A DNA stretch of 64,000 nucleotides from an uncultured Chitinophaga sp. (GTDB lineage: Bacteria > Bacteroidota > Bacteroidia > Cytophagales > Cyclobacteriaceae): positions 1 to 64,000 of the forward strand of contig CABHOK010000012.1 of NCBI GenBank assembly GCA_902168205.1, written 5' to 3'. Below are positions 1-64,000 of this stretch, in pieces. The number at the start of each line of letters is the position of its first letter. Positions within the stretch are counted from its first letter, which is position 1. Below the pieces are notes generated by a model that ran no database searches, had not been told where the DNA came from, and worked only from the letters and a program-made list of their open reading frames with translations. A program made the position numbers and the translations under genes.

Positions 1-3000
1 TCACTTTCAAACCACTCGAACGTATACCCTGCTACACTGCCTATCGATACTCCATCAACTTCAATGTCTGTTACCTGTGCTGAACCATCCGCTGGATTAC
101 AATCAGCCTGGTGCGTCAGTGTTATAGACGCCTGCTCGATAGCGATTACCGGAAGATCATCCGTTACGGTGAAGGTCGCAGTTGATAAACAGCTGTTGCC
201 CGGAGATACATTATCCGTTACACGTACAGTATATGTACCGGCAGGTAACTGAGAAGCTGTCTCTCCGTTGGCTCCGCCCACTACACCTACCGTTGTGCCA
301 AGTGCTGTCGTTGTTGTATTGCCTTCGAACCATTCGATCGTGAAGTCGGCTACAGGAGCACCTCCGTTGATCTGAACCGTGATCGTTCCGTTCGGTGTAG
401 CACCAACGCAGTTGGTGTTGCTCGTAATAGTCTCAGAAATTGCCGGAGGAATTGAATTATCATCCACCGTAAACTGAACCAGCGGAGAAGCACAATTTGA
501 AGTTGTGTTTGTTGCCTTAACAAAATAGTTATCAGCCGCGAGCAAAGCTCCTACTGTCGCAGTAGTTCCGCCTGAAGGAATGGCAGTTACGCCATCGTTC
601 ATAAACCATTCAAATGTATAGCCTGTTGTTCCACCTGATGAAGCGCCATCGATGAGTACATCGGTAACATTCGCAGAACCATTCACAGGATTACAATCTG
701 TCTGATCCGTTACAACAAGATTTGCTGTAGGAATAGATATAGCATACGGATCATCGTTAATCGCGAAGGTTGCTGTTGCTTTACAACTGTTGGTTGTATT
801 GGTTACCTGAACAGTATAGAATCCACCGAAGATGTCAATCGCTGTGTGCCCTGGTGCTTGAACATTGGCAACCGGTAAAGCAGGATCCGTTATAAATTTA
901 CCATCATGCCATGCATAGGTATATCCTGCTGCCGGTGTTGCAGTTCCATCTACCGTTAGCGCAATTGAACCTGTTCCTTCGGCAGCACCTGTACAATTCT
1001 TGTTATCGATTAATGCGTTCGCAGTAATAACAGGTTCTACTGTATTATCAACAATCGTGATATCATTTGGAGCAGAAGTACATCCCGGCAAGGCAAGGTT
1101 GGTCTCAACAGCCAGGATAGTATAGTTTCCAGCGGCAAGACCGTTCACCACGGTTGAAGGCTCTGTACCAGGAACAGTCAGTACCAGTGTACCTTTCTGA
1201 TATACCCGTATTGAATACCAGCTCTGATCAACCGTAGGGTTCGCTGTCTTCGTACCAATGCTTGGAGTAATGGTAGCATCAAATGCACCATCAGGCACAG
1301 CACAGTTTGTCTGCGGGAAAGTTAACACGCTCAACAGAGCTGCTTCATCACTATACGGAAGATTGATCACGAGTGAATCGCGGCAACCGGTAGTCAAATC
1401 CACAGCAATTACAGTATGCAGGCCACTCACGATCTGTTCACCCGATGCTGCATTTGAAATACGGTTTGAGTTTACCGGGAAATCAAAACCATTTCCTTCG
1501 AAGGTCATTCCAACGTTCTTGTCACCGAGGTACCACAGGAAGTCAAATCCAGCAACGTTCACAGGAGAAGATGCCGATGCTCCTAACTGTCCTGTTCCTG
1601 CATTACAGATTGCCGGAATAATACGTTCGCCCAGAAGCTGTGTAATCGTAATCGCTGTTGTAGGCGCATTGTCTACATTGAGCGTAAACGGTGCCTGAAC
1701 ATCACAACCCAAAACATTATTCACAGCTGATACAGTATAGATACCTGCACCGACACCGCTTAGAACATTGGTTGTTGTCGCATAATCCGGAGTCGCTTTT
1801 TGTGCATTTCCGTTATACCATGAGAATGTATAGTCACCAACAGCACCTATACTTACACTGGCCGTGATACTTCCGTTAGCCGGAGCACAATTGGTAACAT
1901 CAGCTGAAGTTGCTGTTATAGTCGGAAGTACAATGTTGTTGGTGATGGTTACTTCTACCGTGCCGGCACAACCCGTCACGTTATCAATGGCCTGTACAGT
2001 ATATATACCGGATGCAAGCCCCGCTACCACAGCTGCAGGAGATCCTGCAACTTCATTTATAGCTAATGTATTTTGTCCTTTGAAAATATGGAACACGTGA
2101 TTGGTAGTGAAACCACCTACGTTTGCAGAGATAGAGCCGTTTGATTTCGTAACATCACATGCCGTGTTGCTGGAAGGTGTTGCACTTACAACCGGATCAA
2201 CGGTATTGTCGAGAACAGTAACAGTTGCTTTTGCCGACTGACATTTTGTATCGTTGCTTACAGCAACAACGGTGTAGTCACCCGCGAGTCTTCCGACATA
2301 GGTCACACCCACAAAATTAGCAGCCGCGATGTTTGGCGATGCTACATTTCCATTGAACCAGTAGAATGTATAGTCGGTTGTGTTACCCGCTACATTCGCG
2401 GAAACCTGACCGTTACCTGTGCTACAGATCGTCTGATGTGCATCAACCGCTGCCGTCACAACCGGATTTACCTGGTTATTGGTAATCGTCACTTGTGCAG
2501 TGCTTGAGCAGCCCGTTGTGTTGTCTACTGCTTTCACTGTATAGGTTCCTGCGGCAAGGTCTGTTGCTACTGCCGTGTTACTTTTCACAGATCCGTTAGT
2601 ACCGGCACCAGCATACCACGTAAAGGTATAGCCCGCTGTTACACCGCCAACATTGGCAGAAGCTTCTCCATTCGGATTCGCAAGATCACAACTTGTCTGG
2701 TTAACCGTTGCTGTTGCAATTACAGGATCTACGCTGTTATCGTTAACCGTTACCGTAGCTTTCGCTGATTGACATTTTGTATTATTGTCCACTGCCACAA
2801 CGGTATAGGTACCCGCTGTTCTGCCATTGTAGATTGCGCCCGTATGATCAGGTGTTGCAATATTTGGTGTCGCTATATTTCCATTAAACCAGTAGAAGGT
2901 ATAGTCTGTTGTGTTACCCGCTACATTCGCTGAAACCTGACCGTTACCTGCGCTACAGATGGTTTGATGGGCATCAACCACTGCCGTTACCACAGGGTTC

Positions 3001-6000
3001 ACCAGATTATTGATAATCGTTACCTGTGCTGTGCTTGAACAGCCTGTACCGTTGTTGACTACTTTAACTGTATAAACGCCGGCAGGTTGATCTATTATCG
3101 TAGCGGTATTACCTTTTATCGCTCCGCTGGTACCGCTTCCTGCATACCAGGTAAAGGTATAGCCTGCCGTTACACCGCCCACATTTGCTGATGCTTCTCC
3201 GTTCGGATTTACAGCATCACAGCTTGTCTGGTTAACCGTAGCTGTCGCAATAACCGGATTCACGCTGTTATCATTAACGGTTACCGTAGCTTTTGCTGAT
3301 TGACATTTTGTATTGTTATCTACCGCTACAACGGTATAGGTACCCGCTGTTCTTCCATTGTAGACTGCCCCTGTATGATCAGGCGTTGCAATGTTTGGTG
3401 TTGCTATATTTCCATTGAACCAGTAGAATGTATAGTCGGTCGTGTTACCCGCTACATTCGCTGAAACCTGACCGTTACCTGCGCTACAGATTGTCTGATG
3501 TGCATCAACTGCTGCTGTTACTACAGGATTTACAAGGTTATTGATAATGGTTACTTGTGCTGTGCTTGAACAGCCTGTAGCATTACTAACAACCTTAACA
3601 GTATATGTACCAGCAGCCAGAAGATTGATCGCTGCTCCCGTACCGTTTACAGTTCCACTTGTACCAGCACCTACGTACCAGGTAAAGGTATACCCTGCCG
3701 TTACACCACCTACATTTGCTGACGCTTGTCCATTTGGTGTGTTCGTGTCGCAGCTTGTCTGGTTAACCGTAGCAGTCGCGATAACCGGATTCACACTGTT
3801 ATCATTAACTGTCACCGTAGCTTTCGCGGACTGACATTTTGTATTGTTATCCACCGCTACAACGGTATAGGTACCCGCTGTTCTTCCATTGTAGACTGCC
3901 CCCGTATGATCAGGCGTTGCAATGTTTGGTGTTGCTATATTTCCATTAAACCAGTAGAATGTATAGTCCGTTGTGTTACCCGCTACGTTCGCTGATACCT
4001 GACCGTTACCTGCGCTACAGATTGTCTGATGTGCATCAACTGCTGCTGTTACTACAGGATTTACCAGGTTATTGATAATGGTTACTTGTGCTGTGCTTGA
4101 ACAGCCTGTAGCAGTGCTCACTACTTTTACTGTATAAACACCGGCTGGGAGATCTGTTATCGCAGCCGTAGTGCCTTTTACCGTTCCACTTGTACCGCTA
4201 CCAGCGTACCACGCAAAGGTATAGCCTGCCGTTACGCCCCCTACATTTGCTGACGCTTGTCCATTCGGTGTGTTGGTATCGCAGCTTGTCTGATTTACCG
4301 TAGCAGTCGCGATAACCGGATTTACACTATTATCATTAACCGTTACAGTAGCTCTTGCTGAAGGACATTTCGTATTGTTGCTAACGGCCACAACGGTATA
4401 GGCACCTGCAGTTCTTGCGCCATATACAGCACCGGTATGATCAGGTGCCGCAAGGTTTGGTGTCGCTATATTCCCATTGAACCAGTAGAAGGTATAGTCG
4501 GTTGTGTTACCTCCTACGCTGGCTGAAACCTGACCGTTACCTGCACTACAGATATTCTGATGCGCATCGACAACTGCTGTCACTACCGGGTTCACCAGGT
4601 TGTCAATAATAGTTACCTGTGCAGTGCTTGAACAGCCCGTGGCATTGTTATCTACTTTTACCGTATATACACCTGCTGCAAGGCCCGTTGCCAAAGCCGC
4701 GTTGCCTTTTATAGTTCCGCTTGTACCGGCACCTGCATACCAGGTGAAAGTATACCCAGCCGTTACACCACCTACATTCGCTGACGCCTGTCCATTCGGT
4801 GTGTTTGTATCGCAGCTTGTCTGGTTAACCGTTGCTGTTGCAATTACAGGAGCTACTGTATTATTGTTGACAGTCACAGTAACCTTTGCTGACTGACATT
4901 TCGTGTTGTTATTTACCGCTACAACAGTGTAAGCACCCGCTGTTCTTCCGCTATATACTGCACCTGTAAAATCAGGAGCTGCTATATTCGGTGTTGCTAT
5001 ATTTCCATTGAACCAGTAGAAGGTATAGTCGGTTACGTTACCCGCTACATTAGCTGATACCTGACCGTTACCTGCACTACAGATCGTTTGATGTGCATCA
5101 ACCGCTGCTGTCACTACTGGGTTTACCAGGTTATTGATGATTGTGACCTGTGCCGTGCTTGAACAGCCCGTGGTATTGTTATCTACTTTAACTGTATACG
5201 TGCCGGCAACCAGATTTAATATCTGAGCTGTATTTCCTTTGACTGCTCCGCTTGTACCGCTGCCAACATACCAGGTAAACGTATAACCAGTCGTTGTTCC
5301 GCCTACATTGGCAGAGGCTTGTCCATTGGGTGTGTTTGTATCACAGCTTGTCTGGTTAACGGTGGCTGTTGTAATTACAGGAGCTACACTATTATTATTA
5401 ACCGTTACAGTTGCTTTTGCTGAAGGACATTTTGAATTGTTACTAACGGCCACAACAGTATAAGCACCTGCTGTTCTTCCACTATAGACAGCACCGGTAA
5501 AATCAGGAGCTGCAATATTCGGTGTCGCTATATTTCCATTGAACCAGTAGAAGGTATAGTCGGTTGTGTTACCTCCTACGCTGGCTGAAACCTGACCGTT
5601 ACCTGCGTTACAAACCGTTTGATGTGCATCAACCGCTGCTGTTACAACAGGATTTACAAGGTTGTCTGTAATCGTAACTTGTGCAGTGCCTGAACAGCCT
5701 GTTGTATTGTTATCCACCTTAACGGTATAAACACCGGCCGCAAGACCCGTTGCCAAAGCCGCATTGCCTTTTATAGTTCCGCTTGTACCGGCACCTGCAT
5801 ACCAGGTGAAAGTATACCCAGCCGTTACACCACCTACATTCGCTGATGCCTGTCCATTCGGTGTGTTTGTATCGCAGCTTGTCTGGTTAACCGTTGCTGT
5901 TGTAATTACCGGTGCTACGGTGTTGTTGTTTACAGTTACAGTAACCTTTGCTGACTGACATTTCGTGTTGTTATTTACCGCTACAACGGTGTAAGCACCC

Positions 6001-9000
6001 GCTGTTCTTCCGCTATATACTGCACCTGTAAAATCCGGAGCTGCTATATTCGGTGTCGCTATATTTCCAATGAACCAGTAGAAAGTATAGTCGGTTGTGT
6101 TACCTCCTACGCCGGCTGAAACCTGACCGTTGCCTGCGTTACAAACCGTTTGATGTGCATCAACCGCTGCTGTCACAACTGGATTTACAGGACTATTGGT
6201 AATCGTTACTTGTGCTGTATTCGAACAGCCGGTTGTATTGTTGTCTACTTTAACGGTGTAAGTTCCGGAAGTAAGACCTGTTACCGTTGCTGTGTTTCCT
6301 TTTACTGCTCCACTTGTACCGCTGCCCACATACCAGGTAAAGGTATAGCCAGCCGTTATACCGCCTACATTTGCAGAAGCTTGTCCGTTAGAAGCCAAAC
6401 CATCACAACTTGTCTGATTAACCGTGGATGTTGTGATCACCGGAGCTACTGTATTATTATTAACTGTTACAGTTGCTTTCGCTGAAGGACATTTTGTGCT
6501 GTTGCTAACTGCCACAACGGTATAGGCACCTGCCGTTCTTCCACTATAGACAGCACCTGTAAAATCAGGAGCTGCTATATTGGGTGTCGCTATATTTCCT
6601 ATGAACCAGTAGAAGGTATAGTTGGTCGTATTACCTCCTACACTCGCGGAAACCTGACCATTACCTGCACTACAAATGGTTTGATGTGCATCAACCACTG
6701 CTGTTACGGTTGGTGTAACGAGGTTGTCTACAATAGTAACCTGCGCTGTGTTTGAACAGCCGGTTGTATTGTTATCCACCTTAACGGTGTAAACACCAGC
6801 TGCCAGGTCCGAAGCGATGGCATTGTTGCTCTTTACTGTTCCTCCGGTACCACTACCTGCATACCAGGTAAAGGTATAGCCGGTTGTCACTCCGCTTACA
6901 TTCGCAGAAGCTTGTCCATTCGGAGTATTTATATCACAGCTCGTTTGGTTAACCGTTGCTGTTGTAATTACAGGAGCTACACTATTATTGTTAACCGTTA
7001 CGGTCGCTTTTGGTGATTGACATTTCGTTGTTGTGCTTACTGCTACAACGGTATAGGCACCGGCTGTTCTCCCGCTATATACTGCGCCTGTATAATCAGG
7101 AGCAGCTATATTTGGTGATGCTATATTTCCATTGAACCAGTAGAAGGTATATCCGGTTGTCGTCCCCCCTACATTGGCAGAAACAGTTCCGTTTCCTGCG
7201 CTACAATTTGTCTGGTGAGCATCCACAACGGCTGTTACCGTAGGGTTCACGGGACTATTGACAACTGAAACCTGTGCTGTATTGGCACATCCGGTTGAGG
7301 TGCTCACGGCACGTACAGTATAGGTGCCGGCAGCAAGTCCTGTAATCGTGGCTGTATTTCCTTTTACAGTTCCTCCCGTGCCACTGCCTATATACCAGGT
7401 AAAGGTATAACCCGTAGTTACTCCTCCTATAGTTGCAGAAGCTTGTCCGTTCGGTGTGTTTATATCACAGCTTGTCTGGTTAACGGTTGATGTTGCGATC
7501 GTAGGTAACACGGTATTATTAAGAATCTCCACAACGGCTTTGGCAGATGCACAACGTGTAGTTCTGTCAACCGCCACTACGGTATAATATCCGGCAGTAA
7601 GTCCGGTATAGGTTGCTCCTTTATAATTGGCGGCTGTAGTATCCGGGGTGCCTACATTTCCATTGAACCAGTAGTAACGGAATGGTCCGGCTGAGCCATT
7701 GGCCGATGCCGTGATCGATCCATCCGCAGGGGAACATTTTACCTGGTGACTATTGATGACAGTTGATACAGTCGGATTCGTAATGTTATCAACGATCGTA
7801 ACGGTTTCCGTATCACTACATCCTGCAGCATCCGTAGCCTGCACTGTATATACTCCCGCTGCGAGTCCGGTTACCGTTGCAGCTGTACCAATCTGGTTCG
7901 CTGGTAACGTGTTGTTTCCTTTGAACCACTTCCAGGTATACCCGGCTGTAACACCCGCTATATTTGCCGATGCTGAACCGTTTGGTGCTGTTGATGAACA
8001 TGAAGTTTGCTGTGCAGTAGCCGTTGCTGTTACCGGCTGTATTGATTTTGAATTGATTGTTACCAGAACCGATGGCGACACACATTCCGTAGTGCTATTA
8101 GTTGCCGTCACTAAATATGTTCCGGGATTAAGACTACTATACGTTGGGCCTGTATAATCAGCCGATGGCTTCACGTTTGATCCTATATACCAGTTGAAAA
8201 CATACCCGGTAGTAACACCTCCTACTTTTGCTGATGCACTTCCTGAATTTGCAGGAACGCAATTCGCATCCGTGGTCGTTACGGTAACCGCCGGCTTCAC
8301 AGTCTGATCTGTTACGTGACCGGTTTGTGTCGATTGACATCCGGTAATTTTATCAGTAACCAATACGGAGTATGTTAACCCGTCCAGGTTCGATAACTCA
8401 TGACTAACAGATAATACAGTTCCTGTTAATACGTTTGGACCTGCATACCAGGCATAGGTAAAATTACCAGCCGGTTCGCCTCCGTTAACAACAGCGTGCA
8501 GTTTACCATTGGGGTTTTTACAGTTTGTATAAGCTCTGTCTTCCACAATCGCAACACTGATTGTCTTTGTAGTGACACCAACATTTATACTCTTTGAAGA
8601 CGACCCGCACAGTAAACCTTTGTGAATGGCATAAACGGAATAGGTTCCTTCAGTCAACCCGGAATAGGTAGAACCCACATAATTAGCCGAAGCTATATCG
8701 CCCGTAGTGGTACCGTTGTACCAGTAAAATGTATAGTCAGCTGTTTGCTTTACTCCACTCACCAATCGGTAGGCTTCAACGGCTCCGGAGGGAGCGGTGG
8801 TATTAGCACTACATTTCATGTTATTGGAGATCAGGGCAGTCTCAATGGTAAATGGATTAGGACTTACCGTGGCTGACTTAATGTTGTTCGTATAGTCACA
8901 CTCCGTGAAATTCGTGTTGGGGAATGTGAGTGGTGTTGTACTTCCATTGTCATTCAAGGCAATGAATAGTGTAAAGTTAGCCCCGGTTCCCTGCACGGTT

Positions 9001-10895
9001 AAATTGTTCGCTACGTACGAGTCACCAATAAGCAGGTTGTTCAGGTTAACATATACTGTATTTAATTTGGTAGCCCCGGCGACACGCGGGTCTCCACTAT
9101 AAAATGTAATCGGCAATGAACCTGAAAGCCCCAGGTTACCCGAGTTCTTAATACTAAATGAAATGGTAAAGTCCTTGTCAGGACAGGTGGGTTTGTTGAT
9201 CGTAATGGTTGAGCTTGGATCAAAAACTAAATCCGGTGATGCGTATGTCGGACATCCCTTTGAATCGAGGAAAGGCGATTGGTTAAGGAATGAGTTTAGC
9301 GGGCGGTTGTCGCCCGGATTACAAGGTGACCCGGTAGAGAACACCAGATGATGTTTCTGCTGAACCTGTGGAATCGTAAGGTCATCATTGATGTTTACAT
9401 TAAAGTAACCGTGCTGGTTCCACACTTTACGCGAAGGCACCCACGCTTCGAGACTTGACGAGTACGTACGAATCTGGCCAAACGGTGCACGGGTAAAGTC
9501 ATTAATGTTATCAGTGTTAGAGGTAGCACACGTTACGCAGATCTCAGTCGAACCATCACCATCAACATCAACAACGATCGGGTAATCATTCGCAGTTCTC
9601 GAACGACAGATCGCCTGTGTAAAGATCGCTCCCGTCTTTCCGTTTATAATATAGAGATAGCCTTCATCGCGATATACAATCTCGTTCGACTTATCATTGT
9701 TAAAGTCAAACACGGTTGCACCGGTATATCCCGAAGTACCTTCTGATATAGCGATTGACCACAATAATGTAAAGTCTTCCTTCAAAGCAAATAATCTGCT
9801 TCCGGAAACAAACGTGGTGTTCAGTTTTCCATCGCCATCTATATCTGATATATTCAAACGCCCCGTTCCTTCAGGCCAGTTGTTTGACGTTGCATATCGC
9901 TTATAGGTGTTGTTCTTTACATCCCAGAAGAAAGCGTTTGTTGTTCCGGTCGTTGAACCGGTTGAACCACTGGTGAGTACATCCAGAGAACCATCCTGGT
10001 TATAGTCAGCAACACTGGTTAAACTCGTAATGTAACCGAAACTTGATTTCTTGGGATAATAATTGGCGCCACCGGGAATGCTCTTTACCAAAGTCAAAGA
10101 GCCAGCATCAGTTGTGCGAGCTCCAAGGTTAACGGAATATATAGTACCCCCCAATACAAGTTCCAAGCCCGTACACGAAGCACAGTCTGTTGTACTGAGT
10201 ATATCAACGGCAACGGGCCCTGCATCGATAGTTGTCCAATCGCCACTTCCTTTTAGTAAACGGGTACCGGTTTCAGCATCAAGAATCTCATTGCGATAGT
10301 ATATCTCTGCTTTTCCATCAGATCCGAAATCGGCAAGTCCCATCGTGATGGGCTGTCCGTAAGCTTTTGTACTCCATTGCTTTAATCCTTTACAGTCATA
10401 GGAAGTTATATAGAAATCACTGCCAATCTTTTCTGCTATAAATATGTCGCCACAACCATCGCCTTTAACATCGCCTATTGTATGATCATAGTATTCTGCT
10501 GTTCCGGTAATTGTACCGGTATATTTGATGCTCAGGTTTGTACCATTTAATATGTAGAGCTTTTTGTCTTCCTGGTGAAGCGTTACCATCTCGGGTATAC
10601 CGTCACTGTCCAGATCACCAACCGCCATTCTTCCAGAAGTATACGTAATGCGATTCGGCGATGAAGCCTCGAGCTTCATTCCAAAGTTGAGCGTACCAGT
10701 TGGGGGAACCTGACAGGCCTTATCCTGACCAATATAGAAGTCCTTACAGATCGCGTTCTTGGCACAATCGCCATCGAAGCAATCGATAAATCCATCACCA
10801 TCGTTATCGATGCCGTCTCCGCAGCTAGACTCCTGCGCAAGAGCTGACGTATACAACACCAAGCAAAGTGCTGCCAACAGTAGTTTTCTGATCAT
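1..10895 (-). CDS. Giant secreted SprB-repeat adhesin (3' end beyond window)
   Basis: Starts at ATG 10895 and stays in one frame (checked at several points) to the left edge, giving 3631 codons without a stop. Residues 1-20 are a signal peptide (LLLAALCLVLYTSALA). Residues 25-44 form a cysteine-flanked acidic calcium-binding-type loop (GDGIDNDGDGFIDC). About residues 70-500 are FG-GAP/VCBS-like blades with repeated DxDGD motifs. About 550-680 resemble a CARDB/IgG-like adhesion domain. From about 690 on, cysteine-containing SprB-type modules with the core YTFxWF/Y follow, including the 177-residue array described separately. Below about 2230 the modules are diverged and end in-window with YTFEWF-type repeats. 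SprB-family proteins are T9SS-exported surface adhesins for gliding or attachment; the C-terminal sorting domain would lie outside the window. All plus-strand reading frames here are shadows. Family call is firm, role inferred. Confidence 0.9.
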   Translation of the reverse strand, partial: MIRKLLLAALCLVLYTSALAQESSCGDGIDNDGDGFIDCFDGDCAKNAICKDFYIGQDKACQVPPTGTLNFGMKLEASSPNRITYTSGRMAVGDLDSDGIPEMVTLHQEDKKLYILNGTNLSIKYTGTITGTAEYYDHTIGDVKGDGCGDIFIAEKIGSDFYITSYDCKGLKQWSTKAYGQPITMGLADFGSDGKAEIYYRNEILDAETGTRLLKGSGDWTTIDAGPVAVDILSTTDCASCTGLELVLGGTIYSVNLGARTTDAGSLTLVKSIPGGANYYPKKSSFGYITSLTSVADYNQDGSLDVLTSGSTGSTTGTTNAFFWDVKNNTYKRYATSNNWPEGTGRLNISDIDGDGKLNTTFVSGSRLFALKEDFTLLWSIAISEGTSGYTGATVFDFNNDKSNEIVYRDEGYLYIINGKTGAIFTQAICRSRTANDYPIVVDVDGDGSTEICVTCATSNTDNINDFTRAPFGQIRTYSSSLEAWVPSRKVWNQHGYFNVNINDDLTIPQVQQKHHLVFSTGSPCNPGDNRPLNSFLNQSPFLDSKGCPTYASPDLVFDPSSTITINKPTCPDKDFTISFSIKNSGNLGLSGSLPITFYSGDPRVAGATKLNTVYVNLNNLLIGDSYVANNLTVQGTGANFTLFIALNDNGSTTPLTFPNTNFTECDYTNNIKSATVSPNPFTIETALISNNMKCSANTTAPSGAVEAYRLVSGVKQTADYTFYWYNGTTTGDIASANYVGSTYSGLTEGTYSVYAIHKGLLCGSSSKSINVGVTTKTISVAIVEDRAYTNCKNPNGKLHAVVNGGEPAGNFTYAWYAGPNVLTGTVLSVSHELSNLDGLTYSVLVTDKITGCQSTQTGHVTDQTVKPAVTVTTTDANCVPANSGSASAKVGGVTTGYVFNWYIGSNVKPSADYTGPTYSSLNPGTYLVTATNSTTECVSPSVLVTINSKSIQPVTATATAQQTSCSSTAPNGSASANIAGVTAGYTWKWFKGNNTLPANQIGTAATVTGLAAGVYTVQATDAAGCSDTETVTIVDNITNPTVSTVINSHQVKCSPADGSITASANGSAGPFRYYWFNGNVGTPDTTAANYKGATYTGLTAGYYTVVAVDRTTRCASAKAVVEILNNTVLPTIATSTVNQTSCDINTPNGQASATIGGVTTGYTFTWYIGSGTGGTVKGNTATITGLAAGTYTVRAVSTSTGCANTAQVSVVNSPVNPTVTAVVDAHQTNCSAGNGTVSANVGGTTTGYTFYWFNGNIASPNIAAPDYTGAVYSGRTAGAYTVVAVSTTTKCQSPKATVTVNNNSVAPVITTATVNQTSCDINTPNGQASANVSGVTTGYTFTWYAGSGTGGTVKSNNAIASDLAAGVYTVKVDNNTTGCSNTAQVTIVDNLVTPTVTAVVDAHQTICSAGNGQVSASVGGNTTNYTFYWFIGNIATPNIAAPDFTGAVYSGRTAGAYTVVAVSNSTKCPSAKATVTVNNNTVAPVITTSTVNQTSCDGLASNGQASANVGGITAGYTFTWYVGSGTSGAVKGNTATVTGLTSGTYTVKVDNNTTGCSNTAQVTITNSPVNPVVTAAVDAHQTVCNAGNGQVSAGVGGNTTDYTFYWFIGNIATPNIAAPDFTGAVYSGRTAGAYTVVAVNNNTKCQSAKVTVTVNNNTVAPVITTATVNQTSCDTNTPNGQASANVGGVTAGYTFTWYAGAGTSGTIKGNAALATGLAAGVYTVKVDNNTTGCSGTAQVTITDNLVNPVVTAAVDAHQTVCNAGNGQVSASVGGNTTDYTFYWFNGNIATPNIAAPDFTGAVYSGRTAGAYTVVAVSNNSKCPSAKATVTVNNNSVAPVITTATVNQTSCDTNTPNGQASANVGGTTTGYTFTWYVGSGTSGAVKGNTAQILNLVAGTYTVKVDNNTTGCSSTAQVTIINNLVNPVVTAAVDAHQTICSAGNGQVSANVAGNVTDYTFYWFNGNIATPNIAAPDFTGAVYSGRTAGAYTVVAVNNNTKCQSAKVTVTVNNNTVAPVIATATVNQTSCDTNTPNGQASANVGGVTAGYTFTWYAGAGTSGTIKGNAALATGLAAGVYTVKVDNNATGCSSTAQVTIIDNLVNPVVTAVVDAHQNICSAGNGQVSASVGGNTTDYTFYWFNGNIATPNLAAPDHTGAVYGARTAGAYTVVAVSNNTKCPSARATVTVNDNSVNPVIATATVNQTSCDTNTPNGQASANVGGVTAGYTFAWYAGSGTSGTVKGTTAAITDLPAGVYTVKVVSTATGCSSTAQVTIINNLVNPVVTAAVDAHQTICSAGNGQVSANVAGNTTDYTFYWFNGNIATPNIATPDHTGAVYNGRTAGTYTVVAVDNNTKCQSAKATVTVNDNSVNPVIATATVNQTSCDTNTPNGQASANVGGVTAGYTFTWYVGAGTSGTVNGTGAAINLLAAGTYTVKVVSNATGCSSTAQVTIINNLVNPVVTAAVDAHQTICSAGNGQVSANVAGNTTDYTFYWFNGNIATPNIATPDHTGAVYNGRTAGTYTVVAVDNNTKCQSAKATVTVNDNSVNPVIATATVNQTSCDAVNPNGEASANVGGVTAGYTFTWYAGSGTSGAIKGNTATIIDQPAGVYTVKVVNNGTGCSSTAQVTIINNLVNPVVTAVVDAHQTICSAGNGQVSANVAGNTTDYTFYWFNGNIATPNIATPDHTGAIYNGRTAGTYTVVAVDNNTKCQSAKATVTVNDNSVDPVIATATVNQTSCDLANPNGEASANVGGVTAGYTFTWYAGAGTNGSVKSNTAVATDLAAGTYTVKAVDNTTGCSSTAQVTITNNQVNPVVTAAVDAHQTICSTGNGQVSANVAGNTTDYTFYWFNGNVASPNIAAANFVGVTYVGRLAGDYTVVAVSNDTKCQSAKATVTVLDNTVDPVVSATPSSNTACDVTKSNGSISANVGGFTTNHVFHIFKGQNTLAINEVAGSPAAVVAGLASGIYTVQAIDNVTGCAGTVEVTITNNIVLPTITATSADVTNCAPANGSITASVSIGAVGDYTFSWYNGNAQKATPDYATTTNVLSGVGAGIYTVSAVNNVLGCDVQAPFTLNVDNAPTTAITITQLLGERIIPAICNAGTGQLGASASSPVNVAGFDFLWYLGDKNVGMTFEGNGFDFPVNSNRISNAASGEQIVSGLHTVIAVDLTTGCRDSLVINLPYSDEAALLSVLTFPQTNCAVPDGAFDATITPSIGTKTANPTVDQSWYSIRVYQKGTLVLTVPGTEPSTVVNGLAAGNYTILAVETNLALPGCTSAPNDITIVDNTVEPVITANALIDNKNCTGAAEGTGSIALTVDGTATPAAGYTYAWHDGKFITDPALPVANVQAPGHTAIDIFGGFYTVQVTNTTNSCKATATFAINDDPYAISIPTANLVVTDQTDCNPVNGSANVTDVLIDGASSGGTTGYTFEWFMNDGVTAIPSGGTTATVGALLAADNYFVKATNTTSNCASPLVQFTVDDNSIPPAISETITSNTNCVGATPNGTITVQINGGAPVADFTIEWFEGNTTTTALGTTVGVVGGANGETASQLPAGTYTVRVTDNVSPGNSCLSTATFTVTDDLPVIAIEQASITLTHQADCNPADGSAQVTDIEVDGVSIGSVAGYTFEWFES
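2230..7780 (-). repeat. Tandem array of 531-bp (177-residue) adhesin repeats
   Basis: The tryptophan codon of the module core Y-T-F-Y-W-F lies at 7670, 7139, 6608, 6077, 5546, 5015, 4484, 3953, 3422, 2891 and 2360: ten consecutive intervals of exactly 531 bp, with no insertion or deletion. Each unit is two SprB-like half-modules of about 88 residues: one with core YTFTWY after an N-T-P-N-G-Q-A-S-A-N type segment, the other with core YTFYWF after D-A-H-Q-T-x-C-S-A-G-N-G. Each half has conserved cysteines. Central copies (about 3300-4300) are nearly identical in DNA; the outermost copy at 7670 and the next module at 8192 (522 bp away) are diverged. This pattern fits recent amplification or homogenisation by unequal recombination. 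Confidence 0.93.
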
Positions 10896-11113
10896 AAGCT
10901 CAACTATAGATGTAGATACAACCTGAGGTTAAAAAGTGAGAGGTAATACTTTACCCATGTTATAAATACTGCCAGAAAGGTATTTTCTTTTGGATTCAAA
11001 AAAATTGCAAGATCGATTGCATTCAGAGTCACGTAATAATTGGTATCTAATTATCACTTTTTTACTAAAAAAATAGGCAAGATTTATAATGAAAATTACC
11101 ATACACACAAACC

Positions 11114-11959
11114 ATGTTGGCGAACGGAACTACCATTTCACGCTTAAATCACACCACAAAGAAGAATATAACCCTTTTTGTACTGTTTCTGGTAACAATT
11201 GCTTCTATTGAAAATACCACAGCTCAAGTTATCCGGTTCGGAGCTAAAATCGGAGGACAATACGACTTCATAAAAATGGACCGCAAAAGCGTTACGGATA
11301 CATTGAAGTTATCACCTGGAATTGGTTTCAACGCAGGTTTAGTGCTCTCCTTCAAGGTAAGAAATCGTTACTTTTTGCATACAGAATACCTCTATTCGAC
11401 AAAAAGTAAAACGGTAAAAGGAAAGATCGATCCATACCTGAAAGACAAAGTAACATATCATTACTTCGAAGTACCCATTTTGTTCACCATGCACTTCAAA
11501 GGACAGCTCGGTAAGAACAAAAATTTTAAATGGTATGCCGGTGTCGGACCAAATATAGCATACCTGCTGGGCGGACGTGGCACCGTAATCTCCAGTGAAC
11601 TACTCGAGAATAACATCAGCGAGCTCTCCTATAAAATAAAGTTTGAACCTCGAAAAGACTACGCACATACTGACGAAGTATACTATACTAATATCAACAG
11701 AATTCAGTTTGGTATCAATCTCGGTACAGGCTTACTACTGGAACCTGCCACCAAACATAAAGTAATGCTTGACCTTCGCTATACATTTGATCAGACTTTA
11801 TTCGGAAAGCAAAAAGCCGACTATCTCATTCCGCACGATTATGATGACGAACTGCGTTTCCGAAATCGCGGAGTACGTTTTTCGATGATGTACTTGTTTG
11901 AATACAACATCAGCAAAAAAGAACGCAACAAAGGAAAGAGTACGATCAAAAAGCGTTAG
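11114..11959 (+). CDS. Outer-membrane beta-barrel protein (PorT/OmpW-like fold)
   Basis: 281 residues. An N-terminal signal peptide (KKNITLFVLFLVTIAS, cleavage near TAQ at about residue 38) is followed by alternating amphipathic strands typical of Bacteroidota outer-membrane barrel proteins: FGAKIGGQYDF at the start of the barrel, GIGFNAGLVLSF, YFEVPILFTMHF, WYAGVGPNIAYLLGG, QFGINLGTGLLLEP and a late GVRFSMMYLFEY strand. A basic tail (KKERNKGKSTIKKR) ends the protein. ATG 11114 is the only start upstream of the signal peptide. It stands alone between the divergent adhesin gene and the convergent Nudix gene. Membership in the PorT-like/beta-barrel group is from pattern; the substrate or function is unknown. 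Confidence 0.75.
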   Translation: MLANGTTISRLNHTTKKNITLFVLFLVTIASIENTTAQVIRFGAKIGGQYDFIKMDRKSVTDTLKLSPGIGFNAGLVLSFKVRNRYFLHTEYLYSTKSKTVKGKIDPYLKDKVTYHYFEVPILFTMHFKGQLGKNKNFKWYAGVGPNIAYLLGGRGTVISSELLENNISELSYKIKFEPRKDYAHTDEVYYTNINRIQFGINLGTGLLLEPATKHKVMLDLRYTFDQTLFGKQKADYLIPHDYDDELRFRNRGVRFSMMYLFEYNISKKERNKGKSTIKKR

Positions 11960-12016
11960 TACATTCAATTACACTTAGCCAACACCGTGCTTCGTGTAAT
12001 CTCATCTCCTATATGT

Positions 12017-12451
12017 TCATCTGAATACTGCGGGACCTCTCCTGTTGAGCGCGTCCTCAAGCCAGTATGGATTTATCTTGGCAAAATTTTCCGGTATCTC
12101 GTCTATATTAAAGAAACGAATCGCGGCCGTCTCATCGCTGCTGAAGTTCTCTGGTATTCCCGTTTGCAGACTTACCTCGAAGTACGTTGTAACATAATGT
12201 ATATTCTTATTCTCGTATTGATATAACTGCGATGGTGGAGAAGAATACACTCCGATTAGTCTAATGATAGACGCATCTGCATTGGCCTCTTCGCGAATCT
12301 CACGAAGTATAGCCTGCTCAACGGATTCACCAAACTCCACGTGACCTGAGATGATACACCACTGATCAACATCCCTTCGTTTGTGTAACAACACACGACC
12401 ACGCTCATCAAAAATAGCAGCGGAGACTGCAGGCAAGATTTCGTTCTTCAT
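12017..12451 (-). CDS. Nudix hydrolase
   Basis: 144 residues, close to a minimal Nudix domain. The Nudix box reads GHVEFGESV then EQAILREIREEANAD (residues about 36-59), matching GX5EX7REUXEEXGU in all acidic positions with A in place of the usual G near the end. Upstream sequence VSAAIFDERGRVLLHKR is the typical first strand. Such enzymes hydrolyse nucleoside diphosphates linked to another moiety; the substrate cannot be told from sequence. Start ATG 12451 lies 33 bases after the stop of the TonB-receptor-like gene on the same strand, so the two may be co-transcribed, with no obvious functional link. Confidence 0.88.
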   Translation of the reverse strand: MKNEILPAVSAAIFDERGRVLLHKRRDVDQWCIISGHVEFGESVEQAILREIREEANADASIIRLIGVYSSPPSQLYQYENKNIHYVTTYFEVSLQTGIPENFSSDETAAIRFFNIDEIPENFAKINPYWLEDALNRRGPAVFR

Positions 12452-12484
12452 GTTTCAGCAGGGTTAATTTCTTTGCAGAAAAAA

Positions 12485-15256
12485 TTACTGCTTAAAGTTA
12501 CGGATGTTGTACGTAACGATCAGCATGAAGTAGCGGGTTAGTACATTTGTCAACCTGTCTTCGATATAGGTTTCGGTTACATCGCGACTGATGCTGTTGT
12601 TCTGATTCAAAATATCAAATGCATTCAGTTTGACTTCAAGCTTCTGATCTTTCAGGAATTTATAGCCAAGCCCGGCATTCCAGAACCATATACTCTGATC
12701 GTATGCAGCCGACAATCCCCGGTACATGGTGTTATTCAGATTGCTGGAGAAAACAAATCCCTTCCAGAAAATCCAATTGAGTCGCAACGATGCAGTTTGA
12801 TTAAAGTAGTTGTTATCCGATTGCTTCTGCAATGTATTCTTGACAATGGTATAGTTAGCCGTATACGAAAGTGTAAAGTCGAGATCCTCGCTGATGTTAC
12901 TGCTCAATACAACGCCCTGGCTGAAGCCATAGTTATTCGCCAGGTTCTTGCTGTCGTTAATGATGGCCGGAGTTCGATTATACGTAAATCCGGTATTAAT
13001 ATTCATATTCGATTTCAGCAGCGCTACGGGAAGGCCATACGTCAATAATGTCCTGACTGAGCCGTAACCGCGTATGTTGACCGGGTAGGACAATTGGACA
13101 CCGCGATTGAGTGTGATGCCATTCAAGACCGTATCCTGTGCAGCAATGTAAGACGCATTTGTAATATAGTCTTTCGTGAAACTTCCGCTTACCAGGAATA
13201 ACAAACTGGTAGATACCTGGTTATTCGTTCGCCCATAACGAACAGTAACGTTGTGACTATACGCCTGAGACAATTCAGGATTACCGGTCTTCAGAAATAA
13301 CGGATTACGATTATCTATCACATTCTGCAATTGAGATATCGAGGGAGCATCTGTTGAAGTACGATACATCAAGCGGAGATTTCTGCCCTGCTCAAATCGA
13401 TAGTTGAACGTTGCCTGCGGAAGTATATTTTGAAATGAACGGTCTACAGCAAACGGATAAGGAAAATCCTGATCGCTCGTAAGCTTTGCATGTTGATAGT
13501 TGACACTGGTATTAAAATTCAGTTTCCGGTTGTTGAACCTGTAGCTGACGCCCCCGCGATTGGATATATAGCGATTCTTAAAGGTATTAGTAAGCAATGT
13601 ATCGAGAGCGGTATAGCCATCTTCACTCAAATTATAGGTACGCTTGTCAGTTTTGCTGTTGGTAATAGAAGGGGTAAAATTGAATTGCAACTGGCTGCGC
13701 TTACCGATCGGCTCGGTATAGGATATATTCGAAGACAGTGTATAGCTGTCGGTATATTGATCGGATTGCTGATCGATAACCGTAGTTTCGGATGAAGACT
13801 CATAATCGTTCAGCGAGTATAGATACGAATCACCATCGCGATTATTAACATCTGTATTCAAGCTCACCGATAGTGATCGTCCTCTCCTTTTAAAGCGATG
13901 ACGATACAAAACGCTGTTTGAAAAAACATAACCGGCATTGTCTGCATTATTGGTGTTGTTGATGTTGCTTTGAAGTGAATTACTTTCGGCAGTATAATCT
14001 CCCTGTAATGTAGATTGGGAATCATTCTTCTGGTAACTGAGCCGTGGCGTAATAACAATGGAATTAGCGGTATCGATCGTATACTCCAGCCGGAAGTTTA
14101 ACCGATGATTATAGTTCCTGTTGTTAGCGCGGCTATGTTCTCCATATACCAGGCCGCTATCTTGTTGCGTAATATACGCGCGGTTCAGGTTGGTGATACG
14201 ATCATTGTCTGATTGATTAAAGAAATAGCTCCCGGTAATTTCTGTCTTTTTACCCCACACATCACTATAGTTCACACCAACAGAATGCGTAGTGGAAATT
14301 CCACTTTGCTGACCAACATTAAAATTACTACTACCGCCACGTTGTCCCCGGCCACCACCGCCACCGCGATTACCACCACCCTGTCCTCCGGAAGAAGAAG
14401 ATGTTACTCCGAGTAAATCTTCATTGCTGAAATTCTGTTGATTGATATTGTTACTCAAACCGACCAGCGATAATTTACGATCGCCTTTGAACGAATTTAT
14501 ATTGCCGCCCGCGGTATAGAGTCCATCCTCCCCTGCTCCGGCATATACTCTTCCGAACTGCCCGTTGTTCTTTCCTTTCTTCGTAACTATATTTATAGTC
14601 TTGCGTGTTTGTCCGTCATCAAAACCTGTAAACTGCGATTGCTCACTCAGGCGATCAAACACTTCGATCTTGTCGATCACCTCTGCGGGAAGATTCTTCA
14701 GTGCGAGTGTGGCATCATCACCAAAAAATTGTTTTCCATCTACCAGTACCTGTTGTACAGCTTCGCCCTGTGCTTTCACTCCGGTGTTATCAGAAGTTAT
14801 ACCCGGCATCTTGGTGATGAGGTCTTCGGCCGTAGCATCGCCGGTTGTCTTAAATGCATTCGCATTGTATTGAAGCGTGTCTCCTTTCTGCTCAACTTGT
14901 ATGGAAGCACCCTTTATCTCTACTGTTTTTAAGGTTGTTGCTGACTGATGTAACTTAAGCTGTCTTAAATCAACCGGCTCATTGCTTACGCGAACGCGTA
15001 GGCTCTGCGTTGTATAGCCTATATAGGAAAGATGTATTCGATACCTGCCGGATGGGACATTGTTAAACACAAACTTTCCATCCACATCGGTTACAGTGCC
15101 GCGCTTCCATGTTGAATCCGAGGCCTGCTGAAGCAGTACGGTTACTCCGATCAACGTGGTATTATCCGTGCTGTCGGCTACCACACCCGTGACAGAAAAT
15201 TGTTGGGCCAATGCCGCGTGAGACAACAAGACAAGCAGGATTACCCAATACTTCAT
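12485..15256 (-). CDS. TonB-receptor-like outer-membrane protein (OMP beta-barrel family)
   Basis: 923 residues. A signal peptide (WVILLVLLSHAALA, residues 1-17) is followed by a carboxypeptidase-regulatory-like domain at about 20-100 (GVVADSTDNTTLIGVTV, DGKFVFNNVPSGRYRI). A plug domain is at about 105-230 (ATAEDLITKMPGI, VLVDGKQFFGDDATLALKNLP, DKIEVFDRLSEQ). The rest is a long beta-barrel with NINTGFTYNRTP-like strands and a terminal strand in YFMLIVTYNIRNF. A glycine-rich low-complexity segment of about 25 residues (GGQGGGNRGGGGGRGQRGG, about residue 290) sits early in the barrel, probably an extracellular loop. There is no SusD partner, so substrate import of the Sus type is not suggested. 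Family well supported, ligand unknown. Confidence 0.9.
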   Translation of the reverse strand: MKYWVILLVLLSHAALAQQFSVTGVVADSTDNTTLIGVTVLLQQASDSTWKRGTVTDVDGKFVFNNVPSGRYRIHLSYIGYTTQSLRVRVSNEPVDLRQLKLHQSATTLKTVEIKGASIQVEQKGDTLQYNANAFKTTGDATAEDLITKMPGITSDNTGVKAQGEAVQQVLVDGKQFFGDDATLALKNLPAEVIDKIEVFDRLSEQSQFTGFDDGQTRKTINIVTKKGKNNGQFGRVYAGAGEDGLYTAGGNINSFKGDRKLSLVGLSNNINQQNFSNEDLLGVTSSSSGGQGGGNRGGGGGRGQRGGSSNFNVGQQSGISTTHSVGVNYSDVWGKKTEITGSYFFNQSDNDRITNLNRAYITQQDSGLVYGEHSRANNRNYNHRLNFRLEYTIDTANSIVITPRLSYQKNDSQSTLQGDYTAESNSLQSNINNTNNADNAGYVFSNSVLYRHRFKRRGRSLSVSLNTDVNNRDGDSYLYSLNDYESSSETTVIDQQSDQYTDSYTLSSNISYTEPIGKRSQLQFNFTPSITNSKTDKRTYNLSEDGYTALDTLLTNTFKNRYISNRGGVSYRFNNRKLNFNTSVNYQHAKLTSDQDFPYPFAVDRSFQNILPQATFNYRFEQGRNLRLMYRTSTDAPSISQLQNVIDNRNPLFLKTGNPELSQAYSHNVTVRYGRTNNQVSTSLLFLVSGSFTKDYITNASYIAAQDTVLNGITLNRGVQLSYPVNIRGYGSVRTLLTYGLPVALLKSNMNINTGFTYNRTPAIINDSKNLANNYGFSQGVVLSSNISEDLDFTLSYTANYTIVKNTLQKQSDNNYFNQTASLRLNWIFWKGFVFSSNLNNTMYRGLSAAYDQSIWFWNAGLGYKFLKDQKLEVKLNAFDILNQNNSISRDVTETYIEDRLTNVLTRYFMLIVTYNIRNFKQ

Positions 15257-15592
15257 ACTATGCTAAAATGGAACGCAAAAGACAAGTTTTACAGACGATA
15301 AATCAATCGAAATGTTTTCTGTATACCGGTAATTATGTGAACGGAAAAAACAACAAGTTTTTTCCGTCCCTGCACTCTAGAAATGGACGTCTTTTTCATT
15401 CACAACTATCACGCAATCAGTTAAATGGAAGATATCCTGAAACGCTGTTCAACCAGACCGATCACTCTATTATATTTGGCCCCGGAATGAAGGAGATGAA
15501 GCCGAAAAGTGTTTGCCACCCGAGCGTTGATGCCGCTCCTGCTTTATATCAAAAAACTCCTGCCGCCAACACGCGCTACGAAAAAATCATCC
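15257..15592. other. Divergent intergenic region with a perfect hairpin
   Basis: Spacer between the outer-membrane receptor (minus) and the SNF2 helicase (plus). It holds an 11-bp perfect inverted repeat, ACGGAAAAAAC / GTTTTTTCCGT (15341-15351 and 15357-15367, 5-nt loop), and a TATATTTG element at 15471-15478 that matches the Bacteroidota -7 consensus TAnnTTTG. The reading frame across 15211-15603 on plus has no protein-like features and overlaps the receptor start, so I do not call it a gene. Confidence 0.5.
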
Positions 15593-18517
15593 ATGCTTTT
15601 TGACGAAGAGAAAATTGAGAAAAAGAATGCCGTCCGTCCTAAATTACCAGCCGGCACAGAAATAAATTATGAAATCGGATTCCTGTTCAATTTTGTTTCA
15701 GGAAAATCAACCCGTTTTGACCTGGAACCTGTTCTTATTTTTTCGAAGAACAATGTAACCGAGTATAAACGAATTTCGCTGCAGGCTGAAAGAGGTCTCG
15801 CCTATTTGCAACCACTCTCAGAAGAAGTATATAAAGATCTGATGGAGTTCTCCGACAATCAGTTGCTTGATTGGATGACGCGCACAGGCAATCGCTATAT
15901 ACGCAATCACTCCGGTTCATGGGCACACGTATCGGCCAAAGAACTCGTCAATCTGCGCAAGCACTATATAGATTTACTTCATAAACTATGGCCTACGCTC
16001 AGCTCATGGCCACAGATATTTATACTCAAGGCCGGACGCTTTCTGAATTATAGTCAGTTGACGGTGAAGCTCGGTAAAGAGCCTGCACGATTCAGCTTTA
16101 CAGCCGATCGTAACGGAGACAGTATTGTACTGAATCTTGTACTCTGGCTTGATGGAAAGAAGACCAACCTTCGTTTGCTCGGAGGATTTTTACTCGAACA
16201 TGAAGGTACACTATATCTTCCTCCGGATGCTGCATCACTCGCATTGATCGATCTCTTCCGCAATGGTCCGCTCACATTTCCGCTGAGTGAAAAGGCAGAT
16301 GTTGTGAAGCGCTATATAACCGTATGGCAGGAGAAATACGAAGTTATCGTCAGTGATAAACTCAACATCGAAACGGTTACACCGGAACAGGAGCCGCGCG
16401 TTATGCTGAGCGAACTGAATGAGAGTAATCTCATGATCAAACCACAATTCTCCTATGACGATGTGGTGATTGACTACAGCGATGAACGCAACCACGTAGC
16501 CGAAGCCGGTGAAACGGTAAAGATCATTCAGCGCAACAAAACCGAAGAGAAGCGGCTATACGAATACCTTCGCACATTGCATCCGTCATTCGCGAATCAG
16601 CGGAACAATCTATACTATTATCTTCCTTTCGCGGACGTGATGAAGCATGGCTGGTTTATTACCATGATGCGCAACGTAGCACAGGAAGGTTATGCCGTAC
16701 ATGGTTTGCACGAGCTCAAGAAGTTCAGATATACCACGCATGTACCACGCTTCATCATCAGTGCAACCAGCAGTATAGATTGGTTCGATCTAAAAGTAAC
16801 CATTCAATGGGGCGATTTCGTTGTCTCATTGAAAGAGATTCGCAGGGCTATATTAAACAAGCAGGACACCATCATGCTGGAAGATGGAACGCTGGGACAT
16901 ATACCCGAAGAGTGGATCAGTCAATATAGTCTGCTGCTCCGAACCGGTACGGAAGAGAACGGTGTACTCCGCGTAAGCAAGCTGCACTATACATTGCTGG
17001 AAGATATACTCGACAAGATCGACAGTAATACGGTTCAACAAGATATAGAGGCCCGAAAACGCAAACTTCTCGACTACGATGCTATACAAAAAACACCGTT
17101 GTCATCAGACATCAAAGCAACGCTTCGCCCCTACCAGTTATCCGGCTTTCACTGGATGCAGGCGCTTGATGAACTACAATGGGGTGGCTGTCTTGCAGAT
17201 GATATGGGTCTCGGTAAAACCTTGCAGACTATATCTTTCCTGCAATATCTGAAGGAAAAATATCCGGGCAGTACGCAACTGGTTGTGTGTCCTACATCGC
17301 TGATCTTTAACTGGGAGAACGAGATACAAAAGTTCTGTCCTACGCTAAAGTTTTATACCTACTACGGACTGCAACGCGAATTTACGGAGACACATTTTTC
17401 AGAGTATGATGTTGTACTTACCACCTATGGTGTTGTACGAAACGATCTTGAAAACCTGTCGAACTTCCTCTGGCAGTATATCATTCTCGATGAAAGTCAG
17501 GCGATCAAAAATCCGGATGCACGCGTAACCCGCGCCATGCAACATCTCCGGTCTGTGAACCGATTGATATTGAGTGGTACACCGGTACAAAACAATACAT
17601 CCGATCTGTTCGCACAGTTTAACTTCCTGAACCCGGGCTTACTCGGTACGCGCGAATTCTTCAATCGTGAATTTGCACAGCCCATCGATAAGCAAGGCAA
17701 CAAGGAGAAAACAAAATATCTGAAACGACTTATCCATCCGTTTACCCTGCGCAGAACCAAGGAGCAGGTGGCAAAAGATCTTCCTGACAAAACGGTAACG
17801 GTGCTATGGTGCACGATGGACGCTGATCAGCGCAGACTATATAATCAGTATCGGGACAACTACCGAAACCTTCTGCTCAAGAAAATTGATGAAGAAGGTC
17901 TTGAGAAATCAGGTATATATGTACTCGAAGGTTTGTTGCGTCTTCGCCAGATATGCGATCACCCGGCCATGCTGGATCATATACCGGGAGAAGAGCCGGT
18001 AAAAAGTTCGGTTAAAATTGAAGAGCTCATTCGTGAAGTACAGGAGAATGCCGGTAATCATAAGCTGCTGGTCTTCTCACAATTCACAAGCATGCTTCAG
18101 CTCATCAAAGAACAATTCGAAGCCGAAGGCATCAGCCATTGTTACCTCGATGGTTCTACGTCCCTGAATAAACGGAAGGAAGAAGTAACACGCTTCACCG
18201 AAGACGAAAGTATCAAAGCGTTTCTGATTTCACTGAAAGCCGGTGGCGTTGGACTTAACCTCACGGTTGCCGACTATGTATACCTCGTTGACCCGTGGTG
18301 GAACCCGGCAGCAGAACAACAGGCCATTGACCGCGCCCATCGGATTGGACAGAAGCGTAAAGTATTTGCCTACAAGATGATCTGCAAAGATACTGTAGAG
18401 GAAAAGATCTTGCAGATGCAGGAGAAAAAGAAAATGCTTGCCGATGAACTGATCCACGAAGATGCAGGCTTTGTTAAAAATCTGTCACGTGACGATATCG
18501 AGTTCCTTTTTGGATAA
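15593..18517 (+). CDS. SNF2/RapA-family DEAD/DEAH-box helicase
   Basis: 974 residues from ATG 15593. The C-terminal half carries the SNF2 ATPase: motif I DDMGLGKTLQT, motif II DESQ (DEAH-type variant) in IILDESQAIKNP, motif III LILSGTPVQNN, then helicase C with LLVFSQFTSMLQ, SLKAGGVGLNL and motif VI QAIDRAHRIGQKRKV. The first half, about 450 residues, is a poorly conserved N-terminal region common to bacterial SNF2 proteins without a SWIM zinc site visible here. The protein is an ATP-driven DNA or RNA polymerase translocase/remodeller; partner unknown. A longer form from GTG 15509 would add 28 residues of non-protein-like basic/hydrophobic sequence, and it has an AAGGAG about 14 bases upstream and a -7-like element at 15471, so the start is uncertain. 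It ends in a strong terminator. Confidence 0.92.
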   Translation: MLFDEEKIEKKNAVRPKLPAGTEINYEIGFLFNFVSGKSTRFDLEPVLIFSKNNVTEYKRISLQAERGLAYLQPLSEEVYKDLMEFSDNQLLDWMTRTGNRYIRNHSGSWAHVSAKELVNLRKHYIDLLHKLWPTLSSWPQIFILKAGRFLNYSQLTVKLGKEPARFSFTADRNGDSIVLNLVLWLDGKKTNLRLLGGFLLEHEGTLYLPPDAASLALIDLFRNGPLTFPLSEKADVVKRYITVWQEKYEVIVSDKLNIETVTPEQEPRVMLSELNESNLMIKPQFSYDDVVIDYSDERNHVAEAGETVKIIQRNKTEEKRLYEYLRTLHPSFANQRNNLYYYLPFADVMKHGWFITMMRNVAQEGYAVHGLHELKKFRYTTHVPRFIISATSSIDWFDLKVTIQWGDFVVSLKEIRRAILNKQDTIMLEDGTLGHIPEEWISQYSLLLRTGTEENGVLRVSKLHYTLLEDILDKIDSNTVQQDIEARKRKLLDYDAIQKTPLSSDIKATLRPYQLSGFHWMQALDELQWGGCLADDMGLGKTLQTISFLQYLKEKYPGSTQLVVCPTSLIFNWENEIQKFCPTLKFYTYYGLQREFTETHFSEYDVVLTTYGVVRNDLENLSNFLWQYIILDESQAIKNPDARVTRAMQHLRSVNRLILSGTPVQNNTSDLFAQFNFLNPGLLGTREFFNREFAQPIDKQGNKEKTKYLKRLIHPFTLRRTKEQVAKDLPDKTVTVLWCTMDADQRRLYNQYRDNYRNLLLKKIDEEGLEKSGIYVLEGLLRLRQICDHPAMLDHIPGEEPVKSSVKIEELIREVQENAGNHKLLVFSQFTSMLQLIKEQFEAEGISHCYLDGSTSLNKRKEEVTRFTEDESIKAFLISLKAGGVGLNLTVADYVYLVDPWWNPAAEQQAIDRAHRIGQKRKVFAYKMICKDTVEEKILQMQEKKKMLADELIHEDAGFVKNLSRDDIEFLFG

Positions 18518-18550
18518 TGCATTCCGGTATATATACAATTCACATCACAG

Positions 18551-18580
18551 AAAGCCATCCGTTCACGGGTGGCTTTTTTG
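18551..18580 (+). terminator. Rho-independent terminator after SNF2 helicase
   Basis: A hairpin with arms AAGCCATCC and GGGTGGCTT (one G-T wobble) around a GTTCAC loop, followed by a run of T, sits 34 bases after the helicase stop. Confidence 0.85.
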
Positions 18581-19018
18581 CTTTATAGCGTTACAAGTAT
18601 GGGTAACAACATGGTCATACTTAAAAGTCCTGTGTCCCCCTGCCATGCCGAACTCCACAGATCTCGCGTGAGTCGCGAAAACTCATGGAATAATCCTGTC
18701 TCTTATCTACACAAATCCTCGTCTTGTAGCTGGTATAAACCTGGCGGGTACAGTTTTTTATAAGACAGGAAAGGTCTTGGGTGAAGAGAATAGACATGGT
18801 ACACGTACAGGAAGCTGATGAGGAGTTCTCACCGCAGACTATATATACCAACGTTATGTATTAACACGAAAGACGTTCAGCGTTACTACTGAACTCTGTT
18901 TACATCAGGCGCTATTTGGTTTTTAGCTATATAAGATCGTCATGCTTTTTATAAGAGACTACTCCTTATACAGGGTATGATACTCATTTTTCTCATGTAA
19001 ACAGATTTACTATCGAGT
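18581..19018. other. Intergenic region, no gene recognised
   Basis: About 440 bases between the helicase terminator and the large esterase gene. The short open frames on both strands lack any domain, signal or repeat pattern and are out of keeping with neighbouring coding sequence. The last 100 bases are AT-rich and presumably hold the esterase promoter, but no clear TTTG/TAnnTTTG pair could be picked out. A string resembling the 5S rRNA loop (CCATGCCGAACTC, about 18643-18655) is isolated and not part of a 5S gene. Confidence 0.5.
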
Positions 19019-22000
19019 ATGTTATTACAGAATGTATTGAAGTCCACGCTGGCAGCACTATTTCTATTTACTGCTACGTTTAACACGCTCTCACAGACCG
19101 TTATTCATTACGATAGCGGGTATACCCTGCGCAATAACCAGCTTGGTCATTATTATAAGATGGCCAACTTCAGCAACGAAGTATTGTTCCGCGAATATAC
19201 TTATTGGAAAAGCACAGGCGCTGCTGTTGATGAATTTTTAAACTTCCGTGTTGTCTTCCCCACCGGCTATAACAAGAATGACGCATCGAAAAAATACCCA
19301 CTCATAGTGATGCTGCATGGCGCTGGTGAATCCGGTCGCAGCTGGGAAGGACACTATAACTATGGTCCGGAAGATCCACAGTTTGATAACAACAGTACGA
19401 GCACGGCCTACCCAGGCCCCTCGCATGTTGCAGCGGTGTTACGTAATCCATCCGATCATCGTGCCTTTCCGGGAATCGTAATTATACCACAGGTAAGTCA
19501 TAGTGGCGCGTGGCAGAATGGTTGGGAAGATGGCGCGATCGGCAACAACATACGCATGACCATCGGCATCATTGAGTATTTTATTTCGAATTATCATGTA
19601 GACCGGGATCGTATCGCTATACATGGACTGTCCAACGGTGCCAAAGGTGTGTGGGATGCAGCCGCGAAACGTCCTGATTTATTTGCAGCCATGTTGCCGA
19701 TGTCTGGTGTAGGAAGTAACTACGGAGCCATGAGCGATATACTCGTAACGATGCCGATCTGGTTGTTCCAGGGAGGAACTGACACCAACCCGAAACCGCA
19801 GGCCTCCGAAGATCTGGTGGATGTACTGAAAAGCAAAGGAGCTAACCCGATCTATACACTATATCCTACGTTAGGACACAACACCTGGACCACTGCGTAT
19901 GCGGAAACGGATTTCTTCTCGTGGATACTCGCACAAAACAAAAAGAATATATATGTCTTTGGCGGACAAACGGAACTGTGTGCCAACAGCTCTATAAAAT
20001 TAGGGTTCTCCGATGGCTTCATCGCCTATCAATGGACATTCAATGGTATCGATATATCCGGTGCGACTTCACGCTTTTATACCTTGAATCAGGCAGGGAC
20101 TTATACCGTTAAATTCAAACGAAGTGAAACCGAATGGGATGAATCGTTTCCAATCGAAATAACACCGAAGGAAGCTTCAACCTATAAACCGGAACTTGCC
20201 AATAACGGTACACGGATTATACCAATCGATTTTAACGGCACCAAGAACGATACGCTACGACTGATTGCTCCGGAAGGCTTTCCGGAATATCACTGGTATA
20301 AGAACGGAGTTGCATTTGATACGACAGTCACCAATACCAAAGTTGCGTACTTCCTGCAGGGTTCCGGAACCGTTGGTACCACATCACAGGCTGGAGAGTA
20401 TGCTGTACGGGTAAAAGAAAATTCGGGATGTGAGAGTCTGCTCTCTGATCCTATAACCGTTTCGTACACCAGCCCACACGTTGCACCGAATGCACCTACA
20501 CTGGCGGCCGGTGGTGTAACAGCCGCATCGGAAAGCGAAGTTAACGTTCAATGGACAGATAATTCTGATAATGAAGAATACTTCGAGATCTGGCGAAACC
20601 GTGCCAATGTTAATGGCTATAGCAGCGAACCGTATCGTCTCATCGCTACTGTTCCGGCCAATACAAACACCTATCACGATACAGGCTTACGACCTTCTGC
20701 CAGATACTTTTACAGAGTTCGCTCCGCCGGTGCGGGTGACGGAAAATTTGCAACAGCCGAAGTATATATTACGATGCCGAATGATACCACGAAGCCTGCG
20801 CCTCCCACCAACCTCGTAGTTACCGATGTACAGGACACGCAAATCTCCATTACCTGGGATGCTTCGTCAGACGATGACCAGGTATCGGCTTATGAAGTAT
20901 ATTTAGGATCAACCCTTGTTACCACCGTTAACGCAACAACCTATACATTCAGTAGCCTTGCTCCGAATACAAAATACTTCATCAACGTGAGAGCCGTTGA
21001 TACGCGCGGCAACTTTTCAGATTTTCCGGGAGAAGCTATTCCGGTAACAACGCTCAGTCCGCAAAATGGTTTAACATACTATTACTATGAGCCGCTGAAT
21101 GTGCCTACGGATTTCACACTGGCTACATTTTTCAGTACCGCGCAAACACCCGCTACGCAAGGTGTTGTCAGCAATTTCGATATATCCGTACGTAATCGCG
21201 ACATCAAATTTGTATTTGCATTTGAAGGGTATATCGAGATAAATCAGCCGGGTAACTATATATTTTATTCGAGATCCGATGACGGCAGCAGAGTATATAT
21301 CGATGGCGTTCTGCAAATCGATAACGATGCCCTGCATGATGGTCCTGTCGAAAAAAATAAAACGGTAAACTTTGCAACAACAGGTAAATATCCAATACGT
21401 GTCGAGTACTTCTACGCAAATAGCTTGTTGCAAACACTGTCGGTTACATACGATCCTCCGGGCACAGGAACAGGCCTTGGTAAACAGGTAATACCAGACT
21501 CTCTTTTGTTCCGTACTTCAGCAACACCGGTTACCTACTATTGCAAAGCTACAGGCGATCTTCACCTGCTTTCAACATGGGGAACAGAAGCCAACGGAGA
21601 GGGTACTGCCCCGGTTAACTTCAGCAACGCTTATGAGTACTTCCATATCCGAAATCGCACGGGCGATGTAGCTATAGCATCCCCCTGGAGTGTTGCCGGT
21701 GCGGGTTCCAAGATCATTGTAGAATCCGGAGTAACACTAAATATCAACGAAGCTGTAACCGGAACCATCGAGGCAGATGATAATACCGTGATCAATATCA
21801 ACCATGATTCTATACCTGCCTTCGGAACATTGTCGCCAACCTCGACCGTAAACTTCAACGCCAATGGTATGGTGCCCAACAGTGTATATGGAAATCTTAA
21901 TCTCACTACGGCTTCCACTACAAAGACATTACCGCTTAGTTCAATTTCCGTAAAGGGAGATCTGCGCGTAGATGAAAATGTAGTTGTACAAGGCAGCGAG

Positions 22001-24415
22001 TCCAATCGGTCAATCATTTCTGTAGAAGGCGATATGACGTTTCTCGGTGCCGAGACTGCAACACCTGCCGGGCAGCTATACTCCGTAGTATTTAAAGGCA
22101 GTAAAGATCATACACTCACACTGAACCGGGATACTGACCTGAGTCTATACCAGCTCGTATTAGATTACGGTGATGCGCTTACACTTCAAAACAGTGCCGG
22201 TAGCGCTGCAACGGTACGGCTAGGCAACAGCAGCGGTGGCGGCCTGACACTCAACACCGGGGCACAATTACACCTGGATAAAAATAACCTTGTCCTCTCT
22301 GGAAAAGTTGCCATCAACCCGAATGGCGAAACCGGAGTGATAGCAGCACGCAACAGTAACCTGACGATCAACACAACATCTGCGCTTTCATCCAATATAG
22401 CCTTCAGTGAACAGTATGATAGTTTAACAAACATCACATTGTCGTCAAGCAGCACCGGTAAATTTAACTTACAGAGTTCGGTGAAAGTGAAGAACCTTGT
22501 TGCCCTTACAAAAGGCGAATTGAACAGCTATAGTGGAAACCTCACACTGGTATCCGATAAAAATGGAAGTGCACGCATCGGTCCACTTCTCTCCGGAGCA
22601 AGAATTACCGGCCAGATAACCTATCAACGCTATATGGATGGCGAAGGAAGAATATACCGCTACATCGCATCACCGGTAAAAGCCATGAGCGTTGCCGACA
22701 TCCAGGAATATATACCGGTTACCGGCTCTTTTAAGGGACAGAGCACAGGGTCAGGTATAAATTCATCTGCAGCTTCGATGTTCAGCTATAATGAACCGGA
22801 AGGTGGCTGGCTTAACTTCCCTCCCAATGGTGGCTCGAACGAAGACTCGCTCCGCATCGGTAAAGGTTACTCAATCTTTGTACGCGAAGCAACAGACCCA
22901 ACAACCTGGCAGGTTACCGGCAACCCATATCAGGGTAACTTTATATTTACCCTTACCGGTGGCACACTGGGACAAGACAATGGCTGGAATTTACTCGGCA
23001 ATCCATACCCTGCTCCTATTCAATGGACCGGTACTGCTGATACCAAATGGAGCACGTTGCTAAACGTAAGCAGCACAGTATATGTGCGCGAGAACTTCGG
23101 CTCCGAATATAGATGGCGTGTATGGAACGGATCAACCGGCAATCTGGCCAACGGTATCATTGCCCCAGGGCAATCATTCTGGGTACAAACCACATCAGCA
23201 ACTCCGACACTTACTATAACCGAAAATGCAAAGTATACGACAGACGGTACTTTTTACCGCGAAGGTAATGGTATAGAATCCCTTGAAATCAGCATGAGTA
23301 ACGGAACGTGGACCGATGAGACCTATATACAGACTATACCACAGGCATCCAACAGTTACAATAAGTATGAAGATGCCCTCAAGCAAAACAATACATACTT
23401 TAACCTGGCATCGCGATCAAGTGACAGTGTTGCCCTGGCGATCAATGCCATAGCAGCAGACTATTGTCAGAAACGTATACCGCTGGTTATCTCCAATGCT
23501 GCGAAAGGAAATTACACCTTCCATTTTAAAGGAACCGACAACCTAACAACCCAGGTATACCTGGAAGATGCGCTCCTGAAAAAACACATCGATGTATCGG
23601 CAGATCCTGACTATAGCTTTGCAATCACGGATGCAGCTGAGTCTAAAGGAACACGTTTCACCTTGATACTCGCGAGACCTGAAATACACCCAACCGCCAC
23701 CATGACATCATCAGCGGTGTGTGAAAGTAATGCTGTCATTACTCTGAACGGCACACAGGCGGGCGTTGGATACCAGGCATTTCTTGAAGGGAAAGCAGTT
23801 TCAGAAAGAAGAATTGCAGAAGGAGAATCGCTGCAACTCGAGGCAGATTATAACCAATTATATAGCGGTATATTTAATGTATCTGTAAAAGCCGGATATG
23901 GAAGTAGTGACGACTGTCCTGTAACGACACTGTCCAATACAATTTCGGTTACGATCGACTCGCTCGCCACACCACGCATCGCAGTAGCATCCGGAAAAAT
24001 ATTTACAGAACAACGCCCGGGATATTACTACCAGTGGTACCTGGACGGAGCGCTGCAGACAAATGAGACAGCTTCTGAAATTATACCGCTAGCCGATGGA
24101 AACTATAGCGTAGCTGTTACCAACGGAAGTTGTTTCCGGATGTCCGAGACACTGCAATATACATCGTCTGGGGAGTTACCCATTGATAGGCTGGCAATCA
24201 TTTCACCTAATCCATTTACAGATAAGTTAACGGTTACAGTACAAATACCGGCAGTCCGAACAATATCGCTGTCCAATATGGTAGGTCGTGTAATCCTGGA
24301 GAAAGTTGTGACAGAAGCCGATCAACAAGTTACGTTCGATCTTACCGATATAGCGCAAGGCACCTATATTCTTTCGATAGGCAAAGCTAAATATAAAGTG
24401 GTAAAGAAAACGTAG
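19019..24415 (+). CDS. Large T9SS-secreted multidomain esterase
   Basis: 1798 residues. Signal peptide at 1-26 (STLAALFLFTATFNTLSQ). An alpha/beta hydrolase of the PHB-depolymerase/feruloyl-esterase type covers about 30-300: oxyanion-side motif IVMLHGAGESGRSW, nucleophile elbow IHGLSNGAKG (GxSxG) and a terminal catalytic histidine in TLGHNTW. Ig-like segments follow (CANSSIKLGFSDGFIAYQW), two fibronectin III domains at about 490-680 (VNVQWTDNSDNEEYFEIW; ISITWDASSDDDQVSAYEV), a PA14 domain at about 685-830 (YIEINQPGNYIFYSRSDDGS), a long beta-rich region, and a type A sorting domain at about 1715-1798 (ISPNPFTDKLTV, AQGTYILSI). It should be exported by the type IX system and act on an extracellular ester or glycan; substrate unknown. 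PA14 and FN3 suggest carbohydrate binding. Confidence 0.88.
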   Translation: MLLQNVLKSTLAALFLFTATFNTLSQTVIHYDSGYTLRNNQLGHYYKMANFSNEVLFREYTYWKSTGAAVDEFLNFRVVFPTGYNKNDASKKYPLIVMLHGAGESGRSWEGHYNYGPEDPQFDNNSTSTAYPGPSHVAAVLRNPSDHRAFPGIVIIPQVSHSGAWQNGWEDGAIGNNIRMTIGIIEYFISNYHVDRDRIAIHGLSNGAKGVWDAAAKRPDLFAAMLPMSGVGSNYGAMSDILVTMPIWLFQGGTDTNPKPQASEDLVDVLKSKGANPIYTLYPTLGHNTWTTAYAETDFFSWILAQNKKNIYVFGGQTELCANSSIKLGFSDGFIAYQWTFNGIDISGATSRFYTLNQAGTYTVKFKRSETEWDESFPIEITPKEASTYKPELANNGTRIIPIDFNGTKNDTLRLIAPEGFPEYHWYKNGVAFDTTVTNTKVAYFLQGSGTVGTTSQAGEYAVRVKENSGCESLLSDPITVSYTSPHVAPNAPTLAAGGVTAASESEVNVQWTDNSDNEEYFEIWRNRANVNGYSSEPYRLIATVPANTNTYHDTGLRPSARYFYRVRSAGAGDGKFATAEVYITMPNDTTKPAPPTNLVVTDVQDTQISITWDASSDDDQVSAYEVYLGSTLVTTVNATTYTFSSLAPNTKYFINVRAVDTRGNFSDFPGEAIPVTTLSPQNGLTYYYYEPLNVPTDFTLATFFSTAQTPATQGVVSNFDISVRNRDIKFVFAFEGYIEINQPGNYIFYSRSDDGSRVYIDGVLQIDNDALHDGPVEKNKTVNFATTGKYPIRVEYFYANSLLQTLSVTYDPPGTGTGLGKQVIPDSLLFRTSATPVTYYCKATGDLHLLSTWGTEANGEGTAPVNFSNAYEYFHIRNRTGDVAIASPWSVAGAGSKIIVESGVTLNINEAVTGTIEADDNTVININHDSIPAFGTLSPTSTVNFNANGMVPNSVYGNLNLTTASTTKTLPLSSISVKGDLRVDENVVVQGSESNRSIISVEGDMTFLGAETATPAGQLYSVVFKGSKDHTLTLNRDTDLSLYQLVLDYGDALTLQNSAGSAATVRLGNSSGGGLTLNTGAQLHLDKNNLVLSGKVAINPNGETGVIAARNSNLTINTTSALSSNIAFSEQYDSLTNITLSSSSTGKFNLQSSVKVKNLVALTKGELNSYSGNLTLVSDKNGSARIGPLLSGARITGQITYQRYMDGEGRIYRYIASPVKAMSVADIQEYIPVTGSFKGQSTGSGINSSAASMFSYNEPEGGWLNFPPNGGSNEDSLRIGKGYSIFVREATDPTTWQVTGNPYQGNFIFTLTGGTLGQDNGWNLLGNPYPAPIQWTGTADTKWSTLLNVSSTVYVRENFGSEYRWRVWNGSTGNLANGIIAPGQSFWVQTTSATPTLTITENAKYTTDGTFYREGNGIESLEISMSNGTWTDETYIQTIPQASNSYNKYEDALKQNNTYFNLASRSSDSVALAINAIAADYCQKRIPLVISNAAKGNYTFHFKGTDNLTTQVYLEDALLKKHIDVSADPDYSFAITDAAESKGTRFTLILARPEIHPTATMTSSAVCESNAVITLNGTQAGVGYQAFLEGKAVSERRIAEGESLQLEADYNQLYSGIFNVSVKAGYGSSDDCPVTTLSNTISVTIDSLATPRIAVASGKIFTEQRPGYYYQWYLDGALQTNETASEIIPLADGNYSVAVTNGSCFRMSETLQYTSSGELPIDRLAIISPNPFTDKLTVTVQIPAVRTISLSNMVGRVILEKVVTEADQQVTFDLTDIAQGTYILSIGKAKYKVVKKT

Positions 24416-24427
24416 TTACGAACAGCA

Positions 24428-25252
24428 TTAATAACTGAACCGGATAGCATATATATTCGGCCAGAACTTGCCGGTAACATAGACATTACCGGAAGCTGAA
24501 TCATACGCGATGCCGTTCAATTCAAGTGCATTCTTATTCTGTGAACGGGCACTGCGGGTTAACGCAGAAAGATCAAGACGCCCCTGCACCTTTCCGGTTG
24601 CAGGGTCTATCTTTATAATGTAGTTTGTCGTATATACGTTGGCATAAATATAGCCACTAATATATTCCAGCTCGTTTACATTTCTGACAGGACCGTTGGT
24701 ATCCTGCACAAGCAACGTCTTGACGGGTTTCAATGAGACAGAGTCCAGATATAGTATCTTATCAGTCCCGTCACTCATGATGAGGTGAGTTCCATCCGTA
24801 GTAAGTCCCCACCCCTCTTTACCAGGCAACGGAAATTCACCGGTCTTCTTAAAAGTTCTCGCGTTATAGATATACCCTACCTTGGCCTCGTAGGTCAATT
24901 GATATAGTTTGTTATTGAGAAAAGTAATACCTTCTCCAAATATAGCGCGGTTAATCTCAACCTTAGCATCGATCTTACCGGTTTGCAGATCAACGATCCC
25001 AACAACAGACTTTGTGTTTTCCATCTCAAGCGGTGAACCTGTACTTTCATATAGCTTGCCGTTGTGCATGAGAAGGCCTTCCGTAAACGCGGCCGTATCG
25101 TGCACATGCGTAGCGACAACATCAAAACTGATAGAGGGTATTGGAGGAGTAACAGTAGTCTTCACAGTAGATTCCTTTTTATCAGAATTACACGCGGTGA
25201 GTTGCACGATTAGCACAAGAACAGAAAGTAAACCAAGACGATTCGTTTTCAA
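24428..25252 (-). CDS. Glutaminyl-peptide cyclotransferase lipoprotein
   Basis: 274 residues. A lipoprotein signal with lipobox LTAC (cysteine about residue 21) is followed by the five-bladed propeller of the plant/bacterial-type glutamine cyclotransferase family: THVHDTAAFTEGLLMHNGKLYESTG, ENTKSVVGIVDLQTGK, IFGEGITFLNNKLYQLTY, WGLTTDGTHLIMSDGTD, VNELEYISGYIYANVY and NGIAYDSASGNVYVTGKFWPN are hallmark segments. The enzyme converts N-terminal glutamine of exported proteins to pyroglutamate, here at the periplasmic face. In many Bacteroidota such cyclases act on T9SS or lipoprotein substrates whose mature N-terminus is glutamine; the adjacent esterase and the giant adhesin here both have Q at the predicted cleavage site (inference). 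It converges on the esterase with a 12-bp gap. Confidence 0.92.
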   Translation of the reverse strand: MKTNRLGLLSVLVLIVQLTACNSDKKESTVKTTVTPPIPSISFDVVATHVHDTAAFTEGLLMHNGKLYESTGSPLEMENTKSVVGIVDLQTGKIDAKVEINRAIFGEGITFLNNKLYQLTYEAKVGYIYNARTFKKTGEFPLPGKEGWGLTTDGTHLIMSDGTDKILYLDSVSLKPVKTLLVQDTNGPVRNVNELEYISGYIYANVYTTNYIIKIDPATGKVQGRLDLSALTRSARSQNKNALELNGIAYDSASGNVYVTGKFWPNIYAIRFSY

Positions 25253-25317
25253 GGCAATGGATTTTAGAAATTAAGGCCGAAGGTACACAATCCCGCGCAC
25301 TTTGACGAACGCATGAT

Positions 25318-26019
25318 TTATACCTGCGTATCCTTCAGAATATAGCCAACGCTTCGAATGTTCTCGATCCTTAAAGATTGATCGCTCTTCAAATACTTGC
25401 GTAATCGCGATACAAAAACATCCATGCTGCGCGCAACAAAAAAACCATCATCTTCCCAAATTGTCTTCAGGAAAACATCACGTTCAATAAGCTTACCGGT
25501 GTGCCGGAAGAAAAGTGAAAGTAATTTACATTCCTTATAGGTTAAGCGTGTAGTGCTACCATTGGCGTGCAGCAACAGGTTGTGTACATCAAGTGTAGAG
25601 TTGCCGGCTTTTAATACCAGCGACCGATCGGCCGAAACTCCGCTTCCCGAGGCACGCTTCAGAATAGCTTCCAACCTATATTTGAATTCCTGGATGCTGA
25701 ACGGCTTGCACACATAATCGTCAGCTCCAATCTCAAATCCGCGGATGCGATCTTCCAGTTGATTTTTAGCGGTGAGGAACACGATGGGAATACGCTGATT
25801 ATACTTTCGCACTTCAGTGGCAAGATCAAAGCCATCCTTCTCCGGCAGCATGATATCAAAAATACACAAGTCAAACGGATGGCTATAAAATGCGGAAAGT
25901 CCTTTTTCGCCACTGGTATATAAGTGTACATTCCAGCCATGCGCATCCAAGGAATCCTTAATGAGAAAGCCGAGACTCTCATCATCTTCCACCAACATGA
26001 TTTGTGTACGATCGCTCAT
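25318..26019 (-). CDS. OmpR-family response regulator
   Basis: 233 residues. Receiver domain at 1-120: acidic pair in MLVEDDESL, phospho-acceptor Asp in CIFDIMLPEKDG, switch Thr in IVFLTAKNQ and Lys in YVCKPFS. A winged-helix DNA-binding domain covers about 130-230 (RLTYKECKLLSLFFRHTG, SMDVFVSRLRKYL, IRSVGYIL). It overlaps the upstream kinase gene by 4 bases (ATGA at 26016-26019), so both are one translationally coupled pair. The target genes are unknown. Confidence 0.93.
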   Translation of the reverse strand: MSDRTQIMLVEDDESLGFLIKDSLDAHGWNVHLYTSGEKGLSAFYSHPFDLCIFDIMLPEKDGFDLATEVRKYNQRIPIVFLTAKNQLEDRIRGFEIGADDYVCKPFSIQEFKYRLEAILKRASGSGVSADRSLVLKAGNSTLDVHNLLLHANGSTTRLTYKECKLLSLFFRHTGKLIERDVFLKTIWEDDGFFVARSMDVFVSRLRKYLKSDQSLRIENIRSVGYILKDTQV

Positions 26020-27239
26020 GCTTTCGGCAGTATAATTTTTACTTCTGTTCCTTTATTCAGCTCACTGAATAAATTTACTTCACCGCGATGTACCTGGATA
26101 ACATGCTTCACAAAACTCAACCCAAGACCAAACCCCTTTACCGTATGTACATTGCCTGAACTTACCCGGAAGAATTTCTCAAACACCTTCTGACACAGAT
26201 GTGGCGCGATGCCTATACCATTGTCGATCACATCAATCTCAAGCTGGTTACCATAGTCGCGCGTACGGATCACAATACGCGGGCTTTGCAGCGCGTATTT
26301 TTCTGCATTATCAATCACATTGGTGATCGCCTGCAACAACAGATCTTTATCGCCCAGTATCGATGCATTTGTTGCGTTGAATTCCAGTTGCAGGGTACCA
26401 TTACGTTGCTGCACTTTTAACTGAAATGCTTCAGCACAATCTTCAATGAGCCGGTGCACGTCCATAGGTTCCTGCACCGGACTCTTCAAATATTCTGCAG
26501 AAGAACCACTGAGCACCTGATCTATCTTTTGCCGCAGTCGCTCATTTTCTTTCAACAGTATATTGATATATACCTGCGATGCCGGATCCGGAATTTTGTT
26601 TTGAAGAATCTCACCGGCAATGCGAATGTTAGTCACGGGTGTCTTAAACTCATGCGTCATGTTGTTGATAAAGTCGTTCTTCAGTTCAGCAAACTTCTGC
26701 TCGCGGAGCAGTGATGCTATAGCGTAGGCGAAGAACCCTATCATAAGCAGCAATATGATCGTTGAGAAAATCCAGATGTCCAATTGGGCGGCTACATAAC
26801 TTTGTTTACCGGGAAAGTAAACGGCAAAGTTTCGCTCGACAGCACTGCGCCTGTGCTCCGCGGCCTCGGCAGCAAGTCGCCGTGTAGCTTCCACATAGTT
26901 GCCATATACCAGCGTGTCATCCGCTGCGTTGTAAACACCAAGTTCATAGTCAATCATCAGGCTGCGCTTTGAAAATTCCTGGCGAATGAGACCGTCCAAC
27001 ATTTCATCATTCAATGAAGCATTTGTAGCAACAAAGAAGAAACTGGAAGACATCTTTTTGACTTCCGCATTTTTGGACACCGAGTCGGCCACCTTACGAA
27101 GTGCGATCTGGACACTATGATCGAATTGCCGTTCAGCCACATCAAACGCTCTCCGGAACCAGTATATCTGCACTACCAGCAAACATACCAGCACCAGTGT
27201 GCCCAAAAGAATAATCCTGCGAAGGTGTTTATTTTTCAT
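26016..27239 (-). CDS. Membrane sensor histidine kinase
   Basis: 407 residues. Transmembrane segment 1 (IILLGTLVLVCLLVVQIYWF, about 8-28), a periplasmic sensor loop of about 130 residues, and transmembrane segment 2 (IWIFSTIILLLMIGFFAYAI). HisKA dimerisation domain has the phospho-acceptor His in NNMTHEFKTPVTNIRI (about residue 200). The HATPase domain has the N box NVIDNAEKYA, G1 IDVIDNGIGI and G2 GFGLGLSFVK. The first gene of the operon with the OmpR regulator. The sensor loop is not recognised. Confidence 0.93.
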   Translation of the reverse strand: MKNKHLRRIILLGTLVLVCLLVVQIYWFRRAFDVAERQFDHSVQIALRKVADSVSKNAEVKKMSSSFFFVATNASLNDEMLDGLIRQEFSKRSLMIDYELGVYNAADDTLVYGNYVEATRRLAAEAAEHRRSAVERNFAVYFPGKQSYVAAQLDIWIFSTIILLLMIGFFAYAIASLLREQKFAELKNDFINNMTHEFKTPVTNIRIAGEILQNKIPDPASQVYINILLKENERLRQKIDQVLSGSSAEYLKSPVQEPMDVHRLIEDCAEAFQLKVQQRNGTLQLEFNATNASILGDKDLLLQAITNVIDNAEKYALQSPRIVIRTRDYGNQLEIDVIDNGIGIAPHLCQKVFEKFFRVSSGNVHTVKGFGLGLSFVKHVIQVHRGEVNLFSELNKGTEVKIILPKA

Positions 27240-27367
27240 TTATTAAAAATAACAGTTTACGCGCGAACCTATAGGAACTTTCCGGTTTTTAACACTGCAT
27301 TAACACTTCTTTACAGTTGTTAACCCGGAACAACCACCTGCGGCAGTAGCATTGCAAAAAAAGAACT

Positions 27368-30300
27368 ATGCTTTTCTCCCGGAAGGATTACCTGCTTTTT
27401 ACAATAGCACTACTACTTATCACCACAGCATTTCTATGCATGGCGTTTGACTCGTCAGCCAATGACTTTGGTATACTGACCCGCACCGCTGCACCACCTG
27501 TATTGCTTGCAGGACTGTTGCTTCTGGTGGCCGGCATTATCGGGCTACAATCCTTTACCCCGGCAGTACTATATAGAGCTCTTTGTACTGATACGTTTAA
27601 ACACCTGGGCGCGTTTCTGGTTTTTATAGTCTCGTGCGTAACCTATCTCACCACACTGGAACCAACAGCAAGTCTTTGGGACTGTTCCGAGTTTATAGCA
27701 GCTTCTTACAAATTACAGGTTCCGCATACACCCGGCACACCGCTTTCACTTTTGATCGGGCGGATGTTCAGTATGCTTGCCGGTGACGATGTAACGCGTG
27801 TAGCCCGGGCGTTAAATACCATGAGTGCTCTGTTCTCTGCACTTACCATTGGTATTGCATACTATATTATCTATGACCTGTCCTATGCAATTGCAGACCA
27901 CTCAATCAAGTATACATCACGCGGTGTCATGGCTGCTGCTATAGGAGGCAGTCTTTGCCTGGCGTTCAGTGATACATTCTGGTTTTCGGCTGTTGAAGCT
28001 GAGACATACGGTGCTGCATGTTTCTTTATGATGCTTTTAGTGTGGATGATCCTGAAAGGCAAAAATGCTGCGGAGCCGATGCGTTCCCGGTGGCTGATAT
28101 TAATCTTTTATATAGCAGGACTTGCTTTCTGTATACACCCGATGTGTGTATTGGCGCTACCGATGCTTCCCTTTACCTGGTATGTGCAGGAACAGCGATT
28201 AACATTCCGCGCTATAGTAGTAACAGTGGCCATTGGCTGCCTTCTTATCCTGGCGATAAACCGGTTCGTCTCTGTGGGTATATTTGAAGCAGCGTTTTAT
28301 CTCGATCTCTTTCTCGTCAATTCACTGAACACTCCCTTCTATACAGGCGCGTTTATATTGCTTATATTACTTGTGCTTGCATTCCGGCTGTTATTGAGCA
28401 AGCTTCCTTCCTATAAAGTATATAGCTGGGCCGTTATATTTCTACTGGCAGGTTTTCTTCCTTATGGAATGTTGTTCATACGCTCTGCACACAACCCTCC
28501 GATCGATGAAGGAAGTCCGCAGAACCTGTCGATGATTAAAGCTTACATGAACCGCGAATCGTATGGAACAAGACCGCTCGTATACGGTCAATACTTCGAT
28601 GCACGAATTGAAAATGTTACTCCAGGCAAACAGATATACCACAAAGGTAAACAGGTATATGAACCGACCGGAACATTGTCCGAATATCAATACGAGCCAC
28701 ATCGCCAGACAATCTTTCCAAGAATGTATAGCAACGATGCCAGCCACATCGAGACCTATCGCCAATGGACAGGATTGAAGCCGGGAGAAAAACCCGGTTA
28801 TACTGATAATATAGCATACTTGCTACGGTACCAATTTACACACATGTATCTTCGCTACTTCCTCTGGAATTTTGCCGGACGCGAAGGAGATATTCAATAC
28901 AGCAACTGGCTTGCACCCTGGGAACCGGCGTCACTTGAAAACACAGCGCACAACACGCAGCGGGCACGAAATCAATACTGGATGATTCCGCTCATACTCG
29001 GTATAATCGGGAGTATATATCACCATCGGAAGAATCGCCATGCGTCTATCAGTACACTGATCTTCTTCCTGGTCACCGGAGTAGTGCTGGTGTTGTATCT
29101 CAACTCGCCTCCCAATGAACCACGCGAACGCGACTATATTTATGTTGGATCCTACATAGCTTTCTCTTGGTGGATTGGTCTGGGAATACTGGCGCTATTT
29201 TCATTCGTTAACCGTTGGAAGGCTGGCTGGCTTGGAGTTTCACTTATCAGCGTAGCCGTACCGTTGTGGATGTTCCTGCAGAACCACGATGATCATGATC
29301 GCAGCGGAAGAACGTTTCAAATCGACCATGCCCGCAATGTATTACAAAGCTGCGCTCCCAATGCGATCCTGTTTACGGGTGGAGACAATGATACATTTCC
29401 GCTATGGTATCTGCAGGAAGTAGAAGGATTCAGAACCGATGTGCGCATTGCCGTTTTAAGCTACTTCAATACGGACTGGTATATAGGCCAGCTGCGAAAC
29501 ACGTACTACCAGTCACAGCCGTTCAGACTCATGTTGCCTGAAAAATCATATCGGCAATATGGACCGAATGATGTGCTATACCTGCAGGAAAGTATACATG
29601 AAGGAATTGATGCAACCCGGTATCTTACTTTATTACGAGATGAGCATCCAGCCCTGCGCTTGCCTACGGCTTCGGGCGATGTATACTCCATTCTTCCCTC
29701 CAGAACAATACGCGTTCCGGTGGATAAACAAAAATTCATAGCGAGTGATCAGAAAGACTTTGTCCCACAGCACGCTGTTACCAACGAACTGACGTTAACG
29801 GTAACCGGGGATTACCTCCCGAAAAATGCATTGGCGTTTCTGGATCTGCTCGTCAGTAATCAATGGGAAAGACCTATATATTTCAACTTTACCTCGCTGA
29901 ATACATTTGATCTCGACCTAAAACCTTATGTGGTGCAGGAAGGACAACTATACCACCTGCTGCCAATTCAACCTCAACGCGAAGGTGCAGCGATCAACAC
30001 AGCACTCATGTACAAAAATCTCCTGGAGCAAGCCGACTATTCCAATCTCGCGGATTCATCGGTATACTTTAACTACGAAGACTATCAGCTCCGCATGATC
30101 ATCCCGCTGCAACAAACACTCAACACATTGGCAGAAGCATTTTATGAGGAAGGCAACCAGGCCATGGCCGAGAAAGTTCTGTTAACATCAGTCGACAAGC
30201 TATACCATGATCACCTCACTCCCTCTATCACCAGCCTGCAGGCTGCTCACATGCTGATGACGCTTGGCAAAAATGACATCGCCTTTAAACTGTCACGACA

Positions 30301-30460
30301 CGTATTCGATTTTTACTACAACTATGCACAACAACACACCACCATAAACAGCAACGAGACAGATGCTTACCTGCTTCGCCGATCAGCTGCCTTGCTCAAC
30401 CAACTGGGCTTTGATGAATATCAGAAACAGGTGGATGCTTTGCTCGCAGCAGAACAATAA
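27368..30460 (+). CDS. DUF2723 polytopic membrane protein (glycosyltransferase-like)
   Basis: 1030 residues. The N-terminal half is polytopic, with more than ten hydrophobic segments, and holds the DUF2723 signature: YLTTLEPTASLWDCSEFIAA, KLQVPHTPGTPLSLLIGRMF. The aspartate in WDCSEF is equivalent to the catalytic acid in the first loop of GT-C fold enzymes. After a segment with NEPRERDYIYVGSYIAFSWW (about 590) the C-terminal half is soluble with TPR-like helices near the end (LAEAFYEEGNQAMAEKVL). GT-C-like family members are thought to transfer sugars to exported proteins; Bacteroidota glycosylate secreted proteins widely, and this fits the secreted proteins nearby (inference). It is transcribed alone, divergent from the two-component genes. 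Confidence 0.85.
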   Translation: MLFSRKDYLLFTIALLLITTAFLCMAFDSSANDFGILTRTAAPPVLLAGLLLLVAGIIGLQSFTPAVLYRALCTDTFKHLGAFLVFIVSCVTYLTTLEPTASLWDCSEFIAASYKLQVPHTPGTPLSLLIGRMFSMLAGDDVTRVARALNTMSALFSALTIGIAYYIIYDLSYAIADHSIKYTSRGVMAAAIGGSLCLAFSDTFWFSAVEAETYGAACFFMMLLVWMILKGKNAAEPMRSRWLILIFYIAGLAFCIHPMCVLALPMLPFTWYVQEQRLTFRAIVVTVAIGCLLILAINRFVSVGIFEAAFYLDLFLVNSLNTPFYTGAFILLILLVLAFRLLLSKLPSYKVYSWAVIFLLAGFLPYGMLFIRSAHNPPIDEGSPQNLSMIKAYMNRESYGTRPLVYGQYFDARIENVTPGKQIYHKGKQVYEPTGTLSEYQYEPHRQTIFPRMYSNDASHIETYRQWTGLKPGEKPGYTDNIAYLLRYQFTHMYLRYFLWNFAGREGDIQYSNWLAPWEPASLENTAHNTQRARNQYWMIPLILGIIGSIYHHRKNRHASISTLIFFLVTGVVLVLYLNSPPNEPRERDYIYVGSYIAFSWWIGLGILALFSFVNRWKAGWLGVSLISVAVPLWMFLQNHDDHDRSGRTFQIDHARNVLQSCAPNAILFTGGDNDTFPLWYLQEVEGFRTDVRIAVLSYFNTDWYIGQLRNTYYQSQPFRLMLPEKSYRQYGPNDVLYLQESIHEGIDATRYLTLLRDEHPALRLPTASGDVYSILPSRTIRVPVDKQKFIASDQKDFVPQHAVTNELTLTVTGDYLPKNALAFLDLLVSNQWERPIYFNFTSLNTFDLDLKPYVVQEGQLYHLLPIQPQREGAAINTALMYKNLLEQADYSNLADSSVYFNYEDYQLRMIIPLQQTLNTLAEAFYEEGNQAMAEKVLLTSVDKLYHDHLTPSITSLQAAHMLMTLGKNDIAFKLSRHVFDFYYNYAQQHTTINSNETDAYLLRRSAALLNQLGFDEYQKQVDALLAAEQ

Positions 30461-30570
30461 CCAGGCTCTAACTGACGACCAATAAATTCGCAGCTCAAAA
30501 AATTTTCTATGATGTTATAAAAGCTTCTTTTAGATTTAGCTATCCGTTTTTGCACGGTGTCCACTTATTC

Positions 30571-31965
30571 ATGCTGATCCGAAAGAATACTAAAGCATTT
30601 AAGACAATTCAGGAAATCATAACTGCCTGTCAACAGCGTAAAGATCGCGAACGACTTGTTCGGCTATATATTACCAAAGCCGGCCACACGATACACGATC
30701 GAATAAGTATTGAAAGCATTCAGGGGGAAGCTGAGCTTTTATACGAAATGAATTATGAAACAATTTTGATGAATTTGAATTCGCCTGGTCACCAGTTACA
30801 GGTTAGTGATGATGTTCCGGGTATATATTTCTTTCATCGCACATCTCATAAAGAATGGGACGAAACACCATTCGAATTTGATGAAACTATAAAAAAAGAA
30901 TTTGGCGATCTCACCGAACTACCCGTTGTCCGAAAAAAAGAAAAGACCGAAAAATTTATTTTGCCGATAGTAAAGCCGCGAACTGAATCGCCTGCGAAAA
31001 AAGAGAAACCAAAGCCTGCGAAAGTTACCAAAGTAATCGAAAAGGGCCCCAGGCAACCCGATTTCAAACTTCAACATAAAATACAGTTTACTCATCTCGA
31101 CAAAGTCATCTTCAGGCAATCCAAATTTACCAAAGAAGATGTCCTGAACTACTACTACAAAATAGCAGACTATATTTTACCCTATTTAAAAGACAGGGCT
31201 TATTCGGTGAGACTTGATGCCGACAGCGCTTCGGCAAAGAATGTAAATGCAGATGTACTATTTGAGCAAAAGGCAGAACACTTGCCCGATTGGACAAAGG
31301 GGAAGCAATCAAAATCCAGAAAGCAAATTCAACTTTGCAATGACCGCGAATATTTACTCTTGAATATAGAGTTGGGGTGCATACAATTTAACGCCAGTCA
31401 CGCCCGGGCCAAGTCCAGTGACTCTCCTGACTACGCCATTATCACTATTGATTCTCCCGAACATGAACTGACCAAAGCCATCGGTGCAGCGCAAGTGGCT
31501 GGTGAGATTTTGAACGGACTGAAACTGCAGTCGTATATAAAGACTAATGGTGAATCCGGACTGCATATATACCTGCCTCTTGATTCAAAAGGTAACTTTG
31601 AAACCAGCAAAACCATAGCGGAGTATATATGCAGACTCGTTCGTCTCAAGTGCCCTGAACTTGTCTCATTACAAGGCACGGATGACTATACCTACGGCAA
31701 AGTTATTCTGAACTATCAACTTAACAACCAAGGAGAAAACGTGATAGTACCTTATTCGCTGACAGCTGGCGAACACCCTATCATCGCCACTCCTCTTTCC
31801 TGGAGCGAGGTAGAACACGGATTGCGCAGCGAAGACCTCAACCACGAGACAATTTTCAAAAGGCTAAAGCAACACGGTGATCCATTTGAAAAACTATTGA
31901 AAGAGAAACAACAAGCAGAAACATTGCTTGAGAGATTACAGGAGAATTACTCATTCCTCTTTTGA
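30571..31965 (+). CDS. LigD-polymerase-like protein with degraded metal site
   Basis: 464 residues from ATG 30571 (an upstream TTG at 30550 adds only 7 residues). The N-terminal 150 residues contain a segment like the 3'-phosphoesterase/DNA-ligase-associated type (NSPGHQLQVSDDVPGIYFF) then a lysine-rich linker. The C-terminal 300 resemble the LigD polymerase (archaeo-eukaryotic primase) domain: LDKVIFRQSKFTKEDVLNYY, IKTNGESGLHIYLPL, a late VPYSL and TPLSWSEVE. The family metal-binding FDLDP reads ITIDSPE, and the IDY of the third acidic motif reads LNYQLNN, so at least two of three catalytic aspartates are replaced. No ligase domain or Ku gene is in the window. Role probably non-catalytic or altered; inference. 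Confidence 0.6.
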   Translation: MLIRKNTKAFKTIQEIITACQQRKDRERLVRLYITKAGHTIHDRISIESIQGEAELLYEMNYETILMNLNSPGHQLQVSDDVPGIYFFHRTSHKEWDETPFEFDETIKKEFGDLTELPVVRKKEKTEKFILPIVKPRTESPAKKEKPKPAKVTKVIEKGPRQPDFKLQHKIQFTHLDKVIFRQSKFTKEDVLNYYYKIADYILPYLKDRAYSVRLDADSASAKNVNADVLFEQKAEHLPDWTKGKQSKSRKQIQLCNDREYLLLNIELGCIQFNASHARAKSSDSPDYAIITIDSPEHELTKAIGAAQVAGEILNGLKLQSYIKTNGESGLHIYLPLDSKGNFETSKTIAEYICRLVRLKCPELVSLQGTDDYTYGKVILNYQLNNQGENVIVPYSLTAGEHPIIATPLSWSEVEHGLRSEDLNHETIFKRLKQHGDPFEKLLKEKQQAETLLERLQENYSFLF

Positions 31966-31967
31966 CA

Positions 31968-32240
31968 TCACCGCTGTATATCAAAAATCGATATTGTATT
32001 GCTGTTGTCTATGGTTTTGTTGGCCTTGGTAGTATAGATATCGAAATTTACCACGACCAGTTGATTGTTGATAATTGCCCGGTCGCAGGTACAATCCAAA
32101 GCTGCATCATTATTCTTCCATAAAGTAGTTACCTGACTATCTGCTAACCGGCATTGAGGCATACTATTCTCCATGAAATTCGCGATCAACAACGAGTTGG
32201 ACACTTTATCAAAGTAAATACCATCGCATTCCAACCAGAG
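31968..32240 (-). pseudogene. C-terminal remnant of a lactonase/propeller-like gene
   Basis: An open frame of about 88 codons with segments CDGIYFDKVSNSLLIANF, TCDRAIINNQLVVVNFD and a final ISIFDIQR. The DGIxFD...LLIANF pattern resembles one blade of SMP-30/gluconolactonase-like propellers. The N-terminal majority of such a protein is missing: upstream it runs directly into an SDR remnant in another frame. Assignment is weak; the broken state is clear from the absence of an N-terminal domain. Confidence 0.4.
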
Positions 32241-32606
32241 AGATATTCCTCAATAGGTACAGAGTTACGAAGCGCCATCAGGTCTTTTCCGGTCTGGCCG
32301 ATTATTGTTCGGAACTTGTTGCTTTCACCGTTAGCAAGTATATAGACCCCGGTGGCGATGTCAGACTGCTCGGTTAGTTCTGCGCCTTCCCGGAGTTTCA
32401 TCAATTGATTTACTTTGTCCGATAGTGTTGTATAGTCTTTAATCTGCTCGGAAGTATTCCAGACCATATTTTCCTTGAAGCGGTTTTCCTTCATCCCGGT
32501 TCGATCAGGTGCAGCGAAATATTCAGGGCTTCAGTTCGTAGTATAGCCCTTCCGTCAGACCTTCCAATGCAAATTTGGACATATATAGCAAGCGAATATC
32601 CTTGAA
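32190..32606 (-). pseudogene. Short-chain dehydrogenase remnant with frameshifts
   Basis: Two frames pieced together give the C-terminal half of an SDR. From 32582 downward: MSKFALEGLTEGLYYELKP (the helix after the catalytic YxxxK), then a frame change, NISLHLIEPG, then a further change into KENRFKENMVW, IATGVYILANGE, FRTIIGQTGKDLMALRNS and VPIEEYLS. The Rossmann nucleotide-binding N-terminus and the catalytic serine region are absent. The Tyr before the Lys is at the wrong spacing (Y-M-S-K). It abuts the FAD-oxidoreductase remnant on one side and the lactonase-like remnant on the other. Confidence 0.7.
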
Positions 32607-33205
32607 ACTATAACGCAGCGTCTATCTTGAAAATCACGCAATGCCCTGCGGGCTGCATGATAGCCGCTCATCCCATGTACACCACCTCCAGGTGGTGTTG
32701 ATGATGAACATATATAGAGTCCTTTTGTGGATGTGCGATAGGGTGAACTGCGCAAGACAGGTCGTGTAAAAAGCTGATCGATCGTAGCGGCACCTCCGTT
32801 GATATCACCACCTATATAGTTGGCGTTGTACCATTGTAGTTGTTCCGTATTCATGGTGTTGCGTGCCAGGATTCTATCGCGGAAGCCGGGAGCAAAACGT
32901 TCGATCTGTTTCTCGATAGTCTCAGTCATGTCAACGGTAGAGCTATGCGGCACATGACAATATCCCCACGCAGTATGCTTACCGGCTGGAGCGCGCGATA
33001 AATCAAAAACACTTTGCTGCGCCAGTAATACAAAAGGCTTGTCCACATGTTTACCCTGCCAGGTTAACTTTTCCGATGCCGCTATCTCTGACAATGTATT
33101 CCCGATGTGAACCGTGCCTGCCTCACGGCATAATGGATTCAGAAAAGGAATGGCATCATCCAGTGCCCAATCTATCTTAAAGACTCCCATGCCATAGGCA
33201 TACCG
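32555..33205 (-). pseudogene. C-terminal remnant of a phytoene-desaturase-like FAD oxidoreductase
   Basis: The frame preserves the C-terminal 200 residues of a CrtI/phytoene dehydrogenase-like protein: GMGVFKIDWALDDAIPF, KPFVLLAQQSVFDLSRAP, TAWGYCHVPHSS, IERFAPGFRDRILARNTM, YIGGDINGGAATIDQLF and the FAD-contact end PPGGGVHGMSGYHAARRAL. Family proteins are about 480-520 residues with an N-terminal GxGxxG fold; that half is missing. The open frame upstream (to about 33290) is not homologous and has no plausible start. At its 3' end the frame runs on after RDF (about 32630) into SDR-derived sequence, so the original stop is also lost. Confidence 0.75.
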
Positions 33206-33270
33206 TTGTAACTGTCGTTTGTATATATAGCCTTCGAACGACCGCGATCTTACCGGCTTACCGGTGCTCA

Positions 33271-33441
33271 GTTTATCGCAGGCAACTTCGCGTCATGTAC
33301 AATGGACACAACACCATTGTGAGCGAAGAGAGTAACGTATTCTTTACCTCTGAACTGCCTGCTGCCGGAAACGCTGGCTACTATGCCGGTGTACTGGGCA
33401 CCCCACGCACGTTCCTGAGCAAGCCTTTTACTTTGTTATAG
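33271..33441 (+). pseudogene. Remnant of a TonB-receptor C-terminus
   Basis: A 57-codon open stretch ending with a stop at 33439-33441 contains RVMYNGHNTIVSEES and GNAGYYAGVLGTPRTF. The GYYxGxxGTPRTF pattern is typical of the last two strands of Bacteroidota TonB-dependent receptors. The rest of the barrel is absent and the upstream sequence in this frame is unlike a barrel (another frame around 33220-33290 looks more so, suggesting a frameshift). Weak but consistent with the other broken genes here. Confidence 0.4.
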
Positions 33442-33460
33442 GTATAGGATATCTAGTATA

Positions 33461-34666
33461 TTATGAGTCTGATGCCTCGTCCCGTTTGATTGGGACAGTA
33501 AAATGAAATGCGGTACTCTTCCCCGGTGTAGACTCAACCCAGATCTTCCCTCCCATTTGTTCTACAAATTCGCGCACCATGGGTAAACCCAGTCCGGAGC
33601 CAGTCTCGCCTTTAGTGCCTTTGGTACTGTTGCTTTTGCCCCACTCAAAGAGTGCCGAAATACGTTCCGGGCGTATACCTATACCGTTGTCGCGAACAGT
33701 TATGAGCGCCTTGGCTCCGTTCATCGCGGAGAAAACCTGTATTCGTCCCTGACTGGTAAACTTGTTAGCATTTGCAATGAGGTTTCGCAGAATGAACTCA
33801 AATATATTCCGATTCACCACCACGGTATGAGCCGGGTCTATATGTATATTCAGTTCGTTGTCCTTTTCGGCCAGAACACTTTTTAAACCATGGGTTACAT
33901 CTGCGACAAGTGTATGAAGATTAAACGCTTCGTGTTCTGCTACTTTTCCTTCCAGGTGATTCTTCGCCCAATGCAGCAGATTGTTCAGTAAATCATCAGT
34001 CGTGTCCACCATCATGCGCATGCGCGGAAGAATTTCATTCAAGTCGTCCGTGCTAAGCTTATATTTCTCCACCATCAGCAGAAGACCGTTGAGTGAATTG
34101 ATGGGACCACGAAGATCATGACCAATGATGCTAAGTAATTTCTGCTGCATGGCGTGCATTCTCGTCAGAAGTATATTTTTGCGTCTCAGTTCAAATAACT
34201 TCAGCACCTGGTTTCGCAATACACGTAATGCCAGGTTCTGCTCATCCGTTAAGTCACGCGGACGTGTATCAATTACGCAAATGGTTCCCAGGTTAAAACC
34301 TTCCGGTGTTGTTAAGGGAAGGCCGGCATAGAATCGTATATCAGGGCTTCCCGTTACCAACGGGTTTTCACGGAACCGCTTGTCTAGCGTAGCATCGTTT
34401 ACGATCGTGATCTCCGGTTGAAGTATAGCAAACGCACAGAATGCTACATCACGCGGAGTCTCACGATTGGCGAGTCCTACCTGCGCTTTAAACCATTGGC
34501 GATGTTCATCAATGAGTGTAATGGTAGAAATAGGTGTCTGGCAAATGAATGATGCCAGTGAGACAATCTCATCAAATTCTTTTTCCGATTCGCTGTCCAG
34601 CAGTTCATACTCCCGTAACGCCTGAAGTCTCTCCTGCTCATTCGCTGGTATACCTGGGATTTGCAT
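33461..34666 (-). CDS. Cytosolic GAF-domain sensor histidine kinase
   Basis: 401 residues from ATG 34666, preceded by a purine-rich GAGAAGTAAAG site; a longer frame to 34795 adds 43 residues of cysteine-rich sequence unlike a protein start. A GAF domain covers about 20-165 (EFDEIVSLASFICQTP, ISTITLIDEHRQWFKA, VAFCAFAI, FYAGLPLTTPEG, LGTICVIDTRPRDL). HisKA has the phospho-acceptor His in SIIGHDLRGPINSLNG. HATPase: NLIANANKFTS, ITVRDNGIGI, TGSGLGLPMVREFV. No transmembrane segment, so it senses an intracellular or diffusible cue. There is no adjacent response regulator, making it an orphan kinase. Confidence 0.9.
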   Translation of the reverse strand: MQIPGIPANEQERLQALREYELLDSESEKEFDEIVSLASFICQTPISTITLIDEHRQWFKAQVGLANRETPRDVAFCAFAILQPEITIVNDATLDKRFRENPLVTGSPDIRFYAGLPLTTPEGFNLGTICVIDTRPRDLTDEQNLALRVLRNQVLKLFELRRKNILLTRMHAMQQKLLSIIGHDLRGPINSLNGLLLMVEKYKLSTDDLNEILPRMRMMVDTTDDLLNNLLHWAKNHLEGKVAEHEAFNLHTLVADVTHGLKSVLAEKDNELNIHIDPAHTVVVNRNIFEFILRNLIANANKFTSQGRIQVFSAMNGAKALITVRDNGIGIRPERISALFEWGKSNSTKGTKGETGSGLGLPMVREFVEQMGGKIWVESTPGKSTAFHFTVPIKRDEASDS

Positions 34667-34798
34667 CTTTACTTCTCGACACGGTTCATATCGTATACAA
34701 AAGATACTAAAAATAATGCAACAAGCCGCATTATTTGTCGCGAAGTTATAGCTGCCCGGTTTCCGGCACAAACGGAATGTCGGCAGGCATATCACGAT

Positions 34799-37420
34799 CT
34801 ACTCGGACCGCAATGCACGTACCGGATTTCCAAATGCCGTTTTTAAAGATTGAAAACTTATCGTAAGAAGTGTAACTGCGATTGCCCCTACCCATGCCAC
34901 AGCATAGATCTGCCATGATATAGTAATCCGATATTCATATTGCAGAAGCCAGTCCGTCATGAAATAAAGCGAGAACGGAACGGATACGATACACGAGACA
35001 ACAACAAGCATCACAAAGTCTTTGGACAATAACTTCCATAGCTGAGGCACAGACGCTCCCAGAATTTTCCGAATGCCAATCTCTTTGGTACGCTGCGATG
35101 CCACAAAGGACGCCAGACCAAACAAGCCGAGACAACTGATAAATATAGCGAGCACGGTTGAGACCATGGCGAGGTCGCCGATTCGTTTTTCATCATCGAA
35201 CTTCTTCCCGAACTCCTGGTCGGCAAACATATACTCTACTGCATTTTCTGCATCGTATTTTTTAAAGACAGGCGTTATCTTGTTCAACGCTTCTCCTGCA
35301 TTAGCATCAGCACGCAGTTTCATATTTACCTGGTTGAATTGTACCCACGCAATGCGATTGGACTCAAGGAAGAACAGCATCGGCTTAACCGAGTTATAAG
35401 GAGATTGCGTTACCATATCTTCTACAATGCCAATAATCTTCCACTCGCCATTATCACCCCACTTCACTGTCTCACCCAGCGGTTCTTTCATACCCAGATA
35501 TTTTGCGGCTGATTCGTTGATAATAAAACCGGATGAATCGCTTGCTATATCTCTCGAAAAATCTCTGCCTGCTTTTATCTTCCAGCCAATGGTTTTACCA
35601 AATTCATGTGTTACCCCGGTGGTAACAAACTCTTCCGTCCGGTTCGGATCTTTACCATACCAGGTAAAACCGCTGTTGGTTGTAAATGTAGATGTGATCG
35701 CACTTTCAGATGCTGCCACTTCCTCTACCACACCAGTCTTCAGTAATTCATCGCGCAGCACATCATAGTGTTTCATCACCACGGCATCGCGTATAGGAAC
35801 GGCAACTATTCCACTTATACTATATCCTATAGGGCGGCTCTGTGCAAATTGTATTTGTTTAAGTATAATAACCGTGCTCACAATCAATGTTACAGAAACT
35901 GTAAACTGTACAATCACTAATACCTTGCGCGGTAACGAAGCGTTGCGCCCAACTTTAAATGTTCCCTTCAAAACTTTTACCGGTTGAAAGGACGAGAGAA
36001 ATAATGCAGGATATGTTCCGGATATAAGCCCGGTACCAATCGCGAATCCGACACAGCCCAGCCAGAACCATGATGAATGCCAAAGTATAGCTATATTTTT
36101 CCCGGTAATCTCATTAAACCAGGGTAACGCTCCCTGCACAATTATCACTGAAAATATAAATGCAAGTAATGCCACCAGCAACGATTCGAAAAAGAACTGA
36201 CTGATCAACTGCACACGCAGCGACCCGATTGACTTACGTATACCTACTTCTTTAGCACGTTGCTCAGATCGCGCGGTGCTCAGGTTCATAAAGTTTATAC
36301 ACGCGAGGAACAATACAAAGATCCCAATCAGGAAGAGCATGCGTACATATTGTATCTGCCCACCACCGGAATATACTCCATTCTCAAACTCCGAGTATAA
36401 ACGCCAGCGACTCATCGGATGCAGGAACAATTCCGGTTTGAACCGTGCATCATCATCTACCTGCAGAACGCGCCTGAGCTTGGCATCTTTTATACCCTGA
36501 GACGCAACGGAGAGGCTAACATTTTCCCGTATCTGCACCAGGCATTGGAACCAGCTGTTGCCCCAGCCTACTCGTTGTTCCATAGCCGGCCCAATAATCT
36601 GCCAGGAAAGCAATACATCGTACGCTGCAAATGAGCAGTTCTCGGGGAAGTCTTCATATATACCCGTTACGGTTACATCGAATTCATGATCAACACGAAT
36701 GATCTTGTTAACAGCATCTTCGTCACCGAAAAGCGCACGGGCAGCCGAACGCGAGAGCATCGCACCATTAACATCTTTGAGACCGGTGCGCGTACCCTGC
36801 ACCATATTGAGTGTAAGCATCTCAGCAATGCCAGGCTCCGCGAAGCTTCCGGTCATATTTATAGTCTTCGTATTAAAGGTGAGTTTATGACTGCCTGGGA
36901 ATGTTGAGATTATTACATGATCAAAGTAGTTGCTATAGTTACTGCGCAGCTCCGCTCCCAACTGCATCGCCTGACTTCCCCACGTCTCTATCTTCCCATC
37001 GAACGTCTGGTTTTGAAATACCTGCGCAATGCGTGTATAGTTTTTGAAGTTTTTATCGTATGAGACTTCATCATATACCCATAGTCCAATAAGAATAGCA
37101 ATCGCCATGCCTATGGCAAGTCCACCAATATTGATGATGGAGTATCCTTTGTTCCGGAGAAGATTTCTCCAACCAATAGTAAAATAACTTTTAATCATAG
37201 CAGGGTTGTTAACAGGTTGTATTCCGCGAAAGGATTTGATAATAGAAGGTCTGAAAAGAAGGAGTACATCAAAAGCAAAACGAACATCAGCGCTGCGTTT
37301 CCCTTTTTCAAAGAGACGTTCGTTGTATAGTTCCACCAGGTCACCTTCGATATAGTTCTTAAGCTCCGGCCGGCAGAACCAACGGAAGAAGCGCATGAAT
37401 ATAGCAGGAGGTTTACGCAT
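34799..37420 (-). CDS. FtsX/MacB-type ABC permease with PadR-linked N-domain
   Basis: 873 residues. The first 70 form the helical domain found on permeases encoded next to PadR regulators (MRFFRWFCRPELKNYIEGDL, ADVRFAFDVLLLFRPSIIKSF). Then TM1 (SIINIGGLAIGMAIAILIGLWVYD), a MacB-like periplasmic domain of about 250 residues, a three-helix FtsX block starting LFLIGIFVLFLACINFMNLSTARSEQRAKEVGIRKSIG (only its core is quoted: INFMNLSTAR, EVGIRKS), a second periplasmic domain, and a last FtsX block with ASQRTKEIGIRKILGAS. No ATPase is adjacent. Such permeases export peptides, lipoproteins or drugs with an ATPase encoded elsewhere. The upstream PadR gene (12 bases away) presumably controls it. Confidence 0.9.
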   Translation of the reverse strand: MRKPPAIFMRFFRWFCRPELKNYIEGDLVELYNERLFEKGKRSADVRFAFDVLLLFRPSIIKSFRGIQPVNNPAMIKSYFTIGWRNLLRNKGYSIINIGGLAIGMAIAILIGLWVYDEVSYDKNFKNYTRIAQVFQNQTFDGKIETWGSQAMQLGAELRSNYSNYFDHVIISTFPGSHKLTFNTKTINMTGSFAEPGIAEMLTLNMVQGTRTGLKDVNGAMLSRSAARALFGDEDAVNKIIRVDHEFDVTVTGIYEDFPENCSFAAYDVLLSWQIIGPAMEQRVGWGNSWFQCLVQIRENVSLSVASQGIKDAKLRRVLQVDDDARFKPELFLHPMSRWRLYSEFENGVYSGGGQIQYVRMLFLIGIFVLFLACINFMNLSTARSEQRAKEVGIRKSIGSLRVQLISQFFFESLLVALLAFIFSVIIVQGALPWFNEITGKNIAILWHSSWFWLGCVGFAIGTGLISGTYPALFLSSFQPVKVLKGTFKVGRNASLPRKVLVIVQFTVSVTLIVSTVIILKQIQFAQSRPIGYSISGIVAVPIRDAVVMKHYDVLRDELLKTGVVEEVAASESAITSTFTTNSGFTWYGKDPNRTEEFVTTGVTHEFGKTIGWKIKAGRDFSRDIASDSSGFIINESAAKYLGMKEPLGETVKWGDNGEWKIIGIVEDMVTQSPYNSVKPMLFFLESNRIAWVQFNQVNMKLRADANAGEALNKITPVFKKYDAENAVEYMFADQEFGKKFDDEKRIGDLAMVSTVLAIFISCLGLFGLASFVASQRTKEIGIRKILGASVPQLWKLLSKDFVMLVVVSCIVSVPFSLYFMTDWLLQYEYRITISWQIYAVAWVGAIAVTLLTISFQSLKTAFGNPVRALRSE

Positions 37421-37431
37421 GACGCAGATCG

Positions 37432-37773
37432 TTAACCGGTAAATCTGGGATTAAGTGCAATCTCCGGAATTGCTTTCCAGAGATTTTCACGCGTGGTCTT
37501 GGTATACTCCAGTGCACGTTTACCTAACGCAGTAATTACAAAATAGCGCTTAGGTCTTCCGGCCCGCTCCTGTGTTGCTTCACCTTCGTGCGACTTGAGG
37601 TAGCCTTTGTCTTCGAGTCGCTTTAAAGCACTTTGCAGTGCTCCTACACTTACTTTACGCGAGAGTCGTTGCTCGATCTCTTTCTTAACCGATACTCCGT
37701 AAGCATCGTTATAAAGAATGCCTACGGTAAGCATAACAACTTCTTCAAACTCGCCAAGCTGATATTTCTTCAT
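37432..37773 (-). CDS. PadR-family transcriptional regulator
   Basis: 113 residues, the standard short PadR: MKKYQLGEFEEVVMLTVGIL, DAYGVSVKKEIEQRL, VSVGALQSALKRLEDKGYL (recognition helix and wing) and GRPKRYFVITALGKRAL. It binds DNA as a dimer and usually represses its own operon and the next permease. The following permease gene starts 12 bases downstream. The 250-bp region upstream of it (to TerC) has no certain operator. Confidence 0.92.
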   Translation of the reverse strand: MKKYQLGEFEEVVMLTVGILYNDAYGVSVKKEIEQRLSRKVSVGALQSALKRLEDKGYLKSHEGEATQERAGRPKRYFVITALGKRALEYTKTTRENLWKAIPEIALNPRFTG

Positions 37774-38022
37774 GAACTATACTACATAATAAATTCCTAA
37801 ATGCAGTATTAATAATGATGCCAGAGTTGAAAAGCCTTTGAATGAAGTATATTTCGGGATTGCACTTTAGGGCGTTGTCCGCCATCGCACGGTTTTGTCC
37901 GCACGCGAGGATAACTGCTGGCTACCAGATGCCAGCTACTAGACGTTTTGCTGGGTAACGTTTTCCTTCTTGTAAGAGAATGATACTTTAGTTACAGATG
38001 AAATGTAAACACCCGTCTATAC

Positions 38023-38955
38023 CTATCGCCTGGCGGCCGAGTGTTGCTGTTTGGACATTACGGCAGAGGCGAGCATCGATATACCAAGTACAAAGACAAT
38101 AACGATAAGCGATACTTCCACCGGTATCTTAATGAAATCCATGAGACACATCTTGGCGCCAACAAACACCAGGATTACCGCCAATCCGTATTTCAGATAC
38201 TGGAAGTATTTTTCGATACCGGACAGCGCAAAGTATAACGAACGCAAGCCGAGTATAGCAAACACGTTGGATGTATATACAATGAATGGATCTTCCGATA
38301 TAGCCAGGATAGCAGGAATCGAATCAACAGCAAAAATAAGATCTGTAAATTCGATCATGATCACGACCAGGAACAAAGGCGTTGCCGATAATTGTCCACG
38401 GATTTTAACAAAGAAGTTATCACCATGAAACGCAGGTGTTACTCTGAATTTCTTTCTGACAAGTTTCACCAGCGGATTTCTCTCGGGTTCCAGTTTATCA
38501 TCCTTCGAAGTAATCATTCGAATCGCTGTAATTATCAGGAACCCTCCGAAGATATAGATGAGCCAGTGAAAACGGTGAAGCAATTCAACACCGGCAAAGA
38601 TGAAGATGACACGCATTACCAGAGCACCCAATACTCCCCAGAACAATACTTTATGCTGATAGATACGCGGAACATTGAAGTAGGAAAAGATCATGATAAT
38701 CACGAAAATGTTGTCCACACTCAATGACTTCTCAATGATATACCCGGTAAAGAATTCAATCGCCTTCTCCTTATCGAAATGATAGTAAATGAAAAGATTG
38801 AAAAGCATGGCCAATGCAATCCATATACCGGTCCAGGTTAATGCTTCTTTGATGGATACTTCATGAGCTTTTCGATGGAAAACTCCGAGATCAAGTGCGA
38901 GCATGATAAGGATAAACGCATTAAATGCCACCCATAGCAAGGCTGAATCGTTCAT
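38023..38955 (-). CDS. TerC-family integral membrane protein
   Basis: 310 residues with about nine transmembrane helices. Family motifs: LALDLGVFHRKAHEVSIKEA at the start, YIIEKSLSVDNIFVIIMIF, VLFWGVLGALVMRVIFI, MIEFTDLIFAVDSIPAIL and FAILGLRSLYFAL. The acidic residues in the SVDN and EFTD/AVDS segments are the presumed metal sites. TerC/Alx proteins are linked to manganese export and to metalation of exported enzymes. It stands alone between the PadR gene and the deaminase on the same strand. Confidence 0.93.
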   Translation of the reverse strand: MNDSALLWVAFNAFILIMLALDLGVFHRKAHEVSIKEALTWTGIWIALAMLFNLFIYYHFDKEKAIEFFTGYIIEKSLSVDNIFVIIMIFSYFNVPRIYQHKVLFWGVLGALVMRVIFIFAGVELLHRFHWLIYIFGGFLIITAIRMITSKDDKLEPERNPLVKLVRKKFRVTPAFHGDNFFVKIRGQLSATPLFLVVIMIEFTDLIFAVDSIPAILAISEDPFIVYTSNVFAILGLRSLYFALSGIEKYFQYLKYGLAVILVFVGAKMCLMDFIKIPVEVSLIVIVFVLGISMLASAVMSKQQHSAARR

Positions 38956-39090
38956 TGGCTACCAATAGAATTATAGTTTCAGGAATAACGCTAAATATCG
39001 CACATTGTTCCTGCTTCGTCATTTGAAAGTGATTAGAAATTAATGTGCGTTTTTCCTAAAACCAATCTATATCGTATGAGCGGCCATGTT

Positions 39091-39690
39091 TCAGGGATAA
39101 TGGACTTTATACCGGCCGACATTTTTATCTACCTCTTCCGGGAGAATCGGTATTTCCGGGATAGTCCTGTCCAATGGCGGTTTGGCCAGTTCCCGGTAAA
39201 TATGTTCAACCCCTAAACGGGAATCCATCGCTTCAATGGTATCACCGGGTATGCAATAGTATACTTTCTCAATACCGGTCAGGTAAATCAGCGACAAACA
39301 CATCGGACACGGCTGCGCGCTGGCGTATATAACTGAACCCGCTAAACTGGTTGATGCTATATTTTTACAGGCATCGCGTATAGCCTCAACTTCTGCATGG
39401 GCAGACGGATCATGGAGCACCTTCGCTTTGTTCCAACCCTCACCAATAATTTTACCATCCCTTACCACCACACTTCCAAAGGGGTGTCCATGTCCATCAT
39501 CCAATGCCACATGACTAAGCTCCAGGGCTCGTACCATAAAAATTGCATCCGTATCTTTCATCTCTTTTCTGTATCGCTTTTTCTTTATCTCATTCGCGTG
39601 TATTCTCTTCATAGTTTTCTCACCCTCGTGCTCCGTATAGGCACCGAATAGAATAAGTGAGAATAGTAATAACAATCGTGTTGTATCCAT
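39091..39690 (-). CDS. Nucleoside/guanine deaminase-family protein with hydrophobic leader
   Basis: 199 residues. The zinc deaminase core spans about residues 45-160: HAEVEAIRDAC (zinc His and catalytic Glu) and PCPMCLSLIY (two zinc Cys), with DGHGHPFGSVVVRDGKIIGEGWN before them, as in guanine deaminase/tRNA adenosine deaminase relatives. The N-terminus from ATG 39690 holds a hydrophobic leader (LLLLFSLILFGAY) followed by KK-rich sequence, which family members normally lack; an internal ATG at 39612 would remove it. Translational coupling favours 39690: it overlaps the preceding stop as TAATG. Whether the protein is exported or merely misread is open. Confidence 0.8.
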   Translation of the reverse strand: MDTTRLLLLFSLILFGAYTEHEGEKTMKRIHANEIKKKRYRKEMKDTDAIFMVRALELSHVALDDGHGHPFGSVVVRDGKIIGEGWNKAKVLHDPSAHAEVEAIRDACKNIASTSLAGSVIYASAQPCPMCLSLIYLTGIEKVYYCIPGDTIEAMDSRLGVEHIYRELAKPPLDRTIPEIPILPEEVDKNVGRYKVHYP

Positions 39691-40100
39691 TATAAGTAGT
39701 AATGTCCTGCAGCTTCCGGCTGATATGTAACTTTCGTAATTTCAAATAAACCTATACCGTTTGGTATCTTCCATGAAACTATATCCCGTTCTTTTTGTCC
39801 GAGTAATGCCAGCCCGATCTCCGAGAAAACAGAAACCCTTCTTTCGCGAGGCTCTGCATCCTGCGGATAGGTAATGGTAATTTCTGTTTCGCGTTTACCC
39901 GTTATAGCCCGTAGCATCACGCGCGAATTCATGGTTATTATCTTTTCATCGATCTCTTCCTGCGGCAGCATTTTAGCTTCGCGTAATCGTTTATAAAGAC
40001 TATCGACAACTTCCGGTGCCTTTACCTTTACCGAGCCGAATTCAATTAATCCCATCAACCTTTGATAATCATTTACCGTAATAATCATTCGGGTTTGCAT
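39690..40100 (-). CDS. GreA/GreB C-terminal / Rnk-like transcription factor
   Basis: 136 residues. An N-terminal helical segment (about 1-50, YQRLMGLIEFGSVK, DSLYKRLREAKMLP) precedes a GreA/GreB-C domain (about 55-130) with ITYPQDAEPRERRVSVFSEIG, ALLGQKERDIVSWKIPNG and FEITKVTYQPEA. The long coiled-coil of true GreA is missing, as in Rnk and its Bacteroidota relatives. It binds RNA polymerase's secondary channel region (family knowledge). First gene of the pair with the deaminase; an alternative ATG four codons in exists. Confidence 0.85.
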   Translation of the reverse strand: MQTRMIITVNDYQRLMGLIEFGSVKVKAPEVVDSLYKRLREAKMLPQEEIDEKIITMNSRVMLRAITGKRETEITITYPQDAEPRERRVSVFSEIGLALLGQKERDIVSWKIPNGIGLFEITKVTYQPEAAGHYYL

Positions 40101-40311
40101 CGCTTTTTATCCTTTGATATTTCTGTATTAGTATATACCCTATGCATCATCTGTGCCATGTTGAAACATGCTAAACAGCACGTTATTCACAGAAAAGAAT
40201 AAAAGCCCGTGGATCGAAATTCCCCACTGGGTATAAATCTCCCATCGGTCAAAATTAAAGATGGAACGGTGTGCCAAGTATACTCCTGATATTTATAATT
40301 TTGTACGCATT

Positions 40312-41421
40312 ATGAATTCGAGTGATTTCAAATTAAAGGAACGGGTAAAAGAGCTCAACTGTCTTTACAAACTTTCCAAAGTAGCGTGGGAAGCTAAAAA
40401 TGATTTTGATGTGATCATCTCCAAGACACTCGATATACTTCCCGCTGCCATGCAACATCCCAACCTGGCAGAAGCCAGTATTACCATGCATGCGCAGGAC
40501 TATTCAACACTGAAGTTCGATAGCAGTAAATTTATTATTGAGTCCGAACTGTCGGTGGATAAAAAGAAATATGGAAAAGTAAGAATCGGCTATCGCCTTC
40601 CTGCCAAAGATGGCAAGGTGAGTTTTCTGCCGGAGGAAAAAAGACTTTTAAAAACCGTTGCACGCGAATTGTCCCTGGTGATCAAACGTGCTTCAATAGA
40701 AGAAGAAAAACAGAAACTGCAAACACAGCTGCAACATGTAGAGCGACTCGCCTTTGTAGGTGAGTTATCAGCTGGTATAGCGCACGAACTTAATGAACCA
40801 CTCGGACGTGTACTCGGCTTTGCCCAGTTAATTAAAAAAGCCGGCAGTCTCAATGAGCAGCAAAGCGAAGATATTGAGCGGATCATCAAGGCATCACTCT
40901 ACTCGCGCGAGATCATTAAAAAGCTGATGATCTTCTCTCGACAGATGCCACAACAGATCACGAAGGTAAATCTGAATGACATCGTACATAATATACTATA
41001 TTTTATCGATGTGCGCTTTCAAAGCCGCGGCATTACCATCATCAAGCAATTAGACCCGGTGCTTCCGGTTATATACGCGGATGAAGTACAGATGAGCCAG
41101 GTGCTGGTAAATCTCATCACCAACTCCGTATACGCCATGCCCAGCGGGGGCGAGATAACGGTTATTACCCGGAAGAAAGAAAACCTGGTAAGCCTGATCG
41201 TGAAAGATACCGGAACTGGTATGACTCCGGATATACGAAACAAGATATTTGAGCCCTTCTTCACCACCAAACCCGTAGGACAAGGCACCGGCTTGGGACT
41301 CTCCGTTGTACAAGGCATTGTTGATTCGCATGGAGGAAAGATACTGGTGAGTTCCACCGTTAACAAAGGAACAAAGTTTGAAATTCAGTTGCCGCAGAGG
41401 CAAAACAAGAAGAAGTCATGA
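40312..41421 (+). CDS. Sensor histidine kinase (NtrB-like) of a sigma-54 pair
   Basis: 369 residues from ATG 40312 (upstream ATG 40261 adds 17 residues and may be the true start; a TAATTTTG at 40296-40303 would give a leaderless 40312 transcript). An N-terminal sensor of about 130 residues (LNCLYKLSKVAWEAKNDFDV) lacks membrane helices. HisKA has LSAGIAHELNEPLGRVLGFA with the phospho-acceptor His. HATPase has NLITNSVYAMPSGGE, IVKDTGTGMTPD and GTGLGLSVVQGIV. It overlaps the next gene by 4 bases. Together they form an NtrB/NtrC-type pair. No periplasmic sensing, so it likely responds to a cytosolic cue. Confidence 0.9.
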   Translation: MNSSDFKLKERVKELNCLYKLSKVAWEAKNDFDVIISKTLDILPAAMQHPNLAEASITMHAQDYSTLKFDSSKFIIESELSVDKKKYGKVRIGYRLPAKDGKVSFLPEEKRLLKTVARELSLVIKRASIEEEKQKLQTQLQHVERLAFVGELSAGIAHELNEPLGRVLGFAQLIKKAGSLNEQQSEDIERIIKASLYSREIIKKLMIFSRQMPQQITKVNLNDIVHNILYFIDVRFQSRGITIIKQLDPVLPVIYADEVQMSQVLVNLITNSVYAMPSGGEITVITRKKENLVSLIVKDTGTGMTPDIRNKIFEPFFTTKPVGQGTGLGLSVVQGIVDSHGGKILVSSTVNKGTKFEIQLPQRQNKKKS

Positions 41422-42758
41422 AAACGAAATATACCGATACTATAAATATACTGGTGGTTGATGATTCTCCTGAAACCATTGAACTGATTAAACGAAATCT
41501 CGAATCAGCGGGGTATCATATATATAGTGCGGGCACTGTCCAATCTGCGGTTAAATTACTGAGTGGTCTGAATATACACATGGTCATTACTGATCTGAAA
41601 ATGCCAGGCGAGAACGGTATGGAGCTGGTGAGACACATAGCTGAGAATTGTAAAGGTATCGGAACACTTGTTATTACCGGATTCCCTTCTATTCAGGGAG
41701 CTGTAGAGTCTATCAAGATTGGCGCTGAAGAGTATCTGGTAAAGCCTTTTACCGATGAAGAACTTTTTAAGTCCGTGGAGCGTGTGCTGGCAAAAACATT
41801 GAAGCATAAAAAAGAGGGTCCCAGGAATACACCCGCCAACTTTGGTATCATCGGAGAATCCGAAGGCATGCTTCATGTTTTCAAGACAATCAATAAAGCT
41901 AAGAACACCAATGCAACTGTATTGATCAATGGAGAAAGTGGCACCGGAAAAGAGCTGGTGGCGCGTGCGTTACATTATGGAAGCAATGCATCAGCCGCAC
42001 CGTTTGTACCCGTTAACTGTGGCGGCATTCCTGATCCGCTGCTTGAGAGTGAACTGTTCGGTTATGTAAAGGGAGCTTTCACAGGAGCGAATGAGACACG
42101 TGCCGGTTTTTTTCAAACGGCCGATGGTGGTACTATATTTCTGGATGAGATCAGTAATACGAGTTTAGCGATGCAAGCGAAGTTACTCCGCGTATTGCAG
42201 GAGAAAGAGTTCTACATGGTTGGCTCGAAGAAAGCCAATAAGGTAAACGTACGCGTTGTCGCAGCAACCAACGTTGACTTGATGCAACTTGTCAGGAAGG
42301 GTTTGTTTCGCGAAGATCTATACTATAGACTTAACATCATTACCATTGATCTTCCGCCATTGCGCGAGCGGAACAAAGATATACTCCTCCTGCTCGATTT
42401 CTTCCTGACCCGCTATGTTCGTGAACTGGGCAAGTCTCCGATGCAATTTTCACCAAAGGCTGTACGATCGCTCCAGGAATATGCATGGCCGGGTAATGTA
42501 CGCGAACTGCAAAACCTGATTCACCGACTCGTAATCATGGCTGACGACAACACCATTGATACACCCGACTTGCCGGAGAACTTTCGCTTCTCGGCCACGC
42601 GTGTGCGCAGTCTCAATCGAAAACTGGAAGAGGTGGAACGGGAATATATACTCGATGTGTTATCCGCCAACAAGAACAATATTTCTCAAACAGCCCAAAT
42701 ACTCGGCATCGACCGGAAGACACTTCGCGAGAAAATCAAAAAGCATCACAAGAATTAA
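41418..42758 (+). CDS. Sigma-54-dependent response regulator (NtrC/AtoC type)
   Basis: 446 residues. Receiver: ILVVDDSPETI, phospho-acceptor Asp in HMVITDLKMPGENG, switch Thr TGFPS, Lys in LVKPFTDEE. AAA+ domain at about 150-385: Walker A INGESGTGKELVA, GAFTGA loop GYVKGAFTGANE that contacts sigma-54, Walker B GTIFLDEI, and arginine fingers in FREDLYYRLNII. A Fis-type HTH ends it (ISQTAQILGIDRKTLREKIK). The complete GAFTGA means it activates sigma-54 promoters. Coupled to the upstream kinase by a 4-base overlap. The best guess for a local target is the gene cluster beginning at 42891, unproven. Confidence 0.93.
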   Translation: MKTKYTDTINILVVDDSPETIELIKRNLESAGYHIYSAGTVQSAVKLLSGLNIHMVITDLKMPGENGMELVRHIAENCKGIGTLVITGFPSIQGAVESIKIGAEEYLVKPFTDEELFKSVERVLAKTLKHKKEGPRNTPANFGIIGESEGMLHVFKTINKAKNTNATVLINGESGTGKELVARALHYGSNASAAPFVPVNCGGIPDPLLESELFGYVKGAFTGANETRAGFFQTADGGTIFLDEISNTSLAMQAKLLRVLQEKEFYMVGSKKANKVNVRVVAATNVDLMQLVRKGLFREDLYYRLNIITIDLPPLRERNKDILLLLDFFLTRYVRELGKSPMQFSPKAVRSLQEYAWPGNVRELQNLIHRLVIMADDNTIDTPDLPENFRFSATRVRSLNRKLEEVEREYILDVLSANKNNISQTAQILGIDRKTLREKIKKHHKN

Positions 42759-42890
42759 CCGGGTAGAAATTCTCCACCTGAACACTTTCTCCCCGTACTA
42801 CATTCCTGAAACATTCGAAATTTACGCTGAAAGCAGAAAATAAAATGGTATGCATTTTGGAATTGGCCTTCTCAGAAAAGGTACAACAAA

Positions 42891-43160
42891 ATGCAAATAA
42901 AGGAGACTATTGAAGATATAGTAACGCGTGAGCTGAAGGGACTTTGCATTTCGTGTGCACATACCCAAACATGTCCTTATCACAAAGCCGCATCAAAAGT
43001 TATTATACAATGTGAATTTTTTCAACTCGACCTACTGGATCTGAGCACGCATACCACGCACGACTCACTACAAGGCTTGTGTGCCACATGCGACTCTGCC
43101 CCACACTGCACGCTACCTGGAAGAAAACAAGGCGTATGGCGTTGTAACGATTTCAGCTAA
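42891..43160 (+). CDS. Small protein with duplicated four-cysteine motif
   Basis: 89 residues, 132 bases after the sigma-54 regulator. Two similar blocks of about 30 residues: KGLCISCAHTQTCPYHKAAS then VIIQCEFF (about 14-45), and QGLCATCDSAPHCTLPGRKQ then VWRCNDFS (about 62-89). Each is G-L-C-x2-C-x5-C-x(n)-C-x-F, a probable metal or iron-sulfur binding arrangement (inference). Related single-copy sequences occur beside two-component genes in other bacteria. ATG 42891 fits the codon pattern and has a purine-rich upstream stretch. Function unknown. Confidence 0.7.
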   Translation: MQIKETIEDIVTRELKGLCISCAHTQTCPYHKAASKVIIQCEFFQLDLLDLSTHTTHDSLQGLCATCDSAPHCTLPGRKQGVWRCNDFS

Positions 43161-43176
43161 CACTAAAAACATTTTT

Positions 43177-43560
43177 ATGGTACGAAGTACAAAAGTCAAC
43201 TCAATCAAAAACGGTAAATGGAAAGAGTTCAACAAACACGCTGTGCTCATAGCAGAGGGAGTATATGTTAACAACAAGAAGCATGGTACATGGAGAGAAT
43301 ATTACGATCACACCGGTACCATTATGATCGAAGAAGATTTTCTCTATGGCATTCAACATGGACGGTTTATTTCGTACCACCCGAATGGACAGGTTTTCAG
43401 TCAGGGAGAATTTCACCACGGACGCAGAGAAGGTTACTTCCGGGTATATGATGAAGCCGGTAACAATACCAAGCTTCTGTTTTTTATAAATAATGTTCAA
43501 ATCCAGGAGTTCCACCAATTTATACATACCAGTGAAAGAGCACGGGAGAACAAATGTTGA
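43177..43560 (+). CDS. MORN-repeat-like (YwqK-type antitoxin-fold) protein
   Basis: 127 residues from ATG 43177; a frame reaching 43081 overlaps the preceding gene and is not protein-like. Repeated units of about 23 residues: NGKWKEFNKHAVLIAEGVY, NNKKHGTWREYYDHTG, YGIQHGRFISYHPNGQVFSQGEF and HGRREGYFRVYDEAG. These match the MORN/YwqK antitoxin-type beta hairpin repeats. The name is historical; no toxin gene is adjacent. The end overlaps the small membrane ORF in another frame. Confidence 0.75.
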   Translation: MVRSTKVNSIKNGKWKEFNKHAVLIAEGVYVNNKKHGTWREYYDHTGTIMIEEDFLYGIQHGRFISYHPNGQVFSQGEFHHGRREGYFRVYDEAGNNTKLLFFINNVQIQEFHQFIHTSERARENKC

Positions 43561-43624
43561 CTACATCTTGATTTTTATTGTCGCGCTCTTCGCGATCACG
43601 GCTATACTTCGTGCATTTGGTTAA
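43493..43624 (+). CDS. Candidate 43-residue single-pass membrane protein
   Basis: ATG 43493 to TAA 43622-43624, overlapping the end of the MORN-like gene by 68 bases in a different frame. The first 24 residues are polar (MFKSRSSTNLYIPVKEHGR), then DYILIFIVALFAITAILRAFG is one transmembrane helix ending just before the stop. Small, not certain; codon use past the overlap looks coding. A shorter form from GTG 43532 would keep the helix. No homologue can be named. Confidence 0.4.
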   Translation: MFKSRSSTNLYIPVKEHGRTNVDYILIFIVALFAITAILRAFG

Positions 43625-43645
43625 ACCCTATATTTTTTAATTGAA

Positions 43646-44098
43646 ATGAAAAGAAGATTACTGATAATTGACAACGACAAGCAGCTCAACAAGATCAACG
43701 AAAAGATCCTGCACATGTCTGGTATGGTAAAGGAGTTACACATTACTTGCAACGGCCGGGATGCGCTGGAATATCTGATAGAGCGTGCCCAAAAAGAATA
43801 TCCTCTGCCGGACATTATAATTTTTGACATAGAGATGCCGGTACTGAACGGCTTTGAATTCATGGATGAATTTCAACGACTGGACATTCCCGGTAAAGCG
43901 CATATTGAATTGGTGATCTTTACATCATCCAGCAACCCGCGCGACAAACAGAAGGCATCCGCCAAAGGCATCCGGCATTACCTGAGCAAGCCGTACTTGC
44001 TGCGGGGGCTCAGCGATATAATCTTCAGACTTGATATAGAGCAATCCAATCTATACCCGAACCGAAATCCATTCGGACTGGAGCGATCGCTGTCGTAG
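43646..44098 (+). CDS. Single-domain response regulator (CheY-like)
   Basis: 150 residues. Receiver fold: LLIIDNDKQLNKINEKIL, with the phospho-acceptor Asp in IIIFDIEMPVLNGFEF, Ser/Thr switch VIFTSSSNPRDKQ and Lys in HYLSKPY. The acidic pocket pair is D-N-D rather than D-D. No output domain. It probably works in the phosphorelay of the upstream kinase or controls another protein; its partner is unknown. Sequence from AAA-rich spacing upstream gives ATG 43646. Confidence 0.88.
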   Translation: MKRRLLIIDNDKQLNKINEKILHMSGMVKELHITCNGRDALEYLIERAQKEYPLPDIIIFDIEMPVLNGFEFMDEFQRLDIPGKAHIELVIFTSSSNPRDKQKASAKGIRHYLSKPYLLRGLSDIIFRLDIEQSNLYPNRNPFGLERSLS

Positions 44099-44136
44099 CA
44101 TTGTGCCGGATAACTTTCGTTATCTATCTTTAGCAC

Positions 44137-44595
44137 ATGTTTACACGCGAGCAGTCGTCACGTATACGACAGGAATTCTGGACAGTCTTCGGCAAGTACA
44201 TGAGTCCCATTCTCTCGGCCGAAGGACTGAAAGTCAATTGGGTTAATTATCATACTTCGATCAAGGATATTTATTTTCGGATGGATGCAGGCCCCGGGTC
44301 TGCCATGATCTCCATATCACTGGAACACAACGATGCGGGTATACGCGCATTGTATTTCGAACAATTCGAAGCATTCAAGCTTATCCTGCACGAAACGCTG
44401 GAGGAAGAATGGCTTTGGCAACAGGATGTATCCGTAAACAACAAAGTGATCAGCCGGGTCTATACAGAGTTGCCGGATGTCTCTATATTCAACAAAGATC
44501 ATTGGCCCGACCTGATCTCTTTCTTCAAACCCCGCATCATCGCGCTAGACAACTTCTGGGAAAACGCGAAGTATACCTTTCAGATGCTGAAGTAG
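44137..44595 (+). CDS. DUF4268 family protein
   Basis: 152 residues. Matches the Bacteroidota DUF4268 pattern: FTREQSSRIRQEFWTVFGKY at the start, VNWVNYHTSIKDIYFRMDAG, ISISLEHNDAGIRALYFEQF, EALKL-like helix before LEEEWLWQQD and IFNKDHWPDLISFFKPRIIA at the end. Family members resemble PD-(D/E)XK nuclease-like or restriction-associated folds but without known activity here. No toxin, methylase or restriction gene is adjacent. Function unknown. Confidence 0.8.
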   Translation: MFTREQSSRIRQEFWTVFGKYMSPILSAEGLKVNWVNYHTSIKDIYFRMDAGPGSAMISISLEHNDAGIRALYFEQFEAFKLILHETLEEEWLWQQDVSVNNKVISRVYTELPDVSIFNKDHWPDLISFFKPRIIALDNFWENAKYTFQMLK

Positions 44596-44977
44596 TAACA
44601 TTGTATCAATCTTGCAACTTCCACACGTTACAACGTATACCATAGGTAAAAGCACCTGATTTATGAGGTAAATATATACCGACTGAGATGCACAGTCAGT
44701 ATATATTGACATGACTTGTTTAAACCTTCACTTATTTCATTCTTCACATGAAAGTAAATTCTAAACCTTTTATCGTTCAGATTTTGTAGCTTGAAGAAAA
44801 TTCAATCAGTCATCTGATCGATCTTAACGGGTGCTTCAAAAAAAAATAGTAACTATGCCGACACGATAACCAGGGCAATTTAGCTGAACAATTTCATTGT
44901 CCCACGGCACCACTACCCGCAAACAACACACACTTCACATCCCTCCTTTCCTACCGTTAGCAATAGTATATTAAAAA
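44596..44977. other. Intergenic region before LuxR gene
   Basis: AT-rich spacer of about 380 bases with one notable inverted repeat (44671-44707, listed separately) and no credible open frame. The last part, 44880-44977, is likely the LuxR promoter. Confidence 0.5.
44671..44707. promoter_or_regulatory. 15-bp inverted repeat
   Basis: Left arm AATATATACCGACTG and right arm CAGTCAGTATATATT, one mismatch, 7-nt loop. No T-run follows on plus, so it may be a protein binding site or processing hairpin rather than a terminator. It lies 271 bases upstream of the LuxR-type gene. Confidence 0.55.
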
Positions 44978-45598
44978 ATGTTAAATGTAACTTTAAGTTC
45001 TCCACCAATGCGTTACACCGTACAAAACATGATGATCGATGGCAGGCAATACATAGTCCTTTCCATTGAAATCCAAACGAACACTTCCATTGAACAGTTA
45101 TCGGGTACTGCCCTGCGGTATGAAGATTATAACTTCGTGCTGCTAACATTCAATTGCCATACAAGACCGTTCCTTGAATTAGCGTATTTTGTTATTTTTC
45201 TTTCCAGGAGAACAAGCGTCTTGATTTCATCTGATCACTGGTTAAAACCTTTTTCATCCTTCCTTAAAAGAATCGGACTATCAGGAATGTTATGTTATCA
45301 ACCGGCTGCCAATAGTTTTACTATATATGATTATACATTTATAGCACACAAAGACAGTCGCTTTCCTGAAATCCTCGATAGCCTGAAAGAACTCAGTATC
45401 GCTGAAATTGAAATACTCTTTTTTCTATCCATTGGATATTCAAACACTAAAATATCCGGTATACTTTGCAGAAGTTACCACACCGTTAAAAATCACAAAG
45501 TAAATATTGCAAGAAAGGCAGGCCTGGATGGATGCAGTCAGCTTCCCTACTTCGCAAGTCAATTACGAGACGCTGCTACCTGTATTGCCGTTAGTTGA
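44978..45598 (+). CDS. LuxR-type HTH regulator
   Basis: 206 residues. The N-terminal 130 residues have no recognised domain; an acyl-homoserine-lactone or PAS domain is not evident. The C-terminal 65 residues are a LuxR helix-turn-helix: ELSIAEIEILFFLSIGYSNT, KISGILCRSYHTVKNHKVNI, ARKAGLDGCSQLP. It overlaps the sulfotransferase gene by 71 bases in another frame. The pair stands just upstream of the peptide cluster and could regulate it (inference). Confidence 0.85.
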   Translation: MLNVTLSSPPMRYTVQNMMIDGRQYIVLSIEIQTNTSIEQLSGTALRYEDYNFVLLTFNCHTRPFLELAYFVIFLSRRTSVLISSDHWLKPFSSFLKRIGLSGMLCYQPAANSFTIYDYTFIAHKDSRFPEILDSLKELSIAEIEILFFLSIGYSNTKISGILCRSYHTVKNHKVNIARKAGLDGCSQLPYFASQLRDAATCIAVS

Positions 45599-46586
45599 TT
45601 GGTATACTAAATTCTTCCCGGACATGTCAAAACCTCATTATATACCTGTGCACCTCGACCTTCCCGGTGAGAAGATCCGGTGGATGGACGTTGACCGTTT
45701 CCCGGATCTTCCTATGATGAACTCTTCAGCGATCTCTGTTCGGGAAGAATTTACACTGGAAACAACGCTGAATGTGCTGGCTACTTTGAATGCGCTTCCC
45801 GGAAGACCATGTGGATTTATATTCCATACTTCCCGGTGCGGCTCTACCCTTCTTGCCCGGATGCTGCACGGATCGGCAGATATACTCGCCTTCAATGAAC
45901 CCCAACCTGTAAACGCATTACTGGTAAACTATACTAAATCTGGTTATACCAAAACTGATTGGGCGTGGGAACAACGTGGCAACAAATTATTACAAAATTT
46001 ACTAAGCACTTATTTATACTCTGGCAAAAAGATCTTCATCAAATTCTCAAGCTTCAATCTCCTGGTGTTGAACAGAATTATACAGTTATGGCCGGATGTG
46101 CCTATTGTATTTTTATATCGAAATCCCATCGAAGTGGTTGTCTCAAACCTCGAGAAGCAGGGCGGGTTTCTTCTAAAGCGGCACAACCCATTGCTGAAGT
46201 ATATACTGCATCAATGCAACCTGGAATTACCAGATTACCTGACCGATGAAGCCTACTGCGTAAAAATGATTGGCGCGTTCTTCAGAATTATACTTGAACA
46301 CTTAAAGAATGCAGATCGATCCAAAGTTCTTGCCGTTGATTACGAGAGCATTTCCCCAGATACTGTGCCTAACATACTTCGTTTTTTTGGGCTGGAAGTT
46401 ACAGAAGCCAAACGCGATGCTATATATGCCGGAATGACGAATAATGCTAAAAACGGAACACCTTTCCAAAAAGATATAGCGTCCAAACACGCGAGGGCGA
46501 GCAAAACAATCCTTACCCTTTGCGAGCAATTTGCCTTTGAGAATTACCATGCGTTGAAACAATACTCGCAGTTCGTTAGCCGATAG
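45528..46586 (+). CDS. Sulfotransferase-family protein
   Basis: 352 residues from ATG 45528 (an upstream TTG at 45507 adds 7). PAPS-binding 5' loop: FIFHTSRCGSTLLARMLHG at about 97-115, and 3' phosphate motif IVFLYRNPIEVVVSNLEK at about 190-207; the Arg and Ser are both present. The N-terminal 95 residues (DWYTKFFPDMSKPHYIPVHL) and the C-terminal part (LAVDYESISPDTVPNILRFF) fit the Bacteroidota sulfotransferase/kinase-like family. It transfers sulfate from PAPS to a hydroxyl or amine; substrate unknown. Its location next to the peptide cluster is suggestive only: the candidate peptide has no tyrosine. Confidence 0.8.
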   Translation: MDAVSFPTSQVNYETLLPVLPLVDWYTKFFPDMSKPHYIPVHLDLPGEKIRWMDVDRFPDLPMMNSSAISVREEFTLETTLNVLATLNALPGRPCGFIFHTSRCGSTLLARMLHGSADILAFNEPQPVNALLVNYTKSGYTKTDWAWEQRGNKLLQNLLSTYLYSGKKIFIKFSSFNLLVLNRIIQLWPDVPIVFLYRNPIEVVVSNLEKQGGFLLKRHNPLLKYILHQCNLELPDYLTDEAYCVKMIGAFFRIILEHLKNADRSKVLAVDYESISPDTVPNILRFFGLEVTEAKRDAIYAGMTNNAKNGTPFQKDIASKHARASKTILTLCEQFAFENYHALKQYSQFVSR

Positions 46587-46621
46587 TACATATATATACT
46601 ACGTCACTATTAATTTCATTT

Positions 46622-46637
46622 TAGTAATATTTTACTA
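46622..46637. promoter_or_regulatory. Short inverted repeat upstream of peptide gene
   Basis: TAGTAA-TATT-TTACTA, a 6-bp palindrome with a 4-nt centre, 78 bases before the peptide start. It is AT-rich and could be chance; a regulator site is possible. Confidence 0.25.
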
Positions 46638-46714
46638 GCTCTTCCTGCGGACGGCTATCAATATTTGCCAGTACAGAATTCTGTGTAACATTTTTCACCC
46701 AAAACCCTAAAATT

Positions 46715-46921
46715 ATGGAAAAGGAAAAATTGATGAAAGTTGTGCGCAACCCCAAAGCGCAGGTAGCATTAAGCCTAGCAGTAGCATCGCTGTCAATGGC
46801 AATCCCACAAATCTCCAGCAGCCATTGTCCGGAGGGAGATCAGAATGACTGCGACAGAATAAGCGGATCAGACGAGGCTCATTGCGTAGTAGCGATCGAT
46901 TTCTGGGATGATTGCATCTGA
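46715..46921 (+). CDS. Candidate secreted peptide precursor, four-cysteine tail
   Basis: 68 residues from ATG 46715. Basic N-terminus (MEKEKLMKVVRNPK), a hydrophobic stretch (QVALSLAVASLSMAIP, about 16-31) and a serine cleavage region (QISSS), then an acidic tail from His37 to Ile68 with four cysteines at 38, 46, 57 and 67 (spacing C-x7-C-x10-C-x9-C) and nine D/E residues. No tyrosine is present. This is the layout of a signal-peptide-led secreted peptide. It lies 55 bases before an operon holding a signal peptidase and an exporter-like permease. It is unlike named families I recognise; it may be distantly like the small secreted peptides of Bacteroidota propeller loci (inference). Confidence 0.65.
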   Translation: MEKEKLMKVVRNPKAQVALSLAVASLSMAIPQISSSHCPEGDQNDCDRISGSDEAHCVVAIDFWDDCI

Positions 46922-46976
46922 CATCCCTGTATTGTGAAGAATCATTTGAACATGTTTAATTCATTCTGACGGTCCG

Positions 46977-48194
46977 ATGAAAAGAGAACGAAAAAGAAAA
47001 ATTATGAAGAAGCTGATCCCTATACTTATAGTTATATTTTTCGTTCTCTTGATCGGCCGTGCGTACCATACGCTATATTATTTTTCAACCACCAGCATGG
47101 CGCAGGTTCCAATTGAAAAAATTGATTCATTTGCTCTCGCTGTTACTGATTCTCTCGTACTTCCACTGGATAGTATGACAAGCCCGGGAGTGGCTGTAAA
47201 TGAACAGTATATCTCGTTTGAGGGGAAATCGAACCTGGCATTCCTGAACTTCGTATCGCGGAATATATACCTATACGATTTGCACCACAACGCTATAATA
47301 AACGTCATTCATCTCGATTCACTGGGATTTTCCGCAGAGGATGGTGTGCAGGGATTTTGTATGATAGCGCCTGATTCGCTGCTGATCTATAGTTACAAAA
47401 AATCGCGTTGGACACTGATACATGAGCAAAAGGGGAAACTCGCTCAAGGCGATATGGGTATGGACAAACATTCCTTCCTTACAGTTTACCCTTTTGTGAC
47501 TACGTACGCTCCTATGCAATACGACCGCGAGAACAAGCAGGTATATTTCACAGGACCATCTACCGCATTCGGAGATTATACCCGTGACAAGCAACGAAAT
47601 GTACTGATAAGCCTGAACTTGCAAACCGGACAGGCCACAAACCATGTAAACTACCCGGAAACATACTGGCAAGCCAACTGGGGCGGTCTGGCTGGATTCG
47701 AGAGATTATCCTATTGTTTAAATCCAACGGATGGGCTACTGGTATTCAGCTTCATGGCAGATCACACGCTTACAATTTACAATACGAAAGACGGAAGTAT
47801 CGATCACGCAATTGCACCCAGCACTTTCTTCACCCCACTGAAATCATTCGATTTTCACCCGATGCTGGTTGACTTTCACAAACCGGAAATAGAACAACGC
47901 TATGCACAAAGTTTCGCATACCTCAATATAGTATACGACCCTTATCGAAAGATGTACTACCGGTTTACGGACTTCCCCAGTGACTCCGGCCAAAAGCAAA
48001 ATTCCATTATACTGCTAACGGATCGTTTCGAAAGAGTCGGAGAAATTGTACTGCCTGCGAACCGGTATAACATCAACAACTATTTCGTTTCAGAAACCGG
48101 TTTTTTTATAAAGCGAAAAGATGTCCATAAAGATGAATCCCTGGTGTATGATTGTTTTCAACCTGAGCACATTAAATCAGCAGACCATCCATGA
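46977..48194 (+). CDS. DUF4221-family propeller protein
   Basis: 405 residues (ATG 46977; a second ATG at 47004 gives the same protein without 9 basic residues). N-terminal membrane anchor (LIPILIVIFFVLLIGRAYHTLYY core), then a beta-propeller rich in short repeats: VAVNEQYISFEGKSNLAFLN, IYLYDLHHNAII, LLIYSYKKSRWTL, YDRENKQVYFTGPST and NSIILLTDRFERVGEIVLP; the end FVSETGFFIKRKDVHKDES is the DUF4221 signature. These proteins occur with small secreted peptides in Bacteroidota; their role is unknown. It overlaps the next gene by 4 bases. First gene of the operon. Confidence 0.75.
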   Translation: MKRERKRKIMKKLIPILIVIFFVLLIGRAYHTLYYFSTTSMAQVPIEKIDSFALAVTDSLVLPLDSMTSPGVAVNEQYISFEGKSNLAFLNFVSRNIYLYDLHHNAIINVIHLDSLGFSAEDGVQGFCMIAPDSLLIYSYKKSRWTLIHEQKGKLAQGDMGMDKHSFLTVYPFVTTYAPMQYDRENKQVYFTGPSTAFGDYTRDKQRNVLISLNLQTGQATNHVNYPETYWQANWGGLAGFERLSYCLNPTDGLLVFSFMADHTLTIYNTKDGSIDHAIAPSTFFTPLKSFDFHPMLVDFHKPEIEQRYAQSFAYLNIVYDPYRKMYYRFTDFPSDSGQKQNSIILLTDRFERVGEIVLPANRYNINNYFVSETGFFIKRKDVHKDESLVYDCFQPEHIKSADHP

Positions 48195-48691
48195 ATAACT
48201 ATATAGCATTCCGAACTTCACTGATTTACATACAGGCAATCCTGGTATGTATACTTCTTTGCATTACCGGTTGCCAATCGGGATCTGAGCGATCCGGGTA
48301 CCAGCAAGTCACTAGTGAGATATCGCGCATTTCAAAGAAAGACCTGAAAAAATACAAAGCCGTTTTTTTAATTCCCTTCTATGGATGCACGGGTTGTATT
48401 TCTACGGCAGAGAATTACCTGATCGTAAACTATGATGAAGGCAACAAGAAAAATATACTTTTCATTATCACTGGTCACGATTCGCTGAAATCTGCGAAGC
48501 TACGCCTTGGAGAAAAGGCAGCATCAAATCCCGATGTCTATATAGACACCGACAAGGTAATTGACTGGAATTACCTGAAGCAATACCCCAAACTATTACT
48601 GCTCCAAAACGGCCAGGTTATTTCCGAGAAGGAAGCCAGTGCCGATACACCTGATATATATAAAGATTTAGACAAAATAGCCAACTTATGA
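48191..48691 (+). CDS. Thioredoxin-like CxxC lipoprotein
   Basis: 166 residues. A lipoprotein signal with the cysteine in ITGCQSGSE at about residue 28. A motif FLIPFYGCTGCISTAENYLI gives a CxxC (C-T-G-C) at the start of a thioredoxin-like fold, followed by ILFIITGHDSLKSAKL, DVYIDTDKVIDW and PKLLLLQNGQVISEKEA. It is likely an outer-membrane or periplasmic thiol oxidoreductase. Its presence next to a four-cysteine peptide would fit disulfide handling (inference). It overlaps both neighbours by 4 bases, so it is in the operon. Confidence 0.7.
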   Translation: MNNYIAFRTSLIYIQAILVCILLCITGCQSGSERSGYQQVTSEISRISKKDLKKYKAVFLIPFYGCTGCISTAENYLIVNYDEGNKKNILFIITGHDSLKSAKLRLGEKAASNPDVYIDTDKVIDWNYLKQYPKLLLLQNGQVISEKEASADTPDIYKDLDKIANL

Positions 48692-49797
48692 AAACACTCG
48701 AGTCCATTCTCAATCCGATTTCCGTGAACGAATTTCTCACGAATAACTGGTGCAAGGTTCCGTTGTTCCTGGCAAAAAATGATACAACTGTAAATAACCT
48801 GATCACCATGGAAGATATAGGCGACCTTCTCGATTCCGAAATTCTGATCTACCCGTTTTTGCGCATGGTAGGCGGAGGCGCTGAACTTAATCGCGATCTA
48901 TATACCGCCAGTTCCATATCGGTGATGCAAACACTCGATCGCGGAAAAATACTGGATCTCTTCAACAAAGGAAATACTATTGTTCTTCAATCTCCCAATC
49001 TATACTTCCCAAAACTTGACAAATTTCTGGAAGACATTAGCCGCGAACTAGGTATGCGAGTTCACACCAATATATACATCACACCTGCCAACTCAAAAGG
49101 CTTTGATCCGCACGTAGACCCACATGAAGTTTTCGTGCTGCAGGTATATGGTAACAAAGTATGGAACCTGTATGATATCCCCTACGAGTCGCCTACCAAA
49201 AGCATTATGCTTACCAATGCCGATAAAGAAAGGTATAAATCCGGTCCGACCCACGCCATAAACCTGCAGGCCAATGATATACTCTATGTGCCGTGCGGAG
49301 TGGTACACGATGCCTACACTACAGATTCTCCTTCTATACATATTACCCTGGGTTTACACCCGTTACGAAAAATTGATATACTGGAGAAATTCGTGAAGGA
49401 GGCAGAGCAACATCCATTCTTCCGAAAATCATTCTTTCCGATACAGGATGAATTTGATTCCCGGGAATCACTTACCGAGCTGATACGCGAATCCACCAAA
49501 CTCATTGAAAACATAGTAACCACCTGCAATACAGAGCGCAACCTGAACATGGAGCAGGAACGGTATAGCGGTGTATTTAAAAATACCCTGACAATCGATA
49601 GCGTCAATACAGTTGAAGACATCAATACATTTCTGCAACATCATTCAAAAGACTCACAACACCAACAACATGTAACGGATCTGATGGAGGCTATTGAAAC
49701 TGGCAAGCTGTCTAATGCCACAGCTGCCACCATGGGCAAAATAAAATTCAAACTGAAAGATATGGTCAAGCAAGGTTCGTTGCAGATGGAACATTAA
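48688..49797 (+). CDS. JmjC/cupin-like oxygenase (2-oxoglutarate type)
   Basis: 369 residues. The family resembles bacterial ribosomal-oxygenase/cupin_4 proteins: LRMVGGGAELNRDLYTASS, HTNIYITPANSKGFDPHVD then PHEVFVLQVYGNKVWNLYD. The iron triad is HxD (H-V-D) in the DPHVDPHEVF segment and a distal His in YVPCGVVHDAYTT, DSPSIHITLG. C-terminal about 120 residues form a winged-helix-like part (TELIRESTKLIENIV). Expected to hydroxylate a protein or peptide side chain using 2-oxoglutarate and O2; the candidate peptide is the obvious local substrate (inference). Operon-coupled (4-base overlap with the lipoprotein). Confidence 0.78.
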   Translation: MKTLESILNPISVNEFLTNNWCKVPLFLAKNDTTVNNLITMEDIGDLLDSEILIYPFLRMVGGGAELNRDLYTASSISVMQTLDRGKILDLFNKGNTIVLQSPNLYFPKLDKFLEDISRELGMRVHTNIYITPANSKGFDPHVDPHEVFVLQVYGNKVWNLYDIPYESPTKSIMLTNADKERYKSGPTHAINLQANDILYVPCGVVHDAYTTDSPSIHITLGLHPLRKIDILEKFVKEAEQHPFFRKSFFPIQDEFDSRESLTELIRESTKLIENIVTTCNTERNLNMEQERYSGVFKNTLTIDSVNTVEDINTFLQHHSKDSQHQQHVTDLMEAIETGKLSNATAATMGKIKFKLKDMVKQGSLQMEH

Positions 49798-49801
49798 GCA
49801 C

Positions 49802-50653
49802 ATGAACTACTTCTATGAACACAATCGTGATGTGAGTATAGAACGTATCATCTCGCACACGGATGCTGACGGACAAATAAGACCATTGATTGAAGATCCT
49901 TCGCAGTTGTCTATACTGGAATGGGAGATCATTACGGGGCTTATCAGGCTGATTACCGATGTACTGCACCACACGGAATGGACTTTATATTTTAAACACC
50001 CCACGCTCCTGAAAAGTGGAAAGTATATATTTCCGGTGCTATTGGTGTCTCATTCAGCATCCGAAGATACGCAGACGACACACGCTTCCCTGTCTCGACA
50101 CGCCACTGCGTGGTTGCATGGAAGGTATATGTTTATTGAATATATTCAGATAAAGGTGATCACACGTGCAGCATTGGAAGCCTGCAGAAATCTTCAATTC
50201 CTGGTGAAGATCATTTACTTTCGGGTTGCCGGTATAGCAGTTGAATCTTCCTTTCGGAACTTCAGCATTGGACTGGATTCTATTCACCTGTTGCCACAAG
50301 TTCATCAACGTACAGAGGCGTTGCGGCAAGCGGCACGTACAACGGCAGCCGAAACGCTGAAGGCACACATACACTATATAATCCGACTGCTACTACGCGC
50401 AGCTTTTGAACTGGTGAGCGAGAAAGAAGGCATTTTCACCAGGGATGTAACAGTATGCACACAATCATTCTGTAAATATTACCCTGCATACTCGGCCTTG
50501 TCGCACACACTTTTATCGTACCTCACAACGCCTGGCTATACGCTGAGCGGCCTTTTACAATCTGTAACCGAATTTGAGACATTACTCATTGCGGAATATA
50601 ATAAGATCATTAACGAAAAAAAATCATGTTACTGGAAAAAGTTGAAGATATAG
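49802..50653 (+). CDS. Unrecognised protein of the peptide cluster
   Basis: 283 residues, ATG 49802, 4 bases after the cupin gene and overlapping the next gene by 28 bases. The N-terminal part (IRPLIEDPSQLSILEWEIITG) has no family match I know. The C-terminal part (GIFTRDVTVCTQSFCKYYPAYSALSH) resembles the helical substrate domain of some nucleotidyltransferases, but no GS-x-D-xD catalytic motif is seen. It is mostly helical without a signal peptide or membrane segment, so it is probably cytosolic. Possibly a substrate-recognition or modification factor for the peptide (inference only). Confidence 0.5.
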   Translation: MNYFYEHNRDVSIERIISHTDADGQIRPLIEDPSQLSILEWEIITGLIRLITDVLHHTEWTLYFKHPTLLKSGKYIFPVLLVSHSASEDTQTTHASLSRHATAWLHGRYMFIEYIQIKVITRAALEACRNLQFLVKIIYFRVAGIAVESSFRNFSIGLDSIHLLPQVHQRTEALRQAARTTAAETLKAHIHYIIRLLLRAAFELVSEKEGIFTRDVTVCTQSFCKYYPAYSALSHTLLSYLTTPGYTLSGLLQSVTEFETLLIAEYNKIINEKKSCYWKKLKI

Positions 50654-51735
50654 CAGTGCCCAAGGACACTCTACGTACAGTGCTGTGGCGATCCGTACGA
50701 ACGATTCTTTATACTGTGCTTGCCATCTATATACTCAGTATATTTATAATAGGGAACTTCAAGGTTACCGGTCCTTCAATGGAAGGAACGTTACTGGAAG
50801 GCGATCGAGTACTGGTCTCCAAGCTTCATTACGGTGCACGCATACCCAGGATATTGCAACTTCCCTGGATTGATCACAGCGGCCCACTGTTGGAGTATCT
50901 TAATCTGCGATTATACTCAAGTCCTATACTGCCGTATGTCCGAACCGGAGGCCTGTCGTCCTTAAAGCGTGGTGATATAGCCGTATTTAATCTTCCAATG
51001 CAGGGAGATGCTTACGAAATAAATGAAGTGATCAACAAGCGCATTGTTGCACTACCCGGTGACGTGATTGTCCTGAAGGACGGTATATTTTATTGTAACG
51101 ATCAACGCGAGGAAATCAACCGTGTAAGTTTTCGGCACGATCTTCGTACACGTGAAAAGCTGGATGCAGCCGAGGCTAAGCAATGGGGTATATATGATTT
51201 CAGAAACCAGGTTAGGCTATTGGAGAATCCCTTTATAAAAGACTACTTTCAGTACGAGATATATACCACTGCAACCCGGGCCAAAACTATCGAAAGAGAC
51301 GCGAACGCTCTAAAGGTGACGAGAAGAGAATCGGACACCTTTTCGGATTTCAACGCATACCCGCATTGGCTGCCTCTACATTGGAACAAGGACAATTTCG
51401 GAAAAATTACGATTCCCAGGAAAGGGATGACGCTGAAAATGGATGCAAATCACCTCGCACTTTATTTACCGGTCATTAAAGACCTGGAAGGCAACAACCG
51501 CGTTGAAGCCCGTGAAGGTATACTATACATCGATGATAAACCTGTAAAGGAGTATCAGTTCAAAAAAGACTACTACTTCGCACTGGGCGACAACCGCGAC
51601 AAATCGATGGACTCGCGTCATTGGGGATTTATACCGGAGGATCACATTATCGGGAAAGTCGTGCTCATCTATTTCTCCAAGGATATATACCGGAACGAAA
51701 TCCGATGGAACAGAATCTTTCAGTCTCCGCAGTAA
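50626..51735 (+). CDS. Signal peptidase I (S26)
   Basis: 369 residues. One N-terminal membrane helix (TILYTVLAIYILSIFIIGNF). Catalytic Ser in VTGPSMEGTLLEGDRVLVSK (about residue 51), box D NKRIVALPGDVIVLKDG with the general-base Lys at about 138, and box E ALGDNRDKSMDSRHWGFIP with IIGKVVLIYF. A domain of about 150 residues between boxes D and E is typical of Bacteroidota LepB. It is encoded within the peptide operon rather than with housekeeping genes, which suggests a dedicated peptidase for a cluster product. A second chromosomal LepB is to be expected. Confidence 0.9.
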   Translation: MLLEKVEDIAVPKDTLRTVLWRSVRTILYTVLAIYILSIFIIGNFKVTGPSMEGTLLEGDRVLVSKLHYGARIPRILQLPWIDHSGPLLEYLNLRLYSSPILPYVRTGGLSSLKRGDIAVFNLPMQGDAYEINEVINKRIVALPGDVIVLKDGIFYCNDQREEINRVSFRHDLRTREKLDAAEAKQWGIYDFRNQVRLLENPFIKDYFQYEIYTTATRAKTIERDANALKVTRRESDTFSDFNAYPHWLPLHWNKDNFGKITIPRKGMTLKMDANHLALYLPVIKDLEGNNRVEAREGILYIDDKPVKEYQFKKDYYFALGDNRDKSMDSRHWGFIPEDHIIGKVVLIYFSKDIYRNEIRWNRIFQSPQ

Positions 51736-51748
51736 AACTATAACCAGA

Positions 51749-54142
51749 TTGTTCCCTATGGAAATGCTAAAAAACTATATATTCATTGCTATTCGAAACC
51801 TGCTGAAACATAAATTCATTTCTATAGTCAACATCATTGGTCTTGCCACCAGCATGTCAGTCGGGCTGTTTGTATTGAGTATGGCCAAGAATGCTTTCGA
51901 TGTGGACAGCTTTCACCCGCACCCCGATCGCACGTATCGAATTATCACGAAGCAATTCATCAAGTCAGGCGACTCAGACTACTTTGCTACTTCACCTTAC
52001 CTGCTGGCCCATCATCTGAAAGAACATTACTCGTCCATAGAGCGAGTTACACGCGTTGTAACCGATGTAAATGAATCGGTAAAGATACAAGTCAACAATG
52101 AAGAATTTGAAACGGAAAATGTCTTTGCCGATCCTGATTTTTTCCAGGTATTCGGTTTCAAACTTGAGACAGGTGATCCGCTTCACGCATTGAGTAAACC
52201 GTATACTGCGATACTGAGTAAAGATGCAGCACATCGTCTCTTCGGCAGTACAAACCCGGTAGGCAAACCGTTGTCATTCGGCAAATACGGTGATTTTACG
52301 GTAACCGGTGTTATGCAAAAACCGGAATTCTCTTCCCGGATGGAGTATGATGTATATTTATCTATGGCAACGCTTCCTTCGCTTATGCAGTCCGGCAGTA
52401 TAGATATTCCAACAGGCTGGGGCGATATCTATAGCACGCAAACTTATGTTGTCACCAATGAAGACACTACGCCAGATGAACTGGACCGTATACTTACGGA
52501 AGCTGATGGCTATACCATGAAGCATGCTGTACTGCATGAAACCGTAGATCACCGGAATTTTATAGCTCAATCTCTTCGTGACCTTGTCTACTCGCCTACC
52601 CTGTATTTCGAGTCGCGCAATGCTCGCACGATACCCTATATACCGCTGATCATTTCCCTGCTGATGCTGCTGCTCGCAGCTTTTAATTACATGAACCTTA
52701 CGATTGCAAAAATATTCAGTCGCGTTAAAGAGATCGGTATTCGCAAAATATCCGGAGCAACAAAAATTCACCTCATTCACCAGTTTATTACGGAAGCCCT
52801 GTTGATTGCACTGATTTCCTTCGGACTCGCGTTGTTCCTCACCGATCTTATACCACTTACCAGCAATCTGGCACGAGAGGTAAATCAAACTCCCGACTTC
52901 ACACTCTTTACTGTGTTCTTTGTTTTTGCTCTGCTCACCGGCTTTGTCTGTGGTATCTTTCCATCCATCGCGTTATCCAAAGTAAAATTGACAACGGCAT
53001 TGAAGAATAAAATTACACAAGGAGAAGTACGCACACCGGTATGGCAAAAAGCTCTAATAACCATCCAGTTTTCAGTGTCGCTACTATTCATCACCGTATC
53101 CCTGGTCATGATTGGACAGACGCGCTATATTTCGCGGGCAGACTATGGTGTGAACCGAAGTAACATATTAAATATTACCATGCCTCCTGTTGATATTGCG
53201 TATTTCAAAAACGCATTGGAGCAAGAAACAACAGTGGAGCAGGTTGCAGCATCATCCGGTCGCCCTGTGTTTTCCCAACCGCTGTATTGCCGGGTTTATA
53301 ACCATCCTGATTCCATCGATGCTATATATTTCGCTGCAGATGAAAATTTTATTCCGGTTTACGGACTTACCCTGCTGGCAGGCACCAATTTCTCCGACCG
53401 AATGCGAGGCCGCCATGAGACAACCGTTTTAATCAATGAAGAAGCCGCCTCCCATCTCAAATACAAAACTCCCCTTGATGCTATCGGACAATTCATTACC
53501 ATCGATTCGCTATCTTTAAAAATTACCGGTGTCATCAAAAACTTCCATGTACAGGGACTCAAGCAGCCTATCAAACCATTTCTGCTCCGATATATACCCG
53601 AAAAATTCTCAACACTTACGCTAAAAACAAGATCCGGGGAGATGAATGGAACCTTGCAAAAAATTCAACAACTATCGGGCGCAGCCAAACGCGATTACCC
53701 GCTGGAGTATAGTATATTTGAAAACGACTTCCACAGCAACAATTTTATCAAGCTGGATGATTTCAAAATGATCAGTTTCCTTTCGTGCATCACCGTTCTG
53801 ATCTCTTCACTTGGACTTATCGGTATTGTTATGTTCCATGCCAAGGCCCGTGCCAGTGAAATCGGGATCCGGAAAGTTATGGGGGCGAATACACGCCAGA
53901 TCACCATTCTCATATCACGAAAATTTATATTGCTTCTTTTACTCGCCTGTTGTCTTGCATTACCGGTTTGCTATATCACATGCGAATCCATTCTCCAGGA
54001 ATATGCTTATCGAATACAACCGGGGTTGCTCTTGCACGCTATTGGTGTCGTAATCCTGTTGCTGATCGGCCTGGCAGTAATCTGCTCACAAACTATATAT
54101 GCAGCGCTCCGAAATCCCATCGAGGTAATTCGGTCAGAATAA
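51749..54142 (+). CDS. FtsX/MacB-type ABC permease, exporter of cluster
   Basis: 797 residues, 13 bases after the peptidase gene. TM1 FISIVNIIGLATSMSVGLFV, a MacB-like periplasmic domain (RVVTDVNESVKIQV), a three-helix FtsX block (FNYMNLTIAKIFSRVKEIGI), a second periplasmic domain and a last block (IVMFHAKARASEIGIRKVMG) with helices at the C-terminus. Unlike the permease at 34799 it has no PadR-associated N-domain and no PadR gene. The ATPase is not in the window. In this operon it is the natural candidate to export or process the peptide. A strong terminator follows. Confidence 0.88.
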   Translation: MFPMEMLKNYIFIAIRNLLKHKFISIVNIIGLATSMSVGLFVLSMAKNAFDVDSFHPHPDRTYRIITKQFIKSGDSDYFATSPYLLAHHLKEHYSSIERVTRVVTDVNESVKIQVNNEEFETENVFADPDFFQVFGFKLETGDPLHALSKPYTAILSKDAAHRLFGSTNPVGKPLSFGKYGDFTVTGVMQKPEFSSRMEYDVYLSMATLPSLMQSGSIDIPTGWGDIYSTQTYVVTNEDTTPDELDRILTEADGYTMKHAVLHETVDHRNFIAQSLRDLVYSPTLYFESRNARTIPYIPLIISLLMLLLAAFNYMNLTIAKIFSRVKEIGIRKISGATKIHLIHQFITEALLIALISFGLALFLTDLIPLTSNLAREVNQTPDFTLFTVFFVFALLTGFVCGIFPSIALSKVKLTTALKNKITQGEVRTPVWQKALITIQFSVSLLFITVSLVMIGQTRYISRADYGVNRSNILNITMPPVDIAYFKNALEQETTVEQVAASSGRPVFSQPLYCRVYNHPDSIDAIYFAADENFIPVYGLTLLAGTNFSDRMRGRHETTVLINEEAASHLKYKTPLDAIGQFITIDSLSLKITGVIKNFHVQGLKQPIKPFLLRYIPEKFSTLTLKTRSGEMNGTLQKIQQLSGAAKRDYPLEYSIFENDFHSNNFIKLDDFKMISFLSCITVLISSLGLIGIVMFHAKARASEIGIRKVMGANTRQITILISRKFILLLLLACCLALPVCYITCESILQEYAYRIQPGLLLHAIGVVILLLIGLAVICSQTIYAALRNPIEVIRSE

Positions 54143-54169
54143 GAAACCGAATCAAGCATATATACCAGG

Positions 54170-54202
54170 AACAAGGCACATCACAATGTGCCTTGTTCTT
54201 TT
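54170..54202 (+). terminator. Terminator of the peptide operon
   Basis: A perfect 12-bp hairpin, AACAAGGCACAT and ATGTGCCTTGTT around CACA, followed by CTTTT, 28 bases after the permease stop. Confidence 0.85.
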
Positions 54203-54228
54203 ATACCTTCGCTATTTCACCGTTGCTT

Positions 54229-54242
54229 ATGATTTTAATCAT
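54229..54242. promoter_or_regulatory. FNR/DNR-type palindrome upstream of ric
   Basis: ATGA-TTTTAA-TCAT, matching TTGA-N6-TCAA except at the outer base. Centre about 43 bases before the transcription start expected from the -7 element at 54265, the classical class II activator position. Confidence 0.6.
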
Positions 54243-54264
54243 ACCACTGGCAAAATCGGCTTTC

Positions 54265-54272
54265 TATTTTTG
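54265..54272 (+). promoter_or_regulatory. Bacteroidota -7 element of the ric promoter
   Basis: TATTTTTG matches TAnnTTTG exactly, 13 bases before ATG 54286. No good -33 TTTG is visible, as expected for an activator-dependent promoter. Confidence 0.5.
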
Positions 54273-54285
54273 AAGAAAAACATAT

Positions 54286-55008
54286 ATGAAAACCGATAAC
54301 AATATTATCAGCGATGATACTTTAACCGTAGCACAGCTGGCCATTTCCCACCCCGGAGCACTGTCTGTCTTTACACGCTATAACATTGACTATTGTTGTG
54401 GCGGACATCGTACGCTCACAGAAGCATGTCATCGTATCGGACTTGATCCGGAAAAGATCAGGGAAGAAATATATAGTCAGCAAACCGATTCACCAGATCA
54501 GTCTTTCAGACCCGAACGCTGGAGTTCCTCACTACTGGTAGACTTTATTATTCAAAATCACCATACGTATGTGAAACGTGCCATACCTGAACTCGAAGCA
54601 TTACTGGACAAAGTATGTCATCGGCATGGCGATGAAAGTATAGAGTTACTGAATATCCGTGAACGCTTTCTCGATCTGGCTGAAGACCTCACCAGTCACA
54701 TGGAGAAGGAAGAGCTCGTTCTTTTCCCGGCCATCAAAAGACTGGAAGCGAACAAAGCGGAAGACAACCCGCTGGCTATAACTATCCAGCCTCCTATTGC
54801 AGCTATGGAACATGAACACACCGCGGCCGGTGATCTGGTGAAGCAAATTCGCGTGCTGTCCAATAATTATACACCTCCGGAATATGCGTGTCCTACATTT
54901 CGTATTACATATCAGAAGCTGCAGGAATTCAGCAACGACCTCTTCAAGCATATACACCTGGAAAACAACATTCTGTTTGAACGGTATAAACACGTAACCG
55001 CACTGTAG
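54286..55008 (+). CDS. ric: Iron-sulfur cluster repair di-iron protein
   Basis: 240 residues. An N-terminal ScdA-type domain (1-65) with the signature HPGALSVFTRYNIDYCCGGH; then a hemerythrin-like four-helix domain with HHTYVKRAIPELEALL, HRHGDESIELLNI, LTSHMEKEELVLFP, AMEHEHTAAGDLV and FKHIHLENNILFERY, giving the His and Glu ligands of the di-iron centre. RIC/YtfE/ScdA repairs iron-sulfur clusters after nitric oxide or oxidative damage. First gene of the ric-nrdJ-crp run with an FNR-type site upstream, in line with NO or low-oxygen control. Confidence 0.94.
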   Translation: MKTDNNIISDDTLTVAQLAISHPGALSVFTRYNIDYCCGGHRTLTEACHRIGLDPEKIREEIYSQQTDSPDQSFRPERWSSSLLVDFIIQNHHTYVKRAIPELEALLDKVCHRHGDESIELLNIRERFLDLAEDLTSHMEKEELVLFPAIKRLEANKAEDNPLAITIQPPIAAMEHEHTAAGDLVKQIRVLSNNYTPPEYACPTFRITYQKLQEFSNDLFKHIHLENNILFERYKHVTAL

Positions 55009-55038
55009 TCCTGACCACGTTTTAATATTGGAAAGTAT

Positions 55039-56889
55039 ATGCAGCTTAACCAACGTATTCTGAGTGACCTGATCATTCACATGAAGTATGCCCGGTATAT
55101 ACATGAATTTCAACGCAGGGAGTTATGGCCGGAGATATGTGAACGTTATGCAACGATGCTGATCAAACGGTATCCGGCCATGGAAGAAGAAATACGATCG
55201 CAGATGAGATTCGTGCTCGACAAGAAAGTACTGCCTTCCATGCGTGCCATGCAATTTGCCGGCACTGCTATAGAACGAAACAACAGCCGGATATATAACT
55301 GTGCCTATATGCCTGTGGATGATATACGTGCATTTTCGGAAGCTATGTTTCTTTTACTCGGTGGTACAGGCGTTGGCTTCTCGGTTCAGACGGAGCATAT
55401 AGACAACCTCCCTCCTATACGCAAGGCCGTGAAGCGAAAGAGATTTCTGGTTGGCGATAGCCTGGAAGGTTGGGCCGATGCTGTAAAAGTACTGATGAAA
55501 GGATACTTCGGTATCAGCAATTATATACCGGATTTTGATTACTCCGATATACGCACCAAGGGAGCACGGCTGGTAACCGCGGGTGGCAAGGCACCGGGAC
55601 CAGAACCTTTGAAACTATGTATTGCACATTTAACAGCGATACTGGATCGTAAAGTTGATGGTGAAAAACTTTCACCCCTGCAGTGTCATGACATGATGTG
55701 TCATATCGCCAATGCCGTGCTGGCAGGCGGTATACGAAGATCAGCCATGATATCGCTATTCTCCTATCACGATGAAGAAATGCTAACGTGTAAATTTGGT
55801 AACTGGTGGGAACTGAATGAACAACGGGGGCGTGCCAACAATTCGGTTGTGCTTCCGAGAGACACGACTACGCGAGAAGATTTTTTAAGTCTCTGGAAAA
55901 AGATCGAATTGTCCGGCTCCGGTGAACCAGGTTTTTATTTCACCAACCATACTGACTGGGGCACTAATCCTTGTTGTGAAATAGCGTTAAGACCTTTTCA
56001 GTTCTGCAACCTGTGTGAGGTAAATGCTTCTGATATTGAAAGTCAGGAAGATCTCAACGCTCGGGCGGCCGCGGCTTCTTTCTTTGGAACACTTCAGGCG
56101 GGTTTTACAAATTTTCATTACCTGCGCGAAATATGGAAAACTACTACGGAACAGGAAGCATTGATCGGTGTAGGCATGACGGGTATAGCCAGTGGAAAGA
56201 TCTTTCAATTTGATCTGAAGGAAGCAGCTGATGTTGTAAAGAAGACAAACCTGCATACATCATCGAAAATAAATATACAGTTTGCCGCACGCTGCACCAC
56301 CATTAAACCCTCGGGAACATCTTCCATTGTACTGGGCACTTCGTCCGGCATTCACGCCTGGCATAACGATTATTACCTGCGCAGGGTACGCATTGGTAAA
56401 AATGAGGCTCTATATATATACCTGAAAGAAAAACACCCGGAGTTACTGGAAGATGATTTTCTCAATTCCCGGCAGGGGGTGATCTGTATACCGCAGATGG
56501 CTCCCGAAGGATCGATCCTGCGGACGGAGCGTGCGATGGACCTGCTTCAACGAATCAAAAAGTTTAATACGGAATGGGTGCGTAACGGATATCGGAATGG
56601 AAGCAATGCGAACAACGTATCGGCTACGGTAAGCATTAAAGAACACGACTGGACAAGCATTGGCGACTGGATGTGGGAGAATAAAGCTTCATACAACGGA
56701 CTTAGCGTATTGCCATTCGACAATGGTAATTATAAACAGGCGCCCTTCGAAGACATTACGAAAGATGAATTCGAGCGACTGGAAAAATCGCTTCGTGAAC
56801 TTGATCTTTCAAATGTGTTTGAACCCGATGATGAGACCGACCTCCAGGCTGAAGCTGCCTGTGCAGGTGGTGCATGTACCCTTATGTAA
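55039..56889 (+). CDS. nrdJ: Adenosylcobalamin-dependent ribonucleotide reductase (class II)
   Basis: 616 residues, monomeric RTPR-type rather than the longer dimeric NrdJ. Active-site elements: NNSRIYNCAYMPVDD (substrate-side Cys), NPCCEIALRPFQFCNLCEVN (N-x-C-x-E radical site and partner Cys), VGMTGIASG and IKPSGTSSIVLGTSSGIH. The C-terminal CAGGAC has the two redox cysteines spaced five apart as in the Lactobacillus enzyme. It makes deoxynucleotides without oxygen, using B12, which suits an organism that denitrifies or lives microaerobically. No cobalamin riboswitch was seen before it; it is 30 bases after ric, so likely one operon. Confidence 0.92.
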   Translation: MQLNQRILSDLIIHMKYARYIHEFQRRELWPEICERYATMLIKRYPAMEEEIRSQMRFVLDKKVLPSMRAMQFAGTAIERNNSRIYNCAYMPVDDIRAFSEAMFLLLGGTGVGFSVQTEHIDNLPPIRKAVKRKRFLVGDSLEGWADAVKVLMKGYFGISNYIPDFDYSDIRTKGARLVTAGGKAPGPEPLKLCIAHLTAILDRKVDGEKLSPLQCHDMMCHIANAVLAGGIRRSAMISLFSYHDEEMLTCKFGNWWELNEQRGRANNSVVLPRDTTTREDFLSLWKKIELSGSGEPGFYFTNHTDWGTNPCCEIALRPFQFCNLCEVNASDIESQEDLNARAAAASFFGTLQAGFTNFHYLREIWKTTTEQEALIGVGMTGIASGKIFQFDLKEAADVVKKTNLHTSSKINIQFAARCTTIKPSGTSSIVLGTSSGIHAWHNDYYLRRVRIGKNEALYIYLKEKHPELLEDDFLNSRQGVICIPQMAPEGSILRTERAMDLLQRIKKFNTEWVRNGYRNGSNANNVSATVSIKEHDWTSIGDWMWENKASYNGLSVLPFDNGNYKQAPFEDITKDEFERLEKSLRELDLSNVFEPDDETDLQAEAACAGGACTLM

Positions 56890-56890
56890 C

Positions 56891-56904
56891 CTGATAAAAA
56901 TCAT
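56891..56904. promoter_or_regulatory. FNR/DNR-type palindrome upstream of Crp/Fnr gene
   Basis: CTGATAAAAATCAT; the core TGAT-AAAA-ATCA is exactly the FNR half-site arrangement. It lies 2 bases past the nrdJ stop and 15 bases before the Crp/Fnr start at 56919, a position that would allow autorepression. Confidence 0.6.
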
Positions 56905-56918
56905 AGTATATAAATGAA

Positions 56919-57554
56919 ATGGGATACAATTTGCAGAAACGAAAATCTAAAAAGGTGTTCCCATCTAAAGTATTGGAAAAATACCACGCCCGGTTAGTTA
57001 CGCTGAAGAAGGATCAGATTCTGTTTCAGGAAAGTGATACTGCCTCTGATTACTTCCAGGTAGAATCAGGTGTGGTTAAAATGTATATCGTCAATGACGA
57101 TGGACAGGAATTTATACAAGGTATATTTCACGCGGGCGAGAGCTTTGGTGAACCGGCTCTTATAGCCAGGTTTCCATATCCGGGAAGTGTTATGGCTATT
57201 GAACCGGCAAAAGTATGGAAACTTCCGGGAGGTTATTTCCTGCGGATGTTACAGGAAAATTTCGATCTGCACATGAAGATGGATGAAGTTCTATGTCAGC
57301 GTCTCAAATATAAATCCATGGTGCTCTCCGAAATATCCAGTCATGAACCTGAACACCGTATACTTTCATTGCTGAAATACTATAAGACCAAAAATCATCC
57401 TTCGAAAGAAACACCTGGCCGAGTAACTATTCCCTATACCCGGCAGCAGCTTGCTGATATGAGCGGCCTGCGGGTTGAGACCGTTATACGAACCGTAAAG
57501 AAAATGGAGAAGGATAAAAAACTGATCCTCGAAGGACACAAGATCCGTTTTTAA
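56919..57554 (+). CDS. Crp/Fnr-family transcription regulator
   Basis: 211 residues. A cyclic-nucleotide-binding-type sensor domain (SDTASDYFQVESGVVKMYIV, FHAGESFGEPALIARFPYPG) and a long dimer helix, then a Crp-type HTH (IPYTRQQLADMSGLRVETVI, RTVKKMEKDKKLIL). No N-terminal iron-sulfur cysteine cluster is seen, so it is not a canonical FNR; it may sense NO or redox by another means. An ATG at 56914 is in a different frame. It is preceded and possibly repressed by its own site and is the likely regulator of ric-nrdJ and the minus-strand gene at 57611. Confidence 0.9.
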   Translation: MGYNLQKRKSKKVFPSKVLEKYHARLVTLKKDQILFQESDTASDYFQVESGVVKMYIVNDDGQEFIQGIFHAGESFGEPALIARFPYPGSVMAIEPAKVWKLPGGYFLRMLQENFDLHMKMDEVLCQRLKYKSMVLSEISSHEPEHRILSLLKYYKTKNHPSKETPGRVTIPYTRQQLADMSGLRVETVIRTVKKMEKDKKLILEGHKIRF

Positions 57555-57567
57555 AAACTATTCACAC

Positions 57568-57607
57568 ATATACCGGTATAGAATAAAACTATACCGGTAT
57601 ATCTTTT
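57568..57607. terminator. Bidirectional terminator between convergent genes
   Basis: A perfect 14-bp inverted repeat, ATATACCGGTATAG and CTATACCGGTATAT with a 7-nt AATAAAA loop, followed by CTTTTT on plus. It lies between the Crp/Fnr stop (57554) and the minus-strand stop (57611), and can serve both. Confidence 0.8.
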
Positions 57608-57610
57608 TAC

Positions 57611-59404
57611 TCACGCAAATTTGCAAGCCAGCAGTGATTGAACTTCTTCCTCGTAGTGATTTAGAGCCTCGGTAAATATATCGGACCGTTGCTTTATAAA
57701 CTCTGAAGTTCGTTTTCTATAGTATGCAATTCCAGCCAGTAAATTATCGCCAAATGTACGCAGCTCGCGAATTGCTTTTTCATTGGCTGATGTCAGTTCC
57801 TGAAGTTGCTCTTTCAGATATGCTATATTCAGCGAAAGCTCTTTAATGAACATGTGAGGCCGCTCACCTTCCACTATATTGCAACGTCCGTAGATATAAT
57901 CCACCATTTCTTTCAATGAGACGACTTTAGTAAAATAAGCCACATTCGGACCAGGACACATAGTAACACCACTCATCTGTTTGAAGGGAGGTAGTTTATA
58001 TTGCATAGCAGCTGCATTACTCAACCCTACACATAAACATTCTTTGGACACTACGTCTTTAAATTGTTTTTCGTATTCGTCCGGTGACAAATTCAGCATG
58101 TTGAGTTGCGCGATCTTTTTTTTCTGATAAGCATAGGATGCTGTGCAGATCGGCTTCTCTGTAAATTCTGTATTGGACACCAGGTGCTTTTCAGTGCAGG
58201 GGCTCCCCGGCTTACCCGCCCGCACGCGCGATAGTTTCTCATACTCCGAGGTTGTTCCCTTCAAATAGTTAAAGCGTATACCCAGCGGTGAATTCTTGCT
58301 TAACACAATATCGTCTTCGCCTGCGGCACATAGTTTTTGTATTGTAGCATCATCAACCGTTGTTGCTTCGGGGCAAAGTAAAAATGGAGTTCCCCACCCG
58401 GTGCTCGCTACATCGTAATAGGACAATAGCAGCTTTGCTTCATCTGCAGTTCCTATACCTCCCTGTACGGTGATCTTCAGTGGATGTGGTTCCGGAAATG
58501 TCGGAAGTCCTTTTTGCTGCATTACAGGATTATATAGTGTATGCAGAGAGTCTTTCAGTTCATCACGTCTTGTTCTGAATTCCTCCAATATAGGTCCGAG
58601 TAAACTTCCATCCGTAGCAAAGGCGTGTCCACCGCAGTTCAGTCCGGACTCAACTCTGAATTCACTTACCCATATGCCTTTCTTGGCCAGATACTTTCCC
58701 TGAATGAGGGCCGAACGATAGTCGCTTACTTTCACAACCACCGCCTTATCAAATATACCCCAGCCCTTCGGATGAAAAGCAGGCAGTGTTTCCAGATAGT
58801 TGAACAACCGGGGATTAAGGCCCGCTGAGAATATAACAGCAGAGTTGGTAAGATCACTATTCGCATATCCGCGAAGGGCCGCGAGTGCGTCAGAGGAATC
58901 CGTCAGTATATCTCCGTGGGCATTGTAGTTATTCTTATCCACTTTCGTCATGATGTTAACATCGATGCGTCCAGCCCGAATATGCTTTCGAAGTACTTCA
59001 TCCAGCAATGTCCTACGGCAGCGATCCGTGGTGGACATCATTTCCGTATAGAGCGATCGCAGGTTGTGTCCATCCGGCAGCATATCAAAGTACTTGCATA
59101 TCTCCGACCCTGCTTCAAAAGCGGCTGTCGCCAGGTTGTCAAGTTGCGCCTTTACTATATCGTTAATTAGATTTAAATAGTCTGTTATTCTGCGGGCACG
59201 GAAATCATCATCCTTCGGTGTGATGGGTATATAGGGCTTATTGATCTGTTTATAATAATGCATGCGCATCAGCTCAATAAGCCTGTCCTCAATAATAGAG
59301 ACTACCGAATTTATACCATAGCGAGCCACTTTAACCGGAGAGTCAATGGTGTAGGCCAATCCCAGCACCGGGATATGGAACGTATGTAATGGCGTGTTGT
59401 TCAT
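57611..59404 (-). CDS. Nitronate-monooxygenase-like TIM-barrel protein with extra cysteines
   Basis: 597 residues. A central part of about 300 residues is like FMN-dependent nitronate monooxygenases/2-nitropropane dioxygenases: FRVESGLNCGGHAFATDG, LKITVQGGIGTADEAKLLL, DVASTGWGTPFLLCPEATT. The flanking N-terminal (about 1-180) and C-terminal (about 420-597) parts are unfamiliar, with cysteines in SPCTEKH, KPICTASY, KECLCVGLSN and TMCPGPN that could bind metal. It begins 90 bases downstream of the truncated haemoglobin stop on the same strand. An FNR-type site sits upstream at 59457. Probably involved in nitrogen-oxide or lipid-nitro detoxification, inferred from context. Confidence 0.6.
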   Translation of the reverse strand: MNNTPLHTFHIPVLGLAYTIDSPVKVARYGINSVVSIIEDRLIELMRMHYYKQINKPYIPITPKDDDFRARRITDYLNLINDIVKAQLDNLATAAFEAGSEICKYFDMLPDGHNLRSLYTEMMSTTDRCRRTLLDEVLRKHIRAGRIDVNIMTKVDKNNYNAHGDILTDSSDALAALRGYANSDLTNSAVIFSAGLNPRLFNYLETLPAFHPKGWGIFDKAVVVKVSDYRSALIQGKYLAKKGIWVSEFRVESGLNCGGHAFATDGSLLGPILEEFRTRRDELKDSLHTLYNPVMQQKGLPTFPEPHPLKITVQGGIGTADEAKLLLSYYDVASTGWGTPFLLCPEATTVDDATIQKLCAAGEDDIVLSKNSPLGIRFNYLKGTTSEYEKLSRVRAGKPGSPCTEKHLVSNTEFTEKPICTASYAYQKKKIAQLNMLNLSPDEYEKQFKDVVSKECLCVGLSNAAAMQYKLPPFKQMSGVTMCPGPNVAYFTKVVSLKEMVDYIYGRCNIVEGERPHMFIKELSLNIAYLKEQLQELTSANEKAIRELRTFGDNLLAGIAYYRKRTSEFIKQRSDIFTEALNHYEEEVQSLLACKFA

Positions 59405-59456
59405 AAACTAAATTTGTATACGCTGACAAAGAACCGGTATACATCTGTATAACACT

Positions 59457-59470
59457 ATGACAAAAATCAT
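59457..59470. promoter_or_regulatory. FNR/DNR-type palindrome upstream of the TIM-barrel gene
   Basis: ATGACAAAAATCAT: ATGA-N6-TCAT, differing by two bases from the site at 56891. It lies 53 bases before the 59404 start, inside the gap after the truncated haemoglobin, so the TIM-barrel gene may have its own regulated promoter as well as nos read-through. Confidence 0.55.
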
Positions 59471-59493
59471 AATCTGAAAATGGGATATACTCT

Positions 59494-59865
59494 TTACATA
59501 TCTCTGTTCGTCAGTCCCATTTTAATTTGAAATACGCGTGCTATAGCCTGTGCCCGCATTTTTAATTCCTCGGCATTAAAGCCGAAAAAGTTTTCATCAA
59601 TGGTTTCCTGAAATAGTTGTAACCATCTGTTAAAATGCCCGACACCAATCGGCAATGCCATGTGTCGCTGCAAGGGATTTCCCTGGTATGACTGCTCCCC
59701 AAAAAGCATAGACGACCAAAAGTTATACATTACTGGCAAATGACTCGACCAGTTAACATGCGCAAATTGAGGCCCGAGCAATGCATCCTCTTTTACCTTA
59801 TCATAAAATCTGTCTACAAATTTTATCACATCACTACGATCTATAATATCAGGAAGTTCAGTCAT
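59494..59865 (-). CDS. Group III truncated haemoglobin
   Basis: 123 residues from ATG 59865. A longer frame from 59979 overlaps nosY and is not haemoglobin-like. Family features: IIDRSDVIKFVDRFYDKVKED, LLGPQFAHVNWSSHLPVMY, a heme-proximal FWSSMLFG, and the conserved H in PLQRHMALPIGVGHFNRWLQ and LFQETIDENFFG. Group III globins bind O2 or NO tightly. It is placed 22 bases after nosY, inside the nos operon, so it may protect NosZ or scavenge NO (inference). Confidence 0.9.
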   Translation of the reverse strand: MTELPDIIDRSDVIKFVDRFYDKVKEDALLGPQFAHVNWSSHLPVMYNFWSSMLFGEQSYQGNPLQRHMALPIGVGHFNRWLQLFQETIDENFFGFNAEELKMRAQAIARVFQIKMGLTNRDM

Positions 59866-59887
59866 TATTTTAAAATTTAAAGTCACA

Positions 59888-60655
59888 CTACAAATCTTTT
59901 TTACTGAATATACGCTGTGCCCAGGCAAGCGGAGCTGCAATCCAGACCAGAAGTATTCCGGCCGAAGCGATAGCACCAAGATTGCTTCCCAGGAAGTCTT
60001 TATAGAATGCCCCTGTATATCCCATAAGCGCTGAGATGTCCAATTGCAACAGCATTATAATACGTGCGAGGTCAACCGGGTTCAATGCAACCAGCGACAG
60101 CGTAATTTTTTCAAGCGGATAATCGCTGAAGGTATATACGATCCACAATAACAGTCCATCATAGATCAGCGAGAAATAAAACCAAAACAACAATGCTATT
60201 CCAATAGCCTTCGCCTTATCGCGCGTTACCACCGAAGCAAGAAACGCCAGCGAAGTAAATACCAGCGTCAGAACTATACCACAGAAAAGCAGGGTGACAC
60301 CACTGGCCCCGGCCCCATATACCAGCATGGGTATACCAACACCAACAACAAAAGCCACGCATAGCGAAACAGCCACAGCCGCATACTCACTAATAAAAAT
60401 TACGTTCCTCTTTACCGGTTGTGCCAGCATGAGTTCTATAAATTCGTATGAGTTATAAAAGTGAATAGTGGCAAACACGATACTGATGAGAGGCACTACC
60501 ATTAGTACGATATTCAGCAAACTCATCACAACTTTGGAAGAGTCGCTGTCTAGTTGAAATAAGGCAATGGTGCTTATCAACAGAAAAGCAGTATACAACA
60601 GAATGAAACGCGTTCTGAGTATATCAAGAAAAACATATTTTACGATGCGGGCCAT
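59888..60655 (-). CDS. nosY: Nos-type ABC transporter permease
   Basis: 255 residues, about six transmembrane helices, ABC-2 type: YVFLDILRTRFILLYTAFLL, IHFYNSYEFIELMLAQPVKR, VTRDKAKAIGIALLFWFYFS and VALNPVDLARIIMLLQLDIS, the last being characteristic of NosY. It pairs with NosF, two bases upstream, in the NosDFY complex needed to build the copper-sulfide centre of NosZ. Confidence 0.9.
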   Translation of the reverse strand: MARIVKYVFLDILRTRFILLYTAFLLISTIALFQLDSDSSKVVMSLLNIVLMVVPLISIVFATIHFYNSYEFIELMLAQPVKRNVIFISEYAAVAVSLCVAFVVGVGIPMLVYGAGASGVTLLFCGIVLTLVFTSLAFLASVVTRDKAKAIGIALLFWFYFSLIYDGLLLWIVYTFSDYPLEKITLSLVALNPVDLARIIMLLQLDISALMGYTGAFYKDFLGSNLGAIASAGILLVWIAAPLAWAQRIFSKKDL

Positions 60656-60656
60656 A

Positions 60657-61382
60657 TCAGGCGTTGATTGAGTCTATAAGTTGCTTCTGAGTAATCATCG
60701 TGGCAATGGCTTTGCCGAGTCGCTTCTCTCCTGTTTCCGTTTTAAGCGCTTCAATTGAGTTGCTGTAATGAAGTTTGCCTTCGTATATATAGGCAACATC
60801 CGTAGTCAGTTCATCCAGGTCGCTGAGAATATGCGAGGTGATGATCAACAATTTTCCTCTCCGTTTTTCGTGTTGTATCTTCTCCTTGAGAAATTCAACT
60901 GAAACAGGATCAAGACCTGCTGTAGGCTCATCCAGTATCAGCACGGGAGTATCAAACAGGAACGCGAGGGCAGCGCTAACTTTTTGACGTGTACCGCCCG
61001 ATAATGCGTGCATACGCTTTCCAAACATTTTATATAGTTTGAAAGCATCGATGAGTTCTTCATCGAGCGTATCCTGCTGGCGTATATTTTTAATCATATC
61101 GATCAACTGACCGATCGTCATATTCTCGGGGTATCTTCCTATCTGTGGCATATAGCCAATCTTGTCCCGATACTGCCAGTCGCGCGCAATCAATTTACCA
61201 TCAAAGTATATCTGTCCGGAGGTAGGCACTACGAGCCCGAGTATACTCTTCATGAGTGTAGTTTTTCCGGAACCGTTGGGACCGATGAGTGCGTATGATT
61301 TACCAGAAGCTAATTCCAGGCTCACGTCATTCAAGGCATGCAGTTTCCCAAAGGTCTTATGAACCTGTTTAATTGAAATCAT
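60657..61382 (-). CDS. nosF: Nos ABC transporter ATPase
   Basis: 241 residues. Walker A ALIGPNGSGKTTLMKSIL, Q-loop GYMPQIGRYPENM, signature LSGGTRQKVSAALAFLFDTP, Walker B VLILDEPTAGLDP, and the switch His in LIITSHILSDL. It overlaps nosD by 14 bases. With NosY it powers the maturation of nitrous oxide reductase. Confidence 0.94.
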   Translation of the reverse strand: MISIKQVHKTFGKLHALNDVSLELASGKSYALIGPNGSGKTTLMKSILGLVVPTSGQIYFDGKLIARDWQYRDKIGYMPQIGRYPENMTIGQLIDMIKNIRQQDTLDEELIDAFKLYKMFGKRMHALSGGTRQKVSAALAFLFDTPVLILDEPTAGLDPVSVEFLKEKIQHEKRRGKLLIITSHILSDLDELTTDVAYIYEGKLHYSNSIEALKTETGEKRLGKAIATMITQKQLIDSINA

Positions 61383-62622
61383 AGGGTTTCATGGATGGCG
61401 AATCATCCTTTAAATTTTCAGGTGTAATAGCGGGTATAGCTTTCTCCGCACGATCCAGCAGAAATACCAGGAAGCTACGCCAGAGTAATACGGCTGTGGG
61501 TGTTTCCTCAACAATCATAGCGTACATACTTACCGGCCGGTACGGTACATCTCCAACGTGATCTCTATTCAGATCGTAACCTTCGTATTTGTCCCAGTAA
61601 TTACCGTTAACTTTATTGAGTACCAGGCTTCCGTTGGTAGCTATATCAAATGTATTGGCTGAGAAATTATTCCGTGTAAAATTATTACCATCACAACTTG
61701 CCTGAAGTTTAACAGCATAGCCGTTTTTCGAAAATGTATTTTCTGTAAACTCGATCCTGCTGGAGCCTTCCATAAATATACCCACCGAGTTCTGTATAAA
61801 TACATTTCCTTTTACATAGCTGTCGCGTATATCTTTCAGCAACATGCCATAGGAAGATGATCCCCAGTTATGTTCAAAGGTATTATTGATCATCTTAACA
61901 CCGGCTGTATACATCACGGCAACACCGGCTCCGTTGTTAACAAAATGATTATCACGATATTCATTATTATGCGAAAACATAAAATGCAGGCCATAGCGCA
62001 TATTGCCTTCACTTCGATTGCCGGTAATCAGCGTATTGGTAACAAACTCAAAATATATACCATCGCGGTGGCCGCGGACTTTGTTACTGTTAATGGTGAT
62101 GTGATTACATTTCCAGAGGTGTATTCCATTACCGATCTGGTGTTCGGTTTTTACATCAGAATGGAGCTCGTTGTTCTCGATCCACACCTGCGATGAGTTT
62201 GACAGATGTATGCCAAAGAATGTATTTTCCAGGCGATTGTTACGGATATATAAATGCTTAGAGTCGAGGACCTTGATGGCCGCCAGATCGTTTATGCTCG
62301 CAACTCCTGTATTGATAAAGGCCAATCCCTGTATTGTTACATGGTGCGCATGAATGGTGAGTATCTCGAATTTATGATCACCGTCCAGCACAGGGTAATT
62401 CTCTCCCAGGATAACCAATGATTTCTCCAGTACAATATTTCCCTCGCGATAGTTGCCCGGCTTGATTCGAATGGTATCGCCCGGCTGTGCAGATGCTATG
62501 GCACGCTTTATACTTTTGTTTTTGCCTGAACGGTCCACTACGATGGTATGACCATAGCTGCCTAGTGTAATGAAACACCATGCCAAACTTATCAGGCTAT
62601 ATCGTTGAATCAACATCATCAC
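61369..62622 (-). CDS. nosD: Nitrous oxide reductase maturation protein NosD
   Basis: 417 residues. An N-terminal signal (LISLAWCFITLGSYG) then a right-handed beta-helix with repeated N-x-F/I-x-x-N turns: IRNNRLENTFFGIHLSNSS, GNGIHLWKCNHITINSNKV, MRYGLHFMFSHNNEYRDNHF. End segments NYWDKYEGYDLNRDHVGDVP and SFLVFLLDRAEKAIP are typical NosD. It is the periplasmic partner of NosFY, delivering sulfur and copper to the NosZ centre. ATG 62622 has alternative Met codons in the next two positions. Confidence 0.95.
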   Translation of the reverse strand: MMMLIQRYSLISLAWCFITLGSYGHTIVVDRSGKNKSIKRAIASAQPGDTIRIKPGNYREGNIVLEKSLVILGENYPVLDGDHKFEILTIHAHHVTIQGLAFINTGVASINDLAAIKVLDSKHLYIRNNRLENTFFGIHLSNSSQVWIENNELHSDVKTEHQIGNGIHLWKCNHITINSNKVRGHRDGIYFEFVTNTLITGNRSEGNMRYGLHFMFSHNNEYRDNHFVNNGAGVAVMYTAGVKMINNTFEHNWGSSSYGMLLKDIRDSYVKGNVFIQNSVGIFMEGSSRIEFTENTFSKNGYAVKLQASCDGNNFTRNNFSANTFDIATNGSLVLNKVNGNYWDKYEGYDLNRDHVGDVPYRPVSMYAMIVEETPTAVLLWRSFLVFLLDRAEKAIPAITPENLKDDSPSMKPYDFN

Positions 62623-62628
62623 GGCAGG

Positions 62629-63645
62629 TTATTTATACTCTTGTTGCAGTTCACTCCAATCCAGTATTTTACCATGCCATGCATCGTTAAAGGTTAGCAG
62701 CGAAACCTCTGTCTCAAAGGCTGCTATATTGCTGGCCATCGGACTGCGAATTGCTTCCGACTTCACATATCGTGCGACCCTGGCATCGATCAGTGTTTCG
62801 GGTTTTGAGAAGTCGATCACCAGAATTGTAGCCTGCTCCGGCACTTTCAATTCTTTACTGTGTAAAAAATTAAGCATGCAATTCACATCATCAAACTTGT
62901 ATACTTTGCCTTTGTCGGTAATGATCTCAGCACCAAACCTGTTGTCCATTAAAGTCATTTTACAAGCGTGGCAAGCATCTTTACCATACTGAAGTGGTTG
63001 AGGTTCTATTGAGCAAGACGCCAATGTTATCATAGCGAACGCAGCGATCAATGGTGTCAGTACCTTGCCCGGCACTCGCGATGTATATAGTTCGTAAACG
63101 AGAACACCGATCACAACGATACCGATCACCAGGAAAACCCAGCCACCGGTATCCGGTCCCGAATACGCAGTAAAATTCAAAAGTTGTTTAGTTCCAATTA
63201 ACGGAGGCTGATACGACATACCGGGCACCACGATAGGTGCCGTGGGATCCAGGTTGTGTCCATAGTTATAGCCCCATATATAAAAGTCAATCAACGCGGC
63301 CACACCGCAGGCCACAATCAGAAATGTATATACCAGCAATAAAACCTTTCGATTAAAAACAGCAGTCAGTAAACCGGCTGCGATCACTGCACCAATAATA
63401 TATATCATATAGCCAAACTCGGGAAACATGCTTACTTCAATATGCTTCATGCCGATATAGTGGTTAAGGGCGCTGATGATTTTTACATCGCCCGTAATGT
63501 TATCCACCCATATCTTCATTTCAAGTCCCTCCGGATATTGCGGAGCCCACATCAGAATCTGCCACAGCGGAACATAGTATGCTGTGATCATCATGAGCGC
63601 AGACAACGCAATGACTATACGCGACAGGGGTTTCAATTTTTTCAT
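62629..63645 (-). CDS. nosL: Membrane protein fused to a NosL copper chaperone
   Basis: 338 residues. The first 210 form a membrane part with about five helices (LSRIVIALSALMMITAYYVPLW, FGYMIYIIGAVIAAGLLTAV, WVFLVIGIVVIGVLVYELY), and the C-terminal 130 are NosL with a lipoprotein-like cysteine in LASCSIEP then KDACHACKMTLMDNRFGAEI and VYKFDDVNCMLNFLHS. The C-x2-C-x-M motif is the copper(I) site. The fusion is common in Bacteroidota. Placed between nosZ and nosD, it supplies copper to NosZ. Confidence 0.9.
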   Translation of the reverse strand: MKKLKPLSRIVIALSALMMITAYYVPLWQILMWAPQYPEGLEMKIWVDNITGDVKIISALNHYIGMKHIEVSMFPEFGYMIYIIGAVIAAGLLTAVFNRKVLLLVYTFLIVACGVAALIDFYIWGYNYGHNLDPTAPIVVPGMSYQPPLIGTKQLLNFTAYSGPDTGGWVFLVIGIVVIGVLVYELYTSRVPGKVLTPLIAAFAMITLASCSIEPQPLQYGKDACHACKMTLMDNRFGAEIITDKGKVYKFDDVNCMLNFLHSKELKVPEQATILVIDFSKPETLIDARVARYVKSEAIRSPMASNIAAFETEVSLLTFNDAWHGKILDWSELQQEYK

Positions 63646-63664
63646 AAGCCTTTTGTTTAAATCA

Positions 63665-63690
63665 GGCCCTGTCCTATTACAGACAGGGCC
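63665..63690. terminator. Hairpin between nosZ and nosL
   Basis: Perfect 9-bp stem GGCCCTGTC / GACAGGGCC with an 8-nt loop, lying 22 bases past the nosZ stop on minus. No T-run follows, so it is more likely an mRNA-stabilising or partial terminator between the abundant nosZ message and downstream maturation genes. Confidence 0.5.
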
Positions 63691-63712
63691 TTCAACCTGT
63701 AACTATGAACTA

Positions 63713-64000
63713 CTACTGACCGGCACCACTTGTTTGATCGTCAGTTTTGCCGGTTGAGTATTTTAACGGAACGTTACTACCGGGCGCAGATACGCGGGCA
63801 TATCCCTGCATTTCCTGGTGAAGCGCAGAACAAAAGTCTGTGCAATAGTATGGAAACACACCCGTACGATCTGCTTTCCATTTCAGTGTTTGTGTCTCAC
63901 CAGGCATAATCAGTATCTCGGCATTGTTAGCACCTTTGATAGCAAAGCCATGTGGAACGTCCCAATCCTGCTCAAGGTTGGTTACGTGGAAGTATACATC
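63713..64000 (-). CDS. nosZ: Nitrous-oxide reductase, C-terminal part (5' end beyond window)
   Basis: The last 95 codons of nosZ, coming in from the right edge. The cupredoxin CuA domain is clear: NLEQDWDVPHGFAIKGANNA (ligand His) and VFPYYCTDFCSALHQEMQGY (two Cys, His, Met ligands). The residue between the two Cys that is Trp in the proteobacterial enzyme is Phe here. The tail QTSGAGQ is followed by TAG/TAA-type stop. NosZ reduces N2O to N2; with nosL, nosD, nosF, nosY it forms a Bacteroidota clade II-type operon, expected to use a Sec signal (N-terminus not seen). Confidence 0.95.
   Translation of the reverse strand, partial: DVYFHVTNLEQDWDVPHGFAIKGANNAEILIMPGETQTLKWKADRTGVFPYYCTDFCSALHQEMQGYARVSAPGSNVPLKYSTGKTDDQTSGAGQ

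Follow-up and report, generated by a model that had tools for sequence, protein, structure and literature searches.

The 64,000-nucleotide stretch of DNA analysed here (the window) carries a self-contained cassette that, in our judgement, probably produces a RiPP-like, Sec-exported, disulfide-folded secreted peptide. It spans 44594..54227 (no strand is assigned to the whole; the genes and the hairpin described below are all on the + strand) and comprises, in this order, the genes for a LuxR-type regulator, a sulfotransferase and a precursor peptide and a six-gene operon, followed by a hairpin. What the data show is its gene content, order, conservation and homologies, and its presence or absence at one site: the close relative G001 (L158) lacks the cassette at an otherwise collinear locus, with about 192 bp separating the flanks. 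In a BLASTN comparison, window positions 42003-44593 and 54228-56995 align to L158 at 82–83%, and nothing between them aligns. The deposited strain Ohtaekwangia koreensis DSM 25262 carries the cassette.

The precursor peptide (46715..46921) has 68 amino acids. Its leader (approximately residues 1–31) contains an RNPKxQ motif and a hydrophobic stretch, and its tail contains four cysteines (C38, C46, C57 and C67); the Asp residues before Cys46 and Cys67 are invariant. Ser27-Met-Ala29 would fit as a candidate cleavage site. Pfam and NCBIfam searches (E ≤ 1) gave no family for the peptide, and a five-row peptide profile run against 153 genomes of the family found matches in G000 and G004 only. We rejected a chance short frame, since the two other operon-bearing genomes of the genus have the peptide at 91% identity, comparison with O. 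koreensis gives a dN/dS of 0.072 (synonymous differences 18.0, non-synonymous 7.0), and a homologue lies before the same operon in another family of the order (G486). The gene is under purifying selection. In G486 the operon is preceded by two peptides that have this leader motif and a four-cysteine tail; window peptide and homologue match with a BLASTP E of 1.3e-8 and a z of 9.2 against shuffles, and the tail score was reached by none of 5000 shuffles in which the cysteines were held fixed. As in a RiPP locus, there is a gene for a short precursor, with leader and four-cysteine tail homologous across two lineages.

Following the peptide gene at a distance of 55 bp, the operon encodes a DUF4221 protein, a CxxC lipoprotein, a JmjC oxygenase, a 283-aa protein, signal peptidase I and a MacB/FtsX-type permease. 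All seven reading frames placed here by the first-pass annotation are present, and the overlaps of 4, 4 and 28 bases and gaps of 4 and 13 bases that it gave are exactly reproduced by the computed distances (DUF4221–lipoprotein −4, lipoprotein–JmjC −4, JmjC–283-aa protein +4, 283-aa protein–signal peptidase −28, signal peptidase–permease +13). Pfam and NCBIfam scores bear out its assignments to DUF4221, JmjC, signal peptidase I and MacB/FtsX. The six genes and the peptide gene do form a unit, as it had proposed, but the unit was drawn too short: the regulator and sulfotransferase genes at 44978-46586 also belong to it. At the other end, a terminator-like hairpin of 15 pairs followed by T-rich sequence (54167..54200) was found by folding 54150-54230 (−23.9 kcal/mol, z −5.6). 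A consensus promoter/terminator scan did not list this hairpin, and its sites were no commoner than in shuffles (26 versus 25.1; 7 versus 8.0).

The distribution of the six-gene operon is sparse, with four genomes carrying it (G000, G004, G005 and G486). G486 keeps the identical order of the six genes though it belongs to another family of the order. Absence of a peptide gene beside these genes in most relatives, or conservation of the operon but not of the peptide frame, had been named as signs against the proposed system. We saw neither: the peptide gene accompanies the operon in all four genomes (in two copies in G486), and its 91% identity compares with 92% for JmjC, the best conserved operon product (permease and LuxR, 89%). 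No further operon like that of the window came from a phylum scan with the JmjC profile (395 genomes), from an order-wide rescan (390 genomes), which added lasso-type loci, or from 8 genomes of the G486 family. The DUF4221 copies of the window lineage and G486 form one clade (support 100/98), and the JmjC copies do likewise (93/95, narrowly missing the tool's star); descent or transfer of the operon in one piece would give this picture.

The DUF4221 protein (46977..48194, start possibly 47004; PF13970, 51.9 bits versus a cut-off of 23.4) has one N-terminal hydrophobic segment. Its designation as a propeller fold is the naming of the earlier reader. The lipoprotein (48191..48691) has no match in Pfam or NCBIfam at E ≤ 1. 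In an alignment of 17 members, the lipobox cysteine, G65, both CxxC cysteines (C66 and C69) and D119 are invariant and P133 is nearly so. The protein is probably thioredoxin-like, judging from weak PDB matches (best E 0.0029, a thioredoxin oxidoreductase), of which 7 of 12 at E ≤ 1 are named thioredoxin or thiol-disulfide proteins.

Together with the peptide, these two proteins constitute a widespread module that recurs across Cytophagales, mostly without JmjC and signal peptidase genes. Such triplets resemble the cassette in their leader and mostly four-cysteine tail, DUF4221 protein and CxxC lipoprotein, encoded in the same order; unlike the cassette, they have no JmjC or nucleotidyltransferase match, and a signal peptidase only in G003 (L168). 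A short Cys-rich leader peptide precedes 42 of 96 DUF4221 genes versus 15 of 420 other genes, in loci that were picked by a DUF4221 search and are not phylogenetically independent; peptides of this kind may be present among the 15 background hits. The 96 genes were counted after dropping frames with identical last 200 residues or less than 460 bp upstream. An earlier frame filter had given 34 of 80 versus 12 of 386; the different filter behind the count of 42 was adopted after a G003 peptide had escaped the first. The peptides before DUF4221 genes show a sharp peak at four cysteines. Across 87 loci, some of which overlap and 84 of which contain DUF4221, the JmjC profile matched three, all of them the window-type operon itself, and the signal peptidase profile four. 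The training set comprised 14 members for the DUF4221 profile and 15 for the lipoprotein profile, drawn from the same loci and the window. By our detection rule, no peptide accompanies the DUF4221-lipoprotein pair L169 of G006, from the same genus, or four other pairs. Co-occurrence of all six families with a short cysteine peptide, the check suggested at the outset, was thus found in four genomes, whereas the core mostly occurs without JmjC and signal peptidase.

It is possible, though we would stop short of calling it probable, that the peptide is antibacterial, with the DUF4221 protein or the lipoprotein as self-protection and export by FtsX/MacB or RND-type pumps. The close relative without the cassette fits this explanation, as do the ACR_tran pumps in six of eight peptide-DUF4221 loci of 18–20 kb (a raw count), but the tandem DUF4221 genes without a detected peptide in L089 argue against it.

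At the head of the cassette, the gene for a 206-aa LuxR-type (GerE) regulator (44978..45598; PF00196, 28.4 bits versus a cut-off of 23.5) occupies the same place in L004 and L005, with a dN/dS of 0.072. The sulfotransferase (45624..46586; PF13469, 40.2 bits versus 27), whose start was set by comparison with L004 and L005, is kept in both. Over 269 aa it shares 26% identity with a protein adjoining the JmjC gene in a lasso-type locus; the Sulfotransfer_3 match of that relative is below the cut-off. Reading 40 kb around the G486 operon by eye revealed neither a sulfotransferase nor a LuxR gene. We regard it as rather doubtful that the cassette is a peptide-sensing circuit and not the source of an antibiotic, with the peptide as signal or envelope reporter, DUF4221 as periplasmic receptor and LuxR as output. 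A LuxR gene heads the cassette in three genomes, a LytTR-like regulator and a histidine kinase adjoin the G486 operon (by eye), and there is no obvious immunity gene, all of which would suit such a circuit; however, a Pfam scan found no recognised sensor domain in the LuxR protein, no LuxR gene was seen near the G486 operon, and the peptide tails differ widely between species, fitting weapons more than a shared signal.

The JmjC_2 (MINA53/NO66-like) oxygenase (48688..49797; PF08007, 84.3 bits versus 22) belongs to its family by domain and by its HxD...H residues, which we take to be the iron ligands of an Fe(II)/2-oxoglutarate oxygenase; H142, D144 and H207 are invariant in a 4-row alignment. 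PDB matches start at 1.3e-16, and the closest solved relatives are MINA (MINA53) and NO66. The substrates of these two enzymes are proteins, not small secreted peptides, which counts against peptide modification. The modification reading is strengthened by the setting of strong JmjC_2 homologues in the phylum, which sit near RiPP precursors or synthases. Phylum and order scans gave 14 loci with JmjC matches of at least 90 bits outside the genus, G486 included. In the neighbourhood of 11 of the 13 others, HMMs recognised a RiPP precursor or synthase (NHLP leaders, Lant_dehydr, LANC_like, DUF4135, the FlmA family, Asn_synthase plus PqqD); in the remaining two, the short frames were read by eye. 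The operon thus encodes a modifying enzyme of a RiPP-associated family. We consider it unlikely that the peptide is secreted and disulfide-folded but unmodified, with JmjC and the nucleotidyltransferase-like protein merely co-regulated and acting on something else (a glycan, or a protein of the ribosome or the envelope): the triplet is common without JmjC, the closest solved relatives are MINA53/NO66, and such loci repeatedly have glycan enzymes close by (UDPGT in L050 and L090, Wzy_C in L168), but JmjC (92%) and the peptide (91%) are the two best conserved products, JmjC holds its place in both lineages, and RiPP genes lie near its strong homologues as described.

The 283-aa protein (49802..50653) had been called unrecognised, and indeed neither Pfam nor NCBIfam recognised it at E ≤ 1, sequence searches against solved structures gave nothing firm, and a three-row profile run on 395 phylum genomes matched its own genome only. 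It nevertheless appears to be a degenerate nucleotidyltransferase-like protein: a G-S...D-x-D motif, presumably the catalytic motif of AadA/ANT-fold nucleotidyltransferases, is kept in the G486 homologue and missing from the three genus copies. In a structural comparison, HEPN-type helical proteins and AadA came out with equal Z, and no fold family is ruled out by it. Given this motif loss, and with no sulfotransferase or LuxR gene seen around the G486 operon, neither those two proteins nor the nucleotidyltransferase-like protein can be essential to the shared chemistry.

Signal peptidase I (50626..51735; TIGR02227, 117.2 bits versus 47; Peptidase_S26, 123.1 versus 22.9) is a family member with conserved SM and KR motifs, which we assume to hold the catalytic Ser/Lys. 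It is the second of the genome; the only other Peptidase_S26 frame was found on C3. The MacB/FtsX-type permease (51749..54142, start TTG 51749 or ATG 51758; PF12704 and PF02687) scores 116.5 bits for MacB_PCD and 70.4 bits for FtsX. No ATPase gene adjoins it; near the G486 operon there are MacAB-TolC-type exporter genes (ATPase, fusion protein, outer-membrane efflux protein). The darobactin exporter DarB (NF038008) is of the same broad superfamily, and we rejected this identity at 142 bits versus a cut-off of 700.

For the RiPP-like secreted peptide that we favour, we infer hydroxylation, cleavage, disulfides, export, the order of these steps and a biological role as follows. The 68-residue precursor would be made under control of the LuxR-type regulator and acted on in the cytoplasm by the JmjC oxygenase, with the RNPKxQ leader motif as a guide. 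The nucleotidyltransferase-like protein may be a second enzyme in G486 and a non-catalytic partner in the window. The most likely change would be hydroxylation of a core residue, with the invariant Asp before Cys46 and that before Cys67 as candidates, and a hydroxyl could be capped by the sulfotransferase. By virtue of its hydrophobic stretch, the leader would then carry the peptide through Sec, after which the private signal peptidase I would remove it. The CxxC lipoprotein may assist in making or checking two disulfides among the four cysteines of the tail, while the membrane-anchored DUF4221 protein might hold, chaperone or sense the peptide. Finally, the MacB/FtsX-type exporter would release a mature peptide of ~37–39 residues as a bacteriocin or signal. 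Several observations weigh against this course: the operon's sparse distribution, the usual occurrence of the core without JmjC and signal peptidase, the DUF4221-lipoprotein pairs lacking a detected peptide, an ambiguous cleavage site, a window permease with no adjoining ATPase, and cassette genes that the shared chemistry does not need.

Known classes did not account for the cassette. Lasso peptides are marked by an asparagine-synthase-like cyclase and a transglutaminase-like protease. Among 10 proteins scanned (44978-55005), there was no cyclase or protease of the lasso type and no LanB/LanM/LanC-type synthetase as in lanthipeptides. An NHLP (TIGR03793) or FlmA (NF052472) precursor was rejected, as the window peptide and one of the two G486 peptides had no NCBIfam match at E ≤ 1; the NVEALA family probably does not apply either, with no Pfam match of any kind at E ≤ 1 for the window peptide and both G486 copies.

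Partial parallels exist. According to PMC12707348, a JmjC protein hydroxylates the RiPP core in biphenomycin biosynthesis, and BipG, compared by its description, is like the window enzyme a JmjC oxygenase encoded with a ribosomal precursor. Compared with the pathway as described there, the cassette has no MNIO, radical SAM, arginase or TldD protease; it has instead a four-cysteine tail and a Sec-type leader with its own signal peptidase I. ChrA and the DAG-RiPP DybA of Bacteroidota (PMC12636315) share with the cassette a modified precursor whose leader, a secretion signal, is cleaved by signal peptidase (for ChrA, type I by prediction), but use MNIO enzymes and a CPxCxMG motif where the cassette has JmjC, a cluster-encoded signal peptidase and four cysteines. 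TMcin likewise combines a hydrophobic precursor with a disulfide that depends on a CXXC protein from its own cluster, removal of the leader and export by an ABC system; it differs in coming from Staphylococcus, in its site-2-type protease and in a product that keeps its transmembrane helix, and the available text of PMC13252029 names no oxygenase. Among the papers listed, we found no described family with exactly these parts, in agreement with the first-pass annotation, and no work on DUF4221 or NVEALA; both statements concern open-licence PMC literature and are weak evidence of absence. The Bacteroidales RiPP mining study PMC10352776 nowhere mentions propeller, DUF4221, signal peptide, JmjC, cupin or 6-bladed.

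The proposal of a secreted, modified peptide is thus supported, with three corrections: the added genes, the nucleotidyltransferase-like protein and the widespread core. Tentatively, Cytophagales may hold a general undescribed factory for Sec-exported four-cysteine disulfide mini-proteins, onto which varied maturation enzymes are bolted. The window would hold its RiPP version, with cytoplasmic hydroxylation (perhaps also sulfation or nucleotidylation) before Sec export and the cut by a private signal peptidase I, and a leader that serves as both tailoring-recognition motif and signal sequence. Searches for known RiPP synthetases would miss this gene set. If our reading is true, it would offer a testable RiPP pathway of unusual logic, in which modification precedes Sec export and a private signal peptidase acts, a first idea of what the DUF4221 family, so far without a known function, might do, and a large hidden pool of four-cysteine secreted peptides.

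The first-pass annotation had proposed that a 68-aa peptide with four cysteines (46715-46921) and the six genes that follow form one secreted peptide system; coordinates, gene order, gaps and overlaps were all correct on recomputation. In family scans of the window proteins, DUF4221, JmjC_2, Peptidase_S26 and MacB_PCD/FtsX all exceeded curated cut-offs; the peptide, the CxxC lipoprotein and the 283-aa protein had no match at E ≤ 1. The peptide is preceded by genes for a LuxR-type protein (44978-45598) and a sulfotransferase (45624-46586, start set by comparison with relatives). We include both in the cassette (44594-54227) because Ohtaekwangia koreensis (L005) keeps their order, as does a metagenome-derived genome (L004, G005) which the tools assigned to the same genus. 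At the downstream end, a hairpin of 15 pairs (54167-54200, fold z -5.6) probably closes the unit. It was not picked up by a simple consensus scan, in which promoters and terminators appeared only at chance level. Besides the signal peptidase I gene of the cassette, the genome carries a second one, on contig C3.

Within the genus, the set is present in some genomes and absent from others. Traced by the 283-aa protein, it occurs in three of the seven genomes of the genus (within 59 genomes searched); traced by the peptide, it occurs in 3 of 98 relatives, all three from the genus. In the close relative G001, the genes left of 44594 and right of 54227 adjoin with about 192 bp between them; these flanks display 82–83% nucleotide identity with the window, and alignment to the window found no cassette sequence between them. 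The O. koreensis alignment spans window positions 44128-54142 and then ends, so the left neighbour is common to both and the right flank differs. At the left cassette edge in O. koreensis, L005:4554-4784 looks like a remnant of the window gene 44137-44595.

We calculated dN/dS gene by gene between the window and O. koreensis. To match the starts in relatives, the first 33 bp of the window LuxR frame were left off, and its sulfotransferase frame was read from the codon after the ATG. The values were 0.051 for JmjC, 0.058 for the permease, 0.072 for both the peptide and LuxR, 0.090 for the lipoprotein, 0.095 for the signal peptidase, 0.103 for the 283-aa protein, 0.121 for DUF4221 and 0.186 for the sulfotransferase. 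The peptide gene carries 18.0 synonymous and 7.0 non-synonymous differences. On this comparison the peptide frame behaves like a genuine gene; the 283-aa protein, too, is being maintained despite its lost catalytic motif.

Searching 241 genomes of the order with a JmjC profile gave matches in eight and led us to the same operon in another family (G486). There, two peptide genes are followed by DUF4221, CxxC lipoprotein, JmjC, nucleotidyltransferase-like and signal peptidase I genes, then by a UDP-glycosyltransferase and a family-2 glycosyltransferase, a LytTR-like regulator and a kinase (recognised by eye), and finally a fusion protein, an outer-membrane efflux protein, an ABC ATPase and two permeases, of which the one scanned is FtsX/MacB. 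Identities with the window (MAFFT) are 32% and 30% for the peptides, 30% for the nucleotidyltransferase-like 283-aa protein, 34% for DUF4221, 36% for the signal peptidase, 37% for JmjC and 39% for the lipoprotein, with BLASTP E-values of 1.3e-8 (peptide), 1.2e-27 (nucleotidyltransferase-like) and 7e-34 to 5e-91 (others). The peptides have a common leader motif, R-N/D-P-K-x-Q, and their tails keep four cysteines, the second and fourth preceded by Asp. Leader similarity was equalled in 5 of 5000 shuffles, tail similarity in none of 5000 with the cysteines held fixed. The copies of the two lineages form one clade in the DUF4221 tree (77 rows, support 100/98) and in the JmjC tree (20 rows, several very long branches, support 93/95). 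Wider scans revealed no operon of this kind beyond the four genomes. The first-pass annotation had raised the case of an operon mostly lacking the peptide in relatives; all four operon-carrying genomes have one. What it noticed is real, and larger and better supported than could be known at that stage.

Outside the genus, JmjC matches of at least 90 bits define 14 loci, one of them in G486; weaker matches scored 17.9–31 bits. A RiPP precursor or synthase recognised by HMM lies near JmjC in 11 of the other 13: an NHLP leader (L051, L052, L053, L085, L086), LANC_like about 1.7 kb away (L055), Lant_dehydr (L087, also L052), DUF4135 with a sub-cut-off NHLP leader (L088), a FlmA-family precursor (L054), or Asn_synthase with PqqD (L145, L146). 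In the remaining two, inspection by eye found just short frames adjoining JmjC: an Asp/Gly-repeat peptide directly 5' of it (L083:9255-9479) and a 57-aa frame with Gly-Gly beside it (L084). In L145, a homologue of the window sulfotransferase (26% over 269 aa, its own Pfam match below cut-off) adjoins the JmjC gene. Both L145:5159-11498 and L146:2945-10063 combine lasso-type genes (Asn_synthase, PqqD, a sub-cut-off HPr-kinase match) with JmjC and a sulfotransferase-like gene, and their products are possibly hydroxylated or sulfated lasso peptides. At L054:4268-11666, a tandem row of three JmjC-like genes adjoins two precursors of the FlmA type (one of them scanned), which is described in PMC12703449, and a UPF0489 protein with motifs resembling those given there for peptide arginases. 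PMC12707348 describes a JmjC enzyme that hydroxylates ornithine in the biphenomycin core.

DUF4221 itself is present in 43 of the 241 genomes. From DUF4221-carrying genomes of the order and the window's relatives we collected loci with 96 distinct DUF4221 frames, and searched the same strand, as far as 450 bp upstream, for short frames that encode three or more cysteines and a leader both positively charged and hydrophobic. Such a peptide precedes 42 of the 96 frames, as opposed to 15 of 420 other genes from these loci (odds ratio 21, Fisher p 1e-22, kinship ignored), or 42 of 75 when frames behind another DUF4221 gene are left out; 21 of the 39 genomes represented have the pair. Without the cysteine filter, tails before DUF4221 held 0, 1, 2, 3, 4, 5, 6 and 7 cysteines in 3, 4, 4, 1, 33, 2, 8 and 1 cases, and tails before other genes 0, 1, 2, 3, 4, 5, 6 and 8 in 15, 16, 9, 3, 6, 3, 3 and 1. 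The peak at four and the second at six point to paired disulfides. A lipoprotein of the same family comes next after 29 of the 96 frames, with the peptide also there in 24; the five pairs without a detected peptide include G006 from the window's genus. The lipobox cysteine and both CxxC cysteines are invariant across 17 aligned lipoproteins; of 12 weak matches to PDB entries, 7 are to thioredoxin or thiol-disulfide proteins.

Profile scans of 87 loci (84 with DUF4221, some overlapping) placed JmjC and the nucleotidyltransferase in three loci each, exclusively this operon, and the signal peptidase in four, the fourth from G003 of the window's genus. This cousin set (L168:4465-9430) comprises a six-cysteine leader peptide, DUF4221, lipoprotein, a Wzy_C O-antigen-ligase-type protein with TPR repeats and signal peptidase I, and is possibly a glycosylated version. 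Elsewhere in the Cytophagales (L090-L097 and others among L099-L133), the triplet of cysteine-rich leader peptide (mostly four cysteines), DUF4221 and CxxC lipoprotein recurs, with highly variable tails and, in L090, several copies in a row. Seven triplet peptides scanned against Pfam and NCBIfam gave nothing above cut-off. Six of eight peptide-DUF4221 loci of 18–20 kb (L091, L092, L093, L094, L096, L097) carry AcrB-type RND pumps, which may export the peptides. UDP-glycosyltransferase genes 3' of peptide sets in two families (L050:5377-6765; L090:6757-8124 and 10339-11712) hint at glycosylation. Seven DUF4221 genes stand head to tail at L089:8972-17000, where no peptide gene was detected.

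Gene content, order, homology, conservation and presence or absence are observed here, and a course of maturation can be proposed from them. The peptide would be hydroxylated in the cytoplasm under guidance of its leader, optionally sulfated, passed through Sec, cut by its private signal peptidase, given disulfides with the CxxC lipoprotein and exported by the MacB/FtsX-type permease. By analogy this course seems plausible, because there are precedents for secretion signals serving as RiPP leaders (PMC12636315) and for CXXC proteins making disulfides in peptide clusters (PMC13252029). Several triplet peptides may follow the Q-rule that PMC10653852 outlines for signal peptidase sites in Bacteroidetes; the window peptide may do so at Q32, though less clearly. 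We found no published description of this combination of parts, or of the wider peptide-DUF4221-lipoprotein module, in the open-licence PMC literature. We place the cassette with a known kind, the RiPP-like secreted peptide systems, because the link between JmjC and RiPPs and the use of secretion-signal leaders each have precedents, and its product would serve an antibacterial or a signalling role.
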